This document shows positions 1 to 64,000 of a DNA stretch of 64,000 nt, in pieces. Every line of letters starts with the position of its first letter. Within the stretch, counting starts at the first letter, position 1. The notes below the pieces were generated by a model. That model searched no databases, had not been told where the DNA came from, and was given only the letters and a program-made list of their open reading frames with translations. The position numbers and the translations under genes were made by a program. The DNA comes from an uncultured Desulfovibrio sp. (GTDB lineage Bacteria > Desulfobacterota > Desulfovibrionia > Desulfovibrionales > Desulfovibrionaceae), in assembly GCA_913060505.1 (NCBI GenBank), contig CAJXRQ010000016.1:1-64000 (forward strand), read 5' to 3'.

Positions 1-2
1 TT

Positions 3-1073
3 TCCCACAACCGGTGCCGCAACTGGAAGCCCCTTTCCGTAATGACGTTTCTGCGTAACCTCACATTATGTGAGGCCTCCATGTGCCGCATGCCGGACGG
101 CCGGATCCTGTCCATCCAAAGAGAAAACAGTTTCGTATTTGAACCTATGTACGTATGCCAAAGCGAAGATAACGGCGAGACATGGTCCGACCCCATACCG
201 ACGGGACTTATCGGCCACAGGCCCACCATGAATCTGACACCGTCAGGAAAACTTTTGATCACCTATCGAAATGTCGGCCCGGATCGGGGTACATGCGCGT
301 GGCTTGGCAGTGAGACTGAACTTTACGGATTCCGCGTCCATGGCTACACGCCGGGCAATCCGAAAAACACGCAGCAAGGCCTGGAGGTCGACAGTGCAGA
401 AGGCCCGGGGCAGGTTGTTCGTTACGCTCTGCGCCCCATGACCGACCCTCGTCGGACAAAGGCCGAACTGGAAGCGGATATACTGGTGGATGAGGCTGCA
501 CCGAATGGCGTCGCCATGAGGCTCGGAGTGTGGTGGCATATCCTTGAAGACCGCATCATCTTCGACCTCCCGGAAATTTCCGGGCTGACAACAAAAACAT
601 CATTTATTCCCCTGCCCAGAAAACGCACCAATACCATCCGGATCACATACGAAGAAGGCGTGTGCCGCCTATTCGTCAACGGCAAAAAGAAAGCCACGCT
701 CCCTGTCCCCGCAGACAGCGCAGACACAAGGCCGATAATGGTGGGAGCTCCCATCCCGTTTGAAAACAACAAAGTGCACTGCACATGGAAACGTCTACGG
801 CTGCATATTTCCGACCCCATGTGGGACGTATACAACTGGGAATGGAACGCAGGAGATGCCTTGCCAGACCATGAAGCCTCAAGCTCGATTCTCGAACTGA
901 AAAATGACCGCAAGGCCAATCCCGGCGACTTCGGCTATTCGGGGTGGGCCACACTGCCGGACGGATCATTCTATTGTGTTTACCATCACGGAGCGGGCGA
1001 CGATCCTGACTATTCGCCCGGAAGAAGTGCACACATTATCGGGACACATTTCAGTGAAAAGGATTTCGCGTGA
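3..1073 (+). CDS. Sialidase/BNR-repeat-like protein, 5' end missing
   Basis: The frame is open to the left window edge, so the gene begins upstream and only the C-terminal part is present. An Asp-box (SEDNGETW, near residue 42 counted from the internal ATG at 42) and the end containing WATLPDGSFYCVYHH fit a six-bladed sialidase-type propeller (GH33-like). Between these lies a stretch of about 170 residues, rich in beta-strand-like sequence and containing RITYEEGVCRLFVNGKKK, which resembles a concanavalin-type lectin insert. Catalytic residues cannot be assigned on a fragment, and many BNR proteins are not sialidases. The stop codon overlaps the GTG start of the hydrolase downstream, so the two genes are probably co-translated. 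The family call is fairly safe; the substrate is unknown. Confidence 0.65.
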   Translation, partial: SHNRCRNWKPLSVMTFLRNLTLCEASMCRMPDGRILSIQRENSFVFEPMYVCQSEDNGETWSDPIPTGLIGHRPTMNLTPSGKLLITYRNVGPDRGTCAWLGSETELYGFRVHGYTPGNPKNTQQGLEVDSAEGPGQVVRYALRPMTDPRRTKAELEADILVDEAAPNGVAMRLGVWWHILEDRIIFDLPEISGLTTKTSFIPLPRKRTNTIRITYEEGVCRLFVNGKKKATLPVPADSADTRPIMVGAPIPFENNKVHCTWKRLRLHISDPMWDVYNWEWNAGDALPDHEASSSILELKNDRKANPGDFGYSGWATLPDGSFYCVYHHGAGDDPDYSPGRSAHIIGTHFSEKDFA

Positions 1074-1810
1074 TTGAACAGACCCCGCTGGACTATCGGC
1101 ACGACAATACCGACCTGCAGGGAATCATGGTTCGTGACACCGATGTTCCTGGAGACCAGCCCGGCGTATTACTCATTCATGAATTCATGGGCATCGGAGA
1201 ATATCTCATGCCCCATGCAAATCGATTGGCAGAGGCCGGATACGCGGTTCTGCTCTGTGATATGTTCGGCAAAGGAGTGCGTCCTCACGATGCGTCCCAC
1301 GCGAGCCAGCTCACAGCCCCATTCAAAGCGGACCGGCTGTTTATGCGATCCCGTACGCTAACGGGATTGGCCGCGCTTGCAGGGCAGGATTGCGTTGATT
1401 CCACGAGGCTCTTTGCCCTCGGACTATCCTTTGGCGGATGTTGTGCTCTGGAACTGGCCCGATCCGGGGCCCCTCTGACCGGAACCATAAGTATATACGG
1501 CTATCTGAACACACCGTTCCCGGCGCAAAAAGGATCAATCCCCGGCAGAATACTGGTGTTGCACGGCATGGGAGACAGAGTAGTGCCCATGGATGAAGCC
1601 CGTGAATTCTGTGACGAAATGCATCGAGCCGCCCTTGACTGCCGCATTACCATGTTCAGCAATGCCGGACATGGATTCTGCAACAGGACGGTGCGACCGG
1701 ATGAGACAACGGGGAATGCTTACTGCGCCCAAACTGAACAAAGGGCCTGGAAAGAAATCATAAATTTTCTGGAAGAGGCTGAGACAGAAAAAAACTGCGG
1801 CATGTTGTAA
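1070..1810 (+). CDS. Dienelactone hydrolase family alpha/beta hydrolase
   Basis: This 246-residue protein fits the DLH family. HEFMG (residues 38-42) matches the family's conserved His-Glu loop. The nucleophile elbow is GLSFGG with Ser120 where classical dienelactone hydrolase has Cys. Asp169 (GMGDRVVP) and His201 (NAGHGF) complete the triad. No signal peptide is visible, so it is probably cytoplasmic. The GTG start overlaps the previous stop by four bases (GTGA). Serine instead of cysteine suggests general esterase activity rather than true dienelactone hydrolysis. The pairing with a sialidase-like gene could mean that it removes acyl groups from a sugar, but this is only inference from neighbourhood. 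The gene ends six bases before the convergent TPR gene. Confidence 0.85.
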   Translation: MIEQTPLDYRHDNTDLQGIMVRDTDVPGDQPGVLLIHEFMGIGEYLMPHANRLAEAGYAVLLCDMFGKGVRPHDASHASQLTAPFKADRLFMRSRTLTGLAALAGQDCVDSTRLFALGLSFGGCCALELARSGAPLTGTISIYGYLNTPFPAQKGSIPGRILVLHGMGDRVVPMDEAREFCDEMHRAALDCRITMFSNAGHGFCNRTVRPDETTGNAYCAQTEQRAWKEIINFLEEAETEKNCGML

Positions 1811-1816
1811 TGTACG

Positions 1817-2617
1817 CTAGAGATCAAAACGTTCGTTCGCCAGACTTTCCTTGCTTTCCTTTCCGCTGCTGTCCCCGGCTTCACGCATTTCCCGGCGCAA
1901 AGCCACAAGAAAGGCTTCAGCCTCTTTAAGGCGCGGGTTCAACCGCAACGCCCGCTTCAAATGATCATAAGCGACGTCCAAATGCCCGCGACCATGATAG
2001 GCGCGCGCGATGTTAAAATGAAGATTTTCGTCCTGCTCGTTGAGTTCCAACGCCTTGCGGTAAAAACGAACGGCGTCGTCGTATAGCTCCCGCTTGCGCA
2101 AGTCTATGCCGAATGCGTTGAACTTGTGACGTTGCTCTTCCCGAAACAGTTCGTCATTGGATAAAAGCTTATCCAACACTTCGCGAAGCTTGGAGAATTC
2201 ACGTTGTTCCGCGTAGACTCCACCAAGCCCCATATTGGCTTCCACATCCTGATCATTCAAAAGAATGGCCTCGCAAAACGCACGTTCCGCGTCATCCAGA
2301 CGGCCAAGATTGAAATAACGTCTGCCGAGCTTGATCTTTTTTTGCAGGCTCTCAAGGCACGGCAGGGTGTATTCCCTGTAAAAATCCAATTCCGGCGTGT
2401 AAAATTTGAGAAAGGTTTCCCTGTCCACGACCTTGCGCACACCGGATGGAATATTGTTTCCGTTCAACGGCTGCACTTCGTAGTTGCGGTCATTGAGTTT
2501 GCGCACGAGCCAATATGTCCCATGCCGATAGCGGGACGCCCGTTCTCCAAAATGATATTGGTACTTCGTGCTGTGGGAATAGACTCCGAGCACTTCAGGT
2601 TCCTTACTCTCTTCCAT
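1817..2617 (-). CDS. Tetratricopeptide repeat protein
   Basis: This is a 266-residue soluble protein. I chose the ATG at 2617 because GAGGGG lies five bases upstream; a longer frame begins at 2638 without such a site. Residues 1-85 form an unrecognised N-terminal region (VYSHSTKYQYHFG, then EVQPLNGNNIPSG) of a kind I associate with Desulfovibrio TPR proteins. At least four TPR units follow, for example LGRRYFNLGRLDDAERAFCEAI and YDDAVRFYRKALELNEQD. The last 20 residues are charged and probably disordered. TPR arrays bind other proteins, but no partner is indicated by the neighbours. It is convergent with the hydrolase and stands alone as a transcription unit. Confidence 0.85.
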   Translation of the reverse strand: MEESKEPEVLGVYSHSTKYQYHFGERASRYRHGTYWLVRKLNDRNYEVQPLNGNNIPSGVRKVVDRETFLKFYTPELDFYREYTLPCLESLQKKIKLGRRYFNLGRLDDAERAFCEAILLNDQDVEANMGLGGVYAEQREFSKLREVLDKLLSNDELFREEQRHKFNAFGIDLRKRELYDDAVRFYRKALELNEQDENLHFNIARAYHGRGHLDVAYDHLKRALRLNPRLKEAEAFLVALRREMREAGDSSGKESKESLANERFDL

Positions 2618-2827
2618 TACTCCCCTCACAGGCCGCATTCCTGCGGTCTCAACAAGACTTTACGCCGTCCAGATACGCGACTGCCCGGTTTAGATCAAGT
2701 TCGTTAGCCCCATGTCCGGGCAATGCCACATAAAGGTTGGACCGCACACCGCAACAAAGAGATGACAGGTCGGACTTGTGCAAGACCGCAGGTTCGTGCC
2801 ATGGTTTCGGGCAAAAGGAGCAAGTAC

Positions 2828-3127
2828 ATGAATAACAAACAAATCCAGTCTATATTTGAACAATTCTTCGAAAAATACAAAAAAACGGAAGGAGACCGAA
2901 GCGCATGGTCCGCTGTTTGGGCAGAGACAGCTCCAGACGGCATCCTTGAACTAAATATGACTCAATGCCCTCGTGGCACCGTCTTTAAAATTTTTGTGGA
3001 TAAACGAAAACAGGCTGAACTGATTGGTTGGGACGCTTTTTTTGAATACTTTCCGAAACTGCAGACGGAATCCCCGGAACTTTTCAATCCACAAAAAATA
3101 TTTTCGGACATGCAATCCATGCTCTGA
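2828..3127 (+). CDS. Small conserved-looking hypothetical protein (99 aa)
   Basis: The ATG at 2828 follows AAGGAG at good spacing, so I prefer it over the longer frame that starts at 2723. The protein is small, soluble and mixed in charge (MNNKQIQSIFEQFFEKYKK at the start, FDV-like strand FKIFVDKRKQAELIGWDAF in the middle). It has no signal peptide, Cys motif or membrane segment. I do not recognise the family. It lies 107 bases upstream of the CHASE4 protein on the same strand, so co-transcription is possible but not shown. Confidence 0.65.
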   Translation: MNNKQIQSIFEQFFEKYKKTEGDRSAWSAVWAETAPDGILELNMTQCPRGTVFKIFVDKRKQAELIGWDAFFEYFPKLQTESPELFNPQKIFSDMQSML

Positions 3128-3234
3128 GTGCAAAAAAATCATACGCATGAACCGGACATGTCGGGAAATAATTGTCGTGAACCTATCCCAAACATATTCT
3201 GACGGGAACATCACAATTATCCGGGCAGGCAGCC

Positions 3235-6200
3235 ATGCGACTCTCGTTGAAAAAAGCTACCTTTCTCATCATCCTCTCCGTTTTCGGCGTGCTTGCTCTC
3301 ATTTTCTACTTCACGTCCGTGCAAACGCTACTCCCGCGTTTCGAATCATTGGAACGCGAGATGATCCTGGAGGATATTGCCCGAATACAACGGTTCACCA
3401 TCGACAAAAGCGAAACGACAGCCATGCTTACGCGAGACTGGGCATGGTGGGATAATACATACGCTTTTGTGGAAGACCGCAATCAAGACTACATTGAAGG
3501 CAACCTCCCCGTATCCACCTTCGATTCCGCAGGACTCAATCTGGTAGCCTTCTTCAACTCTGCAGGCCAACAGGTGTGGGGAGCATACAGGCCCCCCGAA
3601 AGAGATACTTTGGTTCCCATTCCGTGGGAATTCGAAGATTTCATTTTCGCACGAATCGCCCCATGGGGAAAAGACTACACGGCAAATGGATTTAAAGGAT
3701 TGGCGTCAATGGGCGACCAATTGATGATCGTGGCGTGTGAACAGATCCTGACTTCCAAACAAACGGGTCCGTCAAAAGGCTGGATGCTCATGGGCACCCT
3801 TCTCACCCCGGACATACTGGAACAGTGGGCGACAAAAAATGATTTGAAACTTACAGCCAGACGGATTGCGCCCACCGAAGGCGTCGTCGCCAGGGAATAT
3901 CCACTTATAGAGACCGATCATGAATCCATTTCTGCGCAAGCCGTCATCACCGACATGAACGGTGTACCGGTCATGTTGGTCCAAACGTCCAGCCCTTCGG
4001 TAATAAGTGATATCGGTGACGATCTTGTCAGTATCAACTTCGGCGTGATGAGCATGGCATGCCTGTTCATGGCAGCAGTGGCGTTACTCCTGCTCCGCTT
4101 CCAGATCATCAGGCGAATATCCCTGCTGGCCCGACAAGTGAACTCCATAGCCCAATCTCCCGATGAAGCATACGACATAGCCATTCCCGGCTATGACGAA
4201 ATCACGGAACTCGCGCAAAATGTGAATGGCATGGTGCATCAGATCAAGGAAGAAAAACGTTTCCTGGACAAAATGATGCGTTCGCTTCAAGTGGGCATAT
4301 TTCTTATCTCCGTGGAGACCAGAAAAATCGTCGAGGCCAACCCGTATGCATGTATGCTCGTTGGACTGACATGTGAGGAAATTGTCGGGCAACGATGCCA
4401 TGGATTCATATGCCCTAACGAAGAAAATGCGTGTCCGGTTCTGGATCTTGGTCAGCCCAATGAACTCCAGCGCCGAATTCTTCTCAGGGGCGACGGGTAT
4501 GAACTTCCGGTTCTGAAATCAGTGACACCCATCACAAGAAACGGTGTTGCATTTTTGTTGGAATCGTTCGTCGACATCTCCGAACTGGAAAATACGAGAT
4601 CCGCGCTGGAGGCATCGGAATCACGCTACAGAACAATATTTAACAGCACAGGCACAGCTAGCGTCATTGTCAATGAAGACACAACCTTGGCCATGGCAAA
4701 CAGTGAATTTTACCGTTTTTCCGGCTACAGGCAGAAGGATATTGAACAGGGATTGAAATGGACGGAGTGCTTCCACTCGGATGATGTTAAATGGATGATA
4801 GAATACCACAAACAACGTCGGCAGGACGAGACCGGATTGCCAAGAACTTACGAAGCCCGTTTCATTGACGCTTCAGGGGAAATCCGCATTGTCGAATTGA
4901 CCGTTTCCATGTTCCCGGGAACAACCATGAGCATTGCCTCGCTTCTGGATGTGACCGCCCGTAAACGGCTGGAACACAGGCTTACCCACAAGGCATTTCA
5001 CGATGATCTGACAGGACTTCCAAACCGTCTGCTTTTCCGGGAACGATTAATACATGCCCTCTCCGGGGCAGACAGGCGAGGGACACTTGTAGGTGTTGTT
5101 CTCATCGCTATTCCCGAAAACAGTATAGAAAGACAAGATAAAGATCTCGAATTCATTGATGAAGCGGCAAAACAGATTACGGCCCGCCTGCAAAAAATCG
5201 TGCGCGGGCACGACACGCTTGCCCGGCTTGAAAATGACATGATTGCGGTAATCTGCGAGGACATTGAGAGCCTCGCCCATTGCCCGGCTCTGGTTATTCG
5301 CATCATGCAAGCATTCGATCAACCGTTTGACATAAACCAAGAGCCACGGTTTTTGTCCGCCCCAATAGGTATGGCTTTGTACCCGCATGATGCCGTACAT
5401 CCGGACGAACTTATGCGCTGTGCAGAAACTGCACTTGAAAAAACCAGATCGGCAAAGGATACAGGCTTCGGATTATATTCGAAGGATATGACCTACAACG
5501 TGGCAAAGAGCATTCAACATGAAGCCATTCTTGAAAAGGCCCTTCGCAACAATGAATTTTCGGTATGGTTCATGCCGAGCCTGCATGTCAAAAGCGATCA
5601 ACCGATAGGATTCAGTTGTGAACTCCATCTACCTGGCACAGGAGACCAGTTTTCTGCAAAAAATCGGGCGCAACCTTTTGCCAGATCCGACCTGGCCCGG
5701 TCAATGGATCTGTTGGCGATCCAAAACGCGTGCAAGGCTGCGTCAAAAATAAAAAAAGCGACGGGAAAAGCTGTAGAGATCCTATACCAGCTTTCATCTG
5801 CCAGTATACGGAATACGTCTATTATTGCCCAAATTTGCAACCTGTTGGAGAATGACAGTCTGGAACGTCAGCAGCTTCTCATCGCCCTGCCTCCACGAAT
5901 TTTATCCCCGGACTTTGAAATGGGGATGCAGATTTGCGAAGGACTGAAAACAAACGGTATAAAAATAGCCCTTTCCGAATTTGGACCGGAATGTCCTCCA
6001 GTGGAACGGCTTGAGCAGGCAGCTCCCACAAGATTGATTTTGGACAATGGAATCGTATCCATGACAGACAGTTCTTCACACGCACGCCCGGAGCTGGCAC
6101 AGGAAGTTATTCGAATGGGAAAGACTCTCGGTATTGGCATAATGGGCAAGGAAGTCCGCACGCAAACACAAAAGGATTTTCTGACCAGGTATGGTTGTGA

Positions 6201-6279
6201 CTACCTGCAAGGTATTGCCGTGTCCCCTCCCCAAGACTGGAACGGACTCATGCAGCTATTTCCGGGGAACAATTCATAA
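3235..6279 (+). CDS. CHASE4-HAMP-PAS-PAS protein with degenerate GGDEF and EAL domains
   Basis: This is a 1014-residue membrane signalling protein. The first membrane helix is at about 7-27. A CHASE4 sensor follows, with the typical TRDWAWWDNTYAFVED around 67-82. The second helix is at 268-290, then come HAMP and a PAS domain (345-455) carrying CHGFICPNEENACP near 388-402, and a second PAS (463-580). The GGDEF fold (583-745) keeps DDLTGLPNRLLF, but its signature is replaced: RLENDMIAVI stands where RLGGDEFAVL is expected. The EAL fold (763-1005) has SCELHL instead of EALLRW, LSEFGPE instead of DDFGTGYS, and keeps only CDYLQG. Both catalytic sites are therefore lost, and I infer a c-di-GMP receptor or a scaffold rather than an enzyme. 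The kinase 66 bases downstream may be its partner. Confidence 0.9.
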   Translation: MRLSLKKATFLIILSVFGVLALIFYFTSVQTLLPRFESLEREMILEDIARIQRFTIDKSETTAMLTRDWAWWDNTYAFVEDRNQDYIEGNLPVSTFDSAGLNLVAFFNSAGQQVWGAYRPPERDTLVPIPWEFEDFIFARIAPWGKDYTANGFKGLASMGDQLMIVACEQILTSKQTGPSKGWMLMGTLLTPDILEQWATKNDLKLTARRIAPTEGVVAREYPLIETDHESISAQAVITDMNGVPVMLVQTSSPSVISDIGDDLVSINFGVMSMACLFMAAVALLLLRFQIIRRISLLARQVNSIAQSPDEAYDIAIPGYDEITELAQNVNGMVHQIKEEKRFLDKMMRSLQVGIFLISVETRKIVEANPYACMLVGLTCEEIVGQRCHGFICPNEENACPVLDLGQPNELQRRILLRGDGYELPVLKSVTPITRNGVAFLLESFVDISELENTRSALEASESRYRTIFNSTGTASVIVNEDTTLAMANSEFYRFSGYRQKDIEQGLKWTECFHSDDVKWMIEYHKQRRQDETGLPRTYEARFIDASGEIRIVELTVSMFPGTTMSIASLLDVTARKRLEHRLTHKAFHDDLTGLPNRLLFRERLIHALSGADRRGTLVGVVLIAIPENSIERQDKDLEFIDEAAKQITARLQKIVRGHDTLARLENDMIAVICEDIESLAHCPALVIRIMQAFDQPFDINQEPRFLSAPIGMALYPHDAVHPDELMRCAETALEKTRSAKDTGFGLYSKDMTYNVAKSIQHEAILEKALRNNEFSVWFMPSLHVKSDQPIGFSCELHLPGTGDQFSAKNRAQPFARSDLARSMDLLAIQNACKAASKIKKATGKAVEILYQLSSASIRNTSIIAQICNLLENDSLERQQLLIALPPRILSPDFEMGMQICEGLKTNGIKIALSEFGPECPPVERLEQAAPTRLILDNGIVSMTDSSSHARPELAQEVIRMGKTLGIGIMGKEVRTQTQKDFLTRYGCDYLQGIAVSPPQDWNGLMQLFPGNNS

Positions 6280-6345
6280 TAAAGCGGACAGGTCTTTCCG
6301 GCAACGGACATTCAGAGCAAAGAACAAAGATACAAGGCATAAACA

Positions 6346-9195
6346 ATGGCAAATTCTTCGAGCACGGGACAACAGGATTCCGCACCTCGCCGCTGGTACG
6401 TGTTCGAGACAGCTTCTATCCCTGTCTACGAAACAGATATACAGGGCACAATACTACGTTGCAATCAGGCCTGCGCCGACCTTTTCGGATACTCCCCTAA
6501 GGAAATGTGTTCTCTCCCCTCTATTACAAAAGTGGTTCATGCCGACGACCGGAAGATCGTTCTGGACCATCTAAAAAAAATCGAAAACAACGCGCATGCG
6601 CCACAGACGGTTATCCGGGGTGTCCACAAGGACGGTTCCAAGATATTTTACCGCCCATTTTCCCACCATGTAGATGATGAAAATGTCTCTTCCGCGATCC
6701 GTACCATCCTCCTGGACATAACGGAAATGCGCAAAACACAGGAGGCGCTCAAACGGAGCGAGGAACGATATGCTCTTGTGGTCAAAGGAGCCAACGACGG
6801 CATATGGGATTGGGATGTCCTGACTGATACCACATACTACTCACCTCGCTACAAGGCCATGCTCGGATATGAAGAGGACGAATTCCCCAATACCGCTGAA
6901 GCATGGCTGAAAAAAATCCATCCGGACGACAAGCAAAAGGTGCTGGACAGCAACCTTCCCTGCGTGCGTGGAGAAATAGACCAATTCGAAGTGGAATACA
7001 GAATGCGCCACAAGAACGGCTCATGGCGCTGGATCCACGGACGCGGCGGCAGCCTCAAGGGAGAGGATGGCAAGCCCTACCGAATCTCTGGCACACATAC
7101 GGATATTACGGAACGCAAAAATGTGGAGCAGGCCCTGCAGGCCAGTGAGGAAATGCATAGCGCCCTTTCCCGGGCCGCGTTCGAGGGAATCGTCATTTCC
7201 GAAAACGGTTATATTCTGGCGGCCAATCACGCAGCCAGCGCGCTGTTCGGCTACAAGCCCGGCGGCTTCATCGGGCTTTACACTCCGGACCTCGTTATTC
7301 CCGAACATAAGAATATTGTTCGCAACAAAATCAAAAGCGACCACGAAGAATCCTATGAAGTCATGGGAATACGCAAGGACGGAACGACCTTCAACGTACA
7401 ACTGCAAGGCAAGGTTTTCTTCTTTCGCGGTAAAAAGACGAGGGTAACCGCCATGCGGGACATCTCTCGCCGCATCGAGGCTGAATCACGCTATCAGTCA
7501 CTGTTTGAAAATGCCATTGAAGGTATCTACCAGTCATCTTCCAACGGAAATCTTCTGGCAGTCAACAGCTCGATGGCCACCATCCTGGGATATGAATCTC
7601 CCCGGGAACTCATGAGCACGATCCAAGACGTCAAAAAGCAAATGTATGCAGTTCCTGAAGAATATGCCCATTTGCGTAGACTTCTCCAACAAAACGGGCA
7701 TGTGACGGGTCATGAGATCCAACTTATACGCAAGGACGGTTCCATCATATGGGCGTCGGAATCATCCAGAAAAATCCATGTAGACGATGAGGTCCGATAC
7801 GACGGGTTCATTGAAGACATTACGGGGCGTAAAATCAACGAGAGAACGTCCCGTGTACTGTATGAAATCTCCAATGCCGTCAGTAAAACCCGAGACCTTT
7901 CCGAGCTGTATGCCACTATTCATGCAATATTGGACAGGGAAATCGATGCTACCAATTTCTACATAGCTTTGTTGGACGAAGACCAAACGCATTTGACATT
8001 CCCGTACTTCAGCGACGAGAAAGACTCCTCGTTCGAAATCGTCGAAATCAGCGAGCTCTCATCCTCCAGCCTGACTCTACAGGTGATCCGCACAGGCACA
8101 CCAATGCTCATAAACCCGCTCACAACAGAACAGCGGGCAAATACGCGAGAACAAAAGAGCATCGGTTCCCCGGCTGCGGTCTGGCTCGGCGTCCCCCTAT
8201 CAGTTAAAAACAAAACCATCGGTGCCATGGCCGTGCAACATTACACCAACACGGAGCGCTATACGGAGGCGGACGTCAAACTCATGACCGCCATCTCCGA
8301 ACAGGTGGCCATTGCCATTGAGCGCAAGGCCACGGAGTCGGAACTCTTTGCGCTCAACGAACAACTTGAATCCATTGTCTTGAAACGCACACAACAACTC
8401 AGGGAAAAAGCCCAGGAACTAAAGGCTGCCAATAAACGGCTGCAAGAACTTGATCGGCTCAAATCTGCAGTCATCTCATCAATCTCTCACGAACTACGCA
8501 CCCCGCTGACGTCCATCCGCGGGTTCGCAAAATTGACCCGCAAGGAATTCCAACGCAATTTCGGCCACCCTGAAACAACGCCGGAGTCACTCCAAAACAG
8601 TGCAAAACGAATCATCCAGAATCTGGAGATCGTGGAAAACGAAGGGAGGCGGCTGACACGTCTTATCAACGAGTCTCTGGATCTGAGCAGGATTGAATCA
8701 GGGCATATGCAATGGAACGATCAGGAAACTTTGGTAGAACATTTGATTCGGGACGCCTTTAATGCAGTCTCCGGCCAATTTGCTTTCTCTAAAGATGTCA
8801 GGCTGGAAACCAGCTTGCCGGAAGAACCGGTCACCCTCCATGTAGACTCGGACCGTATCCAACAGGTCTTAATCAACCTGCTGCACAACGCAGCCAAATT
8901 CACGAAACAGGGAAAAGTACTACTCGAAGCCGAAAAAGTGGCAGGAGCAGTCCGGTTCTCGGTTACGGATACGGGGATAGGCATACCGGAAAAGGAACGT
9001 TCCAAAATTTTCGAGCGCTTTCACAAGCGGGACCAAGGGGATACACTAGGTGACATTCGGGAAGGCGCTGGTCTTGGGCTGGCCATATGCCGCGAAATCG
9101 TCACCCACTATGAGGGAAGTATCTGGGTGGAATCCACCCCCAACCAAGGCAGCTGTTTTACATTTGACATTCCGCTGCCTCCCGATCGTGCATAA
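6346..9195 (+). CDS. Cytoplasmic histidine kinase with four PAS domains and a GAF domain
   Basis: This 949-residue protein has no membrane segment. Four PAS domains lie at about 15-130, 140-260 (PAS_3 type, GIWDWDVLTDTTYYSPRYK), 265-380 and 383-500. A GAF domain follows at 505-665, then a coiled coil (665-705). The HisKA motif [16 protein letters not shown] has phospho-acceptor His715. The ATPase domain shows the N box (INLLHNAAKF), G1 (DTGIGIPEKE) and G2 (GAGLGLAI). There is no receiver domain, so a separate response regulator must exist; none is adjacent. It follows the degenerate GGDEF-EAL gene by 66 bases on the same strand. A hairpin right after the stop ends the unit. Confidence 0.93.
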   Translation: MANSSSTGQQDSAPRRWYVFETASIPVYETDIQGTILRCNQACADLFGYSPKEMCSLPSITKVVHADDRKIVLDHLKKIENNAHAPQTVIRGVHKDGSKIFYRPFSHHVDDENVSSAIRTILLDITEMRKTQEALKRSEERYALVVKGANDGIWDWDVLTDTTYYSPRYKAMLGYEEDEFPNTAEAWLKKIHPDDKQKVLDSNLPCVRGEIDQFEVEYRMRHKNGSWRWIHGRGGSLKGEDGKPYRISGTHTDITERKNVEQALQASEEMHSALSRAAFEGIVISENGYILAANHAASALFGYKPGGFIGLYTPDLVIPEHKNIVRNKIKSDHEESYEVMGIRKDGTTFNVQLQGKVFFFRGKKTRVTAMRDISRRIEAESRYQSLFENAIEGIYQSSSNGNLLAVNSSMATILGYESPRELMSTIQDVKKQMYAVPEEYAHLRRLLQQNGHVTGHEIQLIRKDGSIIWASESSRKIHVDDEVRYDGFIEDITGRKINERTSRVLYEISNAVSKTRDLSELYATIHAILDREIDATNFYIALLDEDQTHLTFPYFSDEKDSSFEIVEISELSSSSLTLQVIRTGTPMLINPLTTEQRANTREQKSIGSPAAVWLGVPLSVKNKTIGAMAVQHYTNTERYTEADVKLMTAISEQVAIAIERKATESELFALNEQLESIVLKRTQQLREKAQELKAANKRLQELDRLKSAVISSISHELRTPLTSIRGFAKLTRKEFQRNFGHPETTPESLQNSAKRIIQNLEIVENEGRRLTRLINESLDLSRIESGHMQWNDQETLVEHLIRDAFNAVSGQFAFSKDVRLETSLPEEPVTLHVDSDRIQQVLINLLHNAAKFTKQGKVLLEAEKVAGAVRFSVTDTGIGIPEKERSKIFERFHKRDQGDTLGDIREGAGLGLAICREIVTHYEGSIWVESTPNQGSCFTFDIPLPPDRA

Positions 9196-9197
9196 GA

Positions 9198-9223
9198 AAG
9201 CCCCGGCCTTGCAACCGGGGCTT
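9198..9223. terminator. Bidirectional hairpin terminator
   Basis: A perfect 9-bp stem (AAGCCCCGG / CCGGGGCTT) with an 8-base loop lies between two convergent genes. On the minus strand it is followed by TTTCTT, so it best serves the RNA-binding protein gene; on the plus strand it directly follows the kinase stop codon. Confidence 0.8.
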
Positions 9224-9233
9224 GAAAAAATGG

Positions 9234-9494
9234 CTACCAACGACGCTGGGGTCGCGGCCGAGCCTCGTTCACCTTGAGACGCCGCCCGCCGAAATCTTCG
9301 CCGTCCAGGGCCTCGATTGCCTTAACTGCGCCTTCGTCTTCCATTTCCACAAAACCAAAGCCGCGAGGGCGTCCGGTTTCACGATCGGAAATCAACTTCA
9401 CGGAAATAACCTCACCATGAATAGCGAAAGCATCCCGAACCTCATCCTCGGAAGAACTCCAAGGCAGGTTCCCCACATAAATGTTCTTAGCCAC
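9234..9494 (-). CDS. RRM-type RNA-binding protein
   Basis: The protein is a single RNA recognition motif of 86 residues. RNP2 is IYVGNL (residues 4-9) and RNP1 is RGFGFVEM (around 44-51), which are the two RNA-contacting strands of the fold. The C-terminal tail ARPRPQRRW is basic. I place the start at the GTG at 9494, preceded by AAGGAG, because the RRM begins there; the longer frame to 9545 adds an unconvincing leader. Such small RRM proteins are known from cyanobacteria and deltaproteobacteria, and in cyanobacteria some respond to cold. The gene is alone between a terminator and a leader of roughly 150 bases. Confidence 0.92.
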   Translation of the reverse strand: MAKNIYVGNLPWSSSEDEVRDAFAIHGEVISVKLISDRETGRPRGFGFVEMEDEGAVKAIEALDGEDFGGRRLKVNEARPRPQRRW

Positions 9495-9655
9495 AATACA
9501 ACTCCTTGAAAAACCGGCCGGGGAATCCGGATGCACTCCCGGCATCTCTTAGAGGATTCCCGAAAAGGCCCACCAAAAGCCCGCCTGCCGGGCAACGCCC
9601 GAGAAGATCACGCCTGCGAACCAAATCCCATACTTTACGACCTTCCATCTTGAGC

Positions 9656-9683
9656 GGTATCCTTGCAGAGCCTTTTCGGTCAA
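9656..9683 (-). promoter_or_regulatory. Possible sigma-70 promoter of the RRM gene
   Basis: Read on the minus strand, TTGACC (9683-9678) and GATACC (9661-9656) are 16 bases apart. The -35 box is good and the -10 box poor. If used, it gives a 5' untranslated leader of about 150 nt before the GTG at 9494. The remaining stretch up to 9795 shows nothing else I can name apart from AT-rich sequence near 9690-9730. Confidence 0.35.
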
Positions 9684-9795
9684 GAAAAACATAAAAAAAA
9701 TGCAACATTCGCATAAAAATATTTCTTTACCTCCCTGAATGGCCGGTGTAATTTCGCTCTAAACTCACCACAAAACCATCACACAACACACTGGA

Positions 9796-10704
9796 ATGAA
9801 TACAAAAAGCACGTCATCTGGCCTTCTGGCCGCACTGGCATCGTTTATCGGGTGGGGACTCTTGCCCATCTACTGGAAGCAACTTCACTCTGTACCGGCG
9901 CTGGAGATCCTTTGCCACCGCATAATCTGGTCACTGGTTTTCGCTGCATTGCTTGTGACTTTTCAGGGCCGCTGGCGGGAAACGCTCGCTCCGTTGTCGT
10001 CACCTCGCACACTGGGCATGTTGACACTGAGCAGCCTCCTGTTGGGAAGTAACTGGCTCATGTACATCTGGTGTGTAAATCATGATCAGGTACTGGCCAC
10101 CAGCCTCGGGTATTATATAAACCCACTCATGAACGCTCTTCTGGGTTTTGCCTTGTTACGCGAAAAAATGACTCGTCTTCAAATGATCGCAGTCTGTTTC
10201 GCAACCGCAGGAGTCATCAACTCCATCATATCGATCGGCCATTTTCCATGGATAGCGCTGGCATTGGCCGTCACATTTGCCCTGTACGGACTGCTCCGGA
10301 AAACAGCGCCCATGGAATCCCTTCCCGGACTGACCGTGGAAACGGCAATCATCACCCCGCTGGCGTTGGGCTATGTCCTGTATCTGGAATACATGGGCAA
10401 AGGGGGCTTCGCCCATGCAGGCATGTCCACCAGCCTGTTGCTTATGGGGGCAGGCGTCGCCACCTCAATGCCTCTGTTCGGATTTGCCTTTGGAGCACGC
10501 AGGCTGAGACTCACCACGCTGGGAATCATCCAATACATTGCCCCCAGCATAGCATTCCTGCTCGGAGTTTTCGTCTATCACGAACCGTTCGATTCGGGGA
10601 ATCTGATAACTTTTGCGCTGATCTGGACAGGACTTGCCATATACTCAGGGGAAAGCATCATGCAAATCCGTCGAGAACGCCGACAGCACAAAAAACATTC
10701 ATGA
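9796..10704 (+). CDS. rarD: RarD-type EamA family permease
   Basis: This 302-residue integral membrane protein has about ten hydrophobic helices in the two-fold EamA (DMT superfamily) pattern. SFIGWGLLPIYWKQL at the N-terminus, the HRIIWSLVF segment and the SLGYYINPLMNALLGF motif are typical of RarD (chloramphenicol-sensitive protein family). The physiological substrate of RarD proteins is not established. The C-terminus is strongly basic (RRERRQHKKHS). The gene is monocistronic and is followed within seven bases by a hairpin. The ribosome binding site in front of ATG 9796 is weak, but the protein begins where the family does. Confidence 0.88.
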   Translation: MNTKSTSSGLLAALASFIGWGLLPIYWKQLHSVPALEILCHRIIWSLVFAALLVTFQGRWRETLAPLSSPRTLGMLTLSSLLLGSNWLMYIWCVNHDQVLATSLGYYINPLMNALLGFALLREKMTRLQMIAVCFATAGVINSIISIGHFPWIALALAVTFALYGLLRKTAPMESLPGLTVETAIITPLALGYVLYLEYMGKGGFAHAGMSTSLLLMGAGVATSMPLFGFAFGARRLRLTTLGIIQYIAPSIAFLLGVFVYHEPFDSGNLITFALIWTGLAIYSGESIMQIRRERRQHKKHS

Positions 10705-10710
10705 TAAAAC

Positions 10711-10746
10711 AAGTGCCCTGGGGTTCTCAGAGAAACCGGGGCGCTT
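10711..10746. terminator. Hairpin between rarD and the diguanylate cyclase gene
   Basis: AAGTGCCC pairs with GGGCGCTT (one G-T pair), with further pairing inside. It is followed by GTTTTAT on the minus strand and lies between two convergent genes, so it probably terminates the minus-strand cyclase transcript and perhaps rarD. Confidence 0.6.
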
Positions 10747-10765
10747 ATCAAATCAATTCCAGGTA

Positions 10766-11686
10766 TTATCCAAGGACCGTACGCTCCACCCGATTCCGTC
10801 CAGCATCCTTGGCCTTGTAAAGCATCTCATCGGCAGATTTGACCAGCTCATCCCGTTCCAACCCCATGACGGGTATGACAGTCGCGACCCCCAAACTGAT
10901 ACTGACGTAATCCGCGCACTCGGAATATGCATGCGGCAACTGTTTTGCAACAATGGCCTTGCGCATGGTTTCGGCCATGATAGCGGCTCCGGCAGCCTCG
11001 GTGGCCGGCAATAGAACGATGAATTCTTCACCTCCGTAGCGAGCCACAAAATCCATACTTCGATTCAGGCATCCACGCAGGGTGTGGGCTACCGTGCGTA
11101 AACAGACATCACCTTCACCATGGCCGTAATTGTCGTTGTATTTCTTGAAATAATCGATATCTATCATGATCACGGAGACAGGTGAGCCCTCGCGCAGAGA
11201 GCGGCGCCATTCCTTTTCATAGGCTTCATCAAAACGACGGCGATTGGGAATACCGGTGAGAGCATCCATGTCGGATAGCCGTTGCAGCATGTCCGACTTC
11301 CGTTTCAGCTGCACATGCGTCCGCACACGAGCCTTGACAATGGGGGTACTGAACGGCTTGGTGATGTAATCCACAGCCCCCATGGCCAATCCTTGAGCCT
11401 CTTCTTCCTCCCCGGTCATTGCCGTGATGAAAATGACGGGAATGTCCTTGGTAGTCTCCATTTCCTTGATGTGATGCAATACGGCAAACCCATCCATGCC
11501 CGGCATGATGATATCCAAAAGGATGAGATCCGGCAGATGGTCGGACTTCAGGGCTTCCAGTGCTTCCTCCCCGCTTTTGGCAACCGTCAGGTCATAATCT
11601 CCTACCAAAGCCTCGCCGAGAATGCTGATATTGAAGGCGGAATCATCAACAATCAGCAAGTGAGGCCGTTTTTCTGCATCATACAT
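10766..11686 (-). CDS. Receiver-GGDEF diguanylate cyclase (PleD/WspR-like)
   Basis: The protein has 306 residues. The receiver (about 8-125) has the acidic pair in LLIVDDS, phospho-acceptor Asp in LILLDIIMPGMDG and Lys in YITKPF. The GGDEF domain (about 138-303) has DALTGIPNRRRFDE, the active site YGGEEF, and an RSMD inhibitory I-site five residues before GGEEF. It should therefore make c-di-GMP when phosphorylated and be product-inhibited. Its start lies three bases after the stop of the hybrid kinase with Hpt on the same strand. That kinase's Hpt is the natural phosphodonor, which is inference from operon structure. Confidence 0.94.
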   Translation of the reverse strand: MYDAEKRPHLLIVDDSAFNISILGEALVGDYDLTVAKSGEEALEALKSDHLPDLILLDIIMPGMDGFAVLHHIKEMETTKDIPVIFITAMTGEEEEAQGLAMGAVDYITKPFSTPIVKARVRTHVQLKRKSDMLQRLSDMDALTGIPNRRRFDEAYEKEWRRSLREGSPVSVIMIDIDYFKKYNDNYGHGEGDVCLRTVAHTLRGCLNRSMDFVARYGGEEFIVLLPATEAAGAAIMAETMRKAIVAKQLPHAYSECADYVSISLGVATVIPVMGLERDELVKSADEMLYKAKDAGRNRVERTVLG

Positions 11687-11689
11687 GGG

Positions 11690-14600
11690 CTACTCCGGTA
11701 AGCTGATATTTCTGTCGGTCATCACGGCTTCCAGCATTGAAAGCGCACTTGCGAAATCAAAATTATTGATGGATTGCTCAAGAGTGCCAAGTTCGTGGCT
11801 CTCCAACCAGCATTCCAGCGAATTTTTCAGCGCTTCAAATGCTCGGACAGCCCTGAAATCATGGGCAAGTAAAAATGTTCTCAACTCGGCAACTTTTTCA
11901 AGATCGACACTCTGTGTGCTGACAACACAACTTTCTTCATCCGACCTTGCGGCAGCATGCCCAAAAAACGCACCAAGAGATTCCATGACCATATCCAATT
12001 GCGCCGTAAACTCAGCCATCAAGCCTTCAGATGCTGTTCCCTGCTTCAACGCCTCTTCCAGTTCGACACAAGTCTGATATAACTCGGAAGCAGCGATGTT
12101 CCCGGAAATCCCCTTGAGGGTGTGCAAAGTCGTCAAGGCATCCTTTTCATTACCCTGATCAAGACTGCGCTGAAGAGACAGCCCGACATCCGCATAATCG
12201 TTCAGGAATGCCAGCAGGAGTCGTTTATATACTTCCACCTTGCCACCCAAACGTTTCAGGCCGTCATGCACATCCAGACCGGGCACTTCCGGCATCCCCC
12301 CGGCTGCAATATTCTGTTCATCTGATTCCAGAACAGTCTGATCTTCCCAGGCATGTCCTTCCACCAGCCTGGCAAGGGTTCTGAATAAAAACGGCACGTC
12401 CAGTGGCTTGATGACATAGTCATTCATACCCGCGTCAAGGCACTTCTGACGGTCTTCTACCGTGGCATGGGCTGTAAGCGCAACGATGGGCAAACTGTCG
12501 GCAGAAAAATGCTCACGAATCAACTGCGAAGCCTCAAGCCCTCCCATAACAGGCATCTGCACATCCATCACAACGGCATCAAAGTGGTCTTTCGCTTCCA
12601 TGACCATATCCACAGCCTGCCGGCCATTCTCCGCCTCGTGGACGTGTATTCCGGCCCCTTCGAGCACTTCCCGTAAAACCTGCCTGTTGATGTCGTTATC
12701 TTCCACAATGAGAATTCTTATATTTCGATTCCGAGCGAGGGCCGTCATATCCCGGTCATCGGTCTCGACTCGTTGTATATCAAATATTCGGGCAACGGTT
12801 TTGGCTACAATCGCACCACTCACAGGACGCAACAGCACAGCGTTCGTCAACTGTCTGGCAGCCTTACGCAAATCCTCGTTATAGTTGCCGGTAGCCAAAA
12901 CCATGGGCACGGCAGAAAACCGTTCTTCCGATCGACGAATACGCCGGGCCAGTTCAAGGCCATTTTCGTCTGCAAGCCTCCAACCGAGCCATACAAGGTC
13001 TACCTTTTCCTGATTCTCATCCCGCAGCCGGAGCCATGCGGCACTGGCATTGCCAAAAGTCTCAACCTGAAATCCGAGTTCTTCAAGAGAACTGAAGGCT
13101 CTATCTTCCTCATGTTCCTGTTGCACCAAAATAGCTCTCTTGCCACTCAACGCCGCTTCCGGGGACAATGGATTTTCTGGTTCCGCAACGGCAAAGGCGG
13201 CCTCGAAATGGAAAATGCTTCCTTTGTGCTGCTCACTGGATACGAACAGCTCTCCTTCCATAAGCTGAACCAGCTGACGCGCGATGGTCAGTCCAAGCCC
13301 GGTTCCGCCATGGCGACGAGTGTGGGAGCCGTCCGCCTGGGTAAAGGCTTCAAACAAACGGGCCTGATCTCCGGAGCTCATGCCAATCCCAGAATCCTTA
13401 ACCCATCCCTTTATCGTGATTTTACCGTCAACTTCACGCACTGTTCCCAGCCCAACTTCCACAAAGCCGGTCTCCGTAAACTTGACGGCATTGGTCACAA
13501 GGTTGGCATACACCTGTTCCAGCCTCAAGGCGTCACCAATAACCCTGGCAGGTGTTCCCGGCTCAATGAAAATATTGAAACGCAATCCCTTTGCATGGGC
13601 ACGGGGGGAATAAACGTCCAATATTTTAAGCAACAGAGCGGGGAGATCAAAAGCCGCCTTTTCGAATTCAAGCTTACCGGCCTCGATCTTGGAGAAGTCC
13701 AGAATGTCGTTGACAATTCCAAGCAGGGACTGTGACGCCCCGGCAATCTTGTCGAGATAATCCATCTGCCTGGAACTCAGTCCGGTTTTTCTCACGATTT
13801 CGGTCAGTCCGATAATGGCGTTAAGAGGAGTCCTTACCTCGTGGCTCATATTGGCGAGGAACAGGCTCTTGGCCTGTGTGGCCAGTCTGGCCTGATCCCT
13901 GGCGGCAACAAGTCCTTCCTCGACCATCCGCCGTTCAATGAATTTTCCAAGCTGGGCGGCAACACTCTTCAAAAAGGCACGTTCATTTTCATACTCGGCC
14001 TTTTTTGCCTCCGGCATCCGGCAATACACATTGATATACCCCGCGCCGCCCTGATAACGAATAATTTCATCCAGGAACGGCTTCTCGCCAAGGGGAACTT
14101 TGTCGCCATACATTTTGCCAGCATGGGCAATAACCACACGCACATCCCTGCCATCGGAAAAATCCGCCACGACAATCCGGGCTGCATGCTCCAATACCGT
14201 TTCTATCCGCTCACCTGGACGTTCCACGAGGCTTGATATTTCATACAGGCAATGCAGACGCAGCACCGAGCGCTGCAACTCCCGCGTCTTTTCTTCCACT
14301 TGTGCCCGAATATTGTCACGGTGCAGGGACAACATATACAAATACCCGGACAACAACGACATGACCAAGAAAATGCCGACACCGCCACCTATCGGAACCA
14401 GCGTTTGAAAACGTTCTCCGAATTCTGGAAGGGCAACACAGGTTATGCGCCATTTGCGTTGCCCGGCCAAAATCTCAAAGGAACGATGCAAGCCAGTGAC
14501 ATGTTCCTTATAGTCCGCATCTTTTACCTGATATTCGTAAAGCAGCTTTCTCTCTTCCGGTGCACTCAAGTCATGAACAAAGGCTCCCATTCCCTTGATT

Positions 14601-15355
14601 TTTTTTTCTGGGAAAACAGGCTCAAACAAAGCATTCACATCCAGAACCAAAAGCACCGCTCCACGAAGACGTTCCAGACCGGAAGCGCCGGTCTTGCCAT
14701 GCAGTCGTTCAAAAACGGGATAAAAGAAGAGAAGGCCGAACCGGTCTTCCTGTTCGTGCTCCAAACGAATACGGCCGGAGAGACTTGGCAATCCTGTTTG
14801 CCTGGATTGTTTAAGAGCTTCCCTGCGGAGTGGAAAAGTTTGCAAGTCAAGGCCACAGGCGAAAGAACTACTTTCCTTGGGATAAACGTATGTGATCGGA
14901 AACAGTACTTCCCGATTTTCAGCCCGCTTCAAAGTCCCGTCCGGTTGCAATGCACGGATCTCGAAATCCGAACGGCCTTGCTGACGGATGGATTCCACAA
15001 ACTTTTCCCGCTCGGAGCCCATAACCCTTTGGACCCATTCCACAGCCTGTACGCCATTCAGAAACTTGCGCAAAGGCATGGCAAAATCCACGAAATCATG
15101 CTCGGTAATCGTATGCTCATGACTCATAAGCCCGTGCATGGCGGAACTTACGATCAGGGTATTGTGATATACCTGCATTACTTCGTGAAAGATGATTTCA
15201 CATTCCGCAGCAAACTCCTGCTTCACGGCATTGTGTTCCCATCGCGAGGCCAGCACATAGAAGGACACGGCAAAGAATATTCCAAGCCCCAAAAACAAGG
15301 CGGAAGGAAAAACACTTTTCCTTAAAGTGGTGAATGATCCCGAGTCGGCGTGCAT
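11690..15355 (-). CDS. CHASE-domain hybrid histidine kinase with two receivers and Hpt
   Basis: This protein has 1221 residues. The order is: TM (about 13-35), periplasmic CHASE domain (60-290, AMPLRKFLNGVQAVEWVQRV), TM (320-345), a GAF-like segment (365-480), HisKA with His505 (NMSHEVRTPLNAIIGL), ATPase (DSGIGM, GTGLGLTIA), receiver 1, receiver 2 and Hpt (HTLKGISGNI). Receiver 1 is degenerate: LVWLGWRLADENG has Gly where the phospho-acceptor Asp belongs. Receiver 2 is canonical (AVVMDVQMPVMGG). The expected relay is His505 to receiver 2 to Hpt to the downstream cyclase, whose gene begins three bases after this stop. CHASE domains sense small extracellular ligands, and which one is unknown here. 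Confidence 0.94.
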   Translation of the reverse strand: MHADSGSFTTLRKSVFPSALFLGLGIFFAVSFYVLASRWEHNAVKQEFAAECEIIFHEVMQVYHNTLIVSSAMHGLMSHEHTITEHDFVDFAMPLRKFLNGVQAVEWVQRVMGSEREKFVESIRQQGRSDFEIRALQPDGTLKRAENREVLFPITYVYPKESSSFACGLDLQTFPLRREALKQSRQTGLPSLSGRIRLEHEQEDRFGLLFFYPVFERLHGKTGASGLERLRGAVLLVLDVNALFEPVFPEKKIKGMGAFVHDLSAPEERKLLYEYQVKDADYKEHVTGLHRSFEILAGQRKWRITCVALPEFGERFQTLVPIGGGVGIFLVMSLLSGYLYMLSLHRDNIRAQVEEKTRELQRSVLRLHCLYEISSLVERPGERIETVLEHAARIVVADFSDGRDVRVVIAHAGKMYGDKVPLGEKPFLDEIIRYQGGAGYINVYCRMPEAKKAEYENERAFLKSVAAQLGKFIERRMVEEGLVAARDQARLATQAKSLFLANMSHEVRTPLNAIIGLTEIVRKTGLSSRQMDYLDKIAGASQSLLGIVNDILDFSKIEAGKLEFEKAAFDLPALLLKILDVYSPRAHAKGLRFNIFIEPGTPARVIGDALRLEQVYANLVTNAVKFTETGFVEVGLGTVREVDGKITIKGWVKDSGIGMSSGDQARLFEAFTQADGSHTRRHGGTGLGLTIARQLVQLMEGELFVSSEQHKGSIFHFEAAFAVAEPENPLSPEAALSGKRAILVQQEHEEDRAFSSLEELGFQVETFGNASAAWLRLRDENQEKVDLVWLGWRLADENGLELARRIRRSEERFSAVPMVLATGNYNEDLRKAARQLTNAVLLRPVSGAIVAKTVARIFDIQRVETDDRDMTALARNRNIRILIVEDNDINRQVLREVLEGAGIHVHEAENGRQAVDMVMEAKDHFDAVVMDVQMPVMGGLEASQLIREHFSADSLPIVALTAHATVEDRQKCLDAGMNDYVIKPLDVPFLFRTLARLVEGHAWEDQTVLESDEQNIAAGGMPEVPGLDVHDGLKRLGGKVEVYKRLLLAFLNDYADVGLSLQRSLDQGNEKDALTTLHTLKGISGNIAASELYQTCVELEEALKQGTASEGLMAEFTAQLDMVMESLGAFFGHAAARSDEESCVVSTQSVDLEKVAELRTFLLAHDFRAVRAFEALKNSLECWLESHELGTLEQSINNFDFASALSMLEAVMTDRNISLPE

Positions 15356-15563
15356 CCATTGTCTCCGTCAGCATGTTTATGGGCAAGATCACATGTATTG
15401 CTTAAATTCCGCGGCAAGGTGTTGCTATTGTAACGCACAATACGAAAACATGGCATTATTGGATAGATGATTTTATCCGGCCTTGCCTTGCCACCAATCC
15501 GCCATGAGGTTAGATTTATAATGACTGAGGCCAAACTATTTCCGGGAATATGTGAGGAAACCC

Positions 15564-16322
15564 ATGCGCTGCAAAATTGTCATAGCCATTCTTCTTATTT
15601 TGGTTTTGTCAGCGTTGCCGGGCCAAGCGCAGCAGGTTTACCGTGTCGGCACCGAAGGCGGCTACCCTCCGTTCAATTTTGTCAAAAACGGGGAACCGTG
15701 CGGCTTTGACATAGACATTGCCAGAGCGCTGTGTGCGGCCATGGGAGCTTCCTGCACCATTGTCCTCTCGACATGGGATGAAATCATCCCGCGACTTGTC
15801 AAGGGCGAATACGATTTCGTTGTAGCCAGTATGGCGAAAACGGCGCAACGGGATATGCTTGTGGACTTCACGATCCCATATTACCGATCCCGAACCAACT
15901 TCATTGGGAATCCTCGCGAACTTTTGGCATCAACCCCAAAAAGCCTTGCAGGAAAAACCATAGCGACACAAAAGGAAACCGTGCAGGCAGAATATCTGAA
16001 AGCGAACTATGCAAAAGACAGCAAGCTGCTTTTGTTGAACACGCTCATCGAGGCCTTTCATGCCCTGGTGGAGGGACGGGCAGACGCCGTACTGACAGAT
16101 AGTCTGGTCGGCTATGAATTCCTGCAGAATGAAGTAGGGCAACCTTTCGACTACATCGGCCCTCCCCTGACGACAAAGAACCCATCCAGCGAAGCATGCA
16201 TCGCTGTCCGGGAAGGAGACGACGTCCTTCGAATACGGCTGGAAAAAGCCTTGCAAACGATTCGTCTCAATGGAGTGTATGAACGCATCAATCGTGAATA
16301 CTTCCCATTCAGCATCTACTAA
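15564..16322 (+). CDS. Periplasmic amino-acid-type solute-binding protein (SBP family 3)
   Basis: The 252-residue product starts at ATG 15564, six bases after GAGG; a GTG at 15552 overlaps that site. Residues 1-21 are a Sec signal peptide cleaved near GQA-Q. The mature protein shows YRVGTEGGYPPFNFVKNGEPCGFDIDIARAL, the classic opening of family 3 periplasmic binding proteins, and a conserved second lobe (DAVLTDSLVGYEF). No ABC permease or ATPase is nearby. Instead a membrane hybrid kinase starts six bases downstream. I infer that it works as the ligand-binding partner of that kinase rather than in uptake. The ligand is probably an amino acid or similar polar molecule. Confidence 0.9.
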   Translation: MRCKIVIAILLILVLSALPGQAQQVYRVGTEGGYPPFNFVKNGEPCGFDIDIARALCAAMGASCTIVLSTWDEIIPRLVKGEYDFVVASMAKTAQRDMLVDFTIPYYRSRTNFIGNPRELLASTPKSLAGKTIATQKETVQAEYLKANYAKDSKLLLLNTLIEAFHALVEGRADAVLTDSLVGYEFLQNEVGQPFDYIGPPLTTKNPSSEACIAVREGDDVLRIRLEKALQTIRLNGVYERINREYFPFSIY

Positions 16323-16328
16323 TTCATT

Positions 16329-18653
16329 ATGGCAGAAGAAAAAAACGGGCCTCAGCCTTCGACGGCAAACGACTCTTCCCAAGGGAGAAAACCTGCACTG
16401 ATCCCGGTTTTCTCCATGTATGCGATAATTGCCGTCATTCTTTTGAGTGGACTGGGCGCCATTGTAGGCAGTTCCCTGACGACCATCGGCAACCTTGCCA
16501 CAGACACTCGTGACAATGTTTTGCCTGCCATTTTCGACAGGCAAAGGACAGCCATCAACCTTGAACGTCTTGGACGTTTTGCCCTGATTGTCCACAAGGC
16601 CGAAGATCCAAAACAGCGAAGAACTTTCAAACTCGCTGCAAAAATTCTTTCGCAAGATACGGCATTTGCCAACAATCCGGTAATCCGAAGCAAGGTGTCC
16701 CAGTGCTATCAATCCATTGAACGTCTTGCTCTCATGCGCAACAGGCAAGACTCCTTGCAAAAAAAAATCGAAACGGTGAGAGCAAAAGCCCAAGAGCGCC
16801 TAATCAAAGGCCGTTCCGCAGCTGAGTTTGCAAAACGCAGGGAAGAACAAACGGCGCTCAATTTCATTATCCATCTTCTGGCGGCAAAGTCCCACGAGGA
16901 TCTGGAGGGACTACGTCAGCAATTGGATAAATATGCCCCTTCCGGAGATCCTTCCAAGCTGGATCGAGAGATTGAGAAACTCGACAAAGGCCTCCGACTC
17001 AGAAGTATTTTCAACACAAAACACAGAGAACTGGATCTGGAAAACAATTGCGAAAAGGCATGGACCGAGGTCAACCGCGAGTTGGAAACCATGTCTGCAT
17101 CACTCACGGCAAACGCCGCCATCAAGGCTTCCCGCAGCTTTACCATCATAGCTGACGAAGCGTCTGCCGGTATCAACGGAGGACTCACAGCCCTCATCAT
17201 ATCCATCGCCACCATGATTCTCATGCTGGTGCTGATTCGACGCGACGTATTGGCGCCGATTTCCAACATGGTGCACGCCATGGCCAGGGCCCGAAGCTCG
17301 CACACTCCTGTCATACTGCCTCCTGCACGGTTGCGCGAGCTGCATGAGATCAAAACATCCGTGGAACAATCCAGTACCCTGACGGCAGAAATAGCCAAAC
17401 GAACTCAGGAATTGGAACAAACCAACGCTGTGCTGGAAAAGGAAATCCGGGAACGTTCCCGCACGGAAAAAGAATTGGCGCGGGCCAAAGAGGCAGCGGA
17501 AGCCGCGGACAATGCCAAAAGCGACTTTCTTGCCGGTATGAGCCACGAAATTCGAACTCCCATGAATACCATTCTGGGAATGGCCGAACTCATGCTTGAA
17601 ACCGATCCCAATCCCGAACAACGAAAATACATCGAAATGTTCAAGACATCAGGACATCAACTGCTCGGGATCATCAACGATGTTCTGGACATCTCGAAAA
17701 TCGAGGCCGGTCAGCTTTCCATTGAAAAACGGGATATTTCCCTCACCGAAATTCTGGACAAAATTTACCTGCTCTACAGCACCAAAGCCAAAGACAAAGG
17801 CCTCGGTTTTTCCATAAACATCGACAGAGACACACCGGACCGCATCATAGGAGACCCTGTCCGTATCAGTCAGATACTTACGAACCTTGTGGACAATGCC
17901 GTCAAATTCACTCATCAGGGGCTCATACGTGTGGAGGTTTACCCGGCTCCGTCAGAAATTGCCGGTGAAATAAACTTCACGGTCTCCGACACGGGAATCG
18001 GCATCCCTCCCGAATCCCAGCGCAGGGTTTTCGAACGCTTCACACAGGCTGATTCTTCCACAACGCGACAATATGGAGGAACGGGACTGGGGCTATCCAT
18101 TTCCCGAAGACTGGTGGAAACCATGGGGGGTACGCTACGACTCTCCAGCAGTCCGAGCAAGGGTACCACGTTTACGTTCATGCTCCGCTTCGAACTTCCA
18201 GCCGAAGCCCCTGCGCCCGACCCTGACATTGCTCTTGAAGAAATCAAGTATCTGACTCAGATGTTACAGGAACGCCCTGCTTCCATTCTTCTTGTTGAAG
18301 ATTCGGACAGCAATCGCCAGCTTTTGCAATTCTATCTCGCCAAGACAGGGTGTGAAATTGACTTTGCCGAAAACGGCGAACAGGCAGTGTTGATGTTCAA
18401 AGAAAACAGATACGACGTAGTGCTCATGGACATCCAAATGCCGGTGATGGACGGGTTCGAAGCCACCCGGCAGATTCGGGCATATGAAAAGGCAAACAGT
18501 TTGCCGCCTACCCCGGTCATTGCGGTTACGGCAAACGCCCTGAGCGAAGACAGGGGACGCTGCATTGAAGCCGGGTGCACCTTCTATCTCGCGAAACCCA
18601 TATCCAAAACACTTCTGCTCAAGACTGTGGCCAGCACAGTGGGAATTGTCTGA
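16329..18653 (+). CDS. TorS-like hybrid histidine kinase with receiver
   Basis: This protein has 774 residues. TM1 is at about 24-48, followed by a long, mostly alpha-helical periplasmic domain (50-290) and TM2 (about 290-312). A coiled coil leads into HisKA with His406 (GMSHEIRTPMNTILGM). The ATPase domain (DTGIGIPPES, GTGLGLSIS) and one canonical receiver ([30 protein letters not shown]) complete it. There is no Hpt, so a separate phosphotransfer protein and response regulator are required. The helical periplasmic part and the adjacent binding-protein gene recall the TorT-TorS arrangement, where the kinase reads a liganded periplasmic protein. The stop is 14 bases from the convergent GNAT gene. 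Confidence 0.92.
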   Translation: MAEEKNGPQPSTANDSSQGRKPALIPVFSMYAIIAVILLSGLGAIVGSSLTTIGNLATDTRDNVLPAIFDRQRTAINLERLGRFALIVHKAEDPKQRRTFKLAAKILSQDTAFANNPVIRSKVSQCYQSIERLALMRNRQDSLQKKIETVRAKAQERLIKGRSAAEFAKRREEQTALNFIIHLLAAKSHEDLEGLRQQLDKYAPSGDPSKLDREIEKLDKGLRLRSIFNTKHRELDLENNCEKAWTEVNRELETMSASLTANAAIKASRSFTIIADEASAGINGGLTALIISIATMILMLVLIRRDVLAPISNMVHAMARARSSHTPVILPPARLRELHEIKTSVEQSSTLTAEIAKRTQELEQTNAVLEKEIRERSRTEKELARAKEAAEAADNAKSDFLAGMSHEIRTPMNTILGMAELMLETDPNPEQRKYIEMFKTSGHQLLGIINDVLDISKIEAGQLSIEKRDISLTEILDKIYLLYSTKAKDKGLGFSINIDRDTPDRIIGDPVRISQILTNLVDNAVKFTHQGLIRVEVYPAPSEIAGEINFTVSDTGIGIPPESQRRVFERFTQADSSTTRQYGGTGLGLSISRRLVETMGGTLRLSSSPSKGTTFTFMLRFELPAEAPAPDPDIALEEIKYLTQMLQERPASILLVEDSDSNRQLLQFYLAKTGCEIDFAENGEQAVLMFKENRYDVVLMDIQMPVMDGFEATRQIRAYEKANSLPPTPVIAVTANALSEDRGRCIEAGCTFYLAKPISKTLLLKTVASTVGIV

Positions 18654-18666
18654 CAATATGACGGAA

Positions 18667-19233
18667 TCATGCAGGAATCGCAGTCATCCCGACCGGGGAG
18701 AAGCCTCCATGGTATTGCCTGAGTTCGTCTCTCCACAAGACCGGTAACTCCAAGACATGCACAGGCAAGATGGTTCCGTCCAGCCCGACACGAGAACGCA
18801 AGCCAACTCGAACAAAGCCTAACGCCGAGTACAGGCGCAATCCGGCAATATTGCTGCTTGCGCAGCAAAGCCGCACACATGTTGCTCCGAACTCCCACGC
18901 GGCACGAGCCGCCATTGCGCGAAGGAGAAAGGTTCCCACTCCCTGGCGGCGCATGCATGGATTCACGATGACGTTACCAATAAGACAAAACTCACCGAGC
19001 CGGCACTCCACAAAATTCGCATATCCGGCGACCAAACCATCGCAATCCACCACGGTGGAGCCACGCCGCACGGATGCTGACCGGCTCAACTGACGAGGCG
19101 TGAGCGGCCAATGTGCCGAGGGAAACATATAAAAGAGTTCTTGCTGGTTGCGGGGAAATCCGCAAATAACGGGGATATCCGATTCCAGAAAATTTCTAGA
19201 CTTCAGCATATGGGTACAACATATGGACGCCAC
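18667..19233 (-). CDS. GNAT family N-acetyltransferase
   Basis: The C-terminal two thirds fit the GNAT fold: VIVNPCMRRQGVGTFLLRAMAARA is the acetyl-CoA pyrophosphate loop (R-x-x-G-x-G), and NIAGLRLYSALGFVRVG is the motif B helix. The protein is 188 residues with the GTG at 19233; an internal ATG at 19209 (MLKSRNFLESD) is an alternative start, and the ribosome binding site does not decide between them. The acceptor substrate is unknown. It follows the CYTH gene by 41 bases on the same strand and may share its transcript. Confidence 0.82.
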   Translation of the reverse strand: MASICCTHMLKSRNFLESDIPVICGFPRNQQELFYMFPSAHWPLTPRQLSRSASVRRGSTVVDCDGLVAGYANFVECRLGEFCLIGNVIVNPCMRRQGVGTFLLRAMAARAAWEFGATCVRLCCASSNIAGLRLYSALGFVRVGLRSRVGLDGTILPVHVLELPVLWRDELRQYHGGFSPVGMTAIPA

Positions 19234-19274
19234 ACTCTCCGGTCAACACGGCAAAAGTTACTTTTGGGAAACGG

Positions 19275-19790
19275 CTAGGAAACATCCAAAGCCATGAACA
19301 TGTCGCTATACGACATCGGTTCCAACTGATCGTCAGCAATTCCCATGCAATCCAGCCATTCCCGGCATTGGTTATGCAGATTTTCCAATTCGGAAGCGTG
19401 TTCACCAATGGCTTCAATCTCGACAAAGCGCCCCAATCCGCGCACTCGATCAATGTGAAATTTGACGTTATCCTTGTAATAAATCTCCCGTTCCTTTTCC
19501 ACGACCACCTTGACGCCAATGGCTGCGCTCAAAAGTGAGGTCAAACCATGCCCGGGAACAAGCCGCTCCAACTCATACTCCGAAACCTTCGGCTCCGGGG
19601 TATTGGGGCGACGGTAGAATATCAAGGCGTTTTCCACGTTACCTTCACGAAGTTTGAGCCGTCCTTCCGGACAATTAAAATACGTGTCGCACTGATGATC
19701 CAGCCCACGGTATTCAGCCCCGGCAGCCATGAGGATATCTCGAATCCGTTTGGGATCCTCAACCCTCGCCTTGATTTCAACATTAACCAT
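19275..19790 (-). CDS. CYTH domain protein (class IV adenylate cyclase / thiamine triphosphatase-like)
   Basis: This 171-residue soluble protein begins at ATG 19790, four bases after the stop of the LysE-type gene. VNVEIKARV at the N-terminus is the CYTH signature strand. LKLREGNVENALIFYRR, VVVEKEREIYY and VKFHIDRVRGLGRFVEIEA give the alternating charged strands that line the CYTH tunnel and bind triphosphates and metal. Family members are adenylate cyclases (CyaB), thiamine triphosphatases or inorganic triphosphatases, and sequence alone does not settle which. The small size fits CyaB-like proteins. Confidence 0.85.
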   Translation of the reverse strand: MVNVEIKARVEDPKRIRDILMAAGAEYRGLDHQCDTYFNCPEGRLKLREGNVENALIFYRRPNTPEPKVSEYELERLVPGHGLTSLLSAAIGVKVVVEKEREIYYKDNVKFHIDRVRGLGRFVEIEAIGEHASELENLHNQCREWLDCMGIADDQLEPMSYSDMFMALDVS

Positions 19791-19794
19791 GCTG

Positions 19795-20418
19795 TTATCC
19801 TTTGCTTGCGGCAAGCCCCACGCCAAGTCCTACAAAAGAACCACCCAGCACCTTATTCACCCAACGCTGTACCCCGGTGCGGGAAAGGCATCCGGCAATA
19901 CGTCGACCACACAGCGCATATATCATCCATGCGCCAAAGGCGGGCAAAGCCAACCCCGCCAGCAACAGGCAACTCTCTTGCGGTGCCACATGGTCGGAGT
20001 GGACGAACTGGGGAAAAAGTGCAGTAAAAAACACAATAGCCTTGGGATTTCCCATAGCGACCAAAAACGCGTCCAGCCAGAGTTTACGCACACTTACATG
20101 GGGTGCGTATTGCTGCTCCAAGGCATCCAGATTCGGAGCGCTGCGCCATAAGCCGATCCCTAACCAAATCAGATAGAAGGCGCCTGCCCAACGAATCACC
20201 TCAAACAGCGGACCGCATGTTGTCAGTAATATGCCGAGTCCGGCAATACTGACGCCGGCCTGAAGAAGCGAGGCAACAATGTTTCCCGTCCCGGAAATTG
20301 CGGCCCGTGCCACGCCGTGGCGCATGCCGTGGGTCAAGGCGAGCATCATGCTCGGACCGGGGATAATGGAGGCCACGAACATGGTCGCCACATAAACAAA
20401 CCAGAAATGAGGAAACAT
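19795..20418 (-). CDS. LysE/RhtB family amino-acid exporter
   Basis: This 207-residue membrane protein has about six hydrophobic helices. SIIPGPSMMLALTHGMRHGVARA is the characteristic first-helix and loop motif of the LysE/RhtB superfamily, and FLVAMGNPKAIVFFTALFPQFV is the second family motif. AGGAG precedes ATG 20418 at good spacing. It exports an amino acid or related metabolite, and the specificity is not readable. It leads a probable LysE-CYTH-GNAT unit on the minus strand. Confidence 0.9.
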   Translation of the reverse strand: MFPHFWFVYVATMFVASIIPGPSMMLALTHGMRHGVARAAISGTGNIVASLLQAGVSIAGLGILLTTCGPLFEVIRWAGAFYLIWLGIGLWRSAPNLDALEQQYAPHVSVRKLWLDAFLVAMGNPKAIVFFTALFPQFVHSDHVAPQESCLLLAGLALPAFGAWMIYALCGRRIAGCLSRTGVQRWVNKVLGGSFVGLGVGLAASKG

Positions 20419-20482
20419 GCAAACTCCTAGTGTAACACGGCAGAGATTGCATGTTTCATGACAAGAGGCAAGAAGGAAGGGG

Positions 20483-20866
20483 TCAGTCCAAACGACAGGC
20501 CCTGCCCGACTTGGTCAAAATTTCGGAGCCAGGAACGAATTCCATGACCACATTCCCGACTTTGGATGGATTATCATTGGAATATGTTACGCAACGTACC
20601 AACGAGCCGAGGCGATTGAGGCGCATGACCGAAGTCTCAACTACGGTCTGGCCACCAAACACTTCCCGGGAAAGTACATGCCATTCTCCGGAAAAGGCTG
20701 CCCCGGATCCGGAGGGTGTGGTGCTTTCTCCGGCTTCGCTTTCAAACGCGAAGCGCATGCCCACATCGCTCAATAAGGCGCGGATTTCATCCCGCTCCAG
20801 AATCCCCCTGCCCGAGGTTCTCATAAGTTTCGACCGCCTGCTTTGCTTGCTTTCCAGCATACTCAT
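20483..20866 (-). CDS. Hypothetical protein (127 aa)
   Basis: This is a soluble, unrecognised protein. I chose ATG 20866 (MSMLESKQSRRSKLMR), preceded by AGGGATG, over the GTG at 20902. The N-terminal 35 residues are basic. The rest looks like a compact alpha/beta domain (RFAFESE, EWHVLSREVFGGQTVVETSVMRL, SLVRCVTYSN). The opposite strand is also open over this stretch but gives an atypical composition rich in Ser, Thr and Pro, so I favour the minus strand. No function is suggested by the neighbours. Confidence 0.55.
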   Translation of the reverse strand: MSMLESKQSRRSKLMRTSGRGILERDEIRALLSDVGMRFAFESEAGESTTPSGSGAAFSGEWHVLSREVFGGQTVVETSVMRLNRLGSLVRCVTYSNDNPSKVGNVVMEFVPGSEILTKSGRACRLD

Positions 20867-21316
20867 GGTATCATCATCCCTGCCGACTTTCGCGCTCAGC
20901 ACTATGCTCTGCGTTGTTTCGGCAAAACGGTTAGTTCATTCTGTACGAACCGTCTCCCTCACTATCTAGCAATCCTTGTGCCGTAATCAATCTTGCTCTC
21001 GCTAAAGCCATAACAGATTGAAATTACAGGTTATGGGGACAAACTTGCATGCGCGGACAATTCTTGTTCTCTCCACATTTCGTGCAAAAGGTGCAAAAAG
21101 TAACCGTTCCCTTGTGCACCATGCACATAATTGCAGCGCCCCCTATTCATACTCCCAGTCGTTCCACGAGAGCTTAGCGTTACTTTTTTTATCATAATTA
21201 TTTGCTCCTGGTAAATCTTTTCCGAAAAGAATACGTCTGACTTGACAGGCTGTGAATTTATTGTCCTTTTATCTTCCTCTTTTTATTTTTCCCCAAGCTC
21301 CCTGAAAATGGCATAT
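20867..21316. other. Intergenic stretch of about 450 bases with no gene seen
   Basis: There is no convincing reading frame or RNA gene. It holds the presumed promoter of the hypothetical gene and an AT-rich part at 21180-21300. An imperfect dyad GGTGCA...TGCACC lies near 21090-21120, with GTGCAAAA and GTGCAAAAA repeated in tandem beside it. I cannot assign a role to these. Confidence 0.4.
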
Positions 21317-21356
21317 GAAAAGAAGCCCCGGCGTATGCTTGCCGGGGCTTCTTTTC
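21317..21356. terminator. Strong terminator of the galactose operon
   Basis: A perfect 16-bp stem (GAAAAGAAGCCCCGGC and its complement) encloses an 8-base loop. T runs exist on both strands, so it is bidirectional. It lies 25 bases after the last permease stop codon on the minus strand. Confidence 0.9.
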
Positions 21357-21380
21357 ATCAACTTTCGTAAGAAGGACAGT

Positions 21381-22205
21381 CTATTCCTTGACCGACCCCG
21401 CCAACAAACCTCGAATAAAATATCTGCCGAGGAAAACATAGATGCATAGCACCGGAATAGCTGCCAAAATGGAACCCGCCATGGGCAAATTCCAACTCAC
21501 TGCCTGCCCTCCAGCCAATTGAGCAAGCCCAACGGTTATGGGGTTCTCGGAATGTCGTGTCAGGCATATACCCCAAAGGAACTCGTTCCAAACCTGCGTG
21601 AACTGCCACAGGCTTGTAACCACAAAACCAGGAATGGAGAGCGGAAACACAATTCTTGTGTAAATGGAAAAGAAGCCAGCACCGTCCAGACGAGCGGATT
21701 CAATCAGCGCAGTAGGAATTTGCGCGTAGAAATTCCGGAAAATCAGGGAAGTGATGGGTAATCCATACACCACATGAGCCAGAATAAGGCCCGGCAACCC
21801 TCCGTAAAGATTCATGGCCCGCAAGGTCTGAAACAGAGGGATCAGGATGACCTGATAGGGAATGAACATGCCGAACAGGAACAGGGTGAAAATGACTTCA
21901 CTGCCTTTGAACTTCCACTTGGAAAAGACATAACCGTTGAGCGACCCCAGTACGGTCGACAAGGCTGTTGCACAGATCGTCAGGATTACACTGTTGACCA
22001 GATTGGGTTTGAGCAGCGCCAAGGCTTCGGAAAAGCTGCTCCAGTTCAAGGTGGACGGGAATTCCCAGGCGCGAGGCAAGGTTATTTCATTGGGTAACTT
22101 CAAAGAAGTAACCACAGCCATGTACGCAGGCAGCAGGTATACAACGACCAGCACGGCCAGCACCAGATAGAGAAGAACGGTTCCAAAGGAAATCCTGCGA
22201 GTCAT
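21381..22205 (-). CDS. Sugar ABC transporter permease, MalG type
   Basis: This 274-residue protein has six predicted membrane helices. The cytoplasmic EAA loop is [24 protein letters not shown], which docks with the ATPase. It belongs to the carbohydrate uptake transporter-1 family. The ATG overlaps the stop of the other permease by four bases (ATGA), so translation is coupled. It is the last gene of the galT-K operon and is followed by a strong terminator. Galactose or glucose is the likely cargo, judging from the binding protein and the operon partners. Confidence 0.93.
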
Positions 22206-23323
22206 CGCGCGTTCCTCCTCTGCCGGTAGGATGTAACCAGATACGGAATGATGAATGTTCCGGCCACAAGGAACAGGACGATGGCTATAGCTGCCCCCTT
22301 GGCAAAATCATTGGCCCTGAACGTGGTCAGATACATATCCAACGCGGGGTGACCGGTAGCGGCATTGTCCGGCCCGGTCATGGCAAAGATCAGGTCGAAC
22401 ATCTTGAGAGAAATATGCGAAAGAATAATCACGGCACTGATGGTGATGGGCTTGAGCATGGGGATGGCCACATGCATGTAATAGTCGAAATCACTGGCAC
22501 CATCCAGCCGTGCGGCATCCATAAGATCCTGGGAAATACCGTTGAATCCTGCAAGGTAAAGAGCCATCGTATAGCCGGAATACTGCCAGATCGTGGCAAG
22601 AATGATGCCCAGCGTGGCAAGGTTGAACCCGTGTTCCTCTTCCATGAACAAGGCTCTTGGCAACAAATCTCCGAACAGCCATACAACGGCCCCGAGTACG
22701 ACTCCGGGAACAAGATAATGTTTGAAGGCCCGGGAAGGATCACGGCGCAATTTCCCCAGCCCCAAAAGAATCAGCACGAAAGCGGCAAGATACAAAAGAA
22801 TGGGAAACAGGTTCTGCCAATCAAAAAGCAGCACCGTCTTCATGCTTGAAAGCCATTGAAAGTCGAGAGCCTTACCGCCCAAATACGTGGGCAAAAGGTT
22901 CACGCCTCCCTGCGGTGCGAGCAGCCAGCGCCAGATGGTTCCGGTCACGATGAATGACAGCGACATGGGGTACAAAAAGACCGTACGCAAAAAATCTTCG
23001 CCGCGCGGTTTGCGGTCCAACAAAATGGCGATGAACATGCCGATGCCCACGGCACCGACCAACAGCAAAACCGAATAATAAACGGCATTAACAAGATCCT
23101 GCCGAAAACGGCCATCCAAAAAACCGGAAAACAACTCGACATAATTCTGCATGCCGATAAAATTCTTGACCGGATTCTCGGACAGCGCGGCTCCTCCCCG
23201 CCAGTCCGTCATGGATATCCACACGGTATTACCAATGAACCCGTAAACGAATACTCCGATGAGAACGACCGAGGGCAGCAGCGTTATGAACGCCTTTATC
23301 CTGTCTCGTGAAACTTCCCGCAT
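22202..23323 (-). CDS. Sugar ABC transporter permease, MalF type
   Basis: The product is 373 residues from ATG 23323 (a GTG directly in front, at 23326, is possible). Hydrophobic helices and the EAA loop ([25 protein letters not shown]) identify the MalF-type permease. Compared with the usual length of about 300, it has an extra segment of some 60-70 residues around 150-235 with its own hydrophobic stretch ([15 protein letters not shown]), an insertion also found in some glucose-type CUT1 permeases. It pairs with the MalG-type permease through a four-base overlap. A stem-loop separates it from the binding-protein gene. Confidence 0.92.
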
Positions 23324-23352
23324 CACTGACTCTCTTGCACTTGCGGCCCAAA

Positions 23353-23379
23353 GGCCCGCCGAGAAGTACCCGGCGGGCC
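23353..23379 (-). promoter_or_regulatory. Intercistronic stem-loop after the binding-protein gene
   Basis: GGCCCGCCG and CGGCGGGCC form a perfect 9-bp stem with a 9-base loop, followed on the minus strand by TTT. It lies between the sugar-binding protein and the first permease. Such hairpins commonly stabilise the upstream message or attenuate read-through, which gives more binding protein than permease. Confidence 0.7.
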
Positions 23380-23395
23380 GGACCGTTTGGAATTG

Positions 23396-24658
23396 TTATT
23401 TGGCAATGCCGTTTTTAACGGCGATCTGCTGGGCAGCCTTGGCGGCAGCCTGAGCATTCTTGGACTTCAGGAACATTTCCATGACGGACGCGAAGTCGTT
23501 CATAAAACCTTCGTTGGCAGTCACGCCGTGTGCCAGAGAACCAACGATGTGATCCTTACCGAAGTCGGTGGCAGCGGATTGACCATAGGCGTTGTACTTG
23601 GACAGGTCACTGTCCAGACGTGCGGAAATGGACCCCTTGATCGGGTTGAAAGTATCAGAGCCTTCACGGGAACCAAGAACCTCGAGCCATGCCACGGCGT
23701 TGTCGCGGTGGGGAGCGCCCTTCGGCAGGCAAAAGGAATCGGCCAGGAACATGAATGCACCCGTGGTATCAGGGGAAGCACTCCAGCCAAAACCGGTGCC
23801 GGGAGCGAGCTTTTTGGTGGTATTCATGTAACCGGCGGCCCAATCACCCATGATGTTGAAGGCTGCACGGCCGTCAACAACCATGTCCGTAGCCTGCTGC
23901 CAGGACAGGGACGGTGCGTCGGTGTTGGTATATTTCAGAACCTTGCCGAAAAGTTCCCATACTTTCACGCCTTCCGGGCTGTCAAAAGCCAGGTCGCCGG
24001 CCCACAGTGCGTCCCATTTGTCCGCACCGAGAGATGCCAGCGCAACGGATTCCCACAGGTGGTTGGCAGTCCAGTTCTGCGCCAGAGCCAGAGGAACAAT
24101 GCCCTTGGCTTTCAGACCATCAGCAACGGCAAAGAACTCACCCCAGGTCCTGGGAGCTTCGATCCCCCATTTTTTCAGGTTGGCCGGAATGAACCACATC
24201 ACGTTGGAGCGATGGATATTCACGGGAACCGACCAGATGCCCTTGTCCGTACCGATCAGCTTGATCAATCCCTTGGGGAAAGCTTCCATCCATCCGTTTG
24301 CCTTGAAGATGGGAGTCAAATCTTCCATGCGATCAGCCTTGACCCAGGTGCCGATAAGCTCCTGACCGGCGTGAACCTGGAAGCTGTCCGGGGGATTGCC
24401 GCCCAGCATGCGGGTCTTGAGCACGGACTTGGCGTTCACTCCGGAACCGCCGGTAACCGTAGCGTTGATGACCTTCACGTTGGGGTTTTCTTTCTTGTAA
24501 ATATCAATCAGTGCTTCAAGTGCCGGACCTTCGTCACCAGCCCACCAGGAAAAAATCTCCAAATCGCCGCTCAGATTGGACGCGGCCTGCACGGGGAAAG
24601 CTCCGAACACGGCAATCGCGGCCACAACAAACAACAATTTTGCCAGGGAATTTTTCAT
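23396..24658 (-). CDS. Sugar ABC transporter substrate-binding protein (glucose/galactose type)
   Basis: This is a 420-residue periplasmic protein. The signal peptide is MKNSLAKLLFVVAAIAVFGAFPVQA, with cleavage after AQA-like VQA and no lipobox. The mature part begins GDLEIFSWWAGDEGPALEAL and continues with TVTGGSGVNAKSVLKTRML and WSVPVNIHRSNVMWF. From memory this is close to the Thermus thermophilus maltose-fold binding protein characterised as glucose/galactose specific. GGAGG precedes the ATG. Together with galT, galK and galM in the same operon, galactose (possibly also glucose) is the expected ligand. Specificity is inferred, not shown. Confidence 0.9.
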   Translation of the reverse strand: MKNSLAKLLFVVAAIAVFGAFPVQAASNLSGDLEIFSWWAGDEGPALEALIDIYKKENPNVKVINATVTGGSGVNAKSVLKTRMLGGNPPDSFQVHAGQELIGTWVKADRMEDLTPIFKANGWMEAFPKGLIKLIGTDKGIWSVPVNIHRSNVMWFIPANLKKWGIEAPRTWGEFFAVADGLKAKGIVPLALAQNWTANHLWESVALASLGADKWDALWAGDLAFDSPEGVKVWELFGKVLKYTNTDAPSLSWQQATDMVVDGRAAFNIMGDWAAGYMNTTKKLAPGTGFGWSASPDTTGAFMFLADSFCLPKGAPHRDNAVAWLEVLGSREGSDTFNPIKGSISARLDSDLSKYNAYGQSAATDFGKDHIVGSLAHGVTANEGFMNDFASVMEMFLKSKNAQAAAKAAQQIAVKNGIAK

Positions 24659-24733
24659 AGGAACCTCCTAGTTAACCTTTTACCCATGACAATCTCCTCA
24701 CATAGAACATTCCATTTCCATGAGAACGACAAC

Positions 24734-25828
24734 TCAGGAAATGGCTTTGGTCGTTTCGGGGTCAAACAGAACCATTCGATCGAACTCGAAACCGATAGGC
24801 ACGGTTTCGCCGGGCTGGGCCTCAATACGGCCTTCCACTTCGGCAATGAGTTCGTTGTCGTCCACCACGATCTCCAGCAGGGACTGGCCGCCAAGAATTT
24901 CGGAAACCACGACCTCGCCGCGGCACCACCATTCCTTGGGCAGGCGCTCAACGTTCTCGCCCATCTTGATGGAGTCAGGACGCAGCCCAACCAGCACAGG
25001 TGCCCCACCCGCAAGATCGGGAACACGCCCTTCCGGTACAGGGAATACGGACCCGCCAGCCCGGACAACCGGCGATCCTCCCGAAGTTTCGAAAATGCCC
25101 TCAAGAATGTTCATGGGCGGATTGCCGATGAACTGGGCCACAAAAACATTGGCGGGCTTTTCAAAAACTTCTACCGGAGTACCCACCTGCTGAATCTCGC
25201 CGTCCTTGAGAATGACTATACGACTGGCCAGGGTCATGGCCTCGATTTGATCGTGAGTCACATAGATGGTCGTCGTCGCCAACTTCATATGCAATTTTTT
25301 TAGCTCACGCCGCATTTGCGTACGAAGCTGTGCATCAAGGTTGGACAACGGTTCGTCAAAAAGAAATACGTCGGGCTGGCGCACAATGGCCCGGCCCATG
25401 GCCACACGTTGCCTCTGCCCACCGGAAAGTTCCGAAGGTTTGCGATCCAGCAATTGCCCAAGTTCCAACACCTCGGCGGCGCGGTTCACGGCCTCGTCGA
25501 TTTCACTTTTGGAGCGCTTGGCCATCTTCAGGCTGAAGCCCATGTTGTCCCGCACGGTCATGTGTGGATACAGCGCGTAGTTCTGGAAAACCATGGCCAC
25601 GTTGCGCGACTTCGGGGAAACATTGTTGACCACGCGGTCCCCGATGTGGATTTCACCGCCGCTGATGGGTTCCAGTCCCGCAATCATGCGCAGGATGGTG
25701 GATTTACCACACCCGGACGGTCCCACAAACACGATGAATTCGTTATCCTTGATCTCAAGGTCCGCGCCGGGAACAATGATGACATCCCCGTACCGTTTGC
25801 TCACATTGACAAGTTCGACTCTGGCCAT
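24734..25828 (-). CDS. Sugar ABC transporter ATPase, UgpC/MsmX/MalK type
   Basis: The protein is 364 residues. Walker A is GPSGCGKS, the signature is LSGGQRQR, Walker B is [13 protein letters not shown] and the switch His is in YVTHDQIEA. The C-terminal 120 residues form the TOBE regulatory domain usual in CUT1 ATPases. It sits between galM and the binding-protein gene in the operon and should energise the two permeases. ATPases of this type can be shared among several sugar transporters. Confidence 0.95.
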
Positions 25829-25872
25829 GATTTACCTGTTCTTCATGTCATCGTTTGAATCGCCACACCGGA

Positions 25873-26931
25873 TCAGCCGGAGATGAAGCGATATTCGGTT
25901 TCCTGCGTAACACTTTCCCCCGCAGCCAGCACCACGGACGGAAATTCCGGCCGGTTCGGCGCATCGGGATACCCCTGTGCTTCCAGACAAAAGCCGTGGC
26001 GGGGACCATACACATCACGGCCCCGTCCGAAAAGCCCTTTCGGAATATGATTTCCCGAATACAGCTGAAAACCCGGATAGGTAGTCCGCATTTCCATCAC
26101 TCTGCCGGATTCGCCTCCCCTTACCCGCACAGCACATCCGGGCATCCGGGCCGACTCTTCCAGCACATAAAAGTGGTCATACCCCGTTCCGATTTCCGTA
26201 AGCTCATGGGCAGCGTCAATGCGTGCTCCAAGAGCGCGCGGCTCAAAGAAATCCAAAGGGGTTCCTGCCACAGAAACCAGTTTTCCGGAGGGAATCAAAT
26301 CACTGTCTACATCAAGACAGTACTTCGAGTCGATCCACAATTCATGCCCCAAGCACGATTTTCCGGGACCATCGAGGTTGAAATACGCATGGTTGGTCAT
26401 GTTGACCACGGTATCGGCCTCGGCCTTGGCGGCAAACGACAACCGCACACTATTTGTCGTAAGCGTATACGTCACCTCAACATCCGTGGCTCCCGGAAAT
26501 CCCTGCTCGCCATCTCCGCTGCGTCTGGAAAACACGACACGAGGCCCTTGCGAAGATGTTGATACCTGTGCCTGCCACACTCGACAGTGAAATCCACGCT
26601 TTCCACCATGCAATTGATGGACGCCGTAATTACGGTCCAGACGGTATTCCTTGCCATTCAGGACAAAACGGGCACCACTGATGCGGTTTGCCACCCGTCC
26701 TACCACCCGACCGAAATAACAAGGATCATCAAGATAGCCCTGCAACGAGTCGTAACCGAGCACAACCTCATCAGAAATGCCTTGCGCATCCGGCGCGCAC
26801 AAGCTGACCATGGTAGCCCCGTAGGTACTCACGGCCAACCGCATGGGACTGCAGACGAGTTTAATCAACTCGACGTTGTCACCCTCAGGGGTCTTGCCCC
26901 ATGGCATGCGTTCAAAACCGGAATCGGTCAT
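25873..26931 (-). CDS. galM: Aldose 1-epimerase (galactose mutarotase)
   Basis: This 352-residue protein interconverts beta- and alpha-D-galactose, the form used by galactokinase. Family landmarks are GKTPEGDNVELIKL at the start, NRISGARFVLNGKEYRLDRNYGVHQLHGG, NMTNHAYFNLDG with the catalytic His, and the C-terminal PGFQLYSGNHIP and HGFCLEAQGYPDAPN with the catalytic Glu region. There is no signal peptide, so it is cytoplasmic. It lies 30 bases after the regulator gene in the operon. Confidence 0.95.
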   Translation of the reverse strand: MTDSGFERMPWGKTPEGDNVELIKLVCSPMRLAVSTYGATMVSLCAPDAQGISDEVVLGYDSLQGYLDDPCYFGRVVGRVANRISGARFVLNGKEYRLDRNYGVHQLHGGKRGFHCRVWQAQVSTSSQGPRVVFSRRSGDGEQGFPGATDVEVTYTLTTNSVRLSFAAKAEADTVVNMTNHAYFNLDGPGKSCLGHELWIDSKYCLDVDSDLIPSGKLVSVAGTPLDFFEPRALGARIDAAHELTEIGTGYDHFYVLEESARMPGCAVRVRGGESGRVMEMRTTYPGFQLYSGNHIPKGLFGRGRDVYGPRHGFCLEAQGYPDAPNRPEFPSVVLAAGESVTQETEYRFISG

Positions 26932-26961
26932 GCGTTTATCCGTTTTAATATCATCTTCGAC

Positions 26962-27963
26962 TTACGTGGACTCACGAACAATTAATTGCGTGCGCAGCAC
27001 ATGCGTCTGGGGGACAAAATTTTTCTGATCAAATTGTTGAAACAACAACCGGGCCGCGGTCTTTCCCATCTGCCACGAAGGCTGGGCGATGGTGCTCAAG
27101 GGAGGCTCGACCAAGGCGGATTCCGGGTTGTTGCAAAAGCCCAGCAACGCCATATCACGCGGGATACGCATGCCCCTTTCCCGCAAAAGGCGATAGGCTC
27201 CGATTGCAACAGGATCGTTGACCGCAAATACGGCATCGGGCAATCGTTCCAGGTTCAACAAATGCTTCATGGCTTCTTCGCCATCCTGTTCCTGAAAGCC
27301 GCCGGGAACTACAAGATTCTCATCCACCGGAAAACCATGATCCTGCAATGCCTGCCGATAGCCTTCAAGCCGATCCCGTCCAATGGTCACATGGGAACGG
27401 CCTGCAATATGAGCAATGCGGGTGTACCCCTGTTCAATAAGATGATGTACACCGGCATAGGCGCCATTAAAATCATCAACGACTACCTTGCTGGTTGCCA
27501 GCTGTTCCGCGACACGATCAAACTGCACCAGCGGTATTCCCTGTCGCATGGCGTCTTCCAGATGTGAATACTCTGTGGTGTTTCGGGAGAGGGATACCAC
27601 GATTCCGGCTACGCGATGGGCTGCCAATGCCCTGATATTCATGATCTCGCGGACCATTTGTTCCTGACTCTGGCAGACCATGATGGTATACCCGGCCTTG
27701 TAGGCCACTTCCTCCACACCGCTGATGGCCGAGGAAAAAAAATGATGCTCTATTTCCGGTACGACGACACCAATGGTATTGGTACGATTGTTTTGCAGGC
27801 TTTTGGCAATCTGATTTGGCTGATAGTTTTGTTCTTTTGCAAGTTCCACCACACGACGTTTTGTCTCGTCGCTGATATCCGGATGGTCATGCAACGCCCG
27901 GGAAACCGTGGACGGTGCAATGCCCAATGTCCGGGCGATATCCTTGATGGTGAACTGAGCCAT
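26962..27963 (-). CDS. LacI family transcriptional regulator of the galactose operon
   Basis: This protein has 333 residues. The N-terminal helix-turn-helix is FTIKDIARTLGIAPSTVSRALH, followed by the hinge helix YQPNQIAKSLQNNRTNTIGVVVPEI, then the periplasmic-binding-protein-like effector domain. The gene lies inside the operon, 14 bases after galK and 30 before galM, so it is probably autoregulated. Tandem LacI-type operators lie in front of galT. The hinge and early effector region (HHFFSSAISGVEEVAYKAG) remind me more of Bacteroidetes LacI regulators than of proteobacterial GalR, a hint of transfer. The effector is presumably galactose or a derivative. Confidence 0.92.
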   Translation of the reverse strand: MAQFTIKDIARTLGIAPSTVSRALHDHPDISDETKRRVVELAKEQNYQPNQIAKSLQNNRTNTIGVVVPEIEHHFFSSAISGVEEVAYKAGYTIMVCQSQEQMVREIMNIRALAAHRVAGIVVSLSRNTTEYSHLEDAMRQGIPLVQFDRVAEQLATSKVVVDDFNGAYAGVHHLIEQGYTRIAHIAGRSHVTIGRDRLEGYRQALQDHGFPVDENLVVPGGFQEQDGEEAMKHLLNLERLPDAVFAVNDPVAIGAYRLLRERGMRIPRDMALLGFCNNPESALVEPPLSTIAQPSWQMGKTAARLLFQQFDQKNFVPQTHVLRTQLIVREST

Positions 27964-27977
27964 GTCGTTTCTGCCCT

Positions 27978-29276
27978 CTAGGCTGCAGGAAGGATCACTT
28001 CCGGTCCGGTAGCGCGAATATGCAAGGGGACAACGGAATTCGGGCCAAAAACCCGCTCCATGGCCCCGACGTAGTCTGCGAACGCATCATGAGGAACATA
28101 CGCCTGAATCGTACCAGCAAAGCCCCCGCCCTGAATACGCCATGCACCTTTACCGCCGAGCAGCCGTTCAGTTAGAGCCAGCGCCAATGGGATAGGCTGC
28201 TCGGTAGGCTTGTTGGTACAAAAACAATTCTGCAAAAGGCGGCAGGAAGATTCTCCGGCATCGTTTACCAGTTTCAGGAATTGATTCATATTCCCGCTTC
28301 GCAAAGCCCGAGCCTGTCGGTCAACACGCGCATCGTCCTCAACAAAATGCAACAGGCGAAGCACAGCCCGCTCTCCGACCTTTTCCCGAAGCCAGGAAGC
28401 GGATTCCAGAATTTGTTCAACGCTGATGCCCCGCGCGTAATCCTGACCAAGCAACTTCGCGGCAGCGTGCATTTCACTGGCGATTGCCGCATATTCGGAG
28501 GTCAGGTCAGCATGGTCTCCCCCCGTATTGATTACCGCAAGCCGGTATCCGGCACTTTCCACATCGCATTCGATGGGTTCAATGACCGGGGCGTCGGGAT
28601 TCCCGAAATCAATCTCGGAGACTCCCTTGAATGCACAGGCAATCTGGTCCATGAGGCCACACGGCTTTTGGAAATACACATTCTCTGCCATGCGTGCGAC
28701 AGATGCTATCCTGAGCGTGGGAACCGAACCGGAATTATAAAGCTGGCTGAAAATCGCCCCCACAAGCACCTCGAACGCAGCGGATGAACTCAATCCGGCC
28801 CCCATGGGAACACTGCTGTTGATACATGCGCTGAAGCCCCCAACAGCCAACCCGGCTTCGATAAACCCGGCAGCAACTCCTCGCACCAAAGCCGCGGGTT
28901 TTCCTGCCTCGGTGCCCTCCGGCGAAAGATTGGAAAGATCCACGAAAATGGTTTCCGCAAACCCTGCGGACTTGATGCGCACCTTCATGTCATTGGAAGG
29001 CGTAACCACCGCTAGACAATCCAGATGCACGGCGGCCGCCAATACTCGTCCATGGTTATGGTCGGTGTGGTTACCGCCAAGCTCCGTTCTCCCGGGGACG
29101 CTCAGCAACATGCCCGGTCCGGGGCCGAATTCCTGCTCCGTGAGCTTCAGCAAGGCGGCGTAACGGCTCCTTTGTTCGCCAAGGCTCTCCGGCCCACCAT
29201 ACATGCTGGCAAGAACAGCATCGATATCACCGCCCTGAACGGCTTCACGCATGCGAGCAAAAGTATCCTGCTTCAT
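27978..29276 (-). CDS. galK: Galactokinase
   Basis: This 432-residue GHMP kinase phosphorylates galactose at C1 with ATP. The galactokinase signature is GRTELGGNHTDHNHG, with Gly-Arg-Thr where most family members have GR(V/I)NLIGEHTDY. The ATP-binding loop is PMGAGLSSSAAFEV, and the third motif is WRIQGGGFAGTIQAYVP. GAGGATGAC stands just before ATG 29276. The gap to galT is one base, so they are co-translated. The protein is somewhat longer than the usual 380-390 residues because of an N-terminal extension (about 55 residues before the signature). Confidence 0.95.
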   Translation of the reverse strand: MKQDTFARMREAVQGGDIDAVLASMYGGPESLGEQRSRYAALLKLTEQEFGPGPGMLLSVPGRTELGGNHTDHNHGRVLAAAVHLDCLAVVTPSNDMKVRIKSAGFAETIFVDLSNLSPEGTEAGKPAALVRGVAAGFIEAGLAVGGFSACINSSVPMGAGLSSSAAFEVLVGAIFSQLYNSGSVPTLRIASVARMAENVYFQKPCGLMDQIACAFKGVSEIDFGNPDAPVIEPIECDVESAGYRLAVINTGGDHADLTSEYAAIASEMHAAAKLLGQDYARGISVEQILESASWLREKVGERAVLRLLHFVEDDARVDRQARALRSGNMNQFLKLVNDAGESSCRLLQNCFCTNKPTEQPIPLALALTERLLGGKGAWRIQGGGFAGTIQAYVPHDAFADYVGAMERVFGPNSVVPLHIRATGPEVILPAA

Positions 29277-29277
29277 G

Positions 29278-30318
29278 TCATCCTCTGCTCAGATAATGAA
29301 TTTCAGACAATTCGCGCAAAGTCGCTGCACTCAACTCCGGGGTTATGTCCCTTTGCGGCATGGCCAGCATTTCGTAGCCGACCATGAATTTGCGCACGGA
29401 AGCCGAACGCAGCAGCGGGGGATAATAGTGAAAATGAAAATGCCATTCCGGGTGTTCTCCTCCGTCCGAAGGGCGTTGATGAATCCCCATGGAATACGGA
29501 AAGGAGGCCTGAAAAAGATTGTCGTAACGAACGCCCAAACGGACAAGGGCGTCCGCGAGATCATCACGGCAGGCGTCGTCCATGCCGTCAAGCCCTGTCA
29601 TGTGCTGGCGCGGAAGAAGCATCACTTCATAAGGCCATACTGCCCAGAAAGGAACAAGCGCCACAAAGGAATCATTCTCAAGAACAATACGACGTCCGTC
29701 CTCAAGCTCACGCTTCACATAGCGACACAATAGACATTCGCCCTTTTCATCAAGATGCTTTTGCTGGTGCAATTGCTCTGCGGCCGGAATCGTGGGCATA
29801 CCACCCGAGGCCCATATCTGACCGTGTGGGTGGGGGTTGGAACACCCCATAACCGCTCCCCTGTTTTCGAATATCTGCACGTAGCCGATCTCGTCACGCT
29901 CCCCCAGTTCCAGATACTGCTCGGTCCAAACATCCACAACCCGACGAACCTGATGACGTTCCATACGCGCCATGGAGAGGTCATGCCGTGGGGAGTAACA
30001 AATGACCCGGCATACGCCCGACTCGGGTTCCGCGCGGAACAAGTCGTCATCCGGGGCTGTGTTTCGGCCCGATTGAGGAGGCAGCAGCGCGGCAAAGTCA
30101 TTATCGAAAACAAACGTGCCGTCATAGTCCGGGTTCACTTCCCCGTTGGCGCGCACATTCCCGGGACACAAATAGCAACCAGCGTCGAACTCGGGCATTT
30201 CATCCTTTGCCGGCGCATCCTGTTGCCCCTGCCACGGACGTTTCGTCCTGTGCGGGGAAACCAGAACCCACTCACCGGTAAGAGCGTTGAATCGCCGGTG
30301 CGGATGGTCGTCAAACAC
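29278..30318 (-). CDS. galT: Galactose-1-phosphate uridylyltransferase
   Basis: Moves UMP from UDP-glucose to galactose-1-phosphate (Leloir pathway). I place the start at GTG 30318 with GGGAG upstream, which gives [32 protein letters not shown], the normal family N-terminus (346 residues). A TTG at 30333 would add five residues. CYLCPGN provides the zinc-binding Cys pair, and [13 protein letters not shown] carries the catalytic His-x-His of the uridylylated intermediate. The C-terminal half contains WEWHFHYYPP-like [15 protein letters not shown]. It is the first gene of the operon. No galE is present in this window. Confidence 0.96.
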
Positions 30319-30392
30319 GCTGCAATCTCCCAAAAAAGTTCATCGTTAAGCGAAGGCTTGAAATGTTACAAAAAACTCTCAAAAAATTTACT

Positions 30393-30416
30393 GCAAACGT
30401 TACCGCAAACGTTTTC
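30393..30416 (-). promoter_or_regulatory. Tandem LacI-family operators in front of galT
   Basis: GCAAACGTTA (30393-30402) and GCAAACGTTT (30405-30414) each carry the CG-centred palindrome AAACGTTW typical of LacI/GalR operators. Their centres are 12 bp apart. On the minus strand they lie about 75-100 bases upstream of the galT start, followed by AT-rich sequence that could hold the promoter. They are the natural site for the LacI-type regulator of the operon. Confidence 0.65.
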
Positions 30417-30595
30417 GACAAAGGACCATAACATGGTTGTCATGTCAAGAACTCACGAAGAAATGGCACCCTCTCCAATCGAGTTTTATCAACTTAATGC
30501 GTTATAAAACTCCGGCAAACAAAAACAGCCGTTCATATAACAAACATCCTATGCTAGAGTAATTTCCCGGGCCAACCTCAAGCAGAGGATCACTT

Positions 30596-31831
30596 ATGAA
30601 AAAGAGGCCGCACATTCTTTTTGTCGACGACGAACCGAAAGTTATTTCCAGCATACGCCGCACACTCCGATCCCGGGAAAAGAATTGGGATGTTTCTTTT
30701 GCGGAATCGGGACAGAAAGCTCTTGAGATTATTGATACGGTGAATGTGGATGTTCTGATTTCAGACATACAAATGCCCGGCATGAGCGGACAGGAACTTT
30801 TTGACAAAGTGCATGACATTTCGCCGTCAACGGTTCGCATCGTACTTTCCGGCACCATGGAAGTTGGCAACGTGGTCGAAACCATGCACAACGCCCACCG
30901 CTATCTGACCAAACCCTGTACGGCCGAGGCGCTCATACAGGAAATCAGGGAAGCTCTTGTCGTTCATGAAGACGTTCAATCTTCAAACGTGCAGGACATA
31001 GCTGCCCACATTGACCACCTGCCGGTGCTGCCGGAAGTCTATCGCAAGATCGAAGAGGAATTGTCCGAAGAGTCTCCATCCATGCAGCGCGTGGCCGACA
31101 TTATTACCGAAGACCCCAGCCTTGTAGCCTCAGTGCTCAAACTGACCAACTCTCCCTTTTTTGGTCTCAGCCACAACATCACGTCCATATTTCAAGCAAT
31201 CAACCTTCTCGGCCTGCAAACGATCAAGGCCCTCATTCTTTCGCAGCACCTTTTCTGGGGGGAGAAGAATCGGAAAAATCCGCCTTTTTCCGTTCAACTG
31301 CTTTGGGAACACAGTTTCCGGGTTGGCAACATGGCTCGCCACATTGCCGCGGGAGAAACTTCGGACAGAAATCTCATAGCGCTTTGCCACATAGCCGGGA
31401 TACTGCACGATATCGGCAAACTGACGTTGGCAAACGCATTCCCCAAGGAATACGAAAAAGTTTTGGAACAAGTAGATGCGGGCGTTTCGATCCACCTCGC
31501 AGAAAAGGAAGTGTTAGGCGCGGACCACGCAGAAATAGGCATGTATATTATGGACTTGTGGGGGATAGATTGTGGTATTACCATGGGAATAGGCATGCAC
31601 CACGCGGTAAATTCTTCCTCCGTCACAATTCCTTTGATTCTGGCGACAGCAGACCATCTGGACCATCTGTGGATTGTTTTCAACCAACAATACACGGGTA
31701 CCAAAATGCCCGAACCGCTCCTCAATGAGATACAAAATAACGGCACGCTTGAACGTTGGAAGGCATATATACTTGAAAACTGGCCGGAGATAACAGAGAT
31801 CACGGGATTCAGAGAGGAGATCGAGACATGA
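30596..31831 (+). CDS. Response regulator with HDOD output domain
   Basis: This protein has 411 residues. The receiver (about 5-120) has LFVDDEPK, LISDIQMPGMSG with the phospho-acceptor Asp, and YLTKPC. The HDOD domain (about 140-345) begins LPVLPEVYRKIEEEL and includes AGILHDIGKLTLANAFP, so one HD pair is retained, as in many HDOD proteins that are not known phosphohydrolases. HDOD proteins act in signalling, often with c-di-GMP networks, but without a uniform biochemical role. AGAGGATC precedes the ATG. The stop overlaps the next receiver gene by four bases (ATGA), so the two are co-translated and probably work together. Confidence 0.9.
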   Translation: MKKRPHILFVDDEPKVISSIRRTLRSREKNWDVSFAESGQKALEIIDTVNVDVLISDIQMPGMSGQELFDKVHDISPSTVRIVLSGTMEVGNVVETMHNAHRYLTKPCTAEALIQEIREALVVHEDVQSSNVQDIAAHIDHLPVLPEVYRKIEEELSEESPSMQRVADIITEDPSLVASVLKLTNSPFFGLSHNITSIFQAINLLGLQTIKALILSQHLFWGEKNRKNPPFSVQLLWEHSFRVGNMARHIAAGETSDRNLIALCHIAGILHDIGKLTLANAFPKEYEKVLEQVDAGVSIHLAEKEVLGADHAEIGMYIMDLWGIDCGITMGIGMHHAVNSSSVTIPLILATADHLDHLWIVFNQQYTGTKMPEPLLNEIQNNGTLERWKAYILENWPEITEITGFREEIET

Positions 31832-32982
31832 CGGAAACTCCCGACAAGCCGCGCATTCTCATTGTTGACGACGAGGAAAAGGTTCTGTCCTCGCTCAAAC
31901 GCCAATTACGCAACGACTTCCAAGTGGACACCAACACTGACCCTTCCGACGCCCTGGAAAAATTCAACAAATCGACCTCGTATGCGGTTGTGCTTTCGGA
32001 CTATAAAATGCCAAAAATCAACGGGGTGGATTTTCTCATTCAAGTTAAACAGCTTGCCCCGGATTCCACGCGTATGATGCTCACAGGCTTTGCAGATCTT
32101 GAAAATGCCATGCGTGCGGTCAACGAAGGACATGTTTTTCGATTCATGGCCAAACCCTGCCCACCGGAAACATTATTCGCCAATCTCATGGAGGGCACTC
32201 GCCAATATGAGCTGGTCACTTCCAAACGGGTTTTGCTTGAACAAACGCTCAAGGGAAGCATTGAGCTGATGAGTGAAATTACGTCTTTGGTTAATCCGGA
32301 AGCCGCAGCTCGTACCAACAGGGTCAAACTGATAGTACGATTCCTCTGCCAGAAAATGGGAATCAGGGACATCTGGCGCTATGAAATGGGCACAACGCTC
32401 TCGCAAATCGGCTGTGTAATCCTGCCACAGCAATTCATGGATAAGCTTGTGTGCAAAGAAGGCCTTGATGACGAAGAAAAACAGATGTTCGAGATGCACC
32501 CTTTCATTGGACAAAATCTCATCTCGAAATTGCCCAGGATGTCTGAAATTGGTCAAATGGTTGCATATCAGCTGAAAGGCTTTGATGGGAGTGGTCCTCC
32601 CAGAGACAGAGTCAGCGGGGAAGATATTCCCTTGGGCGGACGCATCCTCAAGATCGCGCTTGACTACGACACGGAACGGCAGCGGGATCCGACCCCCAGC
32701 AAGGCGTTCAAGGCATTGGAGGATAACTGCGACCAATACGACCCGCAACTACTCTATTTTCTGGAAGGAATGTTAGGCGTGGAAGCGCGTTACCAAATGC
32801 TTGAATTGTCATTATGCGAATTGGAACCGGGGATGATTCTTCATGACGACATCGTCTCGGAACAAGGGGCATTGCTGTTGCCAAAAAGTATCGAGTTGGA
32901 CAAGGACAAAATCGACAGGCTTCATTTGTTTGCCGACAAAATAGGTCTCATGCAGCCCTTCCCTGTACTCAAACCAGGTTGA
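31828..32982 (+). CDS. Response regulator with degenerate HD-GYP domain
   Basis: This protein has 384 residues. The receiver (8-125) is intact (ILIVDDEEK, VVLSDYKMPKING, FMAKPC). The output fold resembles HD-GYP: LSQIGCVILP, HPFIGQNLI and the segment FDGSGPPRDRVSGEDIPLGGRILKIALDYD occupy the expected places. However, HDIGK is replaced by SQIGC, the HHE motif by YQLKG, and GYP by GPP, so metal binding and c-di-GMP hydrolysis should be lost. A C-terminal extension of about 70 residues follows (ELEPGMILHDDIVSEQGALLL), also usual in this family. It is translationally coupled to the REC-HDOD gene. Its 3' end overlaps the convergent kinase by 14 bases. Confidence 0.85.
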   Translation: MTETPDKPRILIVDDEEKVLSSLKRQLRNDFQVDTNTDPSDALEKFNKSTSYAVVLSDYKMPKINGVDFLIQVKQLAPDSTRMMLTGFADLENAMRAVNEGHVFRFMAKPCPPETLFANLMEGTRQYELVTSKRVLLEQTLKGSIELMSEITSLVNPEAAARTNRVKLIVRFLCQKMGIRDIWRYEMGTTLSQIGCVILPQQFMDKLVCKEGLDDEEKQMFEMHPFIGQNLISKLPRMSEIGQMVAYQLKGFDGSGPPRDRVSGEDIPLGGRILKIALDYDTERQRDPTPSKAFKALEDNCDQYDPQLLYFLEGMLGVEARYQMLELSLCELEPGMILHDDIVSEQGALLLPKSIELDKDKIDRLHLFADKIGLMQPFPVLKPG

Positions 32983-35599
32983 TACGGTCCTCGCCCGGGG
33001 ACGGTTCCGTGGGAACGCGCACAACAAATGTTGTTCCCTCTCCTTCCCTCGTCTTCACATCAATACTCCCACCGTGGGCAAGAACGACCACATTATGCGC
33101 TATGGCCAATCCCTGACCAGTCCCCTTGCCTACATCCTTGGTGGTGAAGAACGGATCAAATATCCGCTCCACAACGAATTCCGGCATACCTGTTCCCGAA
33201 TCTTCCACTTCGATAACGACATTCCCTTCCTCAACTCGGGTCCGGATGTGAATTTGGCCTTTGATGTCTGGCGTTTGCCCGATCCGAGCCTCCACGGCAT
33301 GGGCAGCATTGACGATCAAATTCAGGAGAACCTGACTCATTTCACTCTTGAGGCAGAATACATCCGGTAAATTCTCGTCAAGCTCCAACGTCATATCCGA
33401 ACAATATTTCCATTCATTGGTGGATACGGTTACCGCATTACGAATAATATCGTTCATGTCGTGCTGTGCTTTGGAAACTTCCCCGGGATGTGCCAACTGT
33501 TTCACGGAACGAACGATTTCCGTTACCCGTTGCAATCCCTCCAGCGATTCATCCAATGCTCCGGGAAGATCTTCCCTGAGGAACTGCAATTCGTCCCTAT
33601 CCAAAGATGCCTCGATTTTTTCGGCCAATTGGCGGTCCGTTAAAGAGCCGTCCACGGCATCCAGCACAACAAGACAGCCGGTCAACATATCCATAAGCGT
33701 ACCAAATGACGTTTGAAGAAAACGCAGGTTGCTGTCCACATATTGGGTCGGCGTATTAATTTCATGCGCAATACCTGCTGCAAGTTCCCCGATGGATTCC
33801 AACTTTTGCGCCTGCCGCAATTGTGCTTCAAGCACCAATTGTTCGGTGACGTCGCGTGCAACAGCCACGATGTTGATAATTTTTCCTTCCCTGTTGCGAA
33901 CCGGAGCTATCGTACTTTCCTGCTCATACGTTGTGCCGTCCTTGCGACGGTTGATGAACCGTCCACTCCACACTTCCCCGGCAAAAATCGTCGTCCACAT
34001 ATTTGCATAAAACTCGGGAGAATGTTCTCCGCTTGCAAGAATACCGGGAGTCTCACCCAGAAGTTCCTCGCGGGAATACCCGGTAACTTCCTGAAAAGCA
34101 GGATTCACATATTCAATAACGCCGTCCGGGTCTGTAATGACTACCATTTCCGCTGATTGTTCGATCGCAGCAGCCAACCGCAGATGCTGTGCTTCGGCTT
34201 CCTTGATGCGGGAAATATCCGTAAAGGTCAGTACATAACCGACCCGCTCTCCTTGACGATTATTAAGAGGAACACGTTGGAGCAATACCCAAAGAATCTG
34301 GTCTCTCTTGAGCATTCGAAATTCCGTTCGAGGATCGTTCACAAACCCCTTTGAGGATATCCAGAAGGCTTTCAAAAAATCCCGGTCCTCGGGATGAATG
34401 TGCTGCAACCACCCGTGCCCGGCCATTTCGGCCGCATAAGACCCTGTCATTTCATGCATCTTTTCATTGGCGTATATCAAATTACCATGTACATCCGTAA
34501 TCACGATCCCAACGGGGGAGGCCTTTGCTATTCCTCGAAAACGTTCTTCGACTTCTCGGCGTGCCTGCTGCGCCAAATACTGCGGTGTAACATCCACGCC
34601 GATGCACAGCAGTTCCGAAACAGTTCCCTCATCGTCCATCATGGGCCGCACAGTCCAGGAAACGTGCGCCTCCGAACCATCCTTACGTACGGCCAAAGCC
34701 TCTATCGCTCCCTGCCGGTCTTTGTTTGAGGAAAAATCAAATATTCTCTGTCCTTCGTTTTCAGCCAGCAAAATTCCGAATGCTGGCATTCCGGCCAAAC
34801 GTTCAAACCCGAAAAACTCACGGGCATACCGGTTGGCCAGACCAATAATACCGTCGCGCTGGATGCGAACGATAATGTTGTTGGCGCCTTCCACCAATTC
34901 CCGATATTGTCTTTCACTGTTCTGCAAAGCCTGCAAAACGGGATCACTCACACGATGGAACAGGTACAAACTGATAAAAACCATCCCCCCGCCAACCGCC
35001 AAGCTTAACACCATGGCCAAGGCAAAAGGACGAAGAAACGTCAGCAGATCAAAATGGGCCACAATTCCCAACAAACCGGAACGGGTAATGATTGGACCGT
35101 ATGCAGCGACGATCCAACGGCCGGAAAAATCACGCTCAAGCCCTTTGCCAAAACGGGATTGAAGGGCCTTGCCCATGGGAAATCCATCATGCTGAGATAA
35201 CGGAATCCAGGCAGAAGGATCATCAGATGATACTCGCTCACTGCCCCGAACCAACATGTGAATTCTGTCCCCTTCAACTTTGGCAACACAAAAGGCGGCG
35301 CGCCCACCGCCGCGCCTGTATCGGGAATGAGCTGTGGCTACAATGTCGACAGTATACGCAAGCGGAGTCCTCTCACACATGCTGGCGGGGTCTTCCATAT
35401 GCGTCATGTCGAATTTTTCTATGAACGTGATGTGACTATAGACCATCTCGCTCAAAAGCATCTGCTGTTCCTTCAGGGAGGTATAGCCGAGCACTAATGT
35501 GCTGACGATAGAAATCCCTCCGACCAGCACTCCCATGATAAGGCCCAGAATCAGCAACCGCTTTTTCCGGTCGTACTTCCTGCCGAATTCTTTATTCAT
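32969..35599 (-). CDS. Membrane histidine kinase with three PAS domains
   Basis: The protein is 876 residues from ATG 35599 (MNKEFGRKYDRKKR). The frame is open 78 bases further, but that leader (FFFCR, CFFFATI) looks untranslated. TM1 is at about 17-40, a periplasmic domain of 150 residues follows, and TM2 is at 195-220. PAS domains lie at about 235-355, 360-480 and 485-600 (the last is TGYSREELLGETPGIL). The kinase core has AGIAHEINTPTQYVDSN with His612, a variant HisKA (NTPTQY instead of RTPLN), and an ATPase with LIVNAAHAV, DSGTGMPE and GTGQGLAIAHN. There is no receiver. It is convergent with the REC-HD gene. Its partner may be one of the two adjacent receivers. Confidence 0.9.
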   Translation of the reverse strand: MNKEFGRKYDRKKRLLILGLIMGVLVGGISIVSTLVLGYTSLKEQQMLLSEMVYSHITFIEKFDMTHMEDPASMCERTPLAYTVDIVATAHSRYRRGGGRAAFCVAKVEGDRIHMLVRGSERVSSDDPSAWIPLSQHDGFPMGKALQSRFGKGLERDFSGRWIVAAYGPIITRSGLLGIVAHFDLLTFLRPFALAMVLSLAVGGGMVFISLYLFHRVSDPVLQALQNSERQYRELVEGANNIIVRIQRDGIIGLANRYAREFFGFERLAGMPAFGILLAENEGQRIFDFSSNKDRQGAIEALAVRKDGSEAHVSWTVRPMMDDEGTVSELLCIGVDVTPQYLAQQARREVEERFRGIAKASPVGIVITDVHGNLIYANEKMHEMTGSYAAEMAGHGWLQHIHPEDRDFLKAFWISSKGFVNDPRTEFRMLKRDQILWVLLQRVPLNNRQGERVGYVLTFTDISRIKEAEAQHLRLAAAIEQSAEMVVITDPDGVIEYVNPAFQEVTGYSREELLGETPGILASGEHSPEFYANMWTTIFAGEVWSGRFINRRKDGTTYEQESTIAPVRNREGKIINIVAVARDVTEQLVLEAQLRQAQKLESIGELAAGIAHEINTPTQYVDSNLRFLQTSFGTLMDMLTGCLVVLDAVDGSLTDRQLAEKIEASLDRDELQFLREDLPGALDESLEGLQRVTEIVRSVKQLAHPGEVSKAQHDMNDIIRNAVTVSTNEWKYCSDMTLELDENLPDVFCLKSEMSQVLLNLIVNAAHAVEARIGQTPDIKGQIHIRTRVEEGNVVIEVEDSGTGMPEFVVERIFDPFFTTKDVGKGTGQGLAIAHNVVVLAHGGSIDVKTREGEGTTFVVRVPTEPSPGEDRINLV

Positions 35600-35835
35600 G
35601 GTTTCGATTGTAGCAAAAAAAAAGCAACTCTCCATGATTATTCGGCAAAAAAAGAAACATTCGGCATGCGTTTTCAATCACCGCAGGCCTGAACATTGAA
35701 CAGTCTCACACACTGACGTTTTTGTAAAAAAGACCTTTTTTTTCGACATTTCTGGAAACATATTTGTAACTTAATTCGCAACTCAAAACACCTCATTTTG
35801 ATCAACACACTGGAATAAATTAAAAAGTATACCAT

Positions 35836-35851
35836 TGGCCCAGTATTTGTT
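35836..35851 (+). promoter_or_regulatory. Possible sigma-54 promoter of glnN
   Basis: TGGCCCAGTATTTGTT matches the -24/-12 consensus TGGCACRNNNNTTGCW except for A to C at the fifth base and C to T in TTGC. It is about 80 bases upstream of the glnN start. Sigma-54 control of a glutamine synthetase would be unsurprising, but the match is imperfect. The rest of the 330-base gap is AT-rich, without another signal I can name. Confidence 0.35.
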
Positions 35852-35931
35852 AGGGAGTGCGGATTACATAAGCAACGATATTCCGGTCTCCGTGCCCGGA
35901 TACTACAAATGTGTTTCAAGGAGATGCAGTA

Positions 35932-38115
<2,184 letters not shown>

Positions 38116-38140
38116 TTCCTGTTTCCCGAAAAAGCATAAA

Positions 38141-38170
38141 ACAGCCCGGTTTTCTCGGAAACCGGGCTGT
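38141..38170 (+). terminator. Rho-independent terminator of glnN
   Basis: A perfect 12-bp stem (ACAGCCCGGTTT / AAACCGGGCTGT) with a 6-base loop is followed by TTCTGTT, 25 bases after the glnN stop. It may also stop the convergent activator transcript. Confidence 0.88.
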
Positions 38171-38204
38171 TTCTGTTAAGGAACCCAGAAATCAATGGCA
38201 ACAA

Positions 38205-40703
38205 TTACCCCCTGGATTCCGGAACCACATACCGGGTGGCTGGTCCCTTTCCTACCTTTTGCAGCATGTCCTTGCCCACAAACTCATTCAAATCGTAATT
38301 GGCCGTGCGTGGCGAAAGATTACCGCCAACAAGTTCCTGATACTCGCTCCGGGAAATGCCGCCACGTTTGCGAATAACTGCCCACGCCTTTTCCTGCCGG
38401 GGGTTCAATCCCAAGTTGTTCTGACGCGGAGCGGAAACCGGAATATCCTCTTTCACACCATCGTTGTCAGCTTCATTCTTCTGGAACTCTGCGCCCATGC
38501 CGGATGCCGATTCCCCTTCAAGTCGAATCTCCTCGGCCTGAATGACATCGGTTTCTGCCATGACTCCGGCACGGGTGATACTGTTCACCAGTTCCCGGAT
38601 ATTGCCAGGCCAAGAATACCCGGACAATTTACGTAGTGCACCTTTGCTCAGTTCCAACGAGCCTTGTCCGGTTAACTGCTCAGCTTGATGCAGATAGTGC
38701 AACGCCAGCAACGGAATGTTTTCCGGGTGTTCCCGCAATGCAGGAGTATGGATGGAAACAACCTTGAGCCGATAATAAAGATCTTCACGGAACAGACCGT
38801 CCTCAATCATTTCGGAAAGGTCAACGTTGGCCGCGGCTATGATACGCACATCCACGGGAACTTCCGTATCACTGCCCAGAGGCTTGATCTTGCGAATGGA
38901 CAAAGCGCGCAACAGCGATTGCTGAACCTTGGGCGAAGCTGATTGTACTTCATCCAGGAAAAGCGTACCGGACTCCGCTTCCTGAAAAGCACCGTTACGA
39001 TCATTCCGGGCTTCCGTGAATGCTCCCTTCACATGGCCGAACAAGGCATCCAACAACAAATTCTCATCCAACGCGCCGCAATTGATCGAAATGAATGGAC
39101 CATCCTTGCGCGAACTTTGACTGTGGATAGCTTCCGCTACCAGCTGCTTGCCCGTCCCGGTTTCCCCGGTAACAAGTACATCCACCTCCACTTGCGCGGC
39201 CTTGAGCACGTCATTTTTTAACTCGGTCATACGCGCACCAACACCGATAATGTCCGGCAACACACTCAAACGTACTTCATCCAGAAGGGCCTGTTCCTCG
39301 CAAAGGTCGACCGGTTCCCGCAAATTGACATTCAGAATGGCTTCATCCTTTTCGTGAATCTCCACCATCTGTCGGCTGATGCGACGAACCAAAGCGTTCA
39401 CGGAGTTTTTGAGTTCCTCTATGTCTCTGCCGCCATAAGGAATGGAGACTTCTTCAAGCGCTTCGACTTCATGCAGGGAATTCAGCTTCTCGGAAAGTTG
39501 CCGGATCGGGGAAGTAAGTTTTCTTCCCAACCACCAAATCAACATGGCTATAAGCGCAATGACCACCACGGTGACCACAAGCATCACATCAAGATAGCGG
39601 TAGCCGGCAACAACAGGTAAAATACTGCGGTCCACGCGAACACAAGCGCCATAAACAATGTCACCGCGGGTTCCGCCCTCGTGAAATACGATTGGGGCAA
39701 AGGCAAAAAAATAGTCGTTCACGGTTGAGGATGTTTCGGAGTCCTGAACGCGGACCAACCCGTTTTCTCCCTTTCTCACCTTATCCAGCATCACCCAGTA
39801 ACGGGTATGTTTGGCGTTCGGTCTGAACGCGCAACGCAATCCCGGTCGCCCGAGTGTTCCTTGATATCCCGACCGCGCTATGGACGTTGCCAGCTCGACT
39901 TCACTCTTTTGACGATTTGAGGATTCAAACAACATCCATCCATCGGTGTCCGTCACGAAGTCAAAACGCAATTCCGCACTGCGGGGAAAGGCCTTCAGAG
40001 GAGAATCCTCCGAATTGTAGAGCGAAAGAACGTTCCGAAGATCTGCAGCACGAACCGAAATCATGAGCAACCCATCATGATCAGCATCACGCATTCTGTA
40101 TGGGGTCACAAACCTGACGACCTGTTCTCTTACCATGGCATTGCCCACGCCTTGCGCAGGCATGGGGTATTCCACCTCGGCAATCTTTGAAATCCAGACC
40201 TGTCCCGGCTGCAAGTCTGCATGGTCACTTAACAGCAGCAGCGGATTCGGTTGTATGCGTGCAAACTGCCGTTCGTTCAAAACAGTTGTCTCACCATCTT
40301 TGCGAAACAACGCAATGTGATTTTGCCCACTGGGAGCAAGGTAAACAAATTCCAAATACATGTTACCGCCCGCTGCGGCCTTGTCTTCGATAAAATCACG
40401 CATAACGTCCTTGTTCAAAGATTCTTGCGCAGCAAACAACAAATCCTCTCGGACCTGATTCAAATAATGCTCCACTTCATTGGCCACAGCGACGTTCCGC
40501 AAACGAATGGACCGCTCCAGCGCAGTATGGATGTAATGGCTTGATACACTATAGTTGGCCAGCCCGGCAGCCAACAAAGTAATGATTACGGAAGGGATCA
40601 AAGCCGCCATAAGCCTTCCGCGCAGGCCAAGTCTCGACCAGAAAAATTTCCGAACCAATGGCGAACTGTTGGGGTTCTCTCCGACTTTCTCAGCTTCGTG
40701 CAT
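38205..40703 (-). CDS. Membrane-bound sigma-54 activator (sensor-HAMP-AAA+-winged helix)
   Basis: The protein is 832 residues from ATG 40703, preceded by GGAGG. TM1 is at about 31-50, a large Cache-like periplasmic sensor at 52-365, TM2 at 370-390, then HAMP. The AAA+ domain (about 485-720) has Walker A GETGTGKQ, Walker B GTLFLDEV and the arginine-finger region FREDLYYRL. The sigma-54 contact loop reads GAFTEA instead of GAFTGA. The C-terminus lacks the usual Fis-type helix-turn-helix; it ends in a winged-helix-like domain (RQEKAWAVIRKRGGISRSEYQELVGGNLSPRTANYDL, positions about 765-828). It is divergent from a Cache kinase with a sigma-54 promoter. I infer that it drives that kinase and the operon beyond. 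Confidence 0.9.
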   Translation of the reverse strand: MHEAEKVGENPNSSPLVRKFFWSRLGLRGRLMAALIPSVIITLLAAGLANYSVSSHYIHTALERSIRLRNVAVANEVEHYLNQVREDLLFAAQESLNKDVMRDFIEDKAAAGGNMYLEFVYLAPSGQNHIALFRKDGETTVLNERQFARIQPNPLLLLSDHADLQPGQVWISKIAEVEYPMPAQGVGNAMVREQVVRFVTPYRMRDADHDGLLMISVRAADLRNVLSLYNSEDSPLKAFPRSAELRFDFVTDTDGWMLFESSNRQKSEVELATSIARSGYQGTLGRPGLRCAFRPNAKHTRYWVMLDKVRKGENGLVRVQDSETSSTVNDYFFAFAPIVFHEGGTRGDIVYGACVRVDRSILPVVAGYRYLDVMLVVTVVVIALIAMLIWWLGRKLTSPIRQLSEKLNSLHEVEALEEVSIPYGGRDIEELKNSVNALVRRISRQMVEIHEKDEAILNVNLREPVDLCEEQALLDEVRLSVLPDIIGVGARMTELKNDVLKAAQVEVDVLVTGETGTGKQLVAEAIHSQSSRKDGPFISINCGALDENLLLDALFGHVKGAFTEARNDRNGAFQEAESGTLFLDEVQSASPKVQQSLLRALSIRKIKPLGSDTEVPVDVRIIAAANVDLSEMIEDGLFREDLYYRLKVVSIHTPALREHPENIPLLALHYLHQAEQLTGQGSLELSKGALRKLSGYSWPGNIRELVNSITRAGVMAETDVIQAEEIRLEGESASGMGAEFQKNEADNDGVKEDIPVSAPRQNNLGLNPRQEKAWAVIRKRGGISRSEYQELVGGNLSPRTANYDLNEFVGKDMLQKVGKGPATRYVVPESRG

Positions 40704-40740
40704 TGTAAACGCCTCCGGATTATTTACTCCCACCATATCT

Positions 40741-40760
40741 CGCAATTATTGCGCAACAAA
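40741..40760. promoter_or_regulatory. Candidate upstream activator site 1
   Basis: A perfect inverted repeat CGCAAT-T-ATTGCG (40741-40753) is embedded in ATTGCGCAACAAA (40748-40760). The same 13-mer with one change occurs before the second sigma-54 promoter. It lies 57 bp upstream of the -24 box of the kinase gene and 38 bp upstream of the activator start, so it could serve activation in one direction and autoregulation in the other. Confidence 0.5.
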
Positions 40761-40816
40761 TAAAATGTCAACGAGCACATACTTTTTCTCCGGTGCCAAA
40801 AACAAAAAAACGCGCA

Positions 40817-40832
40817 TGGTACAAGCATTGCA
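40817..40832 (+). promoter_or_regulatory. Sigma-54 promoter of the Cache kinase gene
   Basis: TGGTACAAGCATTGCA agrees with TGGCACRNNNNTTGCW at all but the fourth base. It is 86 bases upstream of the kinase ATG, a spacing similar to the perfect promoter at 42736, and shares an upstream motif with it. Confidence 0.65.
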
Positions 40833-40917
40833 AAATATCGTCCACAAACATGAACGCGCACACGCAAAATGCGACATCCAGCATTGAAACTGTACGCAAA
40901 AGCGCGGAGAGAAGCGG

Positions 40918-42588
40918 ATGCAATCCGATATGTACACGGACGTACGCAAAAGACTTTTGACTGTAATGATTCTAGTCCCACTGATACCATTCGCCGCATC
41001 CTTGGCGATTGGATACAGCTCCTACAAATCATCCATGCGGCAGGCAGCACTGGAGCGGGCCGAACGCATTGCGGACAGTCACGCAGCTCTGATCGGCTCT
41101 TTCCTCAATGAACGAAAAACCGATCTCGACGTGATTCTCGCAACCATCGGGGAGCAGCATCTGGCCAGCCCCGGGCGGCTCGCATCCATTCTGGCATCGC
41201 TACAACGAACATCCTTGGCTTTCATAGATCTCGGACTCACTAATCAGGACGGATTGCAGGTGGCATATGCAGGGCCTTTCGATCTGACAGGAAAAAACTA
41301 CAAACAATCAAAATGGTTCAAGCAGACATGCGCCCACGGCAGTTTCGTGAGCAGTGTCTACATGGGATACCGGCACCAACCCCATTTCGTCGTTGCGGTA
41401 ATGGCCCGGCAAAACGGCGAGTCGTGGATTCTTCGCGCCACAGTGGATCAGGATCTTTTCGGCAATCTTGTGGAAGGAGTCAGCATCGGGGCCACAGGCG
41501 AAGCATATATCGTAAACGACCTTGGAGAATTGCAGACGGAAAAGCGTTCTGGTGGAGCATTATTGGAAAAGGAACAGGGCCTTGTACCGACAATTTCCCA
41601 GAACGCCAAAAGCAGTGGAACGTTCGGACAATTCATATATGCAACCACTCCGCTCAATAACAACATGTGGCGATTGGTGGTTCGCCAAAACACCAGTGAA
41701 GCTCTGCAAGAATTGGATTGGGCTGCCCTGTGTATCGCCGTGGTCAGTTTACTTGGCGGCGGATTCATTCTGATTCTCGCATTCACGGTCAGCAACAGAC
41801 TCATTCACATGCTGCACAGCAAGGAGCACGAACGGGTTGAAATGGAAACGCACCTCATGCGCGCTGCGCGGTTGGCAGAACTCGGTGAGATGTCCGCCGG
41901 ATTCGCGCATGAAATCAACAACCCCTTGCAAATCATGAAAAGTGAAATCGCGCTCATGGAAATGGTCTCGGAAGAAGCGGGGATGGATGCCCCCATTCAG
42001 GAAGAACAGAAAGCCACAATATTGGATGGATTGCATCAACTGGGAAAACAAATTGACCGTTGCGCTTCCATCACCCGTTCCATACTCAAATTCGGCCGTC
42101 ATACCGGCCCCGAGATCACAGACGTCAACCTTTCCGAGTTTCTGCCAGAGCTTTGCGAAATAACCAAACGAAAGGCCGAAGTGTCGGGAATTGAATTCTC
42201 ATGCTCGGTTCCTGAAGGAATCCCGACAGTTCGACTCGATGCCGGGCAACTGCAACAGGTAATGCTCAACCTGATGAATAACGCCATTCAGGCCATTGAA
42301 GAACGCCATGGCAATGAAGGCGGTCAACTCAAAGTAGCCGTAAAAAAAACGGACGAAAACCATATAAAACTACTGGTGCAGGACAACGGCAAGGGAATAC
42401 GTTCTGAAAATCTGGAACGCATATTCAATCCGTTCTTCACCACGAAGCCTCCGGGAAAGGGAACAGGGCTTGGACTTTCCATTTGCCATGCCATCATTGA
42501 TGCCATGGGCGGTATCATGGAAGTATCAAGCGCCAGAAACAAAGGGACATCTTTCACCATTTCACTGCCAATAAAGGCTGTCGGCTAA
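40918..42588 (+). CDS. Cache-domain membrane histidine kinase
   Basis: This protein has 556 residues. TM1 is at about 13-33, a periplasmic Cache sensor at 40-262 (FIDLGLTNQDGLQVAYAGPF, SSVYMGYRHQPHFVVAVM), TM2 at about 267-290. The core has ELGEMSAGFAHEINNPLQI with His331, the N box NLMNNAIQAIEE, DNGKGIRSENLERIF and GTGLGLSICHAI. This is the NtrB-like HisKA type without a receiver. It is clearly paralogous to the kinase at 50056: the same layout and shared phrases such as FIDLG, YMGYR/FMGFR with PHFxxAV, and GESWILRAT/GERSWVLRAT. It has its own sigma-54 promoter and terminator. The four receivers downstream are the obvious partners. Confidence 0.92.
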   Translation: MQSDMYTDVRKRLLTVMILVPLIPFAASLAIGYSSYKSSMRQAALERAERIADSHAALIGSFLNERKTDLDVILATIGEQHLASPGRLASILASLQRTSLAFIDLGLTNQDGLQVAYAGPFDLTGKNYKQSKWFKQTCAHGSFVSSVYMGYRHQPHFVVAVMARQNGESWILRATVDQDLFGNLVEGVSIGATGEAYIVNDLGELQTEKRSGGALLEKEQGLVPTISQNAKSSGTFGQFIYATTPLNNNMWRLVVRQNTSEALQELDWAALCIAVVSLLGGGFILILAFTVSNRLIHMLHSKEHERVEMETHLMRAARLAELGEMSAGFAHEINNPLQIMKSEIALMEMVSEEAGMDAPIQEEQKATILDGLHQLGKQIDRCASITRSILKFGRHTGPEITDVNLSEFLPELCEITKRKAEVSGIEFSCSVPEGIPTVRLDAGQLQQVMLNLMNNAIQAIEERHGNEGGQLKVAVKKTDENHIKLLVQDNGKGIRSENLERIFNPFFTTKPPGKGTGLGLSICHAIIDAMGGIMEVSSARNKGTSFTISLPIKAVG

Positions 42589-42615
42589 CTTCCACGGTCG
42601 ACAACTCCTCCCCTG

Positions 42616-42650
42616 GGCGGTGCTCTCATAGAGAGCGCCGCCTCTTTTTT
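42616..42650 (+). terminator. Rho-independent terminator after the Cache kinase
   Basis: GGCGGTGCTCTC and GAGAGCGCCGCC pair over 12 bp (one G-T) around a 3-base loop, followed by TCTTTTTT. It separates the kinase gene from the next operon. Confidence 0.92.
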
Positions 42651-42665
42651 GTGACACCAGGAGAG

Positions 42666-42686
42666 TGCGAAAAATTGCGCGACAAA
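42666..42686. promoter_or_regulatory. Candidate upstream activator site 2
   Basis: ATTGCGCGACAAA (42674-42686) matches site 1 at 12 of 13 bases and is preceded by a less perfect dyad half (TGCGAAAA). It ends 50 bp before the -24 box, within the range usual for sigma-54 activators. Confidence 0.5.
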
Positions 42687-42735
42687 CCTATATCGCATTA
42701 TTAAATAAGATACTAAAATAATTGTATAAAAATTA

Positions 42736-42751
42736 TGGCACACGCATTGCT
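42736..42751 (+). promoter_or_regulatory. Perfect-consensus sigma-54 promoter of the nine-gene operon
   Basis: TGGCACACGCATTGCT fits TGGCACRNNNNTTGCW at every defined base. Transcription would start near 42762, about 80 bases before the first receiver's ATG at 42843. It also shows that the open frame continuing upstream to 42735 cannot be the coding start. Confidence 0.85.
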
Positions 42752-42842
42752 TTTAGAGAAAGAACAACACACGACCTTGCAAGAAAAAAAGGCTTTCAGA
42801 CCAAACAATGAGACAAAAAAATCGAAAGCAGGTTGGAGCAAC

Positions 42843-43256
42843 ATGACAACGGAAATGATGACCATTCTTTTGGTGGACGATGAGGAACGCCTCCTCGAAA
42901 CCACGAAAAAGCTGTTTGAAAAAATGAACATTCAGGTTTTCACCGCGCAAAGTGGCCAGCAGGCCCTGAACATGGTGGAGACTCATGGTGTGGACGTCAT
43001 TTTCCTGGATGTAAAAATGCCGGGGTTCGACGGAATGCAGACTCTTCGGGAGATCAAGAGAATCAATCCTCTGGCGGAAGTCATCATTCTAACCGGGCAT
43101 GCGACGATGGAAGATGCTGTGGAAGGACTCAAACTTGGCGCAATGGACTTTCTCATCAAGCCGCTGAGCATGAAGGAAATGCTCAAAAAGGCAGAGGAAG
43201 CGTTCGAAAAAGTCAAACGCCACAGCGTTCTGCTGCAATCGATGAAAAAGGACTGA
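42843..43256 (+). CDS. Single-domain response regulator (receiver 1 of operon)
   Basis: This 137-residue receiver has no output domain: ILLVDDEERLLE, phospho-acceptor Asp in VIFLDVKMPGFDG, Thr in IILTGHA, Lys in FLIKPL. The start ATG 42843 follows TTGGAG. It is the first gene after the perfect sigma-54 promoter. It belongs to a set of four paralogous receivers in the operon that share a KM(P/G)G loop and LTGHA/G strand. Without a DNA-binding domain it must act by protein contact or serve as a phosphate relay or sink. Confidence 0.92.
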   Translation: MTTEMMTILLVDDEERLLETTKKLFEKMNIQVFTAQSGQQALNMVETHGVDVIFLDVKMPGFDGMQTLREIKRINPLAEVIILTGHATMEDAVEGLKLGAMDFLIKPLSMKEMLKKAEEAFEKVKRHSVLLQSMKKD

Positions 43257-43307
43257 GAATTTCTGAGGCACGGGCCTTGGGAGGCACATCAATTGAGGAG
43301 GCATCAT

Positions 43308-44207
43308 ATGTCGAAGATACGGATTCTCATGGTCGATGACGAGGAGCGCTTCCGTACCATCACGTCCAAAATACTCGAACGAAAAGGTTTCGAGACCATT
43401 GTGGCCGAAAGTGGTGAGTTAGCGCTCGAGAAATTGTCCGAATCGCCGGACGTCGTGGTTCTTGACATGAAAATGGGGGGAATGGACGGCCATGAAACCC
43501 TGCGGGAGATCAAGAAACTACATCCCAATCTTCCGGTCATCATGTTGACCGGTCACGGAGCAAAACCCAGCGCACAACAGGCGTTGGATGAAGGTGCGTT
43601 CGATTATCTGGCCAAGCCGTGCGATATAGATCTGCTCGCGGCCAAAATTCAGGATGCCCTGCTGGACAAAGGAGATACTCCCCGCAGAGAAAAACTGGTC
43701 CGGGACATCATGATTCCGGTTTCCAGTTACACGTCCATCTCGGAAGACAGCACAGTAAAGCAGGCCATCGCAGAGTTGGAAAAGATGCAACGTTCATTGC
43801 AGGCAACGAACCGCCTCATGGATACCGGACATCGCTCCCTGCTTGTTTTCGGCAAGAACGGCGAACTTGCCGGAATTCTTTCGCCTCGGGATCTCATTCG
43901 AGCAACACGCCCCGCGTACCTTTCGGCTCCAAGACCTTCCATGGCGGACACCCTGCAATATTCCACCATGTTCTGGGAGGGACTGTTTTCCAGCCGCGTT
44001 CGCGAAATCATGAACCTTGAAGTTGCCGAGGTTATGTCCGGGCGGCCGCCGCAGATCGATGCGGACACGAACCTGATGGAAGCCGCAGACGCCATGTCCA
44101 ACGAACGACGCAGGCGTGTGGCGGTAATGGAAAACGGCAGAATCATCGGCGTAGTCCGGGAACAGGAACTGTTCTACGAGATTGCGTCCATCATCTCCAA
44201 CAGCTGA
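43308..44207 (+). CDS. Response regulator with a CBS-domain pair
   Basis: The protein is 299 residues from ATG 43308 behind GAGGAGG. The receiver (1-125) has LMVDDEERF, VVLDMKMGGMDG (Gly where Pro is usual) and YLAKPC. The remainder (about 130-299) is a tandem CBS module: VRDIMIPVSSYTSISEDSTVKQAI ... LLVFGKNGELAGILSPRDLI and EVMSGRPPQIDADTNLMEAADAM ... VAVMENGRIIGVVREQELF. CBS pairs (Bateman modules) bind adenine nucleotides, so this could join phosphorylation and energy state. It lies directly before the DASS transporter gene, 36 bases away; regulation of that transporter is a reasonable guess. Confidence 0.92.
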   Translation: MSKIRILMVDDEERFRTITSKILERKGFETIVAESGELALEKLSESPDVVVLDMKMGGMDGHETLREIKKLHPNLPVIMLTGHGAKPSAQQALDEGAFDYLAKPCDIDLLAAKIQDALLDKGDTPRREKLVRDIMIPVSSYTSISEDSTVKQAIAELEKMQRSLQATNRLMDTGHRSLLVFGKNGELAGILSPRDLIRATRPAYLSAPRPSMADTLQYSTMFWEGLFSSRVREIMNLEVAEVMSGRPPQIDADTNLMEAADAMSNERRRRVAVMENGRIIGVVREQELFYEIASIISNS

Positions 44208-44243
44208 CGGCTGCCAGACTTCGAACAGGAAAAGAGGTACTCA

Positions 44244-46100
44244 ATGTCCCAAGCAAAGAATACCAAAAAAGCTACCGGTTACGACAAATATGTCGACTGG
44301 AAGCTTTTCGCCATACCAGTCGTATTGTTTTTTGCCATCCTCGTCCTGCCGACTCCAAGCGGCATGAAGCGTGTTGGCACACAGTACCAGGTCGGTCCCA
44401 AGAAAGTTATCAGTTTTCTGTGTGAAGAACTCTTCCAGAAAAGTAGTTCCGACACCGAACAGTGGCAATTGCTCACCGCCCAGATGATGGAACGCAACAT
44501 GCGCATGGGCGCGTTAACTCGGGACCGTTTCATGAAACGAAGCGCCAAGTGGTGCAAAAAGTATAAGATTTCTACCACAGATACCAACCTCAAACGGGCG
44601 AAAAATTATGTTCAGGAAAATCTCACGCCCGAAAAATTCAATCAAATCATGAAGGCCAGCTTCGATTTGCGCATGAAGAAGCTCAACTACGACTCGCTCT
44701 CGGGCAAAGACAAGACGATGGCCGACAAGGGAGCCTGGCACATCAAGGTCGCCATAGCCATGGTCGTATTTGTTGTCTTTTGCTTCATGACAGAGTGCAT
44801 TCCCCTGCCGGGCGTGGCATTCTGCATCGGGCTGATTCTAGTATTCGCCGGAGTGGTTACGCGCAAGCAGGTGGCCATGTTCTACTGGTCCGATGCCGTC
44901 TGGTTCATCATGGGGTCGCTCATGTTTGCCGCAGCGTTCGTCAAGACCGGGGTGGACAAACGAATGTGCCTGCTCATGTTCAAAAAGCTGGCGGTCCCCA
45001 ACGTACGATGGATCACGCTCATATTCTTCCTTGTGATCTCGCCGCTGGCTGCATTCATCTCGGACCACGCACTGGCTGCAATGTTCCTGCCCATCGGTAT
45101 GCTGCTCTATCAAAACAGTCTTACCGAGGAAATTCCCGAGGACAAGGAACTGGCGAAAATGCTCATGATCGCCATTGCCATGGCCTGTAACATCGGTGGT
45201 CCTGGCGCACCTTCCGGCGGCGCACGAAACGTAATCATGATGACTTACCTCACGGATATGTTCGGCTTCGACATCGGATATTTCCAATGGGTCACCTACT
45301 GCTTTCCGTTCGTAATCGTCATGATACCGATTACATGGTTGGCAGTTAACACACTCTTTAAGCCCCGCATCAAGTCGCTTGCCCCGGCAATGCGCCACCT
45401 TGAGAATGAAATAGGCAAGATGGGCAAGTGGAACAGAAACCAGATTTGGGCCGTTATCATCTTCATAGTCATGGTTTGGGGATGGTTCACAGAAAAGATC
45501 TTCTTCAACATGGGCATCTATCCCGTGCGTCTGGGAATCGGCGTCATTGCGGTTGCCGGTGCCGTGGCATACCTGTTGGCCGGTGTTGTCAACTGGCGCG
45601 ACTATCATGAAAAGGTCGACTGGGGTGTGGTCTGGCTCTATGCAGGTGCCATCATCTTCGGGCGCACTTTGGATAGCACTGGCGCTGCATACTGGCTGGC
45701 CGACTCCGTAGTCAACCTGCTGGCACCATTCGGTATGGATCAAGGTCTGCCGCTGATGCTGACTTCAAACGGATTGACGGCAGTGCTCACCAACCTCATG
45801 GCAGACGGACCAGCTGCAGCGGCTGTAGGCCCCATCACCTTGAACATGGCAGGCATCGTCCATCCGGGCACGACATTCCTGCCCTTCATGGCTATGGCCA
45901 CGGCTATCGCATCGTCCTTCGCATATTGCCTTATCATAGGCACACCGCCCAACGCCATCGTCTATGCTTCCGGATATCTGGAACCCAAGGACTATCTGCG
46001 CGTGGGCATTCCCATGTGGTTTGTAGCAAACATCGTCGTGATACTGGTCACGGCCGTGTATTGGGCTTGGCGAGGATTCAGCGGATTGCCGGGATTCTGA
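44244..46100 (+). CDS. DASS (SLC13) family sodium/anion symporter with an inserted soluble domain
   Basis: This 618-residue membrane protein has about 11-12 helices. The first is at about 19-38 (LFAIPVVLFFAILVLP). Then comes a non-hydrophobic stretch of about 125 residues (40-165), rich in Lys, Met and Phe (MMERNMRMGALTRDRFMKR, ENLTPEKFNQIMKASFDLRMKK), before the family core starts at GAWHIKVAIAMVVFVVF. Core marks: TECIPLPGVAFCIG, FISDHALAAMFLPIG, NIGGPGAPSGGARNVI and the C-terminal GTPPNAIVYASGYL, which holds the second substrate-binding hairpin. DASS carriers import sulfate, di- or tricarboxylates. The substrate here is not readable. The insert is not part of the usual 450-500-residue DASS protein. 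Confidence 0.92.
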   Translation: MSQAKNTKKATGYDKYVDWKLFAIPVVLFFAILVLPTPSGMKRVGTQYQVGPKKVISFLCEELFQKSSSDTEQWQLLTAQMMERNMRMGALTRDRFMKRSAKWCKKYKISTTDTNLKRAKNYVQENLTPEKFNQIMKASFDLRMKKLNYDSLSGKDKTMADKGAWHIKVAIAMVVFVVFCFMTECIPLPGVAFCIGLILVFAGVVTRKQVAMFYWSDAVWFIMGSLMFAAAFVKTGVDKRMCLLMFKKLAVPNVRWITLIFFLVISPLAAFISDHALAAMFLPIGMLLYQNSLTEEIPEDKELAKMLMIAIAMACNIGGPGAPSGGARNVIMMTYLTDMFGFDIGYFQWVTYCFPFVIVMIPITWLAVNTLFKPRIKSLAPAMRHLENEIGKMGKWNRNQIWAVIIFIVMVWGWFTEKIFFNMGIYPVRLGIGVIAVAGAVAYLLAGVVNWRDYHEKVDWGVVWLYAGAIIFGRTLDSTGAAYWLADSVVNLLAPFGMDQGLPLMLTSNGLTAVLTNLMADGPAAAAVGPITLNMAGIVHPGTTFLPFMAMATAIASSFAYCLIIGTPPNAIVYASGYLEPKDYLRVGIPMWFVANIVVILVTAVYWAWRGFSGLPGF

Positions 46101-46120
46101 CCATAGCCGCCATGATACTG

Positions 46121-46143
46121 GGGCGGCGGTTCTGCCGCCGCCC
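46121..46143 (+). promoter_or_regulatory. Intercistronic hairpin after the transporter gene
   Basis: GGGCGGCGG and CCGCCGCCC form a 9-bp all-GC stem with a 5-base loop and no U run. Within an operon this is more likely a message-stabilising or processing element than a terminator. Confidence 0.65.
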
Positions 46144-46173
46144 AAACCACCATCAGATCGGGAGCAAAAAGAT

Positions 46174-46341
46174 ATGTTCAAACCACTGGAAGATAAAACC
46201 GCAAAGCAAATACATCATGAACATGGTGTGACCTACTTCAGCCGCAGAATGGAGCGCACCATATTTTTCATCATGACCGTCGGCATGCTTCTCTGGGGAT
46301 TCTATGAAAAATTCGTAGCAACAGGGACTCTTGGAGGATAA
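46174..46341 (+). CDS. Small single-helix membrane protein (55 aa)
   Basis: An open frame from ATG 46174, with GGAG nine bases upstream, encodes MFKPLEDKTAKQIHHEHGVT, then SRRMERTIFFIMTVGMLLWGFYEKF and a short tail. One membrane helix spans about 29-49, preceded by a positively charged stretch, so the N-terminus should be cytoplasmic. Its last codons contain the ribosome binding site (GGAGG) of the next gene, whose start follows four bases after the stop. That tight fit supports real translation. It is easily missed because of its size. I infer a subunit or regulator of the adjacent transporter or Yip1-like protein. I do not recognise a family. Confidence 0.75.
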   Translation: MFKPLEDKTAKQIHHEHGVTYFSRRMERTIFFIMTVGMLLWGFYEKFVATGTLGG

Positions 46342-46345
46342 GGCC

Positions 46346-46909
46346 ATGACCACGGCAACGTCACAAGCAGCATCTTCGACACGGGCAATTTCAGTAAGGG
46401 AATACCTCGATACGTTAGTGGGAATCATTCGCTCGCCGTCTGCTTTCTACAAAAGCGTGCAACTGGAGCAGGAGACACGCAAGGCACTTACATTTCTCCT
46501 GATATCATCCGTATTTCATGCGACAGTCAGCATGTCCTACTTCTATGAGAATTCGCTGCTCATGGGAGGCATCTACCTGCTCAACGACATATTCATGCCC
46601 GTTCTTGCCGCGGTTTTTTCCTTTTTACTGGCTGGCATGCTGCAAAGCAGTTCAACCGCCTTTCTACGCATACTCTCCATATATGCCTATGCTTCAGGGG
46701 CTATCATGGTAATCTCCTGGATTCCTTCACTGGGAATGATTCTGGAGCCAATACGGGCAGTACTCGTAATCATAGGGCTGAAAAAAGCCTGCGATATCGG
46801 CTGGATCAAGGCCATCTTCATCGTAGCATGTTCCGGCCTGCTCTTGTTGGTCTTCTTCTGGAGCATTGCCCCGGTATTATCAACAATGAAAACAATGTTC
46901 TTTACATAA
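46346..46909 (+). CDS. Yip1-domain-like integral membrane protein
   Basis: The 187-residue product begins at ATG 46346 behind TTGGAGG. EYLDTLVGIIRSPSAFYKSVQLEQETRKALTFLLISSVF is the typical entry of bacterial Yip1 family proteins (membrane association after an amphipathic segment with PxxFF-like spacing). Four to five membrane helices follow. The bacterial members have no established function. The position between the transporter and the phosphotransferase makes a membrane scaffold or accessory role likely, but that is inference. The last 20 residues are hydrophobic without a soluble tail. Confidence 0.75.
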   Translation: MTTATSQAASSTRAISVREYLDTLVGIIRSPSAFYKSVQLEQETRKALTFLLISSVFHATVSMSYFYENSLLMGGIYLLNDIFMPVLAAVFSFLLAGMLQSSSTAFLRILSIYAYASGAIMVISWIPSLGMILEPIRAVLVIIGLKKACDIGWIKAIFIVACSGLLLLVFFWSIAPVLSTMKTMFFT

Positions 46910-46956
46910 CGGGCAAACAAATTTTGCACCCGGACAAGCCGCAATGCGGCACGGTA

Positions 46957-47002
46957 CGGTCCTGCCGGGTTTCCTCTCACCCTGCAATCCCCGGCAGGAC
47001 CG
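46957..47002 (+). promoter_or_regulatory. Second intercistronic hairpin, before the receiver-phosphotransferase part
   Basis: CGGTCCTGCCGGG (46957-46969) and its exact complement (46990-47002) form a 13-bp stem with a 20-base loop and no U run. It divides the membrane part of the operon from the phosphorelay part. Confidence 0.65.
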
Positions 47003-47028
47003 CCCAACAGGGGTAAAAGGAGTAAATC

Positions 47029-47409
47029 ATGACAACTTTGCAGCTGTTGCTCGTGGACGATGAGCAGGATTTCCTGACCTATGCATCTCGTCGGTTCAAG
47101 CGCAGAAATGTGGAAACACATACAGCAATCAACGGACCGGAAGCGTTGTCCATGCTTCGGGAACAGCACTTTGATGTCATGGTTCTGGACATGAAAATGC
47201 CAGGAATGGACGGCCTTGAAGTGTTGGAACAGGCCCTGAAGGAGTCTCCCGACACAAGAGTCATTCTCCTTACCGGCCATGCCAGCACGGAAGCGGCCGT
47301 TCGCGGAATGGCGTTAGGGGCGTTCGAATATCTTCTGAAACCGCTGCAATTTGAAGAGCTCTTTTTCAAGGTAGTGGAAGCTGGCAGGAGTGCGCAGGCA
47401 GCACAATGA
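47029..47409 (+). CDS. Single-domain response regulator (receiver 3 of operon)
   Basis: This 126-residue receiver has LLLVDDEQD, Asp in VMVLDMKMPGMDG, VILLTGHAS and YLLKPL; AAAGGAG precedes the ATG. There is no output domain. It lies 16 bases in front of the PEP-synthase-like phosphotransferase gene, so that protein is its most likely target. It is closest in wording to the other operon receivers. Confidence 0.93.
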   Translation: MTTLQLLLVDDEQDFLTYASRRFKRRNVETHTAINGPEALSMLREQHFDVMVLDMKMPGMDGLEVLEQALKESPDTRVILLTGHASTEAAVRGMALGAFEYLLKPLQFEELFFKVVEAGRSAQAAQ

Positions 47410-47425
47410 ACTCAGGGTGAATACG

Positions 47426-50059
47426 ATGAAAATTCTCAAGACCATCGGGGATATTGTAAACCGCAGAAACATACACCTCAAGGCGCAACAGGCGCCGAAA
47501 GTGAATGCCATGGTTCAGCGATGCGAATCCTTTCGTCAGCTACTGTCTGCAAACCATGCGGCTTTGGAGACCATGTCCGACATGGGGGATGCCCTGAGCG
47601 GATTACGTCCTCTGGACATGACCTATGTCCGATCCCGTTGCGTTAGTGCTGTAGCCTCGGTAAGCCGAATGGTCCAAGCCCTGCGTTCCATGAACCCCGG
47701 TCCATATGATGAACTTTCCCCGAGGCTGCGGGATATTGCCGAATCCATTGACAAACTGATCCATGCCACTCCTTACACGCCTACGGATGGGCCAATGATT
47801 CTTCCCCTTTCGGAAGTGGAACATCGCCCGGATCTGGCAGGCCCGAAAACAACCACTCTTGTCCGGGCAAGCAAGGAACTTGGCCTGAATGCTCCGGAAG
47901 GATTCGTATTCACGGCAGAAGCATATCGGGCCTTCATGAACCACGGCCTGCGGGAAGAAATAGAACGCCTGTGCATGGCGACGGAAGCGGATGATCTTGC
48001 AGGACTCTACACCCTTTCCGCACGCATAACCCAACATATCAACACCACTCCCCTTCCTCCGCAGCTGCACAAACAACTGCAAACCATGCTCGAAAACCGG
48101 CCACCAGCCCGCTATGCAGTCCGAAGCAGTGCTCTGAATGAAGATGCGGCCGGAACTTCCTTTGCAGGCCAGTACCGTTCCATCCTCAACATAAGTCCTG
48201 AGGGTATCGCGGACGCCTATCGAGAAGTGGTGGGAAGCGCATTTTCGGCAACGGCCATGAGTTACCGACGCAATCAGGGCCAACGTGATGATGAAACCGT
48301 CATGTGCGTGGCCTGCATGGAAATGGTGGATGCGGAGGTCGGCGGCGTCATCTATACACGAGATCCGCTCGGACAGGATCAATCCAACATGCAAATACAT
48401 GCGGTCCCGGGCCTGCCCGCTTCCATTGTGGATGGGGCGTGCACGCCGGACACATGGGCTGTTGATACCCAAAAAATGACTGTCACCCATCGGCATATTG
48501 CAGATAAGCAATCCATGCGCCGCTGTCTCAAGAGTGAGGGGACGTATGTGGAACTGATTCCTCAGGGGCAGGGAAAAATTCCATGCATGAAAACAAGCAA
48601 AGTCTTGCAACTTGCGCGCATAGGGCTACGTCTGGAACATTTTTTCAAGGGGCCGCAGGATATCGAATGGGCAGCCACCCGAGATAAAATAGTCATACTG
48701 CAATGCCGTCCTCTTGAAATCAGGACACAAGGCTGTGTCGGGACATCCGAATCCGTAACTGGGGCCATTATCCAAGGCGGTATAACCGCCAGCCCCGGCA
48801 CAGCCGCGGGTCCACCCCATGTCGTAAAAGGTGAAGTGAACCTGCTCGACATGCCACGTGGGGCCGTCCTGTTGACTGATCAGGCGCATCCGGCCTGGGC
48901 AGTGAGTCTGGACCGCGTCTCGGCCATTGTTGCCGAACATGGTAGCACGGCCGGACATCTGGCTAATGTTGCCCGGGAATTCAATGTACCCGCGATTTTC
49001 GGTATTCCCAACGCTGTCAGCAAGCTTTCCGGGCACAAGATGGTGACAGTGGATGCCACGCAATGCGCCGTTTTTCCGGGCTATCGAATGCAAACTCCCG
49101 AGCCGGAAAAGGGCCCCCCCCCACTCATGGCCAAAAGCCCGGTCATGCGTTGTTTGCGTGAAGCGATGGATCACATTATACCACTCAACCTGACAAATGC
49201 ATCATCCCGGGGGTTTTGCCCTTCCCGATGCAAGACGCTGCACGACATCACCCGCTTCTGTCATGAAATGGGGGTCAATGAAATGGTCAAGGTTGATCAG
49301 AATCTTTCGGATAATGCGGCCCGGCGTCTGGTCACGGACATTCCCACCCGCTACTGGGTCATCGACATGGGCAACGGCATGGAAGCTACAAACCAAAAGA
49401 CCGTGACCCTTGATCAAATATACTCGCTGCCTATGCTGGCCCTCTGGCACGGCATGAATGCAAAGCCATGGCAAGGCCCACCACCACCCACGCCGGGCGG
49501 TTTTCTTTCCGTAATAATGGAAGCCTCGGCAAATCCGGCTTTGGCTCCAGGGGCGTACAACGACATGGGGACGCGCAATTTCTTCATTATCGGCCCACGT
49601 TATTGCAACCTGCAATCCCGCTACGGTTTTCATTTCAGCACGGTGGAAGGACATGCAGGTCCATTCCCTGATGAAAACTATGCATATTTGCAGTTCAAGG
49701 GAGGCGGAGCATCGCCCGACAGGAGAAAAATGCGTGCGGAAATGGTGCGCGGCATACTGAACCGCAAGGGATTTCTGGCCACGGCCAAGGACGATGCGGT
49801 GTTTGCCCGCATGGAAAACGAAACCGCACAAGAGATATTGCGGGGCATGATGATCCTCGGCCACATCATCATGCATACCCGGCAGCTGGACATGGATATG
49901 AACAGCCCGGAAGACGTAAAACGGCACGAACAACGCCTGCTCGCTGAACTGCTTGAAATCCTCGCTCCCTGCAACTGTCCGGAGCCATGGCGGAAAACTC
50001 CTCCCCCCACAACCTCGCCCCAGGCTCCGGACACAGGGGGAAAGGGACAATCCTCATGA
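47426..50059 (+). CDS. PEP-synthase-like phosphotransferase (ATP-grasp plus swivelling His domain, no PEP barrel)
   Basis: The protein is 877 residues from ATG 47426. Region 1-125 is helical and unrecognised. Region 130-430 is the PPDK/PEP-synthase ATP-grasp domain, with RYAVRSSALNEDAAGTSFAGQY at 229-250, EVGGVIYTRDP and the GPQDIEWA ... ILQCRPLE end. Region 445-540 is the PEP-utilising mobile domain, with AEHGSTAGHLANVAREFNVPAIFG and phospho-carrier His511. The PEP/pyruvate-binding TIM barrel that should follow is absent; instead about 330 residues (545-877) without a known signature contain TRYWVIDMGNGMEATNQK and RNFFIIGPRYCNLQSRYGFHFS. This resembles rifampin phosphotransferase in principle: ATP to His to an unknown acceptor. 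The stop overlaps the next kinase (ATGA). Confidence 0.85.
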   Translation: MKILKTIGDIVNRRNIHLKAQQAPKVNAMVQRCESFRQLLSANHAALETMSDMGDALSGLRPLDMTYVRSRCVSAVASVSRMVQALRSMNPGPYDELSPRLRDIAESIDKLIHATPYTPTDGPMILPLSEVEHRPDLAGPKTTTLVRASKELGLNAPEGFVFTAEAYRAFMNHGLREEIERLCMATEADDLAGLYTLSARITQHINTTPLPPQLHKQLQTMLENRPPARYAVRSSALNEDAAGTSFAGQYRSILNISPEGIADAYREVVGSAFSATAMSYRRNQGQRDDETVMCVACMEMVDAEVGGVIYTRDPLGQDQSNMQIHAVPGLPASIVDGACTPDTWAVDTQKMTVTHRHIADKQSMRRCLKSEGTYVELIPQGQGKIPCMKTSKVLQLARIGLRLEHFFKGPQDIEWAATRDKIVILQCRPLEIRTQGCVGTSESVTGAIIQGGITASPGTAAGPPHVVKGEVNLLDMPRGAVLLTDQAHPAWAVSLDRVSAIVAEHGSTAGHLANVAREFNVPAIFGIPNAVSKLSGHKMVTVDATQCAVFPGYRMQTPEPEKGPPPLMAKSPVMRCLREAMDHIIPLNLTNASSRGFCPSRCKTLHDITRFCHEMGVNEMVKVDQNLSDNAARRLVTDIPTRYWVIDMGNGMEATNQKTVTLDQIYSLPMLALWHGMNAKPWQGPPPPTPGGFLSVIMEASANPALAPGAYNDMGTRNFFIIGPRYCNLQSRYGFHFSTVEGHAGPFPDENYAYLQFKGGGASPDRRKMRAEMVRGILNRKGFLATAKDDAVFARMENETAQEILRGMMILGHIIMHTRQLDMDMNSPEDVKRHEQRLLAELLEILAPCNCPEPWRKTPPPTTSPQAPDTGGKGQSS

Positions 50060-51720
50060 CCCGGTTGAACAGAAAATACGAATCACTCCGGCTCAAGCTC
50101 ATGGGAATCACATTATGCTTCGCACTGATTCCTTTTGGCGTATTGGGTCACTTCATCCATTCCCAGTTCAGCACGACACTGCAGGAAAATATATCCGGAA
50201 ACCTCCGACTGGTCGTCAGCAACAAGCGTGATACCATAGACATGTTCCTTAACGAACGTATCAGCCAGCTCAAAAATCTGGCATACTCGTATGACTTCAG
50301 GACCATAACCGACACAAAACGGCTGGCACGCATTTTTGAAACCATCCAATCCAATTCAGGATCGTTCATAGACCTCGGAATCATAGACAGTATGGGCAAC
50401 CACGCGGCGTATGTGGGACCGTATGCCTTGCACAAGTTCAACTACGCCCGGGAATCATGGTTCCACAAAGTCATGCTCAAAGGCGTATTCATCAGCGATG
50501 TCTTCATGGGGTTCAGAAATTTTCCGCATTTCATTATTGCGGTGCGGCGTCAGGAAGGGGAACGAAGTTGGGTGCTTCGGGCCACCATAGACTCCGATAT
50601 TTTCACGACGCTGGTGCGTAGTGTGCAGATGGGACGCAAGGGGGATGCATTTCTGGTCAACACCAAAAGAATCCTTCAAACCAAGTCCAGATTTGCCGGT
50701 CCTGTTCTCTCCGAAACATTCCTGCCCGTCCCGGCAATCAATAATGATGTTGCGGTGGTGGAATGGAAGGATCGAAACGATGCCATGATCGCAGGCGTGG
50801 CAAGGCTTCGGCATACTGACTGGCGGCTTGTGGTGGCACAATCGCCGACCGAAGATATTTCTCCACTCGTCAAAACCCAGTCCATAACATTCGGCCTGAT
50901 CGCGCTCGGCATGCTCATGGTCCTCGGCGCATCATACCTGACCACAGGTTCCCTGTTGAAAAAACTTATGCAGGCCGAAGAAGAAAAAGCTCGTATGGAC
51001 GCTTCGGTCATGCAAGCCAACAAAATGGCGTCGCTGGGAAAACTGGCGACAGGGGTGGCCCATGAGATCAACAATCCCTTGACCATTATCCGCGAGGGGG
51101 CCGGCTGGATACGCGATATCATCACGGACGGAGAACTGGGCGATTCACCGGCGGTGGATGAACTGGTCGAAGCCGTGAACGACATTGACCGTCATGTTGA
51201 ACGGGCCCGCACCGTAACCCATCGCATGCTCGGCTTTGCCCGTCGAATGGAGCCGGTTCAGGAAGATGTCGATATCAACGCACTGGTGCGGCAAACTGCC
51301 GACTTCCTGAAAAATGAAGCGCTGCACCGCAACATAGAAATCGTTTTTCATTTCGATGACGAACTGCCGGGTATCACCACGGACGCAAATCAATTACAGC
51401 AGGTCATACTCAATCTCATGGAAAATGCATTGGACGCCATCACGCGGGACGGCATTCTCACTGTTCAGACCTGCGAACACAAAGATTATGTACAACTATC
51501 CGTTACCGACTCCGGGCCGGGCATTCCAAAAGAAAACCTGGGCAAGGTTTTCGACCCTTTCTTCACTACCAAGCCGGTAGGAGAAGGCACCGGGCTCGGC
51601 CTGTCCATCATATACTCCACAATGCAACGGCTGGGGGGAAACGTCACGGTGAACAGCCCGCCCGGGCAAGGAGCCACTTTCACAATAACATTGCCGATCC
51701 TGCCGGGGAATACAGAATAA
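50056..51720 (+). CDS. Cache-domain membrane histidine kinase, paralogue of the one at 40918
   Basis: The protein is 554 residues from ATG 50056, which overlaps the phosphotransferase stop by four bases; an earlier ATG at 49987 would extend deep into that gene. TM1 is at about 14-34, the periplasmic Cache at 40-275 (FIDLGIIDSMGNHAAYVGPYAL, SDVFMGFRNFPHFIIAVRR), TM2 at 278-300. The kinase core has LGKLATGVAHEINNPLTII with His336, NLMENALDAI, DSGPGIPKENLGKVFDPFFTTK and GTGLGLSIIYS. There is no receiver; one is encoded 27 bases downstream. The two Cache kinases may read the same or related ligands. Confidence 0.93.
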   Translation: MTRLNRKYESLRLKLMGITLCFALIPFGVLGHFIHSQFSTTLQENISGNLRLVVSNKRDTIDMFLNERISQLKNLAYSYDFRTITDTKRLARIFETIQSNSGSFIDLGIIDSMGNHAAYVGPYALHKFNYARESWFHKVMLKGVFISDVFMGFRNFPHFIIAVRRQEGERSWVLRATIDSDIFTTLVRSVQMGRKGDAFLVNTKRILQTKSRFAGPVLSETFLPVPAINNDVAVVEWKDRNDAMIAGVARLRHTDWRLVVAQSPTEDISPLVKTQSITFGLIALGMLMVLGASYLTTGSLLKKLMQAEEEKARMDASVMQANKMASLGKLATGVAHEINNPLTIIREGAGWIRDIITDGELGDSPAVDELVEAVNDIDRHVERARTVTHRMLGFARRMEPVQEDVDINALVRQTADFLKNEALHRNIEIVFHFDDELPGITTDANQLQQVILNLMENALDAITRDGILTVQTCEHKDYVQLSVTDSGPGIPKENLGKVFDPFFTTKPVGEGTGLGLSIIYSTMQRLGGNVTVNSPPGQGATFTITLPILPGNTE

Positions 51721-51747
51721 CCATGTTTCCAAAAAACGGAGAACGTC

Positions 51748-52170
51748 ATGGAGCAAAACATTCGCGTACTGGTTGTCGATGATGAAAAACGTTTTCGTGA
51801 CAACATCGTAAAAATACTGAACAACAAAAGCATGGAAGCGCAGGGCGCAGAGGATGGCGAACAGGCATTGGCTATGACCGAGGCCGAAAAGTTTGACGTG
51901 ATCCTTCTGGACATGAAAATGCCAGGAATATCCGGCAAGGAAACCTTGCACCACCTGCAACAAAACGGAACTGATGCCGAGGTCATCGTACTGACGGGGC
52001 ATGCTTCTGTTTCCGGCGCTCTGGACATGATGGAACTCGGAGCATTCGACTATCTGCTCAAACCGGCTCCTGTTGACGACCTCTTGAAAAAAGTACGGTT
52101 GGCAGGAGAAAAAAAATTTCTTCGGGAGGGACGAATCGGGATGCAGGATATTTTGTCTGCCGGCACATGA
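51748..52170 (+). CDS. Single-domain response regulator (receiver 4 of operon)
   Basis: This protein has 140 residues: VLVVDDEKRFRDN, Asp in VILLDMKMPGISG, VIVLTGHASVSG, YLLKPAP. A short basic tail (GEKKFLREGRIGMQDILS) follows the receiver and could bind a partner. It comes directly after the second Cache kinase, which makes it that kinase's first-choice substrate. It is the last gene of the sigma-54 operon as I read it; no clear terminator follows, only weak dyads near 52233-52250 and 52285-52300. Confidence 0.92.
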   Translation: MEQNIRVLVVDDEKRFRDNIVKILNNKSMEAQGAEDGEQALAMTEAEKFDVILLDMKMPGISGKETLHHLQQNGTDAEVIVLTGHASVSGALDMMELGAFDYLLKPAPVDDLLKKVRLAGEKKFLREGRIGMQDILSAGT

Positions 52171-52375
52171 AACAGGAGCGCAAACAACGCAAATTCAATA
52201 TTTGCCTCAGGTCTTGCATTGAAGTCGGCGGTATCCTATCACATAAGGATGGGCCAATACTGAAAAAATCTCCATTCTTTTCGAGGTGAATAAACCTCAA
52301 AAGCAGTTGAGAAAACGCCTCCTGAAGACCTGATGCCAGCGACCTAATTCATATTGCGATTCATGAGGAGACAAC

Positions 52376-55300
52376 GTGCATCTTCGACAACTGTACTTCG
52401 ATAAAAATGACTACCGGTTACTGGAGATTCTCAACGATGTCATTGACCGGAAGTTCGACCATTCCCAACTCAAAATTCTGCTGACTCCGTATCTGCGTCC
52501 GCACGGCATCAAGGAACTGGCTGCATCGCAAGGCTTACGTATCGCTTATGCCATCGCCCATCTGCTCAATTCCCTGAAATCGAGCCAGGCTCCGGAACGT
52601 CTTAAAGCACTTGCCGCGCTTCGTGATGAAGCTTTTGCCAGCTCCATAGGCAACTTGCGTCTGAACAGGGCCAGAGTGCTTATCCAAATAGCCAAGGAGC
52701 TTATCCGGGCCAAGGGGCAACCGGAGGTTCAACTCAGGCTGGCTCACGACTTTCGCAAAGTTGCCTGTGGAAAGCCACACTTCCTGCGCAGCCAATTGCG
52801 CAAATACCATCTCCTTGAAATGCCGGAAGAATGGAACCAGATCACATTTGACGACCGGGTTCACGACGCCAACAGCAAAGGACGCAAATCCGCCACCCAC
52901 CTGATGATGGATGCATGGGTAAAAGGTATCCGCAACCTTACGGTCATCCACTACAACCACGTGGATCAGTCCGTAGCTTCAGAATTATTCGCTGCGGCGG
53001 AAATTCTGGATATGAAAGTCAGGATCGGTATCGAGTTTCAGGCCCTGTTCCGGGGGCGTTTCGTACGCATGGCATGGAGTCCGCGCAGGTTACAGGAGGA
53101 AAACGATGTAGAGACCTTCTTCCGGCGCGAATCTGTCCAAAGCTTGATGAAGGACGGCAGGCAGGCGCAACAACGGCATACTGATTATGTTATGGCCGTT
53201 GTGGAGGCATTCAACACCACACATCGCAAATCCATCGAGCAGGAATTCGGTGTGCTCCTGCCGCCAATAGAAACTCAAGCCATGAGAAAATGGGTAGGAT
53301 GCGGCCAACCTTCACTTCTCCATCTGGGCAAGTACATTCATCAATTGGCCATGCCGTTGTTCAGAAGCCGCACTGAAGAGCTCGCAAAACAATACGCCAA
53401 TGCGGATTACGATGGTCAAGCCCGTATTGCCATGCAGGTCGAATCCATGAATTCGCTGGATGCGGACACGATCATTGCCCGCTACCTTGATCCTCCGGTA
53501 AACGGGGATATACCGACCCCGGATATGCCGGGAACTTTGTCGGAACTGCCGCCGTTGCTCCGTCTTTCTGCGGGAGAACTGGTCGAACGCCTGCATGAGG
53601 TTTCGGAATCTGACAGGCTTGCCCTTCTTCTGGAAGACCTGCACATGGAAGATGTGCTGGAAATTCTCTATCAGTGCAAAGGCCGCATCAACCACCTGCA
53701 AATGTTCAACATCAAGAGCATGCCCGAGGACTGGATCAAGGACAGGTTGCCATTCAACGAGTTGCAAAGAGCATTGAACCACCAAAACGCTGTTGCCCTG
53801 AAACGGATTCTTCGGGATACCCTTGTCCGGCTGCAACAATCCAAACGGCCGGATGCGGGAGAGCGCATTGCCGCCATGCGCCACATTTTGAACGACTTTG
53901 AAACGCTCCGCGCCCATTATCGCCACACCAGGCTCAAAACGTCCATAGGCACGGGGTCCACAGGGCAATCATCACGCAATATCGGCATGGGAATCGCTGT
54001 TCGGGAAACTTTGCCCGGCTCCGCTCAAAAAGAATTACACCATCGTCCCGCGCTGGAATGCCTCCCTGCGGAAATCTCAACCACCCAGATTCTGGAATTC
54101 GTGCCTCCTGCACCCGGCTCTGGATTCCTTGGCAAAGCAATCCAAAAGGCCAGCACCATCCCAATATTGCGAATGTTGTTGTGCACGGTCAAAAGCCGGT
54201 GGCGGATCACGGATATTCAAGTCACGGATAGTGCCTGCGGCAACCTCGCAACACTGGGCGGCTTTACATCCGAACCGGACAATGAGTTGCATCTGGAACA
54301 TGAGAACACGCCGGAAACGGAACGTGTTCCTTTCGAATACCTCAATTCCTTTTCCATCAACCTGCTAAAGATATTGCTCGGCTTCATCCCGGCTTTTCTT
54401 ACGTTCTATCTGACGCAAGACTGGTGGATTCTGACTTACCTGGGTGGGATTATCTGGTTTTCCATCACAGGAATTCGGAACATCATCCAGGCAGTACTGG
54501 GCGGCGGCGGATTCCACCGCTCCCCGTACCTTCCGTGGAACGAATACGTCAGTTGGGACAGAATCGCGGACTCGCTCCTTTACACCGGGATATCGGTCCC
54601 GCTGCTTGACTGGATGTGTAAAACCCTTCTCCTCAAGCAACAATTCGGCATAGACACTTCAACAGCCCCACTAATGCTATACACCATAATAGCACTGACA
54701 AACGGGGTATACGTCACGGGACACAACCTGTTCCGTGGTTTTCCTCGCAGCGCGGCCTTCGCCAATTTTTTCCGTAGCGTATTATCCGTGCCCATAGCTT
54801 TGGGTATGAACTTTGCTCTGGGACTTGCACTTACTCTTGCAGGACATGCCGACGTAAATGCCACCCTGCAACTTTGGGCAGCCGTAATATCAAAACTGGC
54901 CTCGGACTGCGTAGGCGCCGTTATTGAAGGCTTGGCCGACAGAGGACAAAACATCTCCACACGCCAATGGGACTACGCCAAAAAAATCGCGCAAGTGCTT
55001 GAAGTGTTTTCCCGGATGGAAGTACTCTTTCCCAATAAGAACATGCTCGAACTCATGAAAAACCCTAAAGAATTCATAGATTTCTCACGCAAGCAGGACA
55101 CGGACTTCGCATCCATCGTCATTGCCAACGCCTTGGACCTCCTCTATATCCGCTACTACCAACCACGTGCGACCGAGGCCTTGAACAAGGCGCTTCAGGC
55201 CATGACAGGTGAAGAAAAAGAGATCGTTCTGGCTTCGCAGTTAATTCTCAAACAGGACAGGGAAGTTGCCCGGCTTTTTGTGGATGGACTTGTTGGGCGC

Positions 55301-55414
55301 GATTTTACAAAAGCCCTGTCCTTCTACCTGTTGCGCCACCGCGACTACCTCTTGGAATTGCAACGATACGGCGTGAAGAATTCCCAACAGGACGTAGGTA
55401 TGCATGCAATTTAA
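52376..55414 (+). CDS. Large membrane protein of unknown family (1012 aa)
   Basis: It starts at GTG 52376 behind GAGGAG. Residues 1-620 are soluble. Within them, ATHLMMDAWVKGIRNLTVIHYNHVDQ and AAEILDMKVRIGIEFQALFRGRFVRMAW (about 170-235) look like consecutive strands of an alpha/beta barrel of PHP type, but the metal-binding His clusters are not evident. Residues 665-860 hold about six hydrophobic helices (LLKILLGFIPAFLTFYLT, WILTYLGGIIWFSITGI, IALTNGVYVTGHNLF, ALGMNFALGLALTLAGH). The final 150 residues are soluble and helical. I do not recognise a family, though similar proteins may occur in other Desulfovibrio. It lies 205 bases behind the sigma-54 operon, so co-transcription is uncertain. 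Confidence 0.85.
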   Translation: MHLRQLYFDKNDYRLLEILNDVIDRKFDHSQLKILLTPYLRPHGIKELAASQGLRIAYAIAHLLNSLKSSQAPERLKALAALRDEAFASSIGNLRLNRARVLIQIAKELIRAKGQPEVQLRLAHDFRKVACGKPHFLRSQLRKYHLLEMPEEWNQITFDDRVHDANSKGRKSATHLMMDAWVKGIRNLTVIHYNHVDQSVASELFAAAEILDMKVRIGIEFQALFRGRFVRMAWSPRRLQEENDVETFFRRESVQSLMKDGRQAQQRHTDYVMAVVEAFNTTHRKSIEQEFGVLLPPIETQAMRKWVGCGQPSLLHLGKYIHQLAMPLFRSRTEELAKQYANADYDGQARIAMQVESMNSLDADTIIARYLDPPVNGDIPTPDMPGTLSELPPLLRLSAGELVERLHEVSESDRLALLLEDLHMEDVLEILYQCKGRINHLQMFNIKSMPEDWIKDRLPFNELQRALNHQNAVALKRILRDTLVRLQQSKRPDAGERIAAMRHILNDFETLRAHYRHTRLKTSIGTGSTGQSSRNIGMGIAVRETLPGSAQKELHHRPALECLPAEISTTQILEFVPPAPGSGFLGKAIQKASTIPILRMLLCTVKSRWRITDIQVTDSACGNLATLGGFTSEPDNELHLEHENTPETERVPFEYLNSFSINLLKILLGFIPAFLTFYLTQDWWILTYLGGIIWFSITGIRNIIQAVLGGGGFHRSPYLPWNEYVSWDRIADSLLYTGISVPLLDWMCKTLLLKQQFGIDTSTAPLMLYTIIALTNGVYVTGHNLFRGFPRSAAFANFFRSVLSVPIALGMNFALGLALTLAGHADVNATLQLWAAVISKLASDCVGAVIEGLADRGQNISTRQWDYAKKIAQVLEVFSRMEVLFPNKNMLELMKNPKEFIDFSRKQDTDFASIVIANALDLLYIRYYQPRATEALNKALQAMTGEEKEIVLASQLILKQDREVARLFVDGLVGRDFTKALSFYLLRHRDYLLELQRYGVKNSQQDVGMHAI

Positions 55415-55440
55415 CGACGGAAAGTGGTGAGATCAAACAA

Positions 55441-55474
55441 TACCGGCATGCCGCAACATCTGGACATGCCGGTA
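55441..55474. terminator. Hairpin between convergent genes
   Basis: TACCGGCATG and CATGCCGGTA form a 10-bp stem with a 14-base loop. There is no good U run on the plus strand and only TTGTTT on the minus strand, so termination is plausible but weak. Confidence 0.5.
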
Positions 55475-55530
55475 AATCCGGTCAATTCAGCCTGACAGGC
55501 AGGCAATATCTTACTACAGAGAGAATCGCC

Positions 55531-56199
55531 TCACACAGTTGCCTGCCGGACAGCCCTTAGTACGGCATCCTGCCCCAAACGCCGGAGTAATGCACTGGTC
55601 CGTTCCCGTTTCTTGCCGTTTTCCCGATAAAAGACCAAGGCCCGGCCGATGGCGGCGAGAGTCTCTTCCCGGGAGAGCTCTTGCCCCAGCAAAACACCGG
55701 GGCCAGCTTTACTTGTGGCACAACCGCCAAAATAGACATCCCAGCCTTCGGTTCTGCCCACCAAACCAATATCGCGGACAAAGCTCAGTCCACAGGCCAT
55801 TCCGCAACCGGACACTCCTGTTTTGACCTTGAACGGATACGGCCCGTTTGCTTTAATCACAGACAACAATTGTTCGGACATCTCACGAGTAGCCTGCTTG
55901 CCGAATCGGCATAACTCGCCGCCGGAGCAGACGGACATACCGGGAGGACACTTGGGAATGGAGGTTCCCATCATGGCAACAATCTCGTCAAGCCGAGCCT
56001 CGGGCACGCCCTCCAAATTCATCCTTTGCCCTGTGGTGGCACGCAAACTTACTCCTGGACAAACTTCCATTATATCCAGCACTCGTCGCGTCATGGCAGG
56101 CGTCAATAGTCCCTGATCAAGGCACAATCGCAAGGCATACGTTCCGTTTTTGCGTTGAACCGGCATAACAGCCAGAGATTCCGCAACCTCTTCGCTCAT
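55531..56199 (-). CDS. Small assimilatory-type sulfite reductase-like protein
   Basis: The product is 222 residues from ATG 56199 behind AGGAG. It is a single nitrite/sulfite reductase half-domain: LRATTGQRMNLEGVPEARLDEI (ferredoxin-like part) and a siroheme/[4Fe-4S] site with CSGGELC (C-x5-C) and GCGMACG (C-x3-C), followed by DIGLVGRTEGWDVYFGGCA. Length and layout match the low-molecular-weight assimilatory-type sulfite reductase known from Desulfovibrio vulgaris (about 220 residues), a monomeric six-electron enzyme of unclear role in the cell. Nitrite reduction is an alternative. It is a single-gene unit. Confidence 0.88.
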   Translation of the reverse strand: MSEEVAESLAVMPVQRKNGTYALRLCLDQGLLTPAMTRRVLDIMEVCPGVSLRATTGQRMNLEGVPEARLDEIVAMMGTSIPKCPPGMSVCSGGELCRFGKQATREMSEQLLSVIKANGPYPFKVKTGVSGCGMACGLSFVRDIGLVGRTEGWDVYFGGCATSKAGPGVLLGQELSREETLAAIGRALVFYRENGKKRERTSALLRRLGQDAVLRAVRQATV

Positions 56200-56325
56200 T
56201 AGTGGTCTCCTGTATTCTGTTGTTTTGTGCCCAAGCAATTACAATTCAATCCGATCTGAATCAAATACAAATATGACAAAACAATGCTGATGCGCCGCAA
56301 TCAATTCTCAAGGATATAAAACAAG

Positions 56326-56901
56326 TCACTCGATAACGATGTCCAGGTTGGCAAGCAAAGAAACAGCCTCAGGCAAGGAAAAACGTGTTTGTTTCAGAAT
56401 ATTGGTCTCTGCATTGACATAATAGTTACGGGAAGTCCTGAAGTCCGCGTAGCTCAAATCGGTTCTGTAAAATTGGCTTTCCGCCAAATCGCAATCGTCA
56501 AAGACGGCCCTTTGCAAATTGCAATTGTAAAAGGACGCACTACCCAACACGCAGGATGAAAAAACAAGCTTCTTCAGATTCATGTCGGTAAAGGCGTTAT
56601 TGCCCATGTTGCACCCCGAGTAGGAAGCGGAAAAGAAACCACCGGGGCTGCTCCAGTCAATGCCCAACAGCTTGCAATTCGTAAACCGTACCCCTGTAAA
56701 AACTGACCCCACGATCTCCAGAAGCGACAGATTGCAGTCAACGAATTCGCACTCATCAAAAACACACTCCACCAAACGTGTTGCCTGAAACGATGAGTTC
56801 CTGAAAACACATCCGTAAAACGTACATTGCTCAAGAATTTCGGTACAATCTTTCTGATCAAAAAGCTCTCGTTCATAGCTGTGATCGTTCTGAAAAAGCA
56901 T
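56326..56901 (-). CDS. Pentapeptide-repeat protein
   Basis: The product is 191 residues from ATG 56901 (MLFQNDHSYERELFD). The repeats follow the A(D/N)LXX pattern with phenylalanine or leucine at the centre: CTFYGCVFRNSSFQATRL, CVFDECEFVDCNLSLLEI, NNAFTDMNLKKLVFSSCVL, CNLQRAVFDDCDLAESQF, TDLSYADF. This gives a right-handed square beta-helix of about seven to eight turns, with Cys frequent on the faces. Some such proteins (Qnr, MfpA) mimic DNA and protect gyrase; most are unassigned. The region to the next gene (56902-57134) shows no other feature. Confidence 0.85.
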   Translation of the reverse strand: MLFQNDHSYERELFDQKDCTEILEQCTFYGCVFRNSSFQATRLVECVFDECEFVDCNLSLLEIVGSVFTGVRFTNCKLLGIDWSSPGGFFSASYSGCNMGNNAFTDMNLKKLVFSSCVLGSASFYNCNLQRAVFDDCDLAESQFYRTDLSYADFRTSRNYYVNAETNILKQTRFSLPEAVSLLANLDIVIE

Positions 56902-57134
56902 GTTCACATCACCACTTTTTAAAATTAAAAACTCCAACCCGGATTTATTACGTGCCAAGCCCAAAAAGTCCAACGCACTTTCCCTGGCTGACCACGTTTG
57001 CAAACATGAAACAGATATTCCTGCGAAGCCTTGGAATTACCTCTCAATAAGGGGATAATAATATCACCACCATTGCACGAAGTATAATGATCAACATAAG
57101 ATGAACCAGTAAATACCGCACTGCGAGGCATACA

Positions 57135-59432
57135 ATGTTTGAGTTAGAGCGCATACAAACCCAACTCAAAATTGTTGCACGGGGTATTTCCTGCGAATTG
57201 GACCGGGTGGAAGACATCCTCCATTATCTTGCCTGTCTTTCCCACACCCTTTTCCAACTCAATCCCCATGACGGAAAAGCCATAGACGCATGGCTTCAAA
57301 AGGATCAATTCGGAGTTGATGAAGACGGCTTCTACCAAAGCCTGCCACACCTTGAGGCATGCCGTAACGGCCACTTGCCGGAGGAAACGCTGAGTTTTTC
57401 ATGGCCCATGGAGAAGCAACACGATGCAGACGCTCGGTATCGCCTTTTCTGTCACCGGGACATGGGACCGATTCTCATGGCATTGCACCATCGATTGCCC
57501 GGCGCGGTCTGGATATACTACCAGGACATAACCGGCACGGCACTGCAATATCCTTTTATAGATCAGATAACGGCCATCACCCCGGATTTTCAATGGTCCG
57601 AGTACCATACTTACCGTTCCGTAGCCCCGGAAGCCAACCCGGAACGCAAAGTCCGCTGGTCTCCTCCTCATATAGATTATGCAGGCCAGGGTCTCATTCT
57701 GGCAGGCTCCATCCCCATTTATGTCGATGATGAATTCGTTGGGCTTTGGAGTATCGATCTTGTTGTGGACACCCTGATTCGACCATTGGTCCTGACACCC
57801 ACAAGAGAAGCCCAACTCACATGCGTGGTGCAACGGGACGGACAGGTTATCGCCAGTAGCCACGGAATCTTTGTTGAAAACATGGAAAAGGGAGAACTGT
57901 CACTTATCCCGTTCAAGGAACTCCATGAAGCCTTTGCTCAACTGGATCTTGCTGAACTGTTTGATCAGCGAACGGGGTACACAGTAATAACCAATGCAAA
58001 CCAGTATTTCCTTTACTGGGTGTGCCTGAACGCAACAAACTGGATGTGCATGACGGTCCTGCCCAAGGATGCGCTTTTTGAAGCTGCCAAGGAACGCTTC
58101 CGGCAGGCATTCGACAAACTGGGGCAAGGCGAATTCAACACGGCTCTGGGTATTGAACAACTCCCCAAGGAACTACTGGACATTGGCAGAGCATACAACG
58201 AAATGGTCAGCAAACTGAACCTCACGCATGAACAGTTGCTGCAAAAGCAAACGGAACTGAAGGATCAAAAAGCCAAGGCAGAATCCGCCAACCATGCCAA
58301 AACCATTTTTCTGGCAAACATGAGCCATGAGCTGAGAACTCCATTGAATGGTATTATCGGCATGCACCACCTCCTCAACACTACCCAGCTTGATGGGGAA
58401 CAAAAAGAATATGTCGAACTGGCTGAACAGTCGGCAGAACGGCTGGCGGTCCTGCTCGGCGACATTCTGGATCTGACAAAAGTAGAATCAGGCATGTTCG
58501 GTTTAACGGAAAAGCCGTTTGAACTGCAGGAATGTCTCTTCTTTGTCGAAAAACTGTTCGGTCCTGCATGCCAACAAAAAGGGTTGGCGTTTGAAATCTC
58601 CACAGATGAGATGCTGGAAAACCACCTGACAGGCGATCCGGTTCGCGTTCAGCAAATTTTGAACAATCTGGTCGGCAATGCCGTCAAATTTACAGATAAA
58701 GGACACGTGCGTCTGACAGCGTACCCTCTTTCAAGCAACACCGCTGACAGCTACAGAATCATGTTCTCCATTTCCGACACGGGCATTGGGATTCGGGAGG
58801 ATGAAATCGATCCTCTTTTCGAAGCGTTCACGCAGGTGGATGAAGGCTTTGAGCGCAAATATCAAGGTGCTGGATTGGGATTATCCATCGTCAGACAACT
58901 TGTACGACTGATGGGTGGCAGTATGGTGGTTGAAAGCGATCCGGGACATGGATCCACTTTCAACGTCTGTTTACCGTTTAAAGTAGCAAAGACGACTGAA
59001 CCGAAATCAGCCATGGCGGAAACCATTCTCCTCAATGATACGGCAGAACATTCAATACTGTTGGTGGAAGATGACAAGATTAATCGGCTGGCAGTCCAGT
59101 CCCTGCTGCGAAAAGCAGGCTACCGTGTTGATAGCGTTGAGAACGGAAAGGAAGCGCTCGCCCAACTTCCCGAACAACATTATTCCTTGATCCTGATGGA
59201 TATCCAGATGCCGGTCATGGACGGAGTCTCGGCCATCAAGGCCATTCGGGCAGGCAAATCAGGAAATCAGCACACCGGAATTCCTATCGTAGCTCTCACG
59301 GCGTTTGCCTCTGAAGAGGACAAAAAAACCTTTATTCAGGCCGGAGCCGATGATTACCTGCCAAAGCCAATGGACATCGACAGGCTATCCTCCACAATCA
59401 ACCGTTTGCTGTCCAGCAGCAGCGAACACTAA
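57135..59432 (+). CDS. Hybrid histidine kinase with a Cache-like sensor and no membrane anchor
   Basis: This protein has 765 residues. The N-terminal 325 residues resemble the extracytoplasmic Cache domains of chemoreceptors ([62 protein letters not shown]), but I see neither signal peptide nor membrane helix on either side. A coiled coil leads to HisKA with His398 ([16 protein letters not shown]), the ATPase ([18 protein letters not shown]) and a canonical receiver ([29 protein letters not shown]). There is no Hpt. GAGG precedes the ATG. Either the sensor works in the cytoplasm or the start lies elsewhere; no upstream in-frame membrane segment is available. Confidence 0.9.
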
Positions 59433-59893
59433 TCCTTTGCCCCTCATAAAAACATTCGGCAAGGTCCATCACCCTGCGGCTTTGCTCAGAGTGAATAATT
59501 TTGTACCGCAATACGCCGCTAACCGTTATCCCGGGCGCTAACGGTTAACGGGTTTGCCTTCGCCACAAAAAAATCAACAGAACAGTAAAGAGACCTGTTC
59601 CAACATCCCGCCCCCCTCTCCATAAACAATTTACTGCCTCTTTATCCATAGCTACCCGTGCACTCATTCCCGCAGCATTTCCACAGAAGCCTCAAACAAA
59701 CGTTTGCCTACGGCACTGCACCAGAAAAAAGCCTCTTCTCCATTTCACGCAACACAATCTCTCACATTATAACCTGCCTTCTCCACTTTTCCCTTGCATA
59801 TATTTGCATTCTTCTATCTAAGGTTGGAGTAGAGAAGCCTCTTCTCTTGTTCATTCTCCAATCTGTGTTTTTCCTCTTGCCATGGTGGTGAAT
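59433..59893 (+). other. Long leader of the glycogen operon (about 460 bases) without a gene
   Basis: No convincing coding frame is present. The region contains the inverted repeat listed at 59520, a small hairpin AGAGAAG-CCT-CTTCTCT (59831-59847) about 47 bases before the start, and the 10-mer GCCTCTTCTC at both 59731 and 59837. Pyrimidine-rich sequence dominates from 59740 to 59880. Confidence 0.5.
59520..59547. repeat. Inverted repeat upstream of the glycogen genes
   Basis: TAACCGTTA (59520-59528) and TAACGGTTA (59539-59547) are exact complements separated by 10 GC-rich bases. It may be an operator or, as RNA, a hairpin without a U run behind the kinase gene. Confidence 0.55.
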
Positions 59894-61852
59894 ATGTTAC
59901 GAATTCATAGGGTTGCGTGCGTCAACACCGAGACGGCGACACGCAAGGAATGGCTGGATACCAACGGGCTTGGCGGGTACGCATCCAGTACGATCATCAA
60001 TTGCCACACGCGCAAATACCACGGACTGCTGGTTGCTGCGCTCAAAAAGCCTCGTGGCCGTTACGTACTGCTCTCAAAAGTGGAAACGTCAGTCACGGAC
60101 GGGGAAAGAGAGTTCTTCCTTTCCACCAACAAATATCCCGGTGTCTACCATCCGACGGGGCACCAGTTTGTGGAAGGCTTTGAACAGGATCTCTATCCCG
60201 CGGTAACCTATCGCATCGGCGATGCCCTGATCCGGAAAACAATACTCATGGTTCATGGACGCAACACGGTACTGCTCTGCTATGAGTTGCTGGAAGGCAG
60301 GATCAAACCAACGTTACGCATTCGCCCACTGTTGGCATACCGTGACGTTCATCAGTTGACGTCCGAAAACCTTTTCCTGCGCCCAAAGACATTCCCGGAA
60401 AAAAACGGCTGCATAATCGAACCGTATGAAGGCATGCCGCCACTGCATATGGGCACCAGCCGGACTTCAACATTCTTCCCCGGCCCCAGATGGATGCGGA
60501 ATGTGGAATATCTTGAAGAACGCAGACGGGGGTTCGACTATCAGGAAGACCTCTTTTGTCCGGGTATGTTTGAAATGGAACTGAATAAGGGCAAACCGGT
60601 CATATTCGCGGCATCAACGGAACGTTTGGGAGATCTCTCCAAACTCCGCAAAAAGGAAATCAAACGCCGCGAATCCCTATACGAAAATTGCCGGGACCGC
60701 AGCAAGTGCGTACGCGAAATGCAATACGCAGGAGGTCAGTTTCTGATTCGCAATGCTTCGGACTTTGCCTCTGTGGTTGCAGGATACCAATGGTTTGGAG
60801 AATGGGGACGAGACACAATGATCGCCCTGCCCGGCCTGACATTCCATAGCGGCAGGCAGGCTTTTGGCGAGGAAGTGCTCACCTCCTATGCAAAGCTGGA
60901 AAAAGGCGGACTCCTTCCCAATTATCTGGACCAGAAATCGGAGCATCTGGCATACAATTCCGTGGACGCTTCCCTGTGGTTTTTCTGGACCGTGCAGGAA
61001 TACCTGAAAACGGGCGGAAACAGGGAATTTGTTCGCAAAAAAATACTGCCGGCCCTGCAACGAATCATCCAGGCGCATCTGGATAACAAGGTGCCCTTAT
61101 GCGGCATTGATGCTGATGGCCTTTTGCATGCGGGCAATGAAAACACCCAGCTTACATGGATGGATGCGCAGGCCTACGGCAAACCGGTAACACCACGCCA
61201 CGGGGCCGCAGTGGAAATCAATGCCCTGTGGTATAATGCATTGTGCTTCTATCTGGAACAGATGGATGGCAAAAAACATAAACTTGTCGACCGCGCCAGA
61301 GAAGCAGCAAACCGCCTGGCCGCAAACTTCACCAACAGGTTCTGGAATCCGGAAGACAATTGTCTTTGCGACGTGGTCAACCACGAAGGGCGAGACTGCT
61401 CCATCCGCCCAAATCAGATTTTCGCGGTTTCTCTGCCACATTCCATGCTGACCATGGAGGAAATGCGAACCGTCGTATCCTGCGTACAGGATCATCTGCT
61501 GACGCCTTTCGGGCTGCGCACTCTTTCCCCGCGCAATCCGGCTTACATTCCATTTTACCGTGGCAGCCCTGATGACCGCGATTCGGCTTATCACCAAGGC
61601 ATTGTCTGGCCGTGGCTGGCTGGACATTTTGGTGAGGCCATGATGCGCCAGACAAAGGACAGAAAGGCTACCAAAGACTTCTTACGCAAGTTTTTCAAGC
61701 CCATCCTGCGTTCATTCCCGGAGGACTACGGAATCGCATCAATACCGGAAATCTACACGGGGAACCCGCCGCACGAACCCAACGGCTGCATGGCCCAGGC
61801 GTGGAGCGTGGCGGAATCCGTACGACTCAACAAATTGCTGGGAGGCCGATAA
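59894..61852 (+). CDS. Glycogen debranching enzyme (GH133, amylo-alpha-1,6-glucosidase)
   Basis: The protein is 652 residues from ATG 59894 behind GGTGGTGA; an ATG at 59882 is a second possibility. The N-terminal domain has EWLDTNGLGGYASSTIINCHTRKYHGLLVA, a hallmark of the bacterial/archaeal debranching family. The (alpha/alpha)6 catalytic domain shows YQWFGEWGRDTMIALPGLT, NSVDASLWFFWTVQEYL, LTWMDAQAYGKPVTPRHGAAVEINALWYNAL and the C-terminal RDSAYHQGIVWPWLAGHF. It removes alpha-1,6 branches from glycogen. It abuts the glycosyltransferase gene, whose ATG follows the stop directly. Confidence 0.94.
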   Translation: MLRIHRVACVNTETATRKEWLDTNGLGGYASSTIINCHTRKYHGLLVAALKKPRGRYVLLSKVETSVTDGEREFFLSTNKYPGVYHPTGHQFVEGFEQDLYPAVTYRIGDALIRKTILMVHGRNTVLLCYELLEGRIKPTLRIRPLLAYRDVHQLTSENLFLRPKTFPEKNGCIIEPYEGMPPLHMGTSRTSTFFPGPRWMRNVEYLEERRRGFDYQEDLFCPGMFEMELNKGKPVIFAASTERLGDLSKLRKKEIKRRESLYENCRDRSKCVREMQYAGGQFLIRNASDFASVVAGYQWFGEWGRDTMIALPGLTFHSGRQAFGEEVLTSYAKLEKGGLLPNYLDQKSEHLAYNSVDASLWFFWTVQEYLKTGGNREFVRKKILPALQRIIQAHLDNKVPLCGIDADGLLHAGNENTQLTWMDAQAYGKPVTPRHGAAVEINALWYNALCFYLEQMDGKKHKLVDRAREAANRLAANFTNRFWNPEDNCLCDVVNHEGRDCSIRPNQIFAVSLPHSMLTMEEMRTVVSCVQDHLLTPFGLRTLSPRNPAYIPFYRGSPDDRDSAYHQGIVWPWLAGHFGEAMMRQTKDRKATKDFLRKFFKPILRSFPEDYGIASIPEIYTGNPPHEPNGCMAQAWSVAESVRLNKLLGGR

Positions 61853-63136
61853 ATGCGCGTTTTCATGTTCGGGTGGGAGTTCCCGCCCTTCATTTCCGGT
61901 GGTCTTGGCACGGCCTGCCTCGGCCTGACCAAAGGGCTGGCACAGCATAACGTGGACGTCACCTTTGTACTTCCACGCATGGAGTCGAATGAGGAAGGCA
62001 GGCATCTCACCCTGTTAGGAGCCAATCAGATCCACGCAAAGGTAGGTATCCAAGACATCCGCGAACTTCGCGAGCGGGTTAAAATGCTTGAAGTTCTTTC
62101 CCCGTTGCGCCCGTATATCACGGACACGGAGTATCAAAGCATCGTGCAAAAGGAACTGTTAAGTTCAGAGGCCGTGTTGTCCATGGACGAGCAGGATTTT
62201 TCCGGCGGCTACGGCTCAAACCTCATGGCCGAAATCGTTCGATACAGCCTGATCTGCGCGCATCTTGCGCATAAGGAAGACTTTGACGTCATTCATGCGC
62301 ACGACTGGATGACGGCACCGGCCGGCATGGAAGCCAAACGGGTTTCGGGAAAACCGCTTGTCATGCACGCCCACGCGCTGGAATTCGACCGCAGCGGCGA
62401 ACACGTCAACCAGCAGATATATGATATCGAACGGGCCGGTTTCGAAGCGGCGGACCGCATCATTGCGGTGAGTCACTTCACCAAGGATACCATCGTCAAA
62501 CGATACGCCATTGACCCGGCCAAAATAACTGTGGTGCACAACGCCGTGTCCAAAGAACGCAGGCTGGGCCAACTACGGGTGGAAAAGCCATTCAGGGAAA
62601 AGCTGGTGCTTTTTCTTGGGCGCATAACCTTCCAGAAAGGTCCGGATTACTTTGTGGAAGCAGCAGCCAAAGTGATAAAAAAACAACCGAACGTGCGCTT
62701 TGCCATGGCCGGTTCCGGCGACATGTTCAACCGCATGGTGGAACGCATGGCGGAATTGCGCATTGCGGACAAATTCCATTTCCTGGGCTTTGTTCGAGGC
62801 ACGGATGTGGAACGCATTTATGCAATGAGTGATCTCTATGTTATGCCCAGTGTATCCGAACCCTTTGGCATAACGCCACTGGAAGCTATGGTCTATAATG
62901 TCCCCGCCATCGTATCCAAACAGTCAGGTGTAGCTGAAATGCTGGATGGAGCGGTAAAAATTGACTTCTGGGATGTTGACCGTCTGGCCGACGAAATTCT
63001 TGATCTTCTTGATAACAAGGAGCGGGCTGATCAAATCGTGCAACAGGGATTGGAAACACTGAAACGCACCAAATGGGAAATCGCAGCCGAACATGTTCTT
63101 AACGTATACCGTGAACTCGCAGGAGGCTGGAGATGA
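61853..63136 (+). CDS. GT4 glycosyltransferase, glycogen-synthase-like
   Basis: This protein has 427 residues. The N-terminal domain starts MFGWEFPPFISGGLGTACLGL, the nucleotide-sugar loop of GT4/GT5 synthases. DFDVIHAHDWMTAPAG follows, and the C-terminal domain has LFLGRITFQKGPDYFVEAA and the E-x7-E motif SEPFGITPLEAMVYN. It probably extends alpha-glucan from UDP- or ADP-glucose, given its place between a debranching enzyme and a GH57 amylase; trehalose or other glycosyl transfer is possible. GGAGG lies in the end of the preceding gene. Its stop overlaps the GH57 start (ATGA), so all three are coupled. Confidence 0.92.
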   Translation: MRVFMFGWEFPPFISGGLGTACLGLTKGLAQHNVDVTFVLPRMESNEEGRHLTLLGANQIHAKVGIQDIRELRERVKMLEVLSPLRPYITDTEYQSIVQKELLSSEAVLSMDEQDFSGGYGSNLMAEIVRYSLICAHLAHKEDFDVIHAHDWMTAPAGMEAKRVSGKPLVMHAHALEFDRSGEHVNQQIYDIERAGFEAADRIIAVSHFTKDTIVKRYAIDPAKITVVHNAVSKERRLGQLRVEKPFREKLVLFLGRITFQKGPDYFVEAAAKVIKKQPNVRFAMAGSGDMFNRMVERMAELRIADKFHFLGFVRGTDVERIYAMSDLYVMPSVSEPFGITPLEAMVYNVPAIVSKQSGVAEMLDGAVKIDFWDVDRLADEILDLLDNKERADQIVQQGLETLKRTKWEIAAEHVLNVYRELAGGWR

Positions 63137-64000
63137 TATCCGTATGCTTCTACTTCCAGGTCCATCAACCCATGAGGCTGGACCAACGATACACATTCTT
63201 CGACATGGGCCGAAAACACCATTACCGTGATGATCGTGCAAATGCCGAAATTCTTCGCAAGGTCGCCCACAAATGCTACCTGCCCGCCAACAGACTCATG
63301 CTGGACCTGATTCGCGAATTTCAGGGAGACTTTCGCATCTCCTATTCCATCACGGGCGTTGCACTGGAACAATTTCAGGAATTCTGCCCCGAAGTATTGG
63401 ATACTTTTCGGGCACTTGCCGATACAGGATGCGTGGAATTCATTGCGGAGACATACTACCATTCCCTGTCCTTTCTCTTTTCGCGGGAGGAATTCAAAAG
63501 GCAAGTACGCAAACATCATGACGTCATGACCGAGTTGTTTGGCCGTGCTCCCACAGCCTTTCGCAATACCGAGCTTATTTACAACAACGAGCTCGCGAAG
63601 GAAGTGGAACGCATGGGGTACAAGACCATCCTGACAGAAGGAGCGGATCAGGTATTGGGCTGGAGAACGCCAAACTTCGTATACCAGCCAGCAGGCTGCG
63701 AAAAGATCAAGGCTCTGCTCAAAAATTACCGGCTTTCGGACGACGTCGCCTTCCGGTTCTCGGACCGCAACTGGGCTGAATGGCCGCTTACCACGGAAAA
63801 GTATGCCCGTTGGGTTCATGATGTGGCTGGCAGCGGCGAGGTCATCAACCTGTTCATGGATTACGAAACTATCGGAGAGCACCAGTGGGCGGACACCGGC
63901 ATTTTCGATTTTTTCCGGTCCCTGCCCCGCGCCATTCTGGCCCATCGGGATTTTCAGTTCCGCACCCCGACAGAAACAACGGCAAATCTCGACCCGGTAG
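63133..64000 (+). CDS. GH57 family alpha-amylase, 3' end missing
   Basis: The frame starts at ATG 63133, overlapping the previous stop, and runs open to the window end (289 codons). MISVCFYFQVHQPMRL at the N-terminus is the first conserved GH57 region. GCVEFIAETYYHSLSFLF is the second. FRNTELIYNN carries Glu147, the likely nucleophile, and FMDYETIGEHQW carries Asp243, the likely acid/base. The family barrel acts on alpha-1,4-glucans (amylase, glucanotransferase or branching activity). In this operon it completes a set of debranching, synthesis and cleavage enzymes for intracellular glycogen. The C-terminal domain lies beyond the window. Confidence 0.9.
   Translation, partial: MISVCFYFQVHQPMRLDQRYTFFDMGRKHHYRDDRANAEILRKVAHKCYLPANRLMLDLIREFQGDFRISYSITGVALEQFQEFCPEVLDTFRALADTGCVEFIAETYYHSLSFLFSREEFKRQVRKHHDVMTELFGRAPTAFRNTELIYNNELAKEVERMGYKTILTEGADQVLGWRTPNFVYQPAGCEKIKALLKNYRLSDDVAFRFSDRNWAEWPLTTEKYARWVHDVAGSGEVINLFMDYETIGEHQWADTGIFDFFRSLPRAILAHRDFQFRTPTETTANLDPV

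Follow-up and report, generated by a model that had tools for sequence, protein, structure and literature searches.

The control of sulfate uptake, which is the first step of sulfate respiration, is the open question addressed here, and according to the abstract of a 2018 paper the uptake proteins of sulfate reducers had not been identified in any study (PMC5840216). The closest described system, reported for 26 sulfate-reducer species, is a cluster in which a sulfate transporter of the DASS type is accompanied by Cache kinases, response regulators and CBS proteins (PMC11887813, 2025). In Desulfosarcina variabilis 3be13, for example, this cluster (Dvar_38230, Dvar_38430) comprises DASS carriers, Cache kinases, regulators and CBS proteins (PMC11887813), all of which recur in the locus described below. 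None of the terms sigma, RpoN, Yip, dikinase or pyruvate phosphate occurs in the cluster section of the main text of that paper, which places the regulators at promoters. A second relevant system is DVU0151 of Desulfovibrio vulgaris, described as a one-component EBP without a receiver, which has a long N-terminal region, a GAFSEA loop and a winged helix rather than Fis, and which targets a transport operon, DVU0150-DVU0146 (PMC4641369). Its orthologue Dbac_2039 is two locus numbers away from the DASS gene Dbac_2041 (PMC4641369, PMC5840216).

The locus analysed here lies in a window of 64,000 nucleotides (the whole stretch of DNA studied, from an uncultured Desulfovibrio sp.) and has the features of the published cluster, that is, a DASS carrier adjoining two-component genes, a CBS-domain protein and Cache-type kinases, the match being one by composition. 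The idea that a system composed in this way is undescribed could not be upheld, since the core fits the cluster of PMC11887813, and has thus probably been described already, and since the activator resembles DVU0151 in type (PMC4641369). No description of receiver-carrier fusions or of the whole composition was found in the open-licence literature. A difference from the published account is that its regulators are placed at promoters, whereas the receivers in the window have no DNA-binding domain.

The eleven-gene locus and its conservation

All eleven open reading frames of 38205-52170 were confirmed, and a Pfam scan found the domains that had been predicted for them (Table 1). These eleven genes are a real unit, one conserved system, as originally proposed and as is now borne out by their co-occurrence in related genomes. 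The carrier with its extra domain is present in 25 of the 199 family genomes searched, including the window's own, with 76-91% identity in the other 24. The activator, kinase 1, receiver 1, the CBS receiver, the carrier insert and the 55-residue protein (by tblastn, at E<0.05) were each matched in 25/25 of these carrier-bearing genomes, and the Yip1-like and PPDK-like proteins in 24/25, these being matches anywhere in the stretches fetched around the carrier rather than strict adjacency. Receiver and kinase counts may include cross-matches to paralogues, and kinase 2 is therefore reported only at 48% identity or more, which gives 22/25 genomes (the remaining three, G036, G024 and G031, have 28-31%). 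The winged-helix part of the activator was matched in 20/25, the five misses being stretches that stop within the gene or right at its last bases. Outside the family, 14 window-type carriers were fetched, with a CBS receiver found for 13, a Cache kinase for 11, a Yip1-like protein for 7, the 55-residue protein for 4 and a PPDK-like protein for 1, all counted within fetched stretches, several of which stop at contig ends. Family and class membership of the compared genomes was taken from kinship labels. NtrC-type regulators, with receiver and AAA domains, also occur in clusters of relatives.

Table 1. Features of the locus and its downstream neighbour (window positions)
Feature	Position	Strand	Evidence or remark
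Activator	38205..40745	-	Pfam PF00158, E 5e-62
Candidate operator, TCGCAATTATTGCGC	40740..40754	.	~77 bases before kinase 1 -24 element
Sigma-54 -24/-12 promoter of kinase 1, TGGTACAAGCATTGCA	40817..40832	+	sequence
Sensor kinase 1, dCache + HisKA + HATPase	40918..42588	+	Pfam
Candidate operator half site TTGCGC, before receiver-1 promoter	42675..42680	.	half-site counts
Sigma-54 -24/-12 promoter of receiver 1, TGGCACACGCATTGCT	42736..42751	+	sequence
Receiver 1, without output domain	42843..43256	+	Pfam Response_reg; set of 36 receiver-1 rows in tree
Receiver 2 with two CBS domains, 304 residues	43293..44207	+	Pfam; tree group
DASS/SLC13 carrier with insert	44244..46100	+	TIGR00785, PF00939, VcINDY alignment, hydropathy
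55-residue protein, one TM segment	46174..46341	+	tblastn matches in relatives
Yip1-domain membrane protein	46346..46909	+	PF04893, E 6e-8
Receiver 3, without output domain	47029..47409	+	Pfam; group of 22 rows in tree
PPDK/PEP-synthase-like protein	47426..50059	+	Pfam
Sensor kinase 2, dCache + HisKA + HATPase	50056..51720	+	Pfam
Receiver 4, without output domain	51748..52170	+	Pfam; set of 22 rows in tree
1012-residue protein, C-terminal TM segments	52376..55414	+	15/25 family genomes

Several gene starts deserve comment. The most probable start of the PPDK-like gene is 47426, which leaves no overlap with receiver 3, and that of kinase 2 is 50056, which gives an ATGA overlap with the PPDK-like stop. 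The open reading frame of receiver 1 starts at 42735, which coincides with the sigma-54 promoter, and its likely start is the ATG at 42843. Likely starts for the Yip1-like protein and the activator are 46346 and a position closer to 40736 or 40703, respectively. The 1012-residue protein downstream, for which there was no Pfam match at E≤0.001 (one chance-level match, 0.017) and no NCBIfam match at 0.01, is an optional neighbour, which in relatives frequently lies in inverted orientation between the genes of kinase 1 and receiver 1.

Activator and sigma-54 promoters

The activator has an AAA+ sigma-54 interaction domain (PF00158, 208.9 bits) within a layout consisting of a TM segment, a long region, a second TM segment, a HAMP-like linker (identified by eye), the AAA+ domain and a C-terminus that we call winged-helix-like solely by its likeness to the description of DVU0151, no Pfam model having matched that region. 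The two hydrophobic segments (residues 45-63 and 385-403, by hydropathy) would provide a membrane anchor, a feature of the window's protein that the account of DVU0151 in PMC4641369 does not mention, and it is by description that the two activators are likened. The canonical GAFTGA loop is replaced by GAFTEA, and relatives have GAFTEA, GAFSEA, GAFSDA, GAYTEA, GAFTDS or GAFTQA, among which GAFSEA is counted as functional in the relevant part of PMC4641369.

Promoters were scored at 11 consensus positions, with a threshold of at least 10, and compared with shuffled sequence. This threshold was reached in 15/30 kinase-1-type upstream regions (0.15 in shuffles) and 25/44 receiver-1-type regions (0.28 in shuffles), and upstream of the other genes in 0/39, 0/40, 0/31, 1/25, 0/24 and 0/23, the expectation from shuffles being 0.05-0.28 over all gene positions. 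Per genome, the promoter was found for kinase 1 in 17/25 and for receiver 1 in 19/25. Sigma-54 control, another element of the original prediction, is supported by counts that exceed those in shuffles and by a membrane activator adjoining the promoters. As for a candidate operator, TTGCG half sites were observed 48 times in 36 promoter regions versus 16.1 (sd 3.8) in dinucleotide shuffles, and TTGCG palindromes in 5/36 versus 0.1, for a motif that was picked after looking at the regions.

An altered DASS carrier, its receivers and natural fusions

The carrier, predicted to be of the DASS type with an extra domain, clears the family cut-offs (TIGR00785, 221.4 vs 198.6 bits; PF00939, 162.6 vs 27, E 2e-47) and has, by hydropathy, an insert of ~125 residues between TM1 and TM2. 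Residues 167-607 match VcINDY (E 7e-26), from which the window carrier differs, besides the insert, in that the two SNT motifs are changed to SDH and ADG and the first PPN to GGARN. These changes are general in window-type carriers, with SDH in 45/45 rows (41 distinct sequences) and ADG in 44/45, the last row having a gap. In DASS/SLC13 carriers the two SNT motifs lie at the substrate and sodium site, and with both lost, membership of the family implies neither sulfate nor sodium coupling.

The locus would serve sulfate-reducing bacteria as a conserved system for the uptake of an anion. The most likely substrate is sulfate, an assignment drawn from literature about relatives that is partly contradictory. 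One section of PMC5840216 has HRM2_38230 and HRM2_38300 expressed at low sulfate, but another passage has HRM2_38300 expressed with excess sulfate. That the carrier instead takes up a different anion, such as a dicarboxylate or sulfonate, we regard as the less probable option; it would agree with the replacement of both SNT motifs and the first PPN (SDH, ADG and GGARN), unlike VcINDY, and would have to be squared with the assignment of the published DASS cluster to sulfate (PMC11887813) and with the low-sulfate expression of group Cii relatives, itself contradicted for HRM2_38300 (PMC5840216). The thought that proline 260 marks the sequences of PMC5840216 which carry it as orthologous to the window carrier was dropped, because the numbering was not reproducible. 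The window's own genome also encodes a SulP carrier.

Two Cache kinases accompany the carrier, kinase 1 with dCache_1 above cut-off (52.7 vs 45 bits), HATPase_c and a HisKA just below cut-off (23.5 vs 26.9), and kinase 2 with dCache_1 below cut-off (29.9 vs 45), HATPase_c and a HisKA above cut-off (31.8). As had been predicted, Pfam finds in the four receivers Response_reg domains, joined in one of them by two CBS domains, and no DNA-binding domain in 4/4. This seems general, since 104/109 non-CBS receiver open reading frames within 9 kb of 40 carriers have at most 200 aa (median 144), and are thus mostly too short for a receiver plus a DNA-binding domain. In a tree of 139 of the 144 carrier-strand receivers within 9 kb of a carrier, plus 11 fused receivers (see below), receiver groups are stable and keep their operon positions, and the CBS receiver forms one group of 38 rows (support 100/98).

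Evidence on what these receivers may do comes from natural fusions. In another class, 25/291 genomes encode a receiver joined to a DASS carrier in one protein (22 full-length fusions, 3 partial). These genomes come from many families of the class, and genome G382 adds a further case. Response_reg plus Na_sulph_symp were confirmed in 5/5 fusions tested. One genome of that class, G234, also has two DASS carriers in one cluster, like the published cluster (PMC11887813). The fusion adjoins a window-type carrier in 7/16 fetched loci (at least 7 of the 25 genomes), and also in locus L106; in the window's own family no fusion was seen. The fused carriers, whose transmembrane part is 37% identical to that of the window carrier, belong to another DASS branch. 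Among the window's four receivers, it is the CBS receiver that comes closest by identity in 11/11 distinct fusions compared, and the tree places the fused receivers with no stand-alone group; descent from the CBS receiver was dropped as an explanation, their placement being left undecided by the tree.

That the receivers probably act directly on the carrier, as initially proposed, is better argued by such fusions than by adjacency, and these, together with the lack of DNA-binding domains and the membrane activator adjoining sigma-54 promoters, suggest that the carrier is switched by receivers after translation and not only via its genes. The whole scheme, which we hold with moderate confidence on sequence grounds, would be that (i) the membrane-anchored AAA+ activator drives the sigma-54 promoters of kinase 1 and receiver 1, which determines how much of the system is made (a step well supported by sequence), (ii) both Cache kinases would detect a ligand outside the cell and phosphorylate the receivers, which have no output domain, and (iii) a receiver, in all likelihood the CBS receiver, whose gene immediately precedes that of the carrier, would bind the sulfate-type DASS carrier from the cytoplasm and gate transport after translation, a step backed by the fusions. 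The CBS pair might add an adenylate or energy signal, and the carrier probably has two membrane partners, the 55-residue and the Yip1-like protein. Put more generally, two-component signalling would here end on a membrane carrier, with phosphorylated receivers, free or fused, opening or closing SNT-less DASS carriers and the activator alone handling transcription, a broader statement on which our own judgement is evenly divided.

Two other readings have to be weighed. In the model put forward in PMC11887813, where the regulators are termed WalR type, kinases sense sulfate and regulators act, in a PhoRB-like manner, at promoters of the genes for the carrier, which receivers would not gate. The NtrC-type regulators in clusters of relatives could fit such a model, but we consider it quite unlikely. 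The window's receivers lack a DNA-binding domain, receivers near carriers are mostly too short for one (104/109 have at most 200 aa), and the window has sigma-54 promoters next to a one-component activator; besides, a receiver fused to a carrier could not act at a promoter. Alternatively, the receivers could drain phosphate as sinks or belong to a kinase network with other final targets, and the fusions would only serve to keep a receiver membrane-bound. With four receivers and two kinases there is room for competition, and receiver-carrier binding is itself a prediction, but receiver groups that keep their operon places, and carrier fusions in 25/291 genomes from many families, make this reading unlikely too, albeit somewhat less so than promoter control. 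If direct gating by receivers is correct, there would be a post-translational control point at the first step of sulfate respiration, and the fusions, which speak against a promoter-only model, make control of uptake directly testable.

A PPDK-like family with an uncharacterised C-terminal domain

The PPDK-like protein shares with PEP synthase and rifampin phosphotransferase an ATP-grasp domain (PPDK_N) and a phosphohistidine domain (PEP-utilizers; His 523, counted in the open reading frame from 47390). It differs from PEP synthase and PPDK in having another C-terminal domain in place of the PEP/pyruvate barrel, for which there was no Pfam match, as predicted. For the window protein, this domain had no Pfam match beyond chance; among 46 members only two families were matched, both weakly, one in 2 members and the other in 1 (best E 0.015), and no PDB entry matched a profile of the 46 sequences with the E limit set at 10. 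An AlphaFold2 model of this domain from two sequences (those of the window and L097) had a mean pLDDT of 36 and was not used. Its alignment shows 21 invariant columns, many of them His, Asp or Arg, and the phosphohistidine is kept in 68/75 aligned PPDK-like members, including all those from window-type-carrier loci. Two PPDK-like open reading frames of 1680 and 1833 aa were discarded as fusions, their starts being by eye over-extended.

By its gene order, the phosphotransferase may be under the control of the receivers. It would probably make phosphohistidine from ATP and hand it to an acceptor held by the C-terminal domain. Could that acceptor be receiver 3, making the protein a new type of receiver kinase (ATP to phosphohistidine to Asp)? 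Receiver 3 directly precedes the PPDK-like gene, the 22 rows of its relatives (which were chosen by that very position) fall into a single group in the tree, many other PPDK-like genes are near stand-alone receivers, and the His is conserved as described above. We nevertheless find this very improbable, as the 21 invariant columns look like a site for another acceptor, no receiver fusion was seen among the 75 PPDK-like open reading frames and 7/75 members are without the His.

The view of this phosphotransferase as an orphan had to be abandoned, its C-terminal family being present in 141/199 family genomes (E≤0.001) and in 107/297 phylum genomes (E≤1e-15). Its genes are often near Cache kinases and receivers, and in 12/40 fetched loci they are near TSUP-type carriers, which links the family to two anion-carrier families, DASS and TSUP.

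Conservation of the gene set and its probable published counterpart

The eleven genes of the cluster (38205-52170) were recovered among the ORFs of the window at the positions originally predicted, with the expected domains detected by Pfam, and several starts were revised (see the table). That of receiver 1 was moved because its ORF start (42735) coincides with a -24/-12 element matching all 11 scored positions.

Features of the cluster and its surroundings
Feature	Position	Strand	Remark
Type III glutamine synthetase	35911-38115		adjoins cluster; GSIII_N, E 7e-74
Receiver 1	start probably 42843	+	
CBS receiver (receiver 2)	43293-44207	+	
DASS carrier with insert	44244-46100	+	
Yip1-like protein	start probably 46346	+	corrected
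PPDK-like protein	start probably 47426	+	corrected
Kinase 2	start probably 50056	+	corrected; probable ATGA overlap
1012-residue protein	52376-55414		C-terminal TM segments; family matches at chance level only
Small sulfite/nitrite reductase-like protein	55531-56238	-	downstream of cluster; NIR_SIR

The carrier with its insert is found in 25 of the 199 genomes of the family, including the window's own, the other 24 at 76-91% identity. When the stretches around it, fetched for all 25, were searched with the window proteins, the activator, kinase 1, receiver 1, the CBS receiver, the carrier insert and the 55-residue protein were matched in 25/25, the Yip1-like and PPDK-like (PEP-synthase-like, without PEP barrel) proteins in 24/25 each, kinase 2 (at least 48% identity) in 22/25 and the 1012-residue neighbour in 15/25. 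In ten genomes (L038, L046, L053, L080-L085, L092), the first 20-kb stretch ended at the gene for this last protein, and further stretches revealed kinase 1 and the activator on its far side in every one of them. In relatives, this gene is often inverted and placed between kinase 1 and receiver 1, and in L055 its product is also encoded near a PPDK-like pair. Among the 297 genomes of the phylum outside the family, there are carriers with insert at 71-78% identity and a second group at 53-56%. For 14 of these carriers, in stretches several of which stop at contig ends, a CBS receiver is near 13, a Cache kinase near 11, a Yip1-like gene near seven, the 55-residue protein near four and a PPDK-like gene near one (genome G234, stretch L104).

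The core of the cluster is, by composition rather than by sequence comparison, the DASS-type cluster of PMC11887813. The model put forward in that paper has kinases that sense sulfate, regulators of the WalR type acting at promoters, and adenylate sensing by CBS. For that cluster, its main text mentions neither sigma nor RpoN, Yip, dikinase or 'pyruvate phosphate'. What is added here is (i) a layer of sigma-54 and membrane activator, (ii) outputless receivers, (iii) receiver-carrier fusions, (iv) the 55-residue and Yip1-like partners and (v) the link to the PPDK-like family.

Sigma-54 promoters and activator

Upstream regions were scanned for TGGCACN5TTGCW, requiring the GG and the GC and a match at no fewer than 10 of 11 positions. 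Such elements precede 15/30 kinase-1-type and 25/44 receiver-1-type genes, one of 25 receivers 3, and none of the CBS receivers (39), carriers (40), Yip1-like genes (31), PPDK-like genes (24) or kinases 2 (23), while shuffled regions gave averages of 0.05-0.28 matches (maximum 3). Under a stricter assignment, they are present before kinase 1 in 17/25 and before receiver 1 in 19/25 family genomes. There are thus two transcription units, as had been proposed.

TTGCG half sites are enriched upstream of 36 promoters (48 versus 16.1, sd 3.8) and a palindrome, TCGCAATTATTGCGC, lies in the window between the divergently oriented activator and kinase 1 genes, which together represent a candidate operator only, since the motif was chosen post hoc, the sequences are related and 10/36 promoter regions have no half site. 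The activator is probably membrane-anchored, owing to two hydrophobic segments (residues 45-63 and 385-403) between which its sensor region would lie. It resembles DVU0151 as depicted in PMC4641369, that is, a one-component regulator with GAFSEA, a winged helix and a transport target. Its relatives display GAFTEA, GAFSEA, GAFSDA, GAYTEA, GAFTDS or GAFTQA in this loop. Paralogues of the activator occur near other PPDK-like genes (L037:16308, L042:82, L070:1135, L073:1353), and one of these paralogues may be the true DVU0151 counterpart.

The carrier and its receivers

The carrier insert (~125 residues) lies after the first hydrophobic segment (17-35) and before residues 167-170, where alignments with Pfam and VcINDY begin. 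Placed on the topology of DASS carriers, it would face the periplasm. Compared with VcINDY, the first SNT is SDH, the second SNT is ADG and the first PPN is GGARN, and these changes are shared by window-type rows (41 distinct): SDH 45/45, ARN 45/45, ADG 44/45 with a gap in the last. The site is changed, and sodium coupling can therefore not be assumed. Sulfate is supported as the likely substrate by two papers. PMC11887813 assigns the DASS-type cluster to sulfate, and one passage of PMC5840216, relevant if the window carrier belongs to group Cii, has HRM2_38230 and HRM2_38300 (group Cii) highly expressed at low sulfate, although another says the opposite of HRM2_38300. In addition, the genome from which the window comes encodes a SulP carrier.

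By Pfam, the four window receivers are a receiver domain alone or receiver plus CBS, and the 109 non-CBS receiver ORFs near carriers, judged by length, have a median of 144 aa (104 are at most 200 aa). A 692-residue protein in L106 joins an N-terminal receiver to a DASS carrier, and in the class of G234 such fusions are full-length in 22 and partial in three of 291 genomes, Pfam detecting both domains in 5/5 tested. None was seen in the window's own family, and no description was found in the open-licence literature. Seven of 16 fetched fusion loci (L155, L156, L159, L162, L163, L167, L169) also carry a window-type carrier, the order in L159 being kinase, fused carrier, receiver, kinase, receiver, carrier with insert, 55-residue protein, Yip1-like protein and CBS receiver. 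In a tree of 150 receivers (120 columns), CBS receivers (38 rows), receivers 3 (22) and fused receivers (11) form one group each and receiver 1 nearly does (36/39 rows); no deeper branching order was recovered. Each fused receiver compared is nearest, of the window's four, to the CBS receiver (identity 0.38-0.46). Natural fusions and this similarity make direct action of the receivers on the carrier the best inference, for which the CBS receiver, whose gene immediately precedes that of the carrier, would be the best candidate.

CBS-only proteins of ~180-195 residues stand near DASS carriers in place of the window's CBS receiver in L124-L126 and L164-L168; the CBS module may be exchangeable. 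A hybrid Cache kinase with an extra receiver (~681-692 aa) directly precedes the fusion in L106, L155, L159, L160 and L161.

The PPDK-like family

The PPDK-like protein had been considered an orphan phosphotransferase, which does not hold, as its family is widespread and found near other carrier systems. An alignment of 46 sequences of its C-terminal domain shows 21 columns without any variation, among them HD..R..H, G.H, N, R, D and RQ.D. This domain has no match in the PDB and none beyond chance in Pfam. It is found in 141/199 family and 107/297 phylum genomes, often in several copies. The surroundings often include Cache kinases and stand-alone receivers. In 12 of 40 fetched loci without a window-type carrier, a gene of one similarity cluster lies nearby (in 10 of them on the same strand), and the representative of that cluster is a TSUP carrier (PF01925). 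Judged by gene neighbourhood, the protein is accessory to at least two carrier systems. Such loci (L063:6501, L065:5466 and related ones), together with seven in which a 243-residue protein with two TM segments and no assigned family lies near PPDK-like genes, may represent a parallel system built around a different carrier family.

ATP-grasp residues R245 and R440 (ORF numbering) are kept in 75/75 aligned members and the phosphohistidine in 68/75. The seven others, all from loci without a window-type carrier (L041:14497, L043:15194, L045:14280, L047:9930, L052:14021, L055:2890, L067:7481), have R, N or Q in that column, and at six of these loci another PPDK-like gene retains the histidine, as though the altered copy were an inactive partner.
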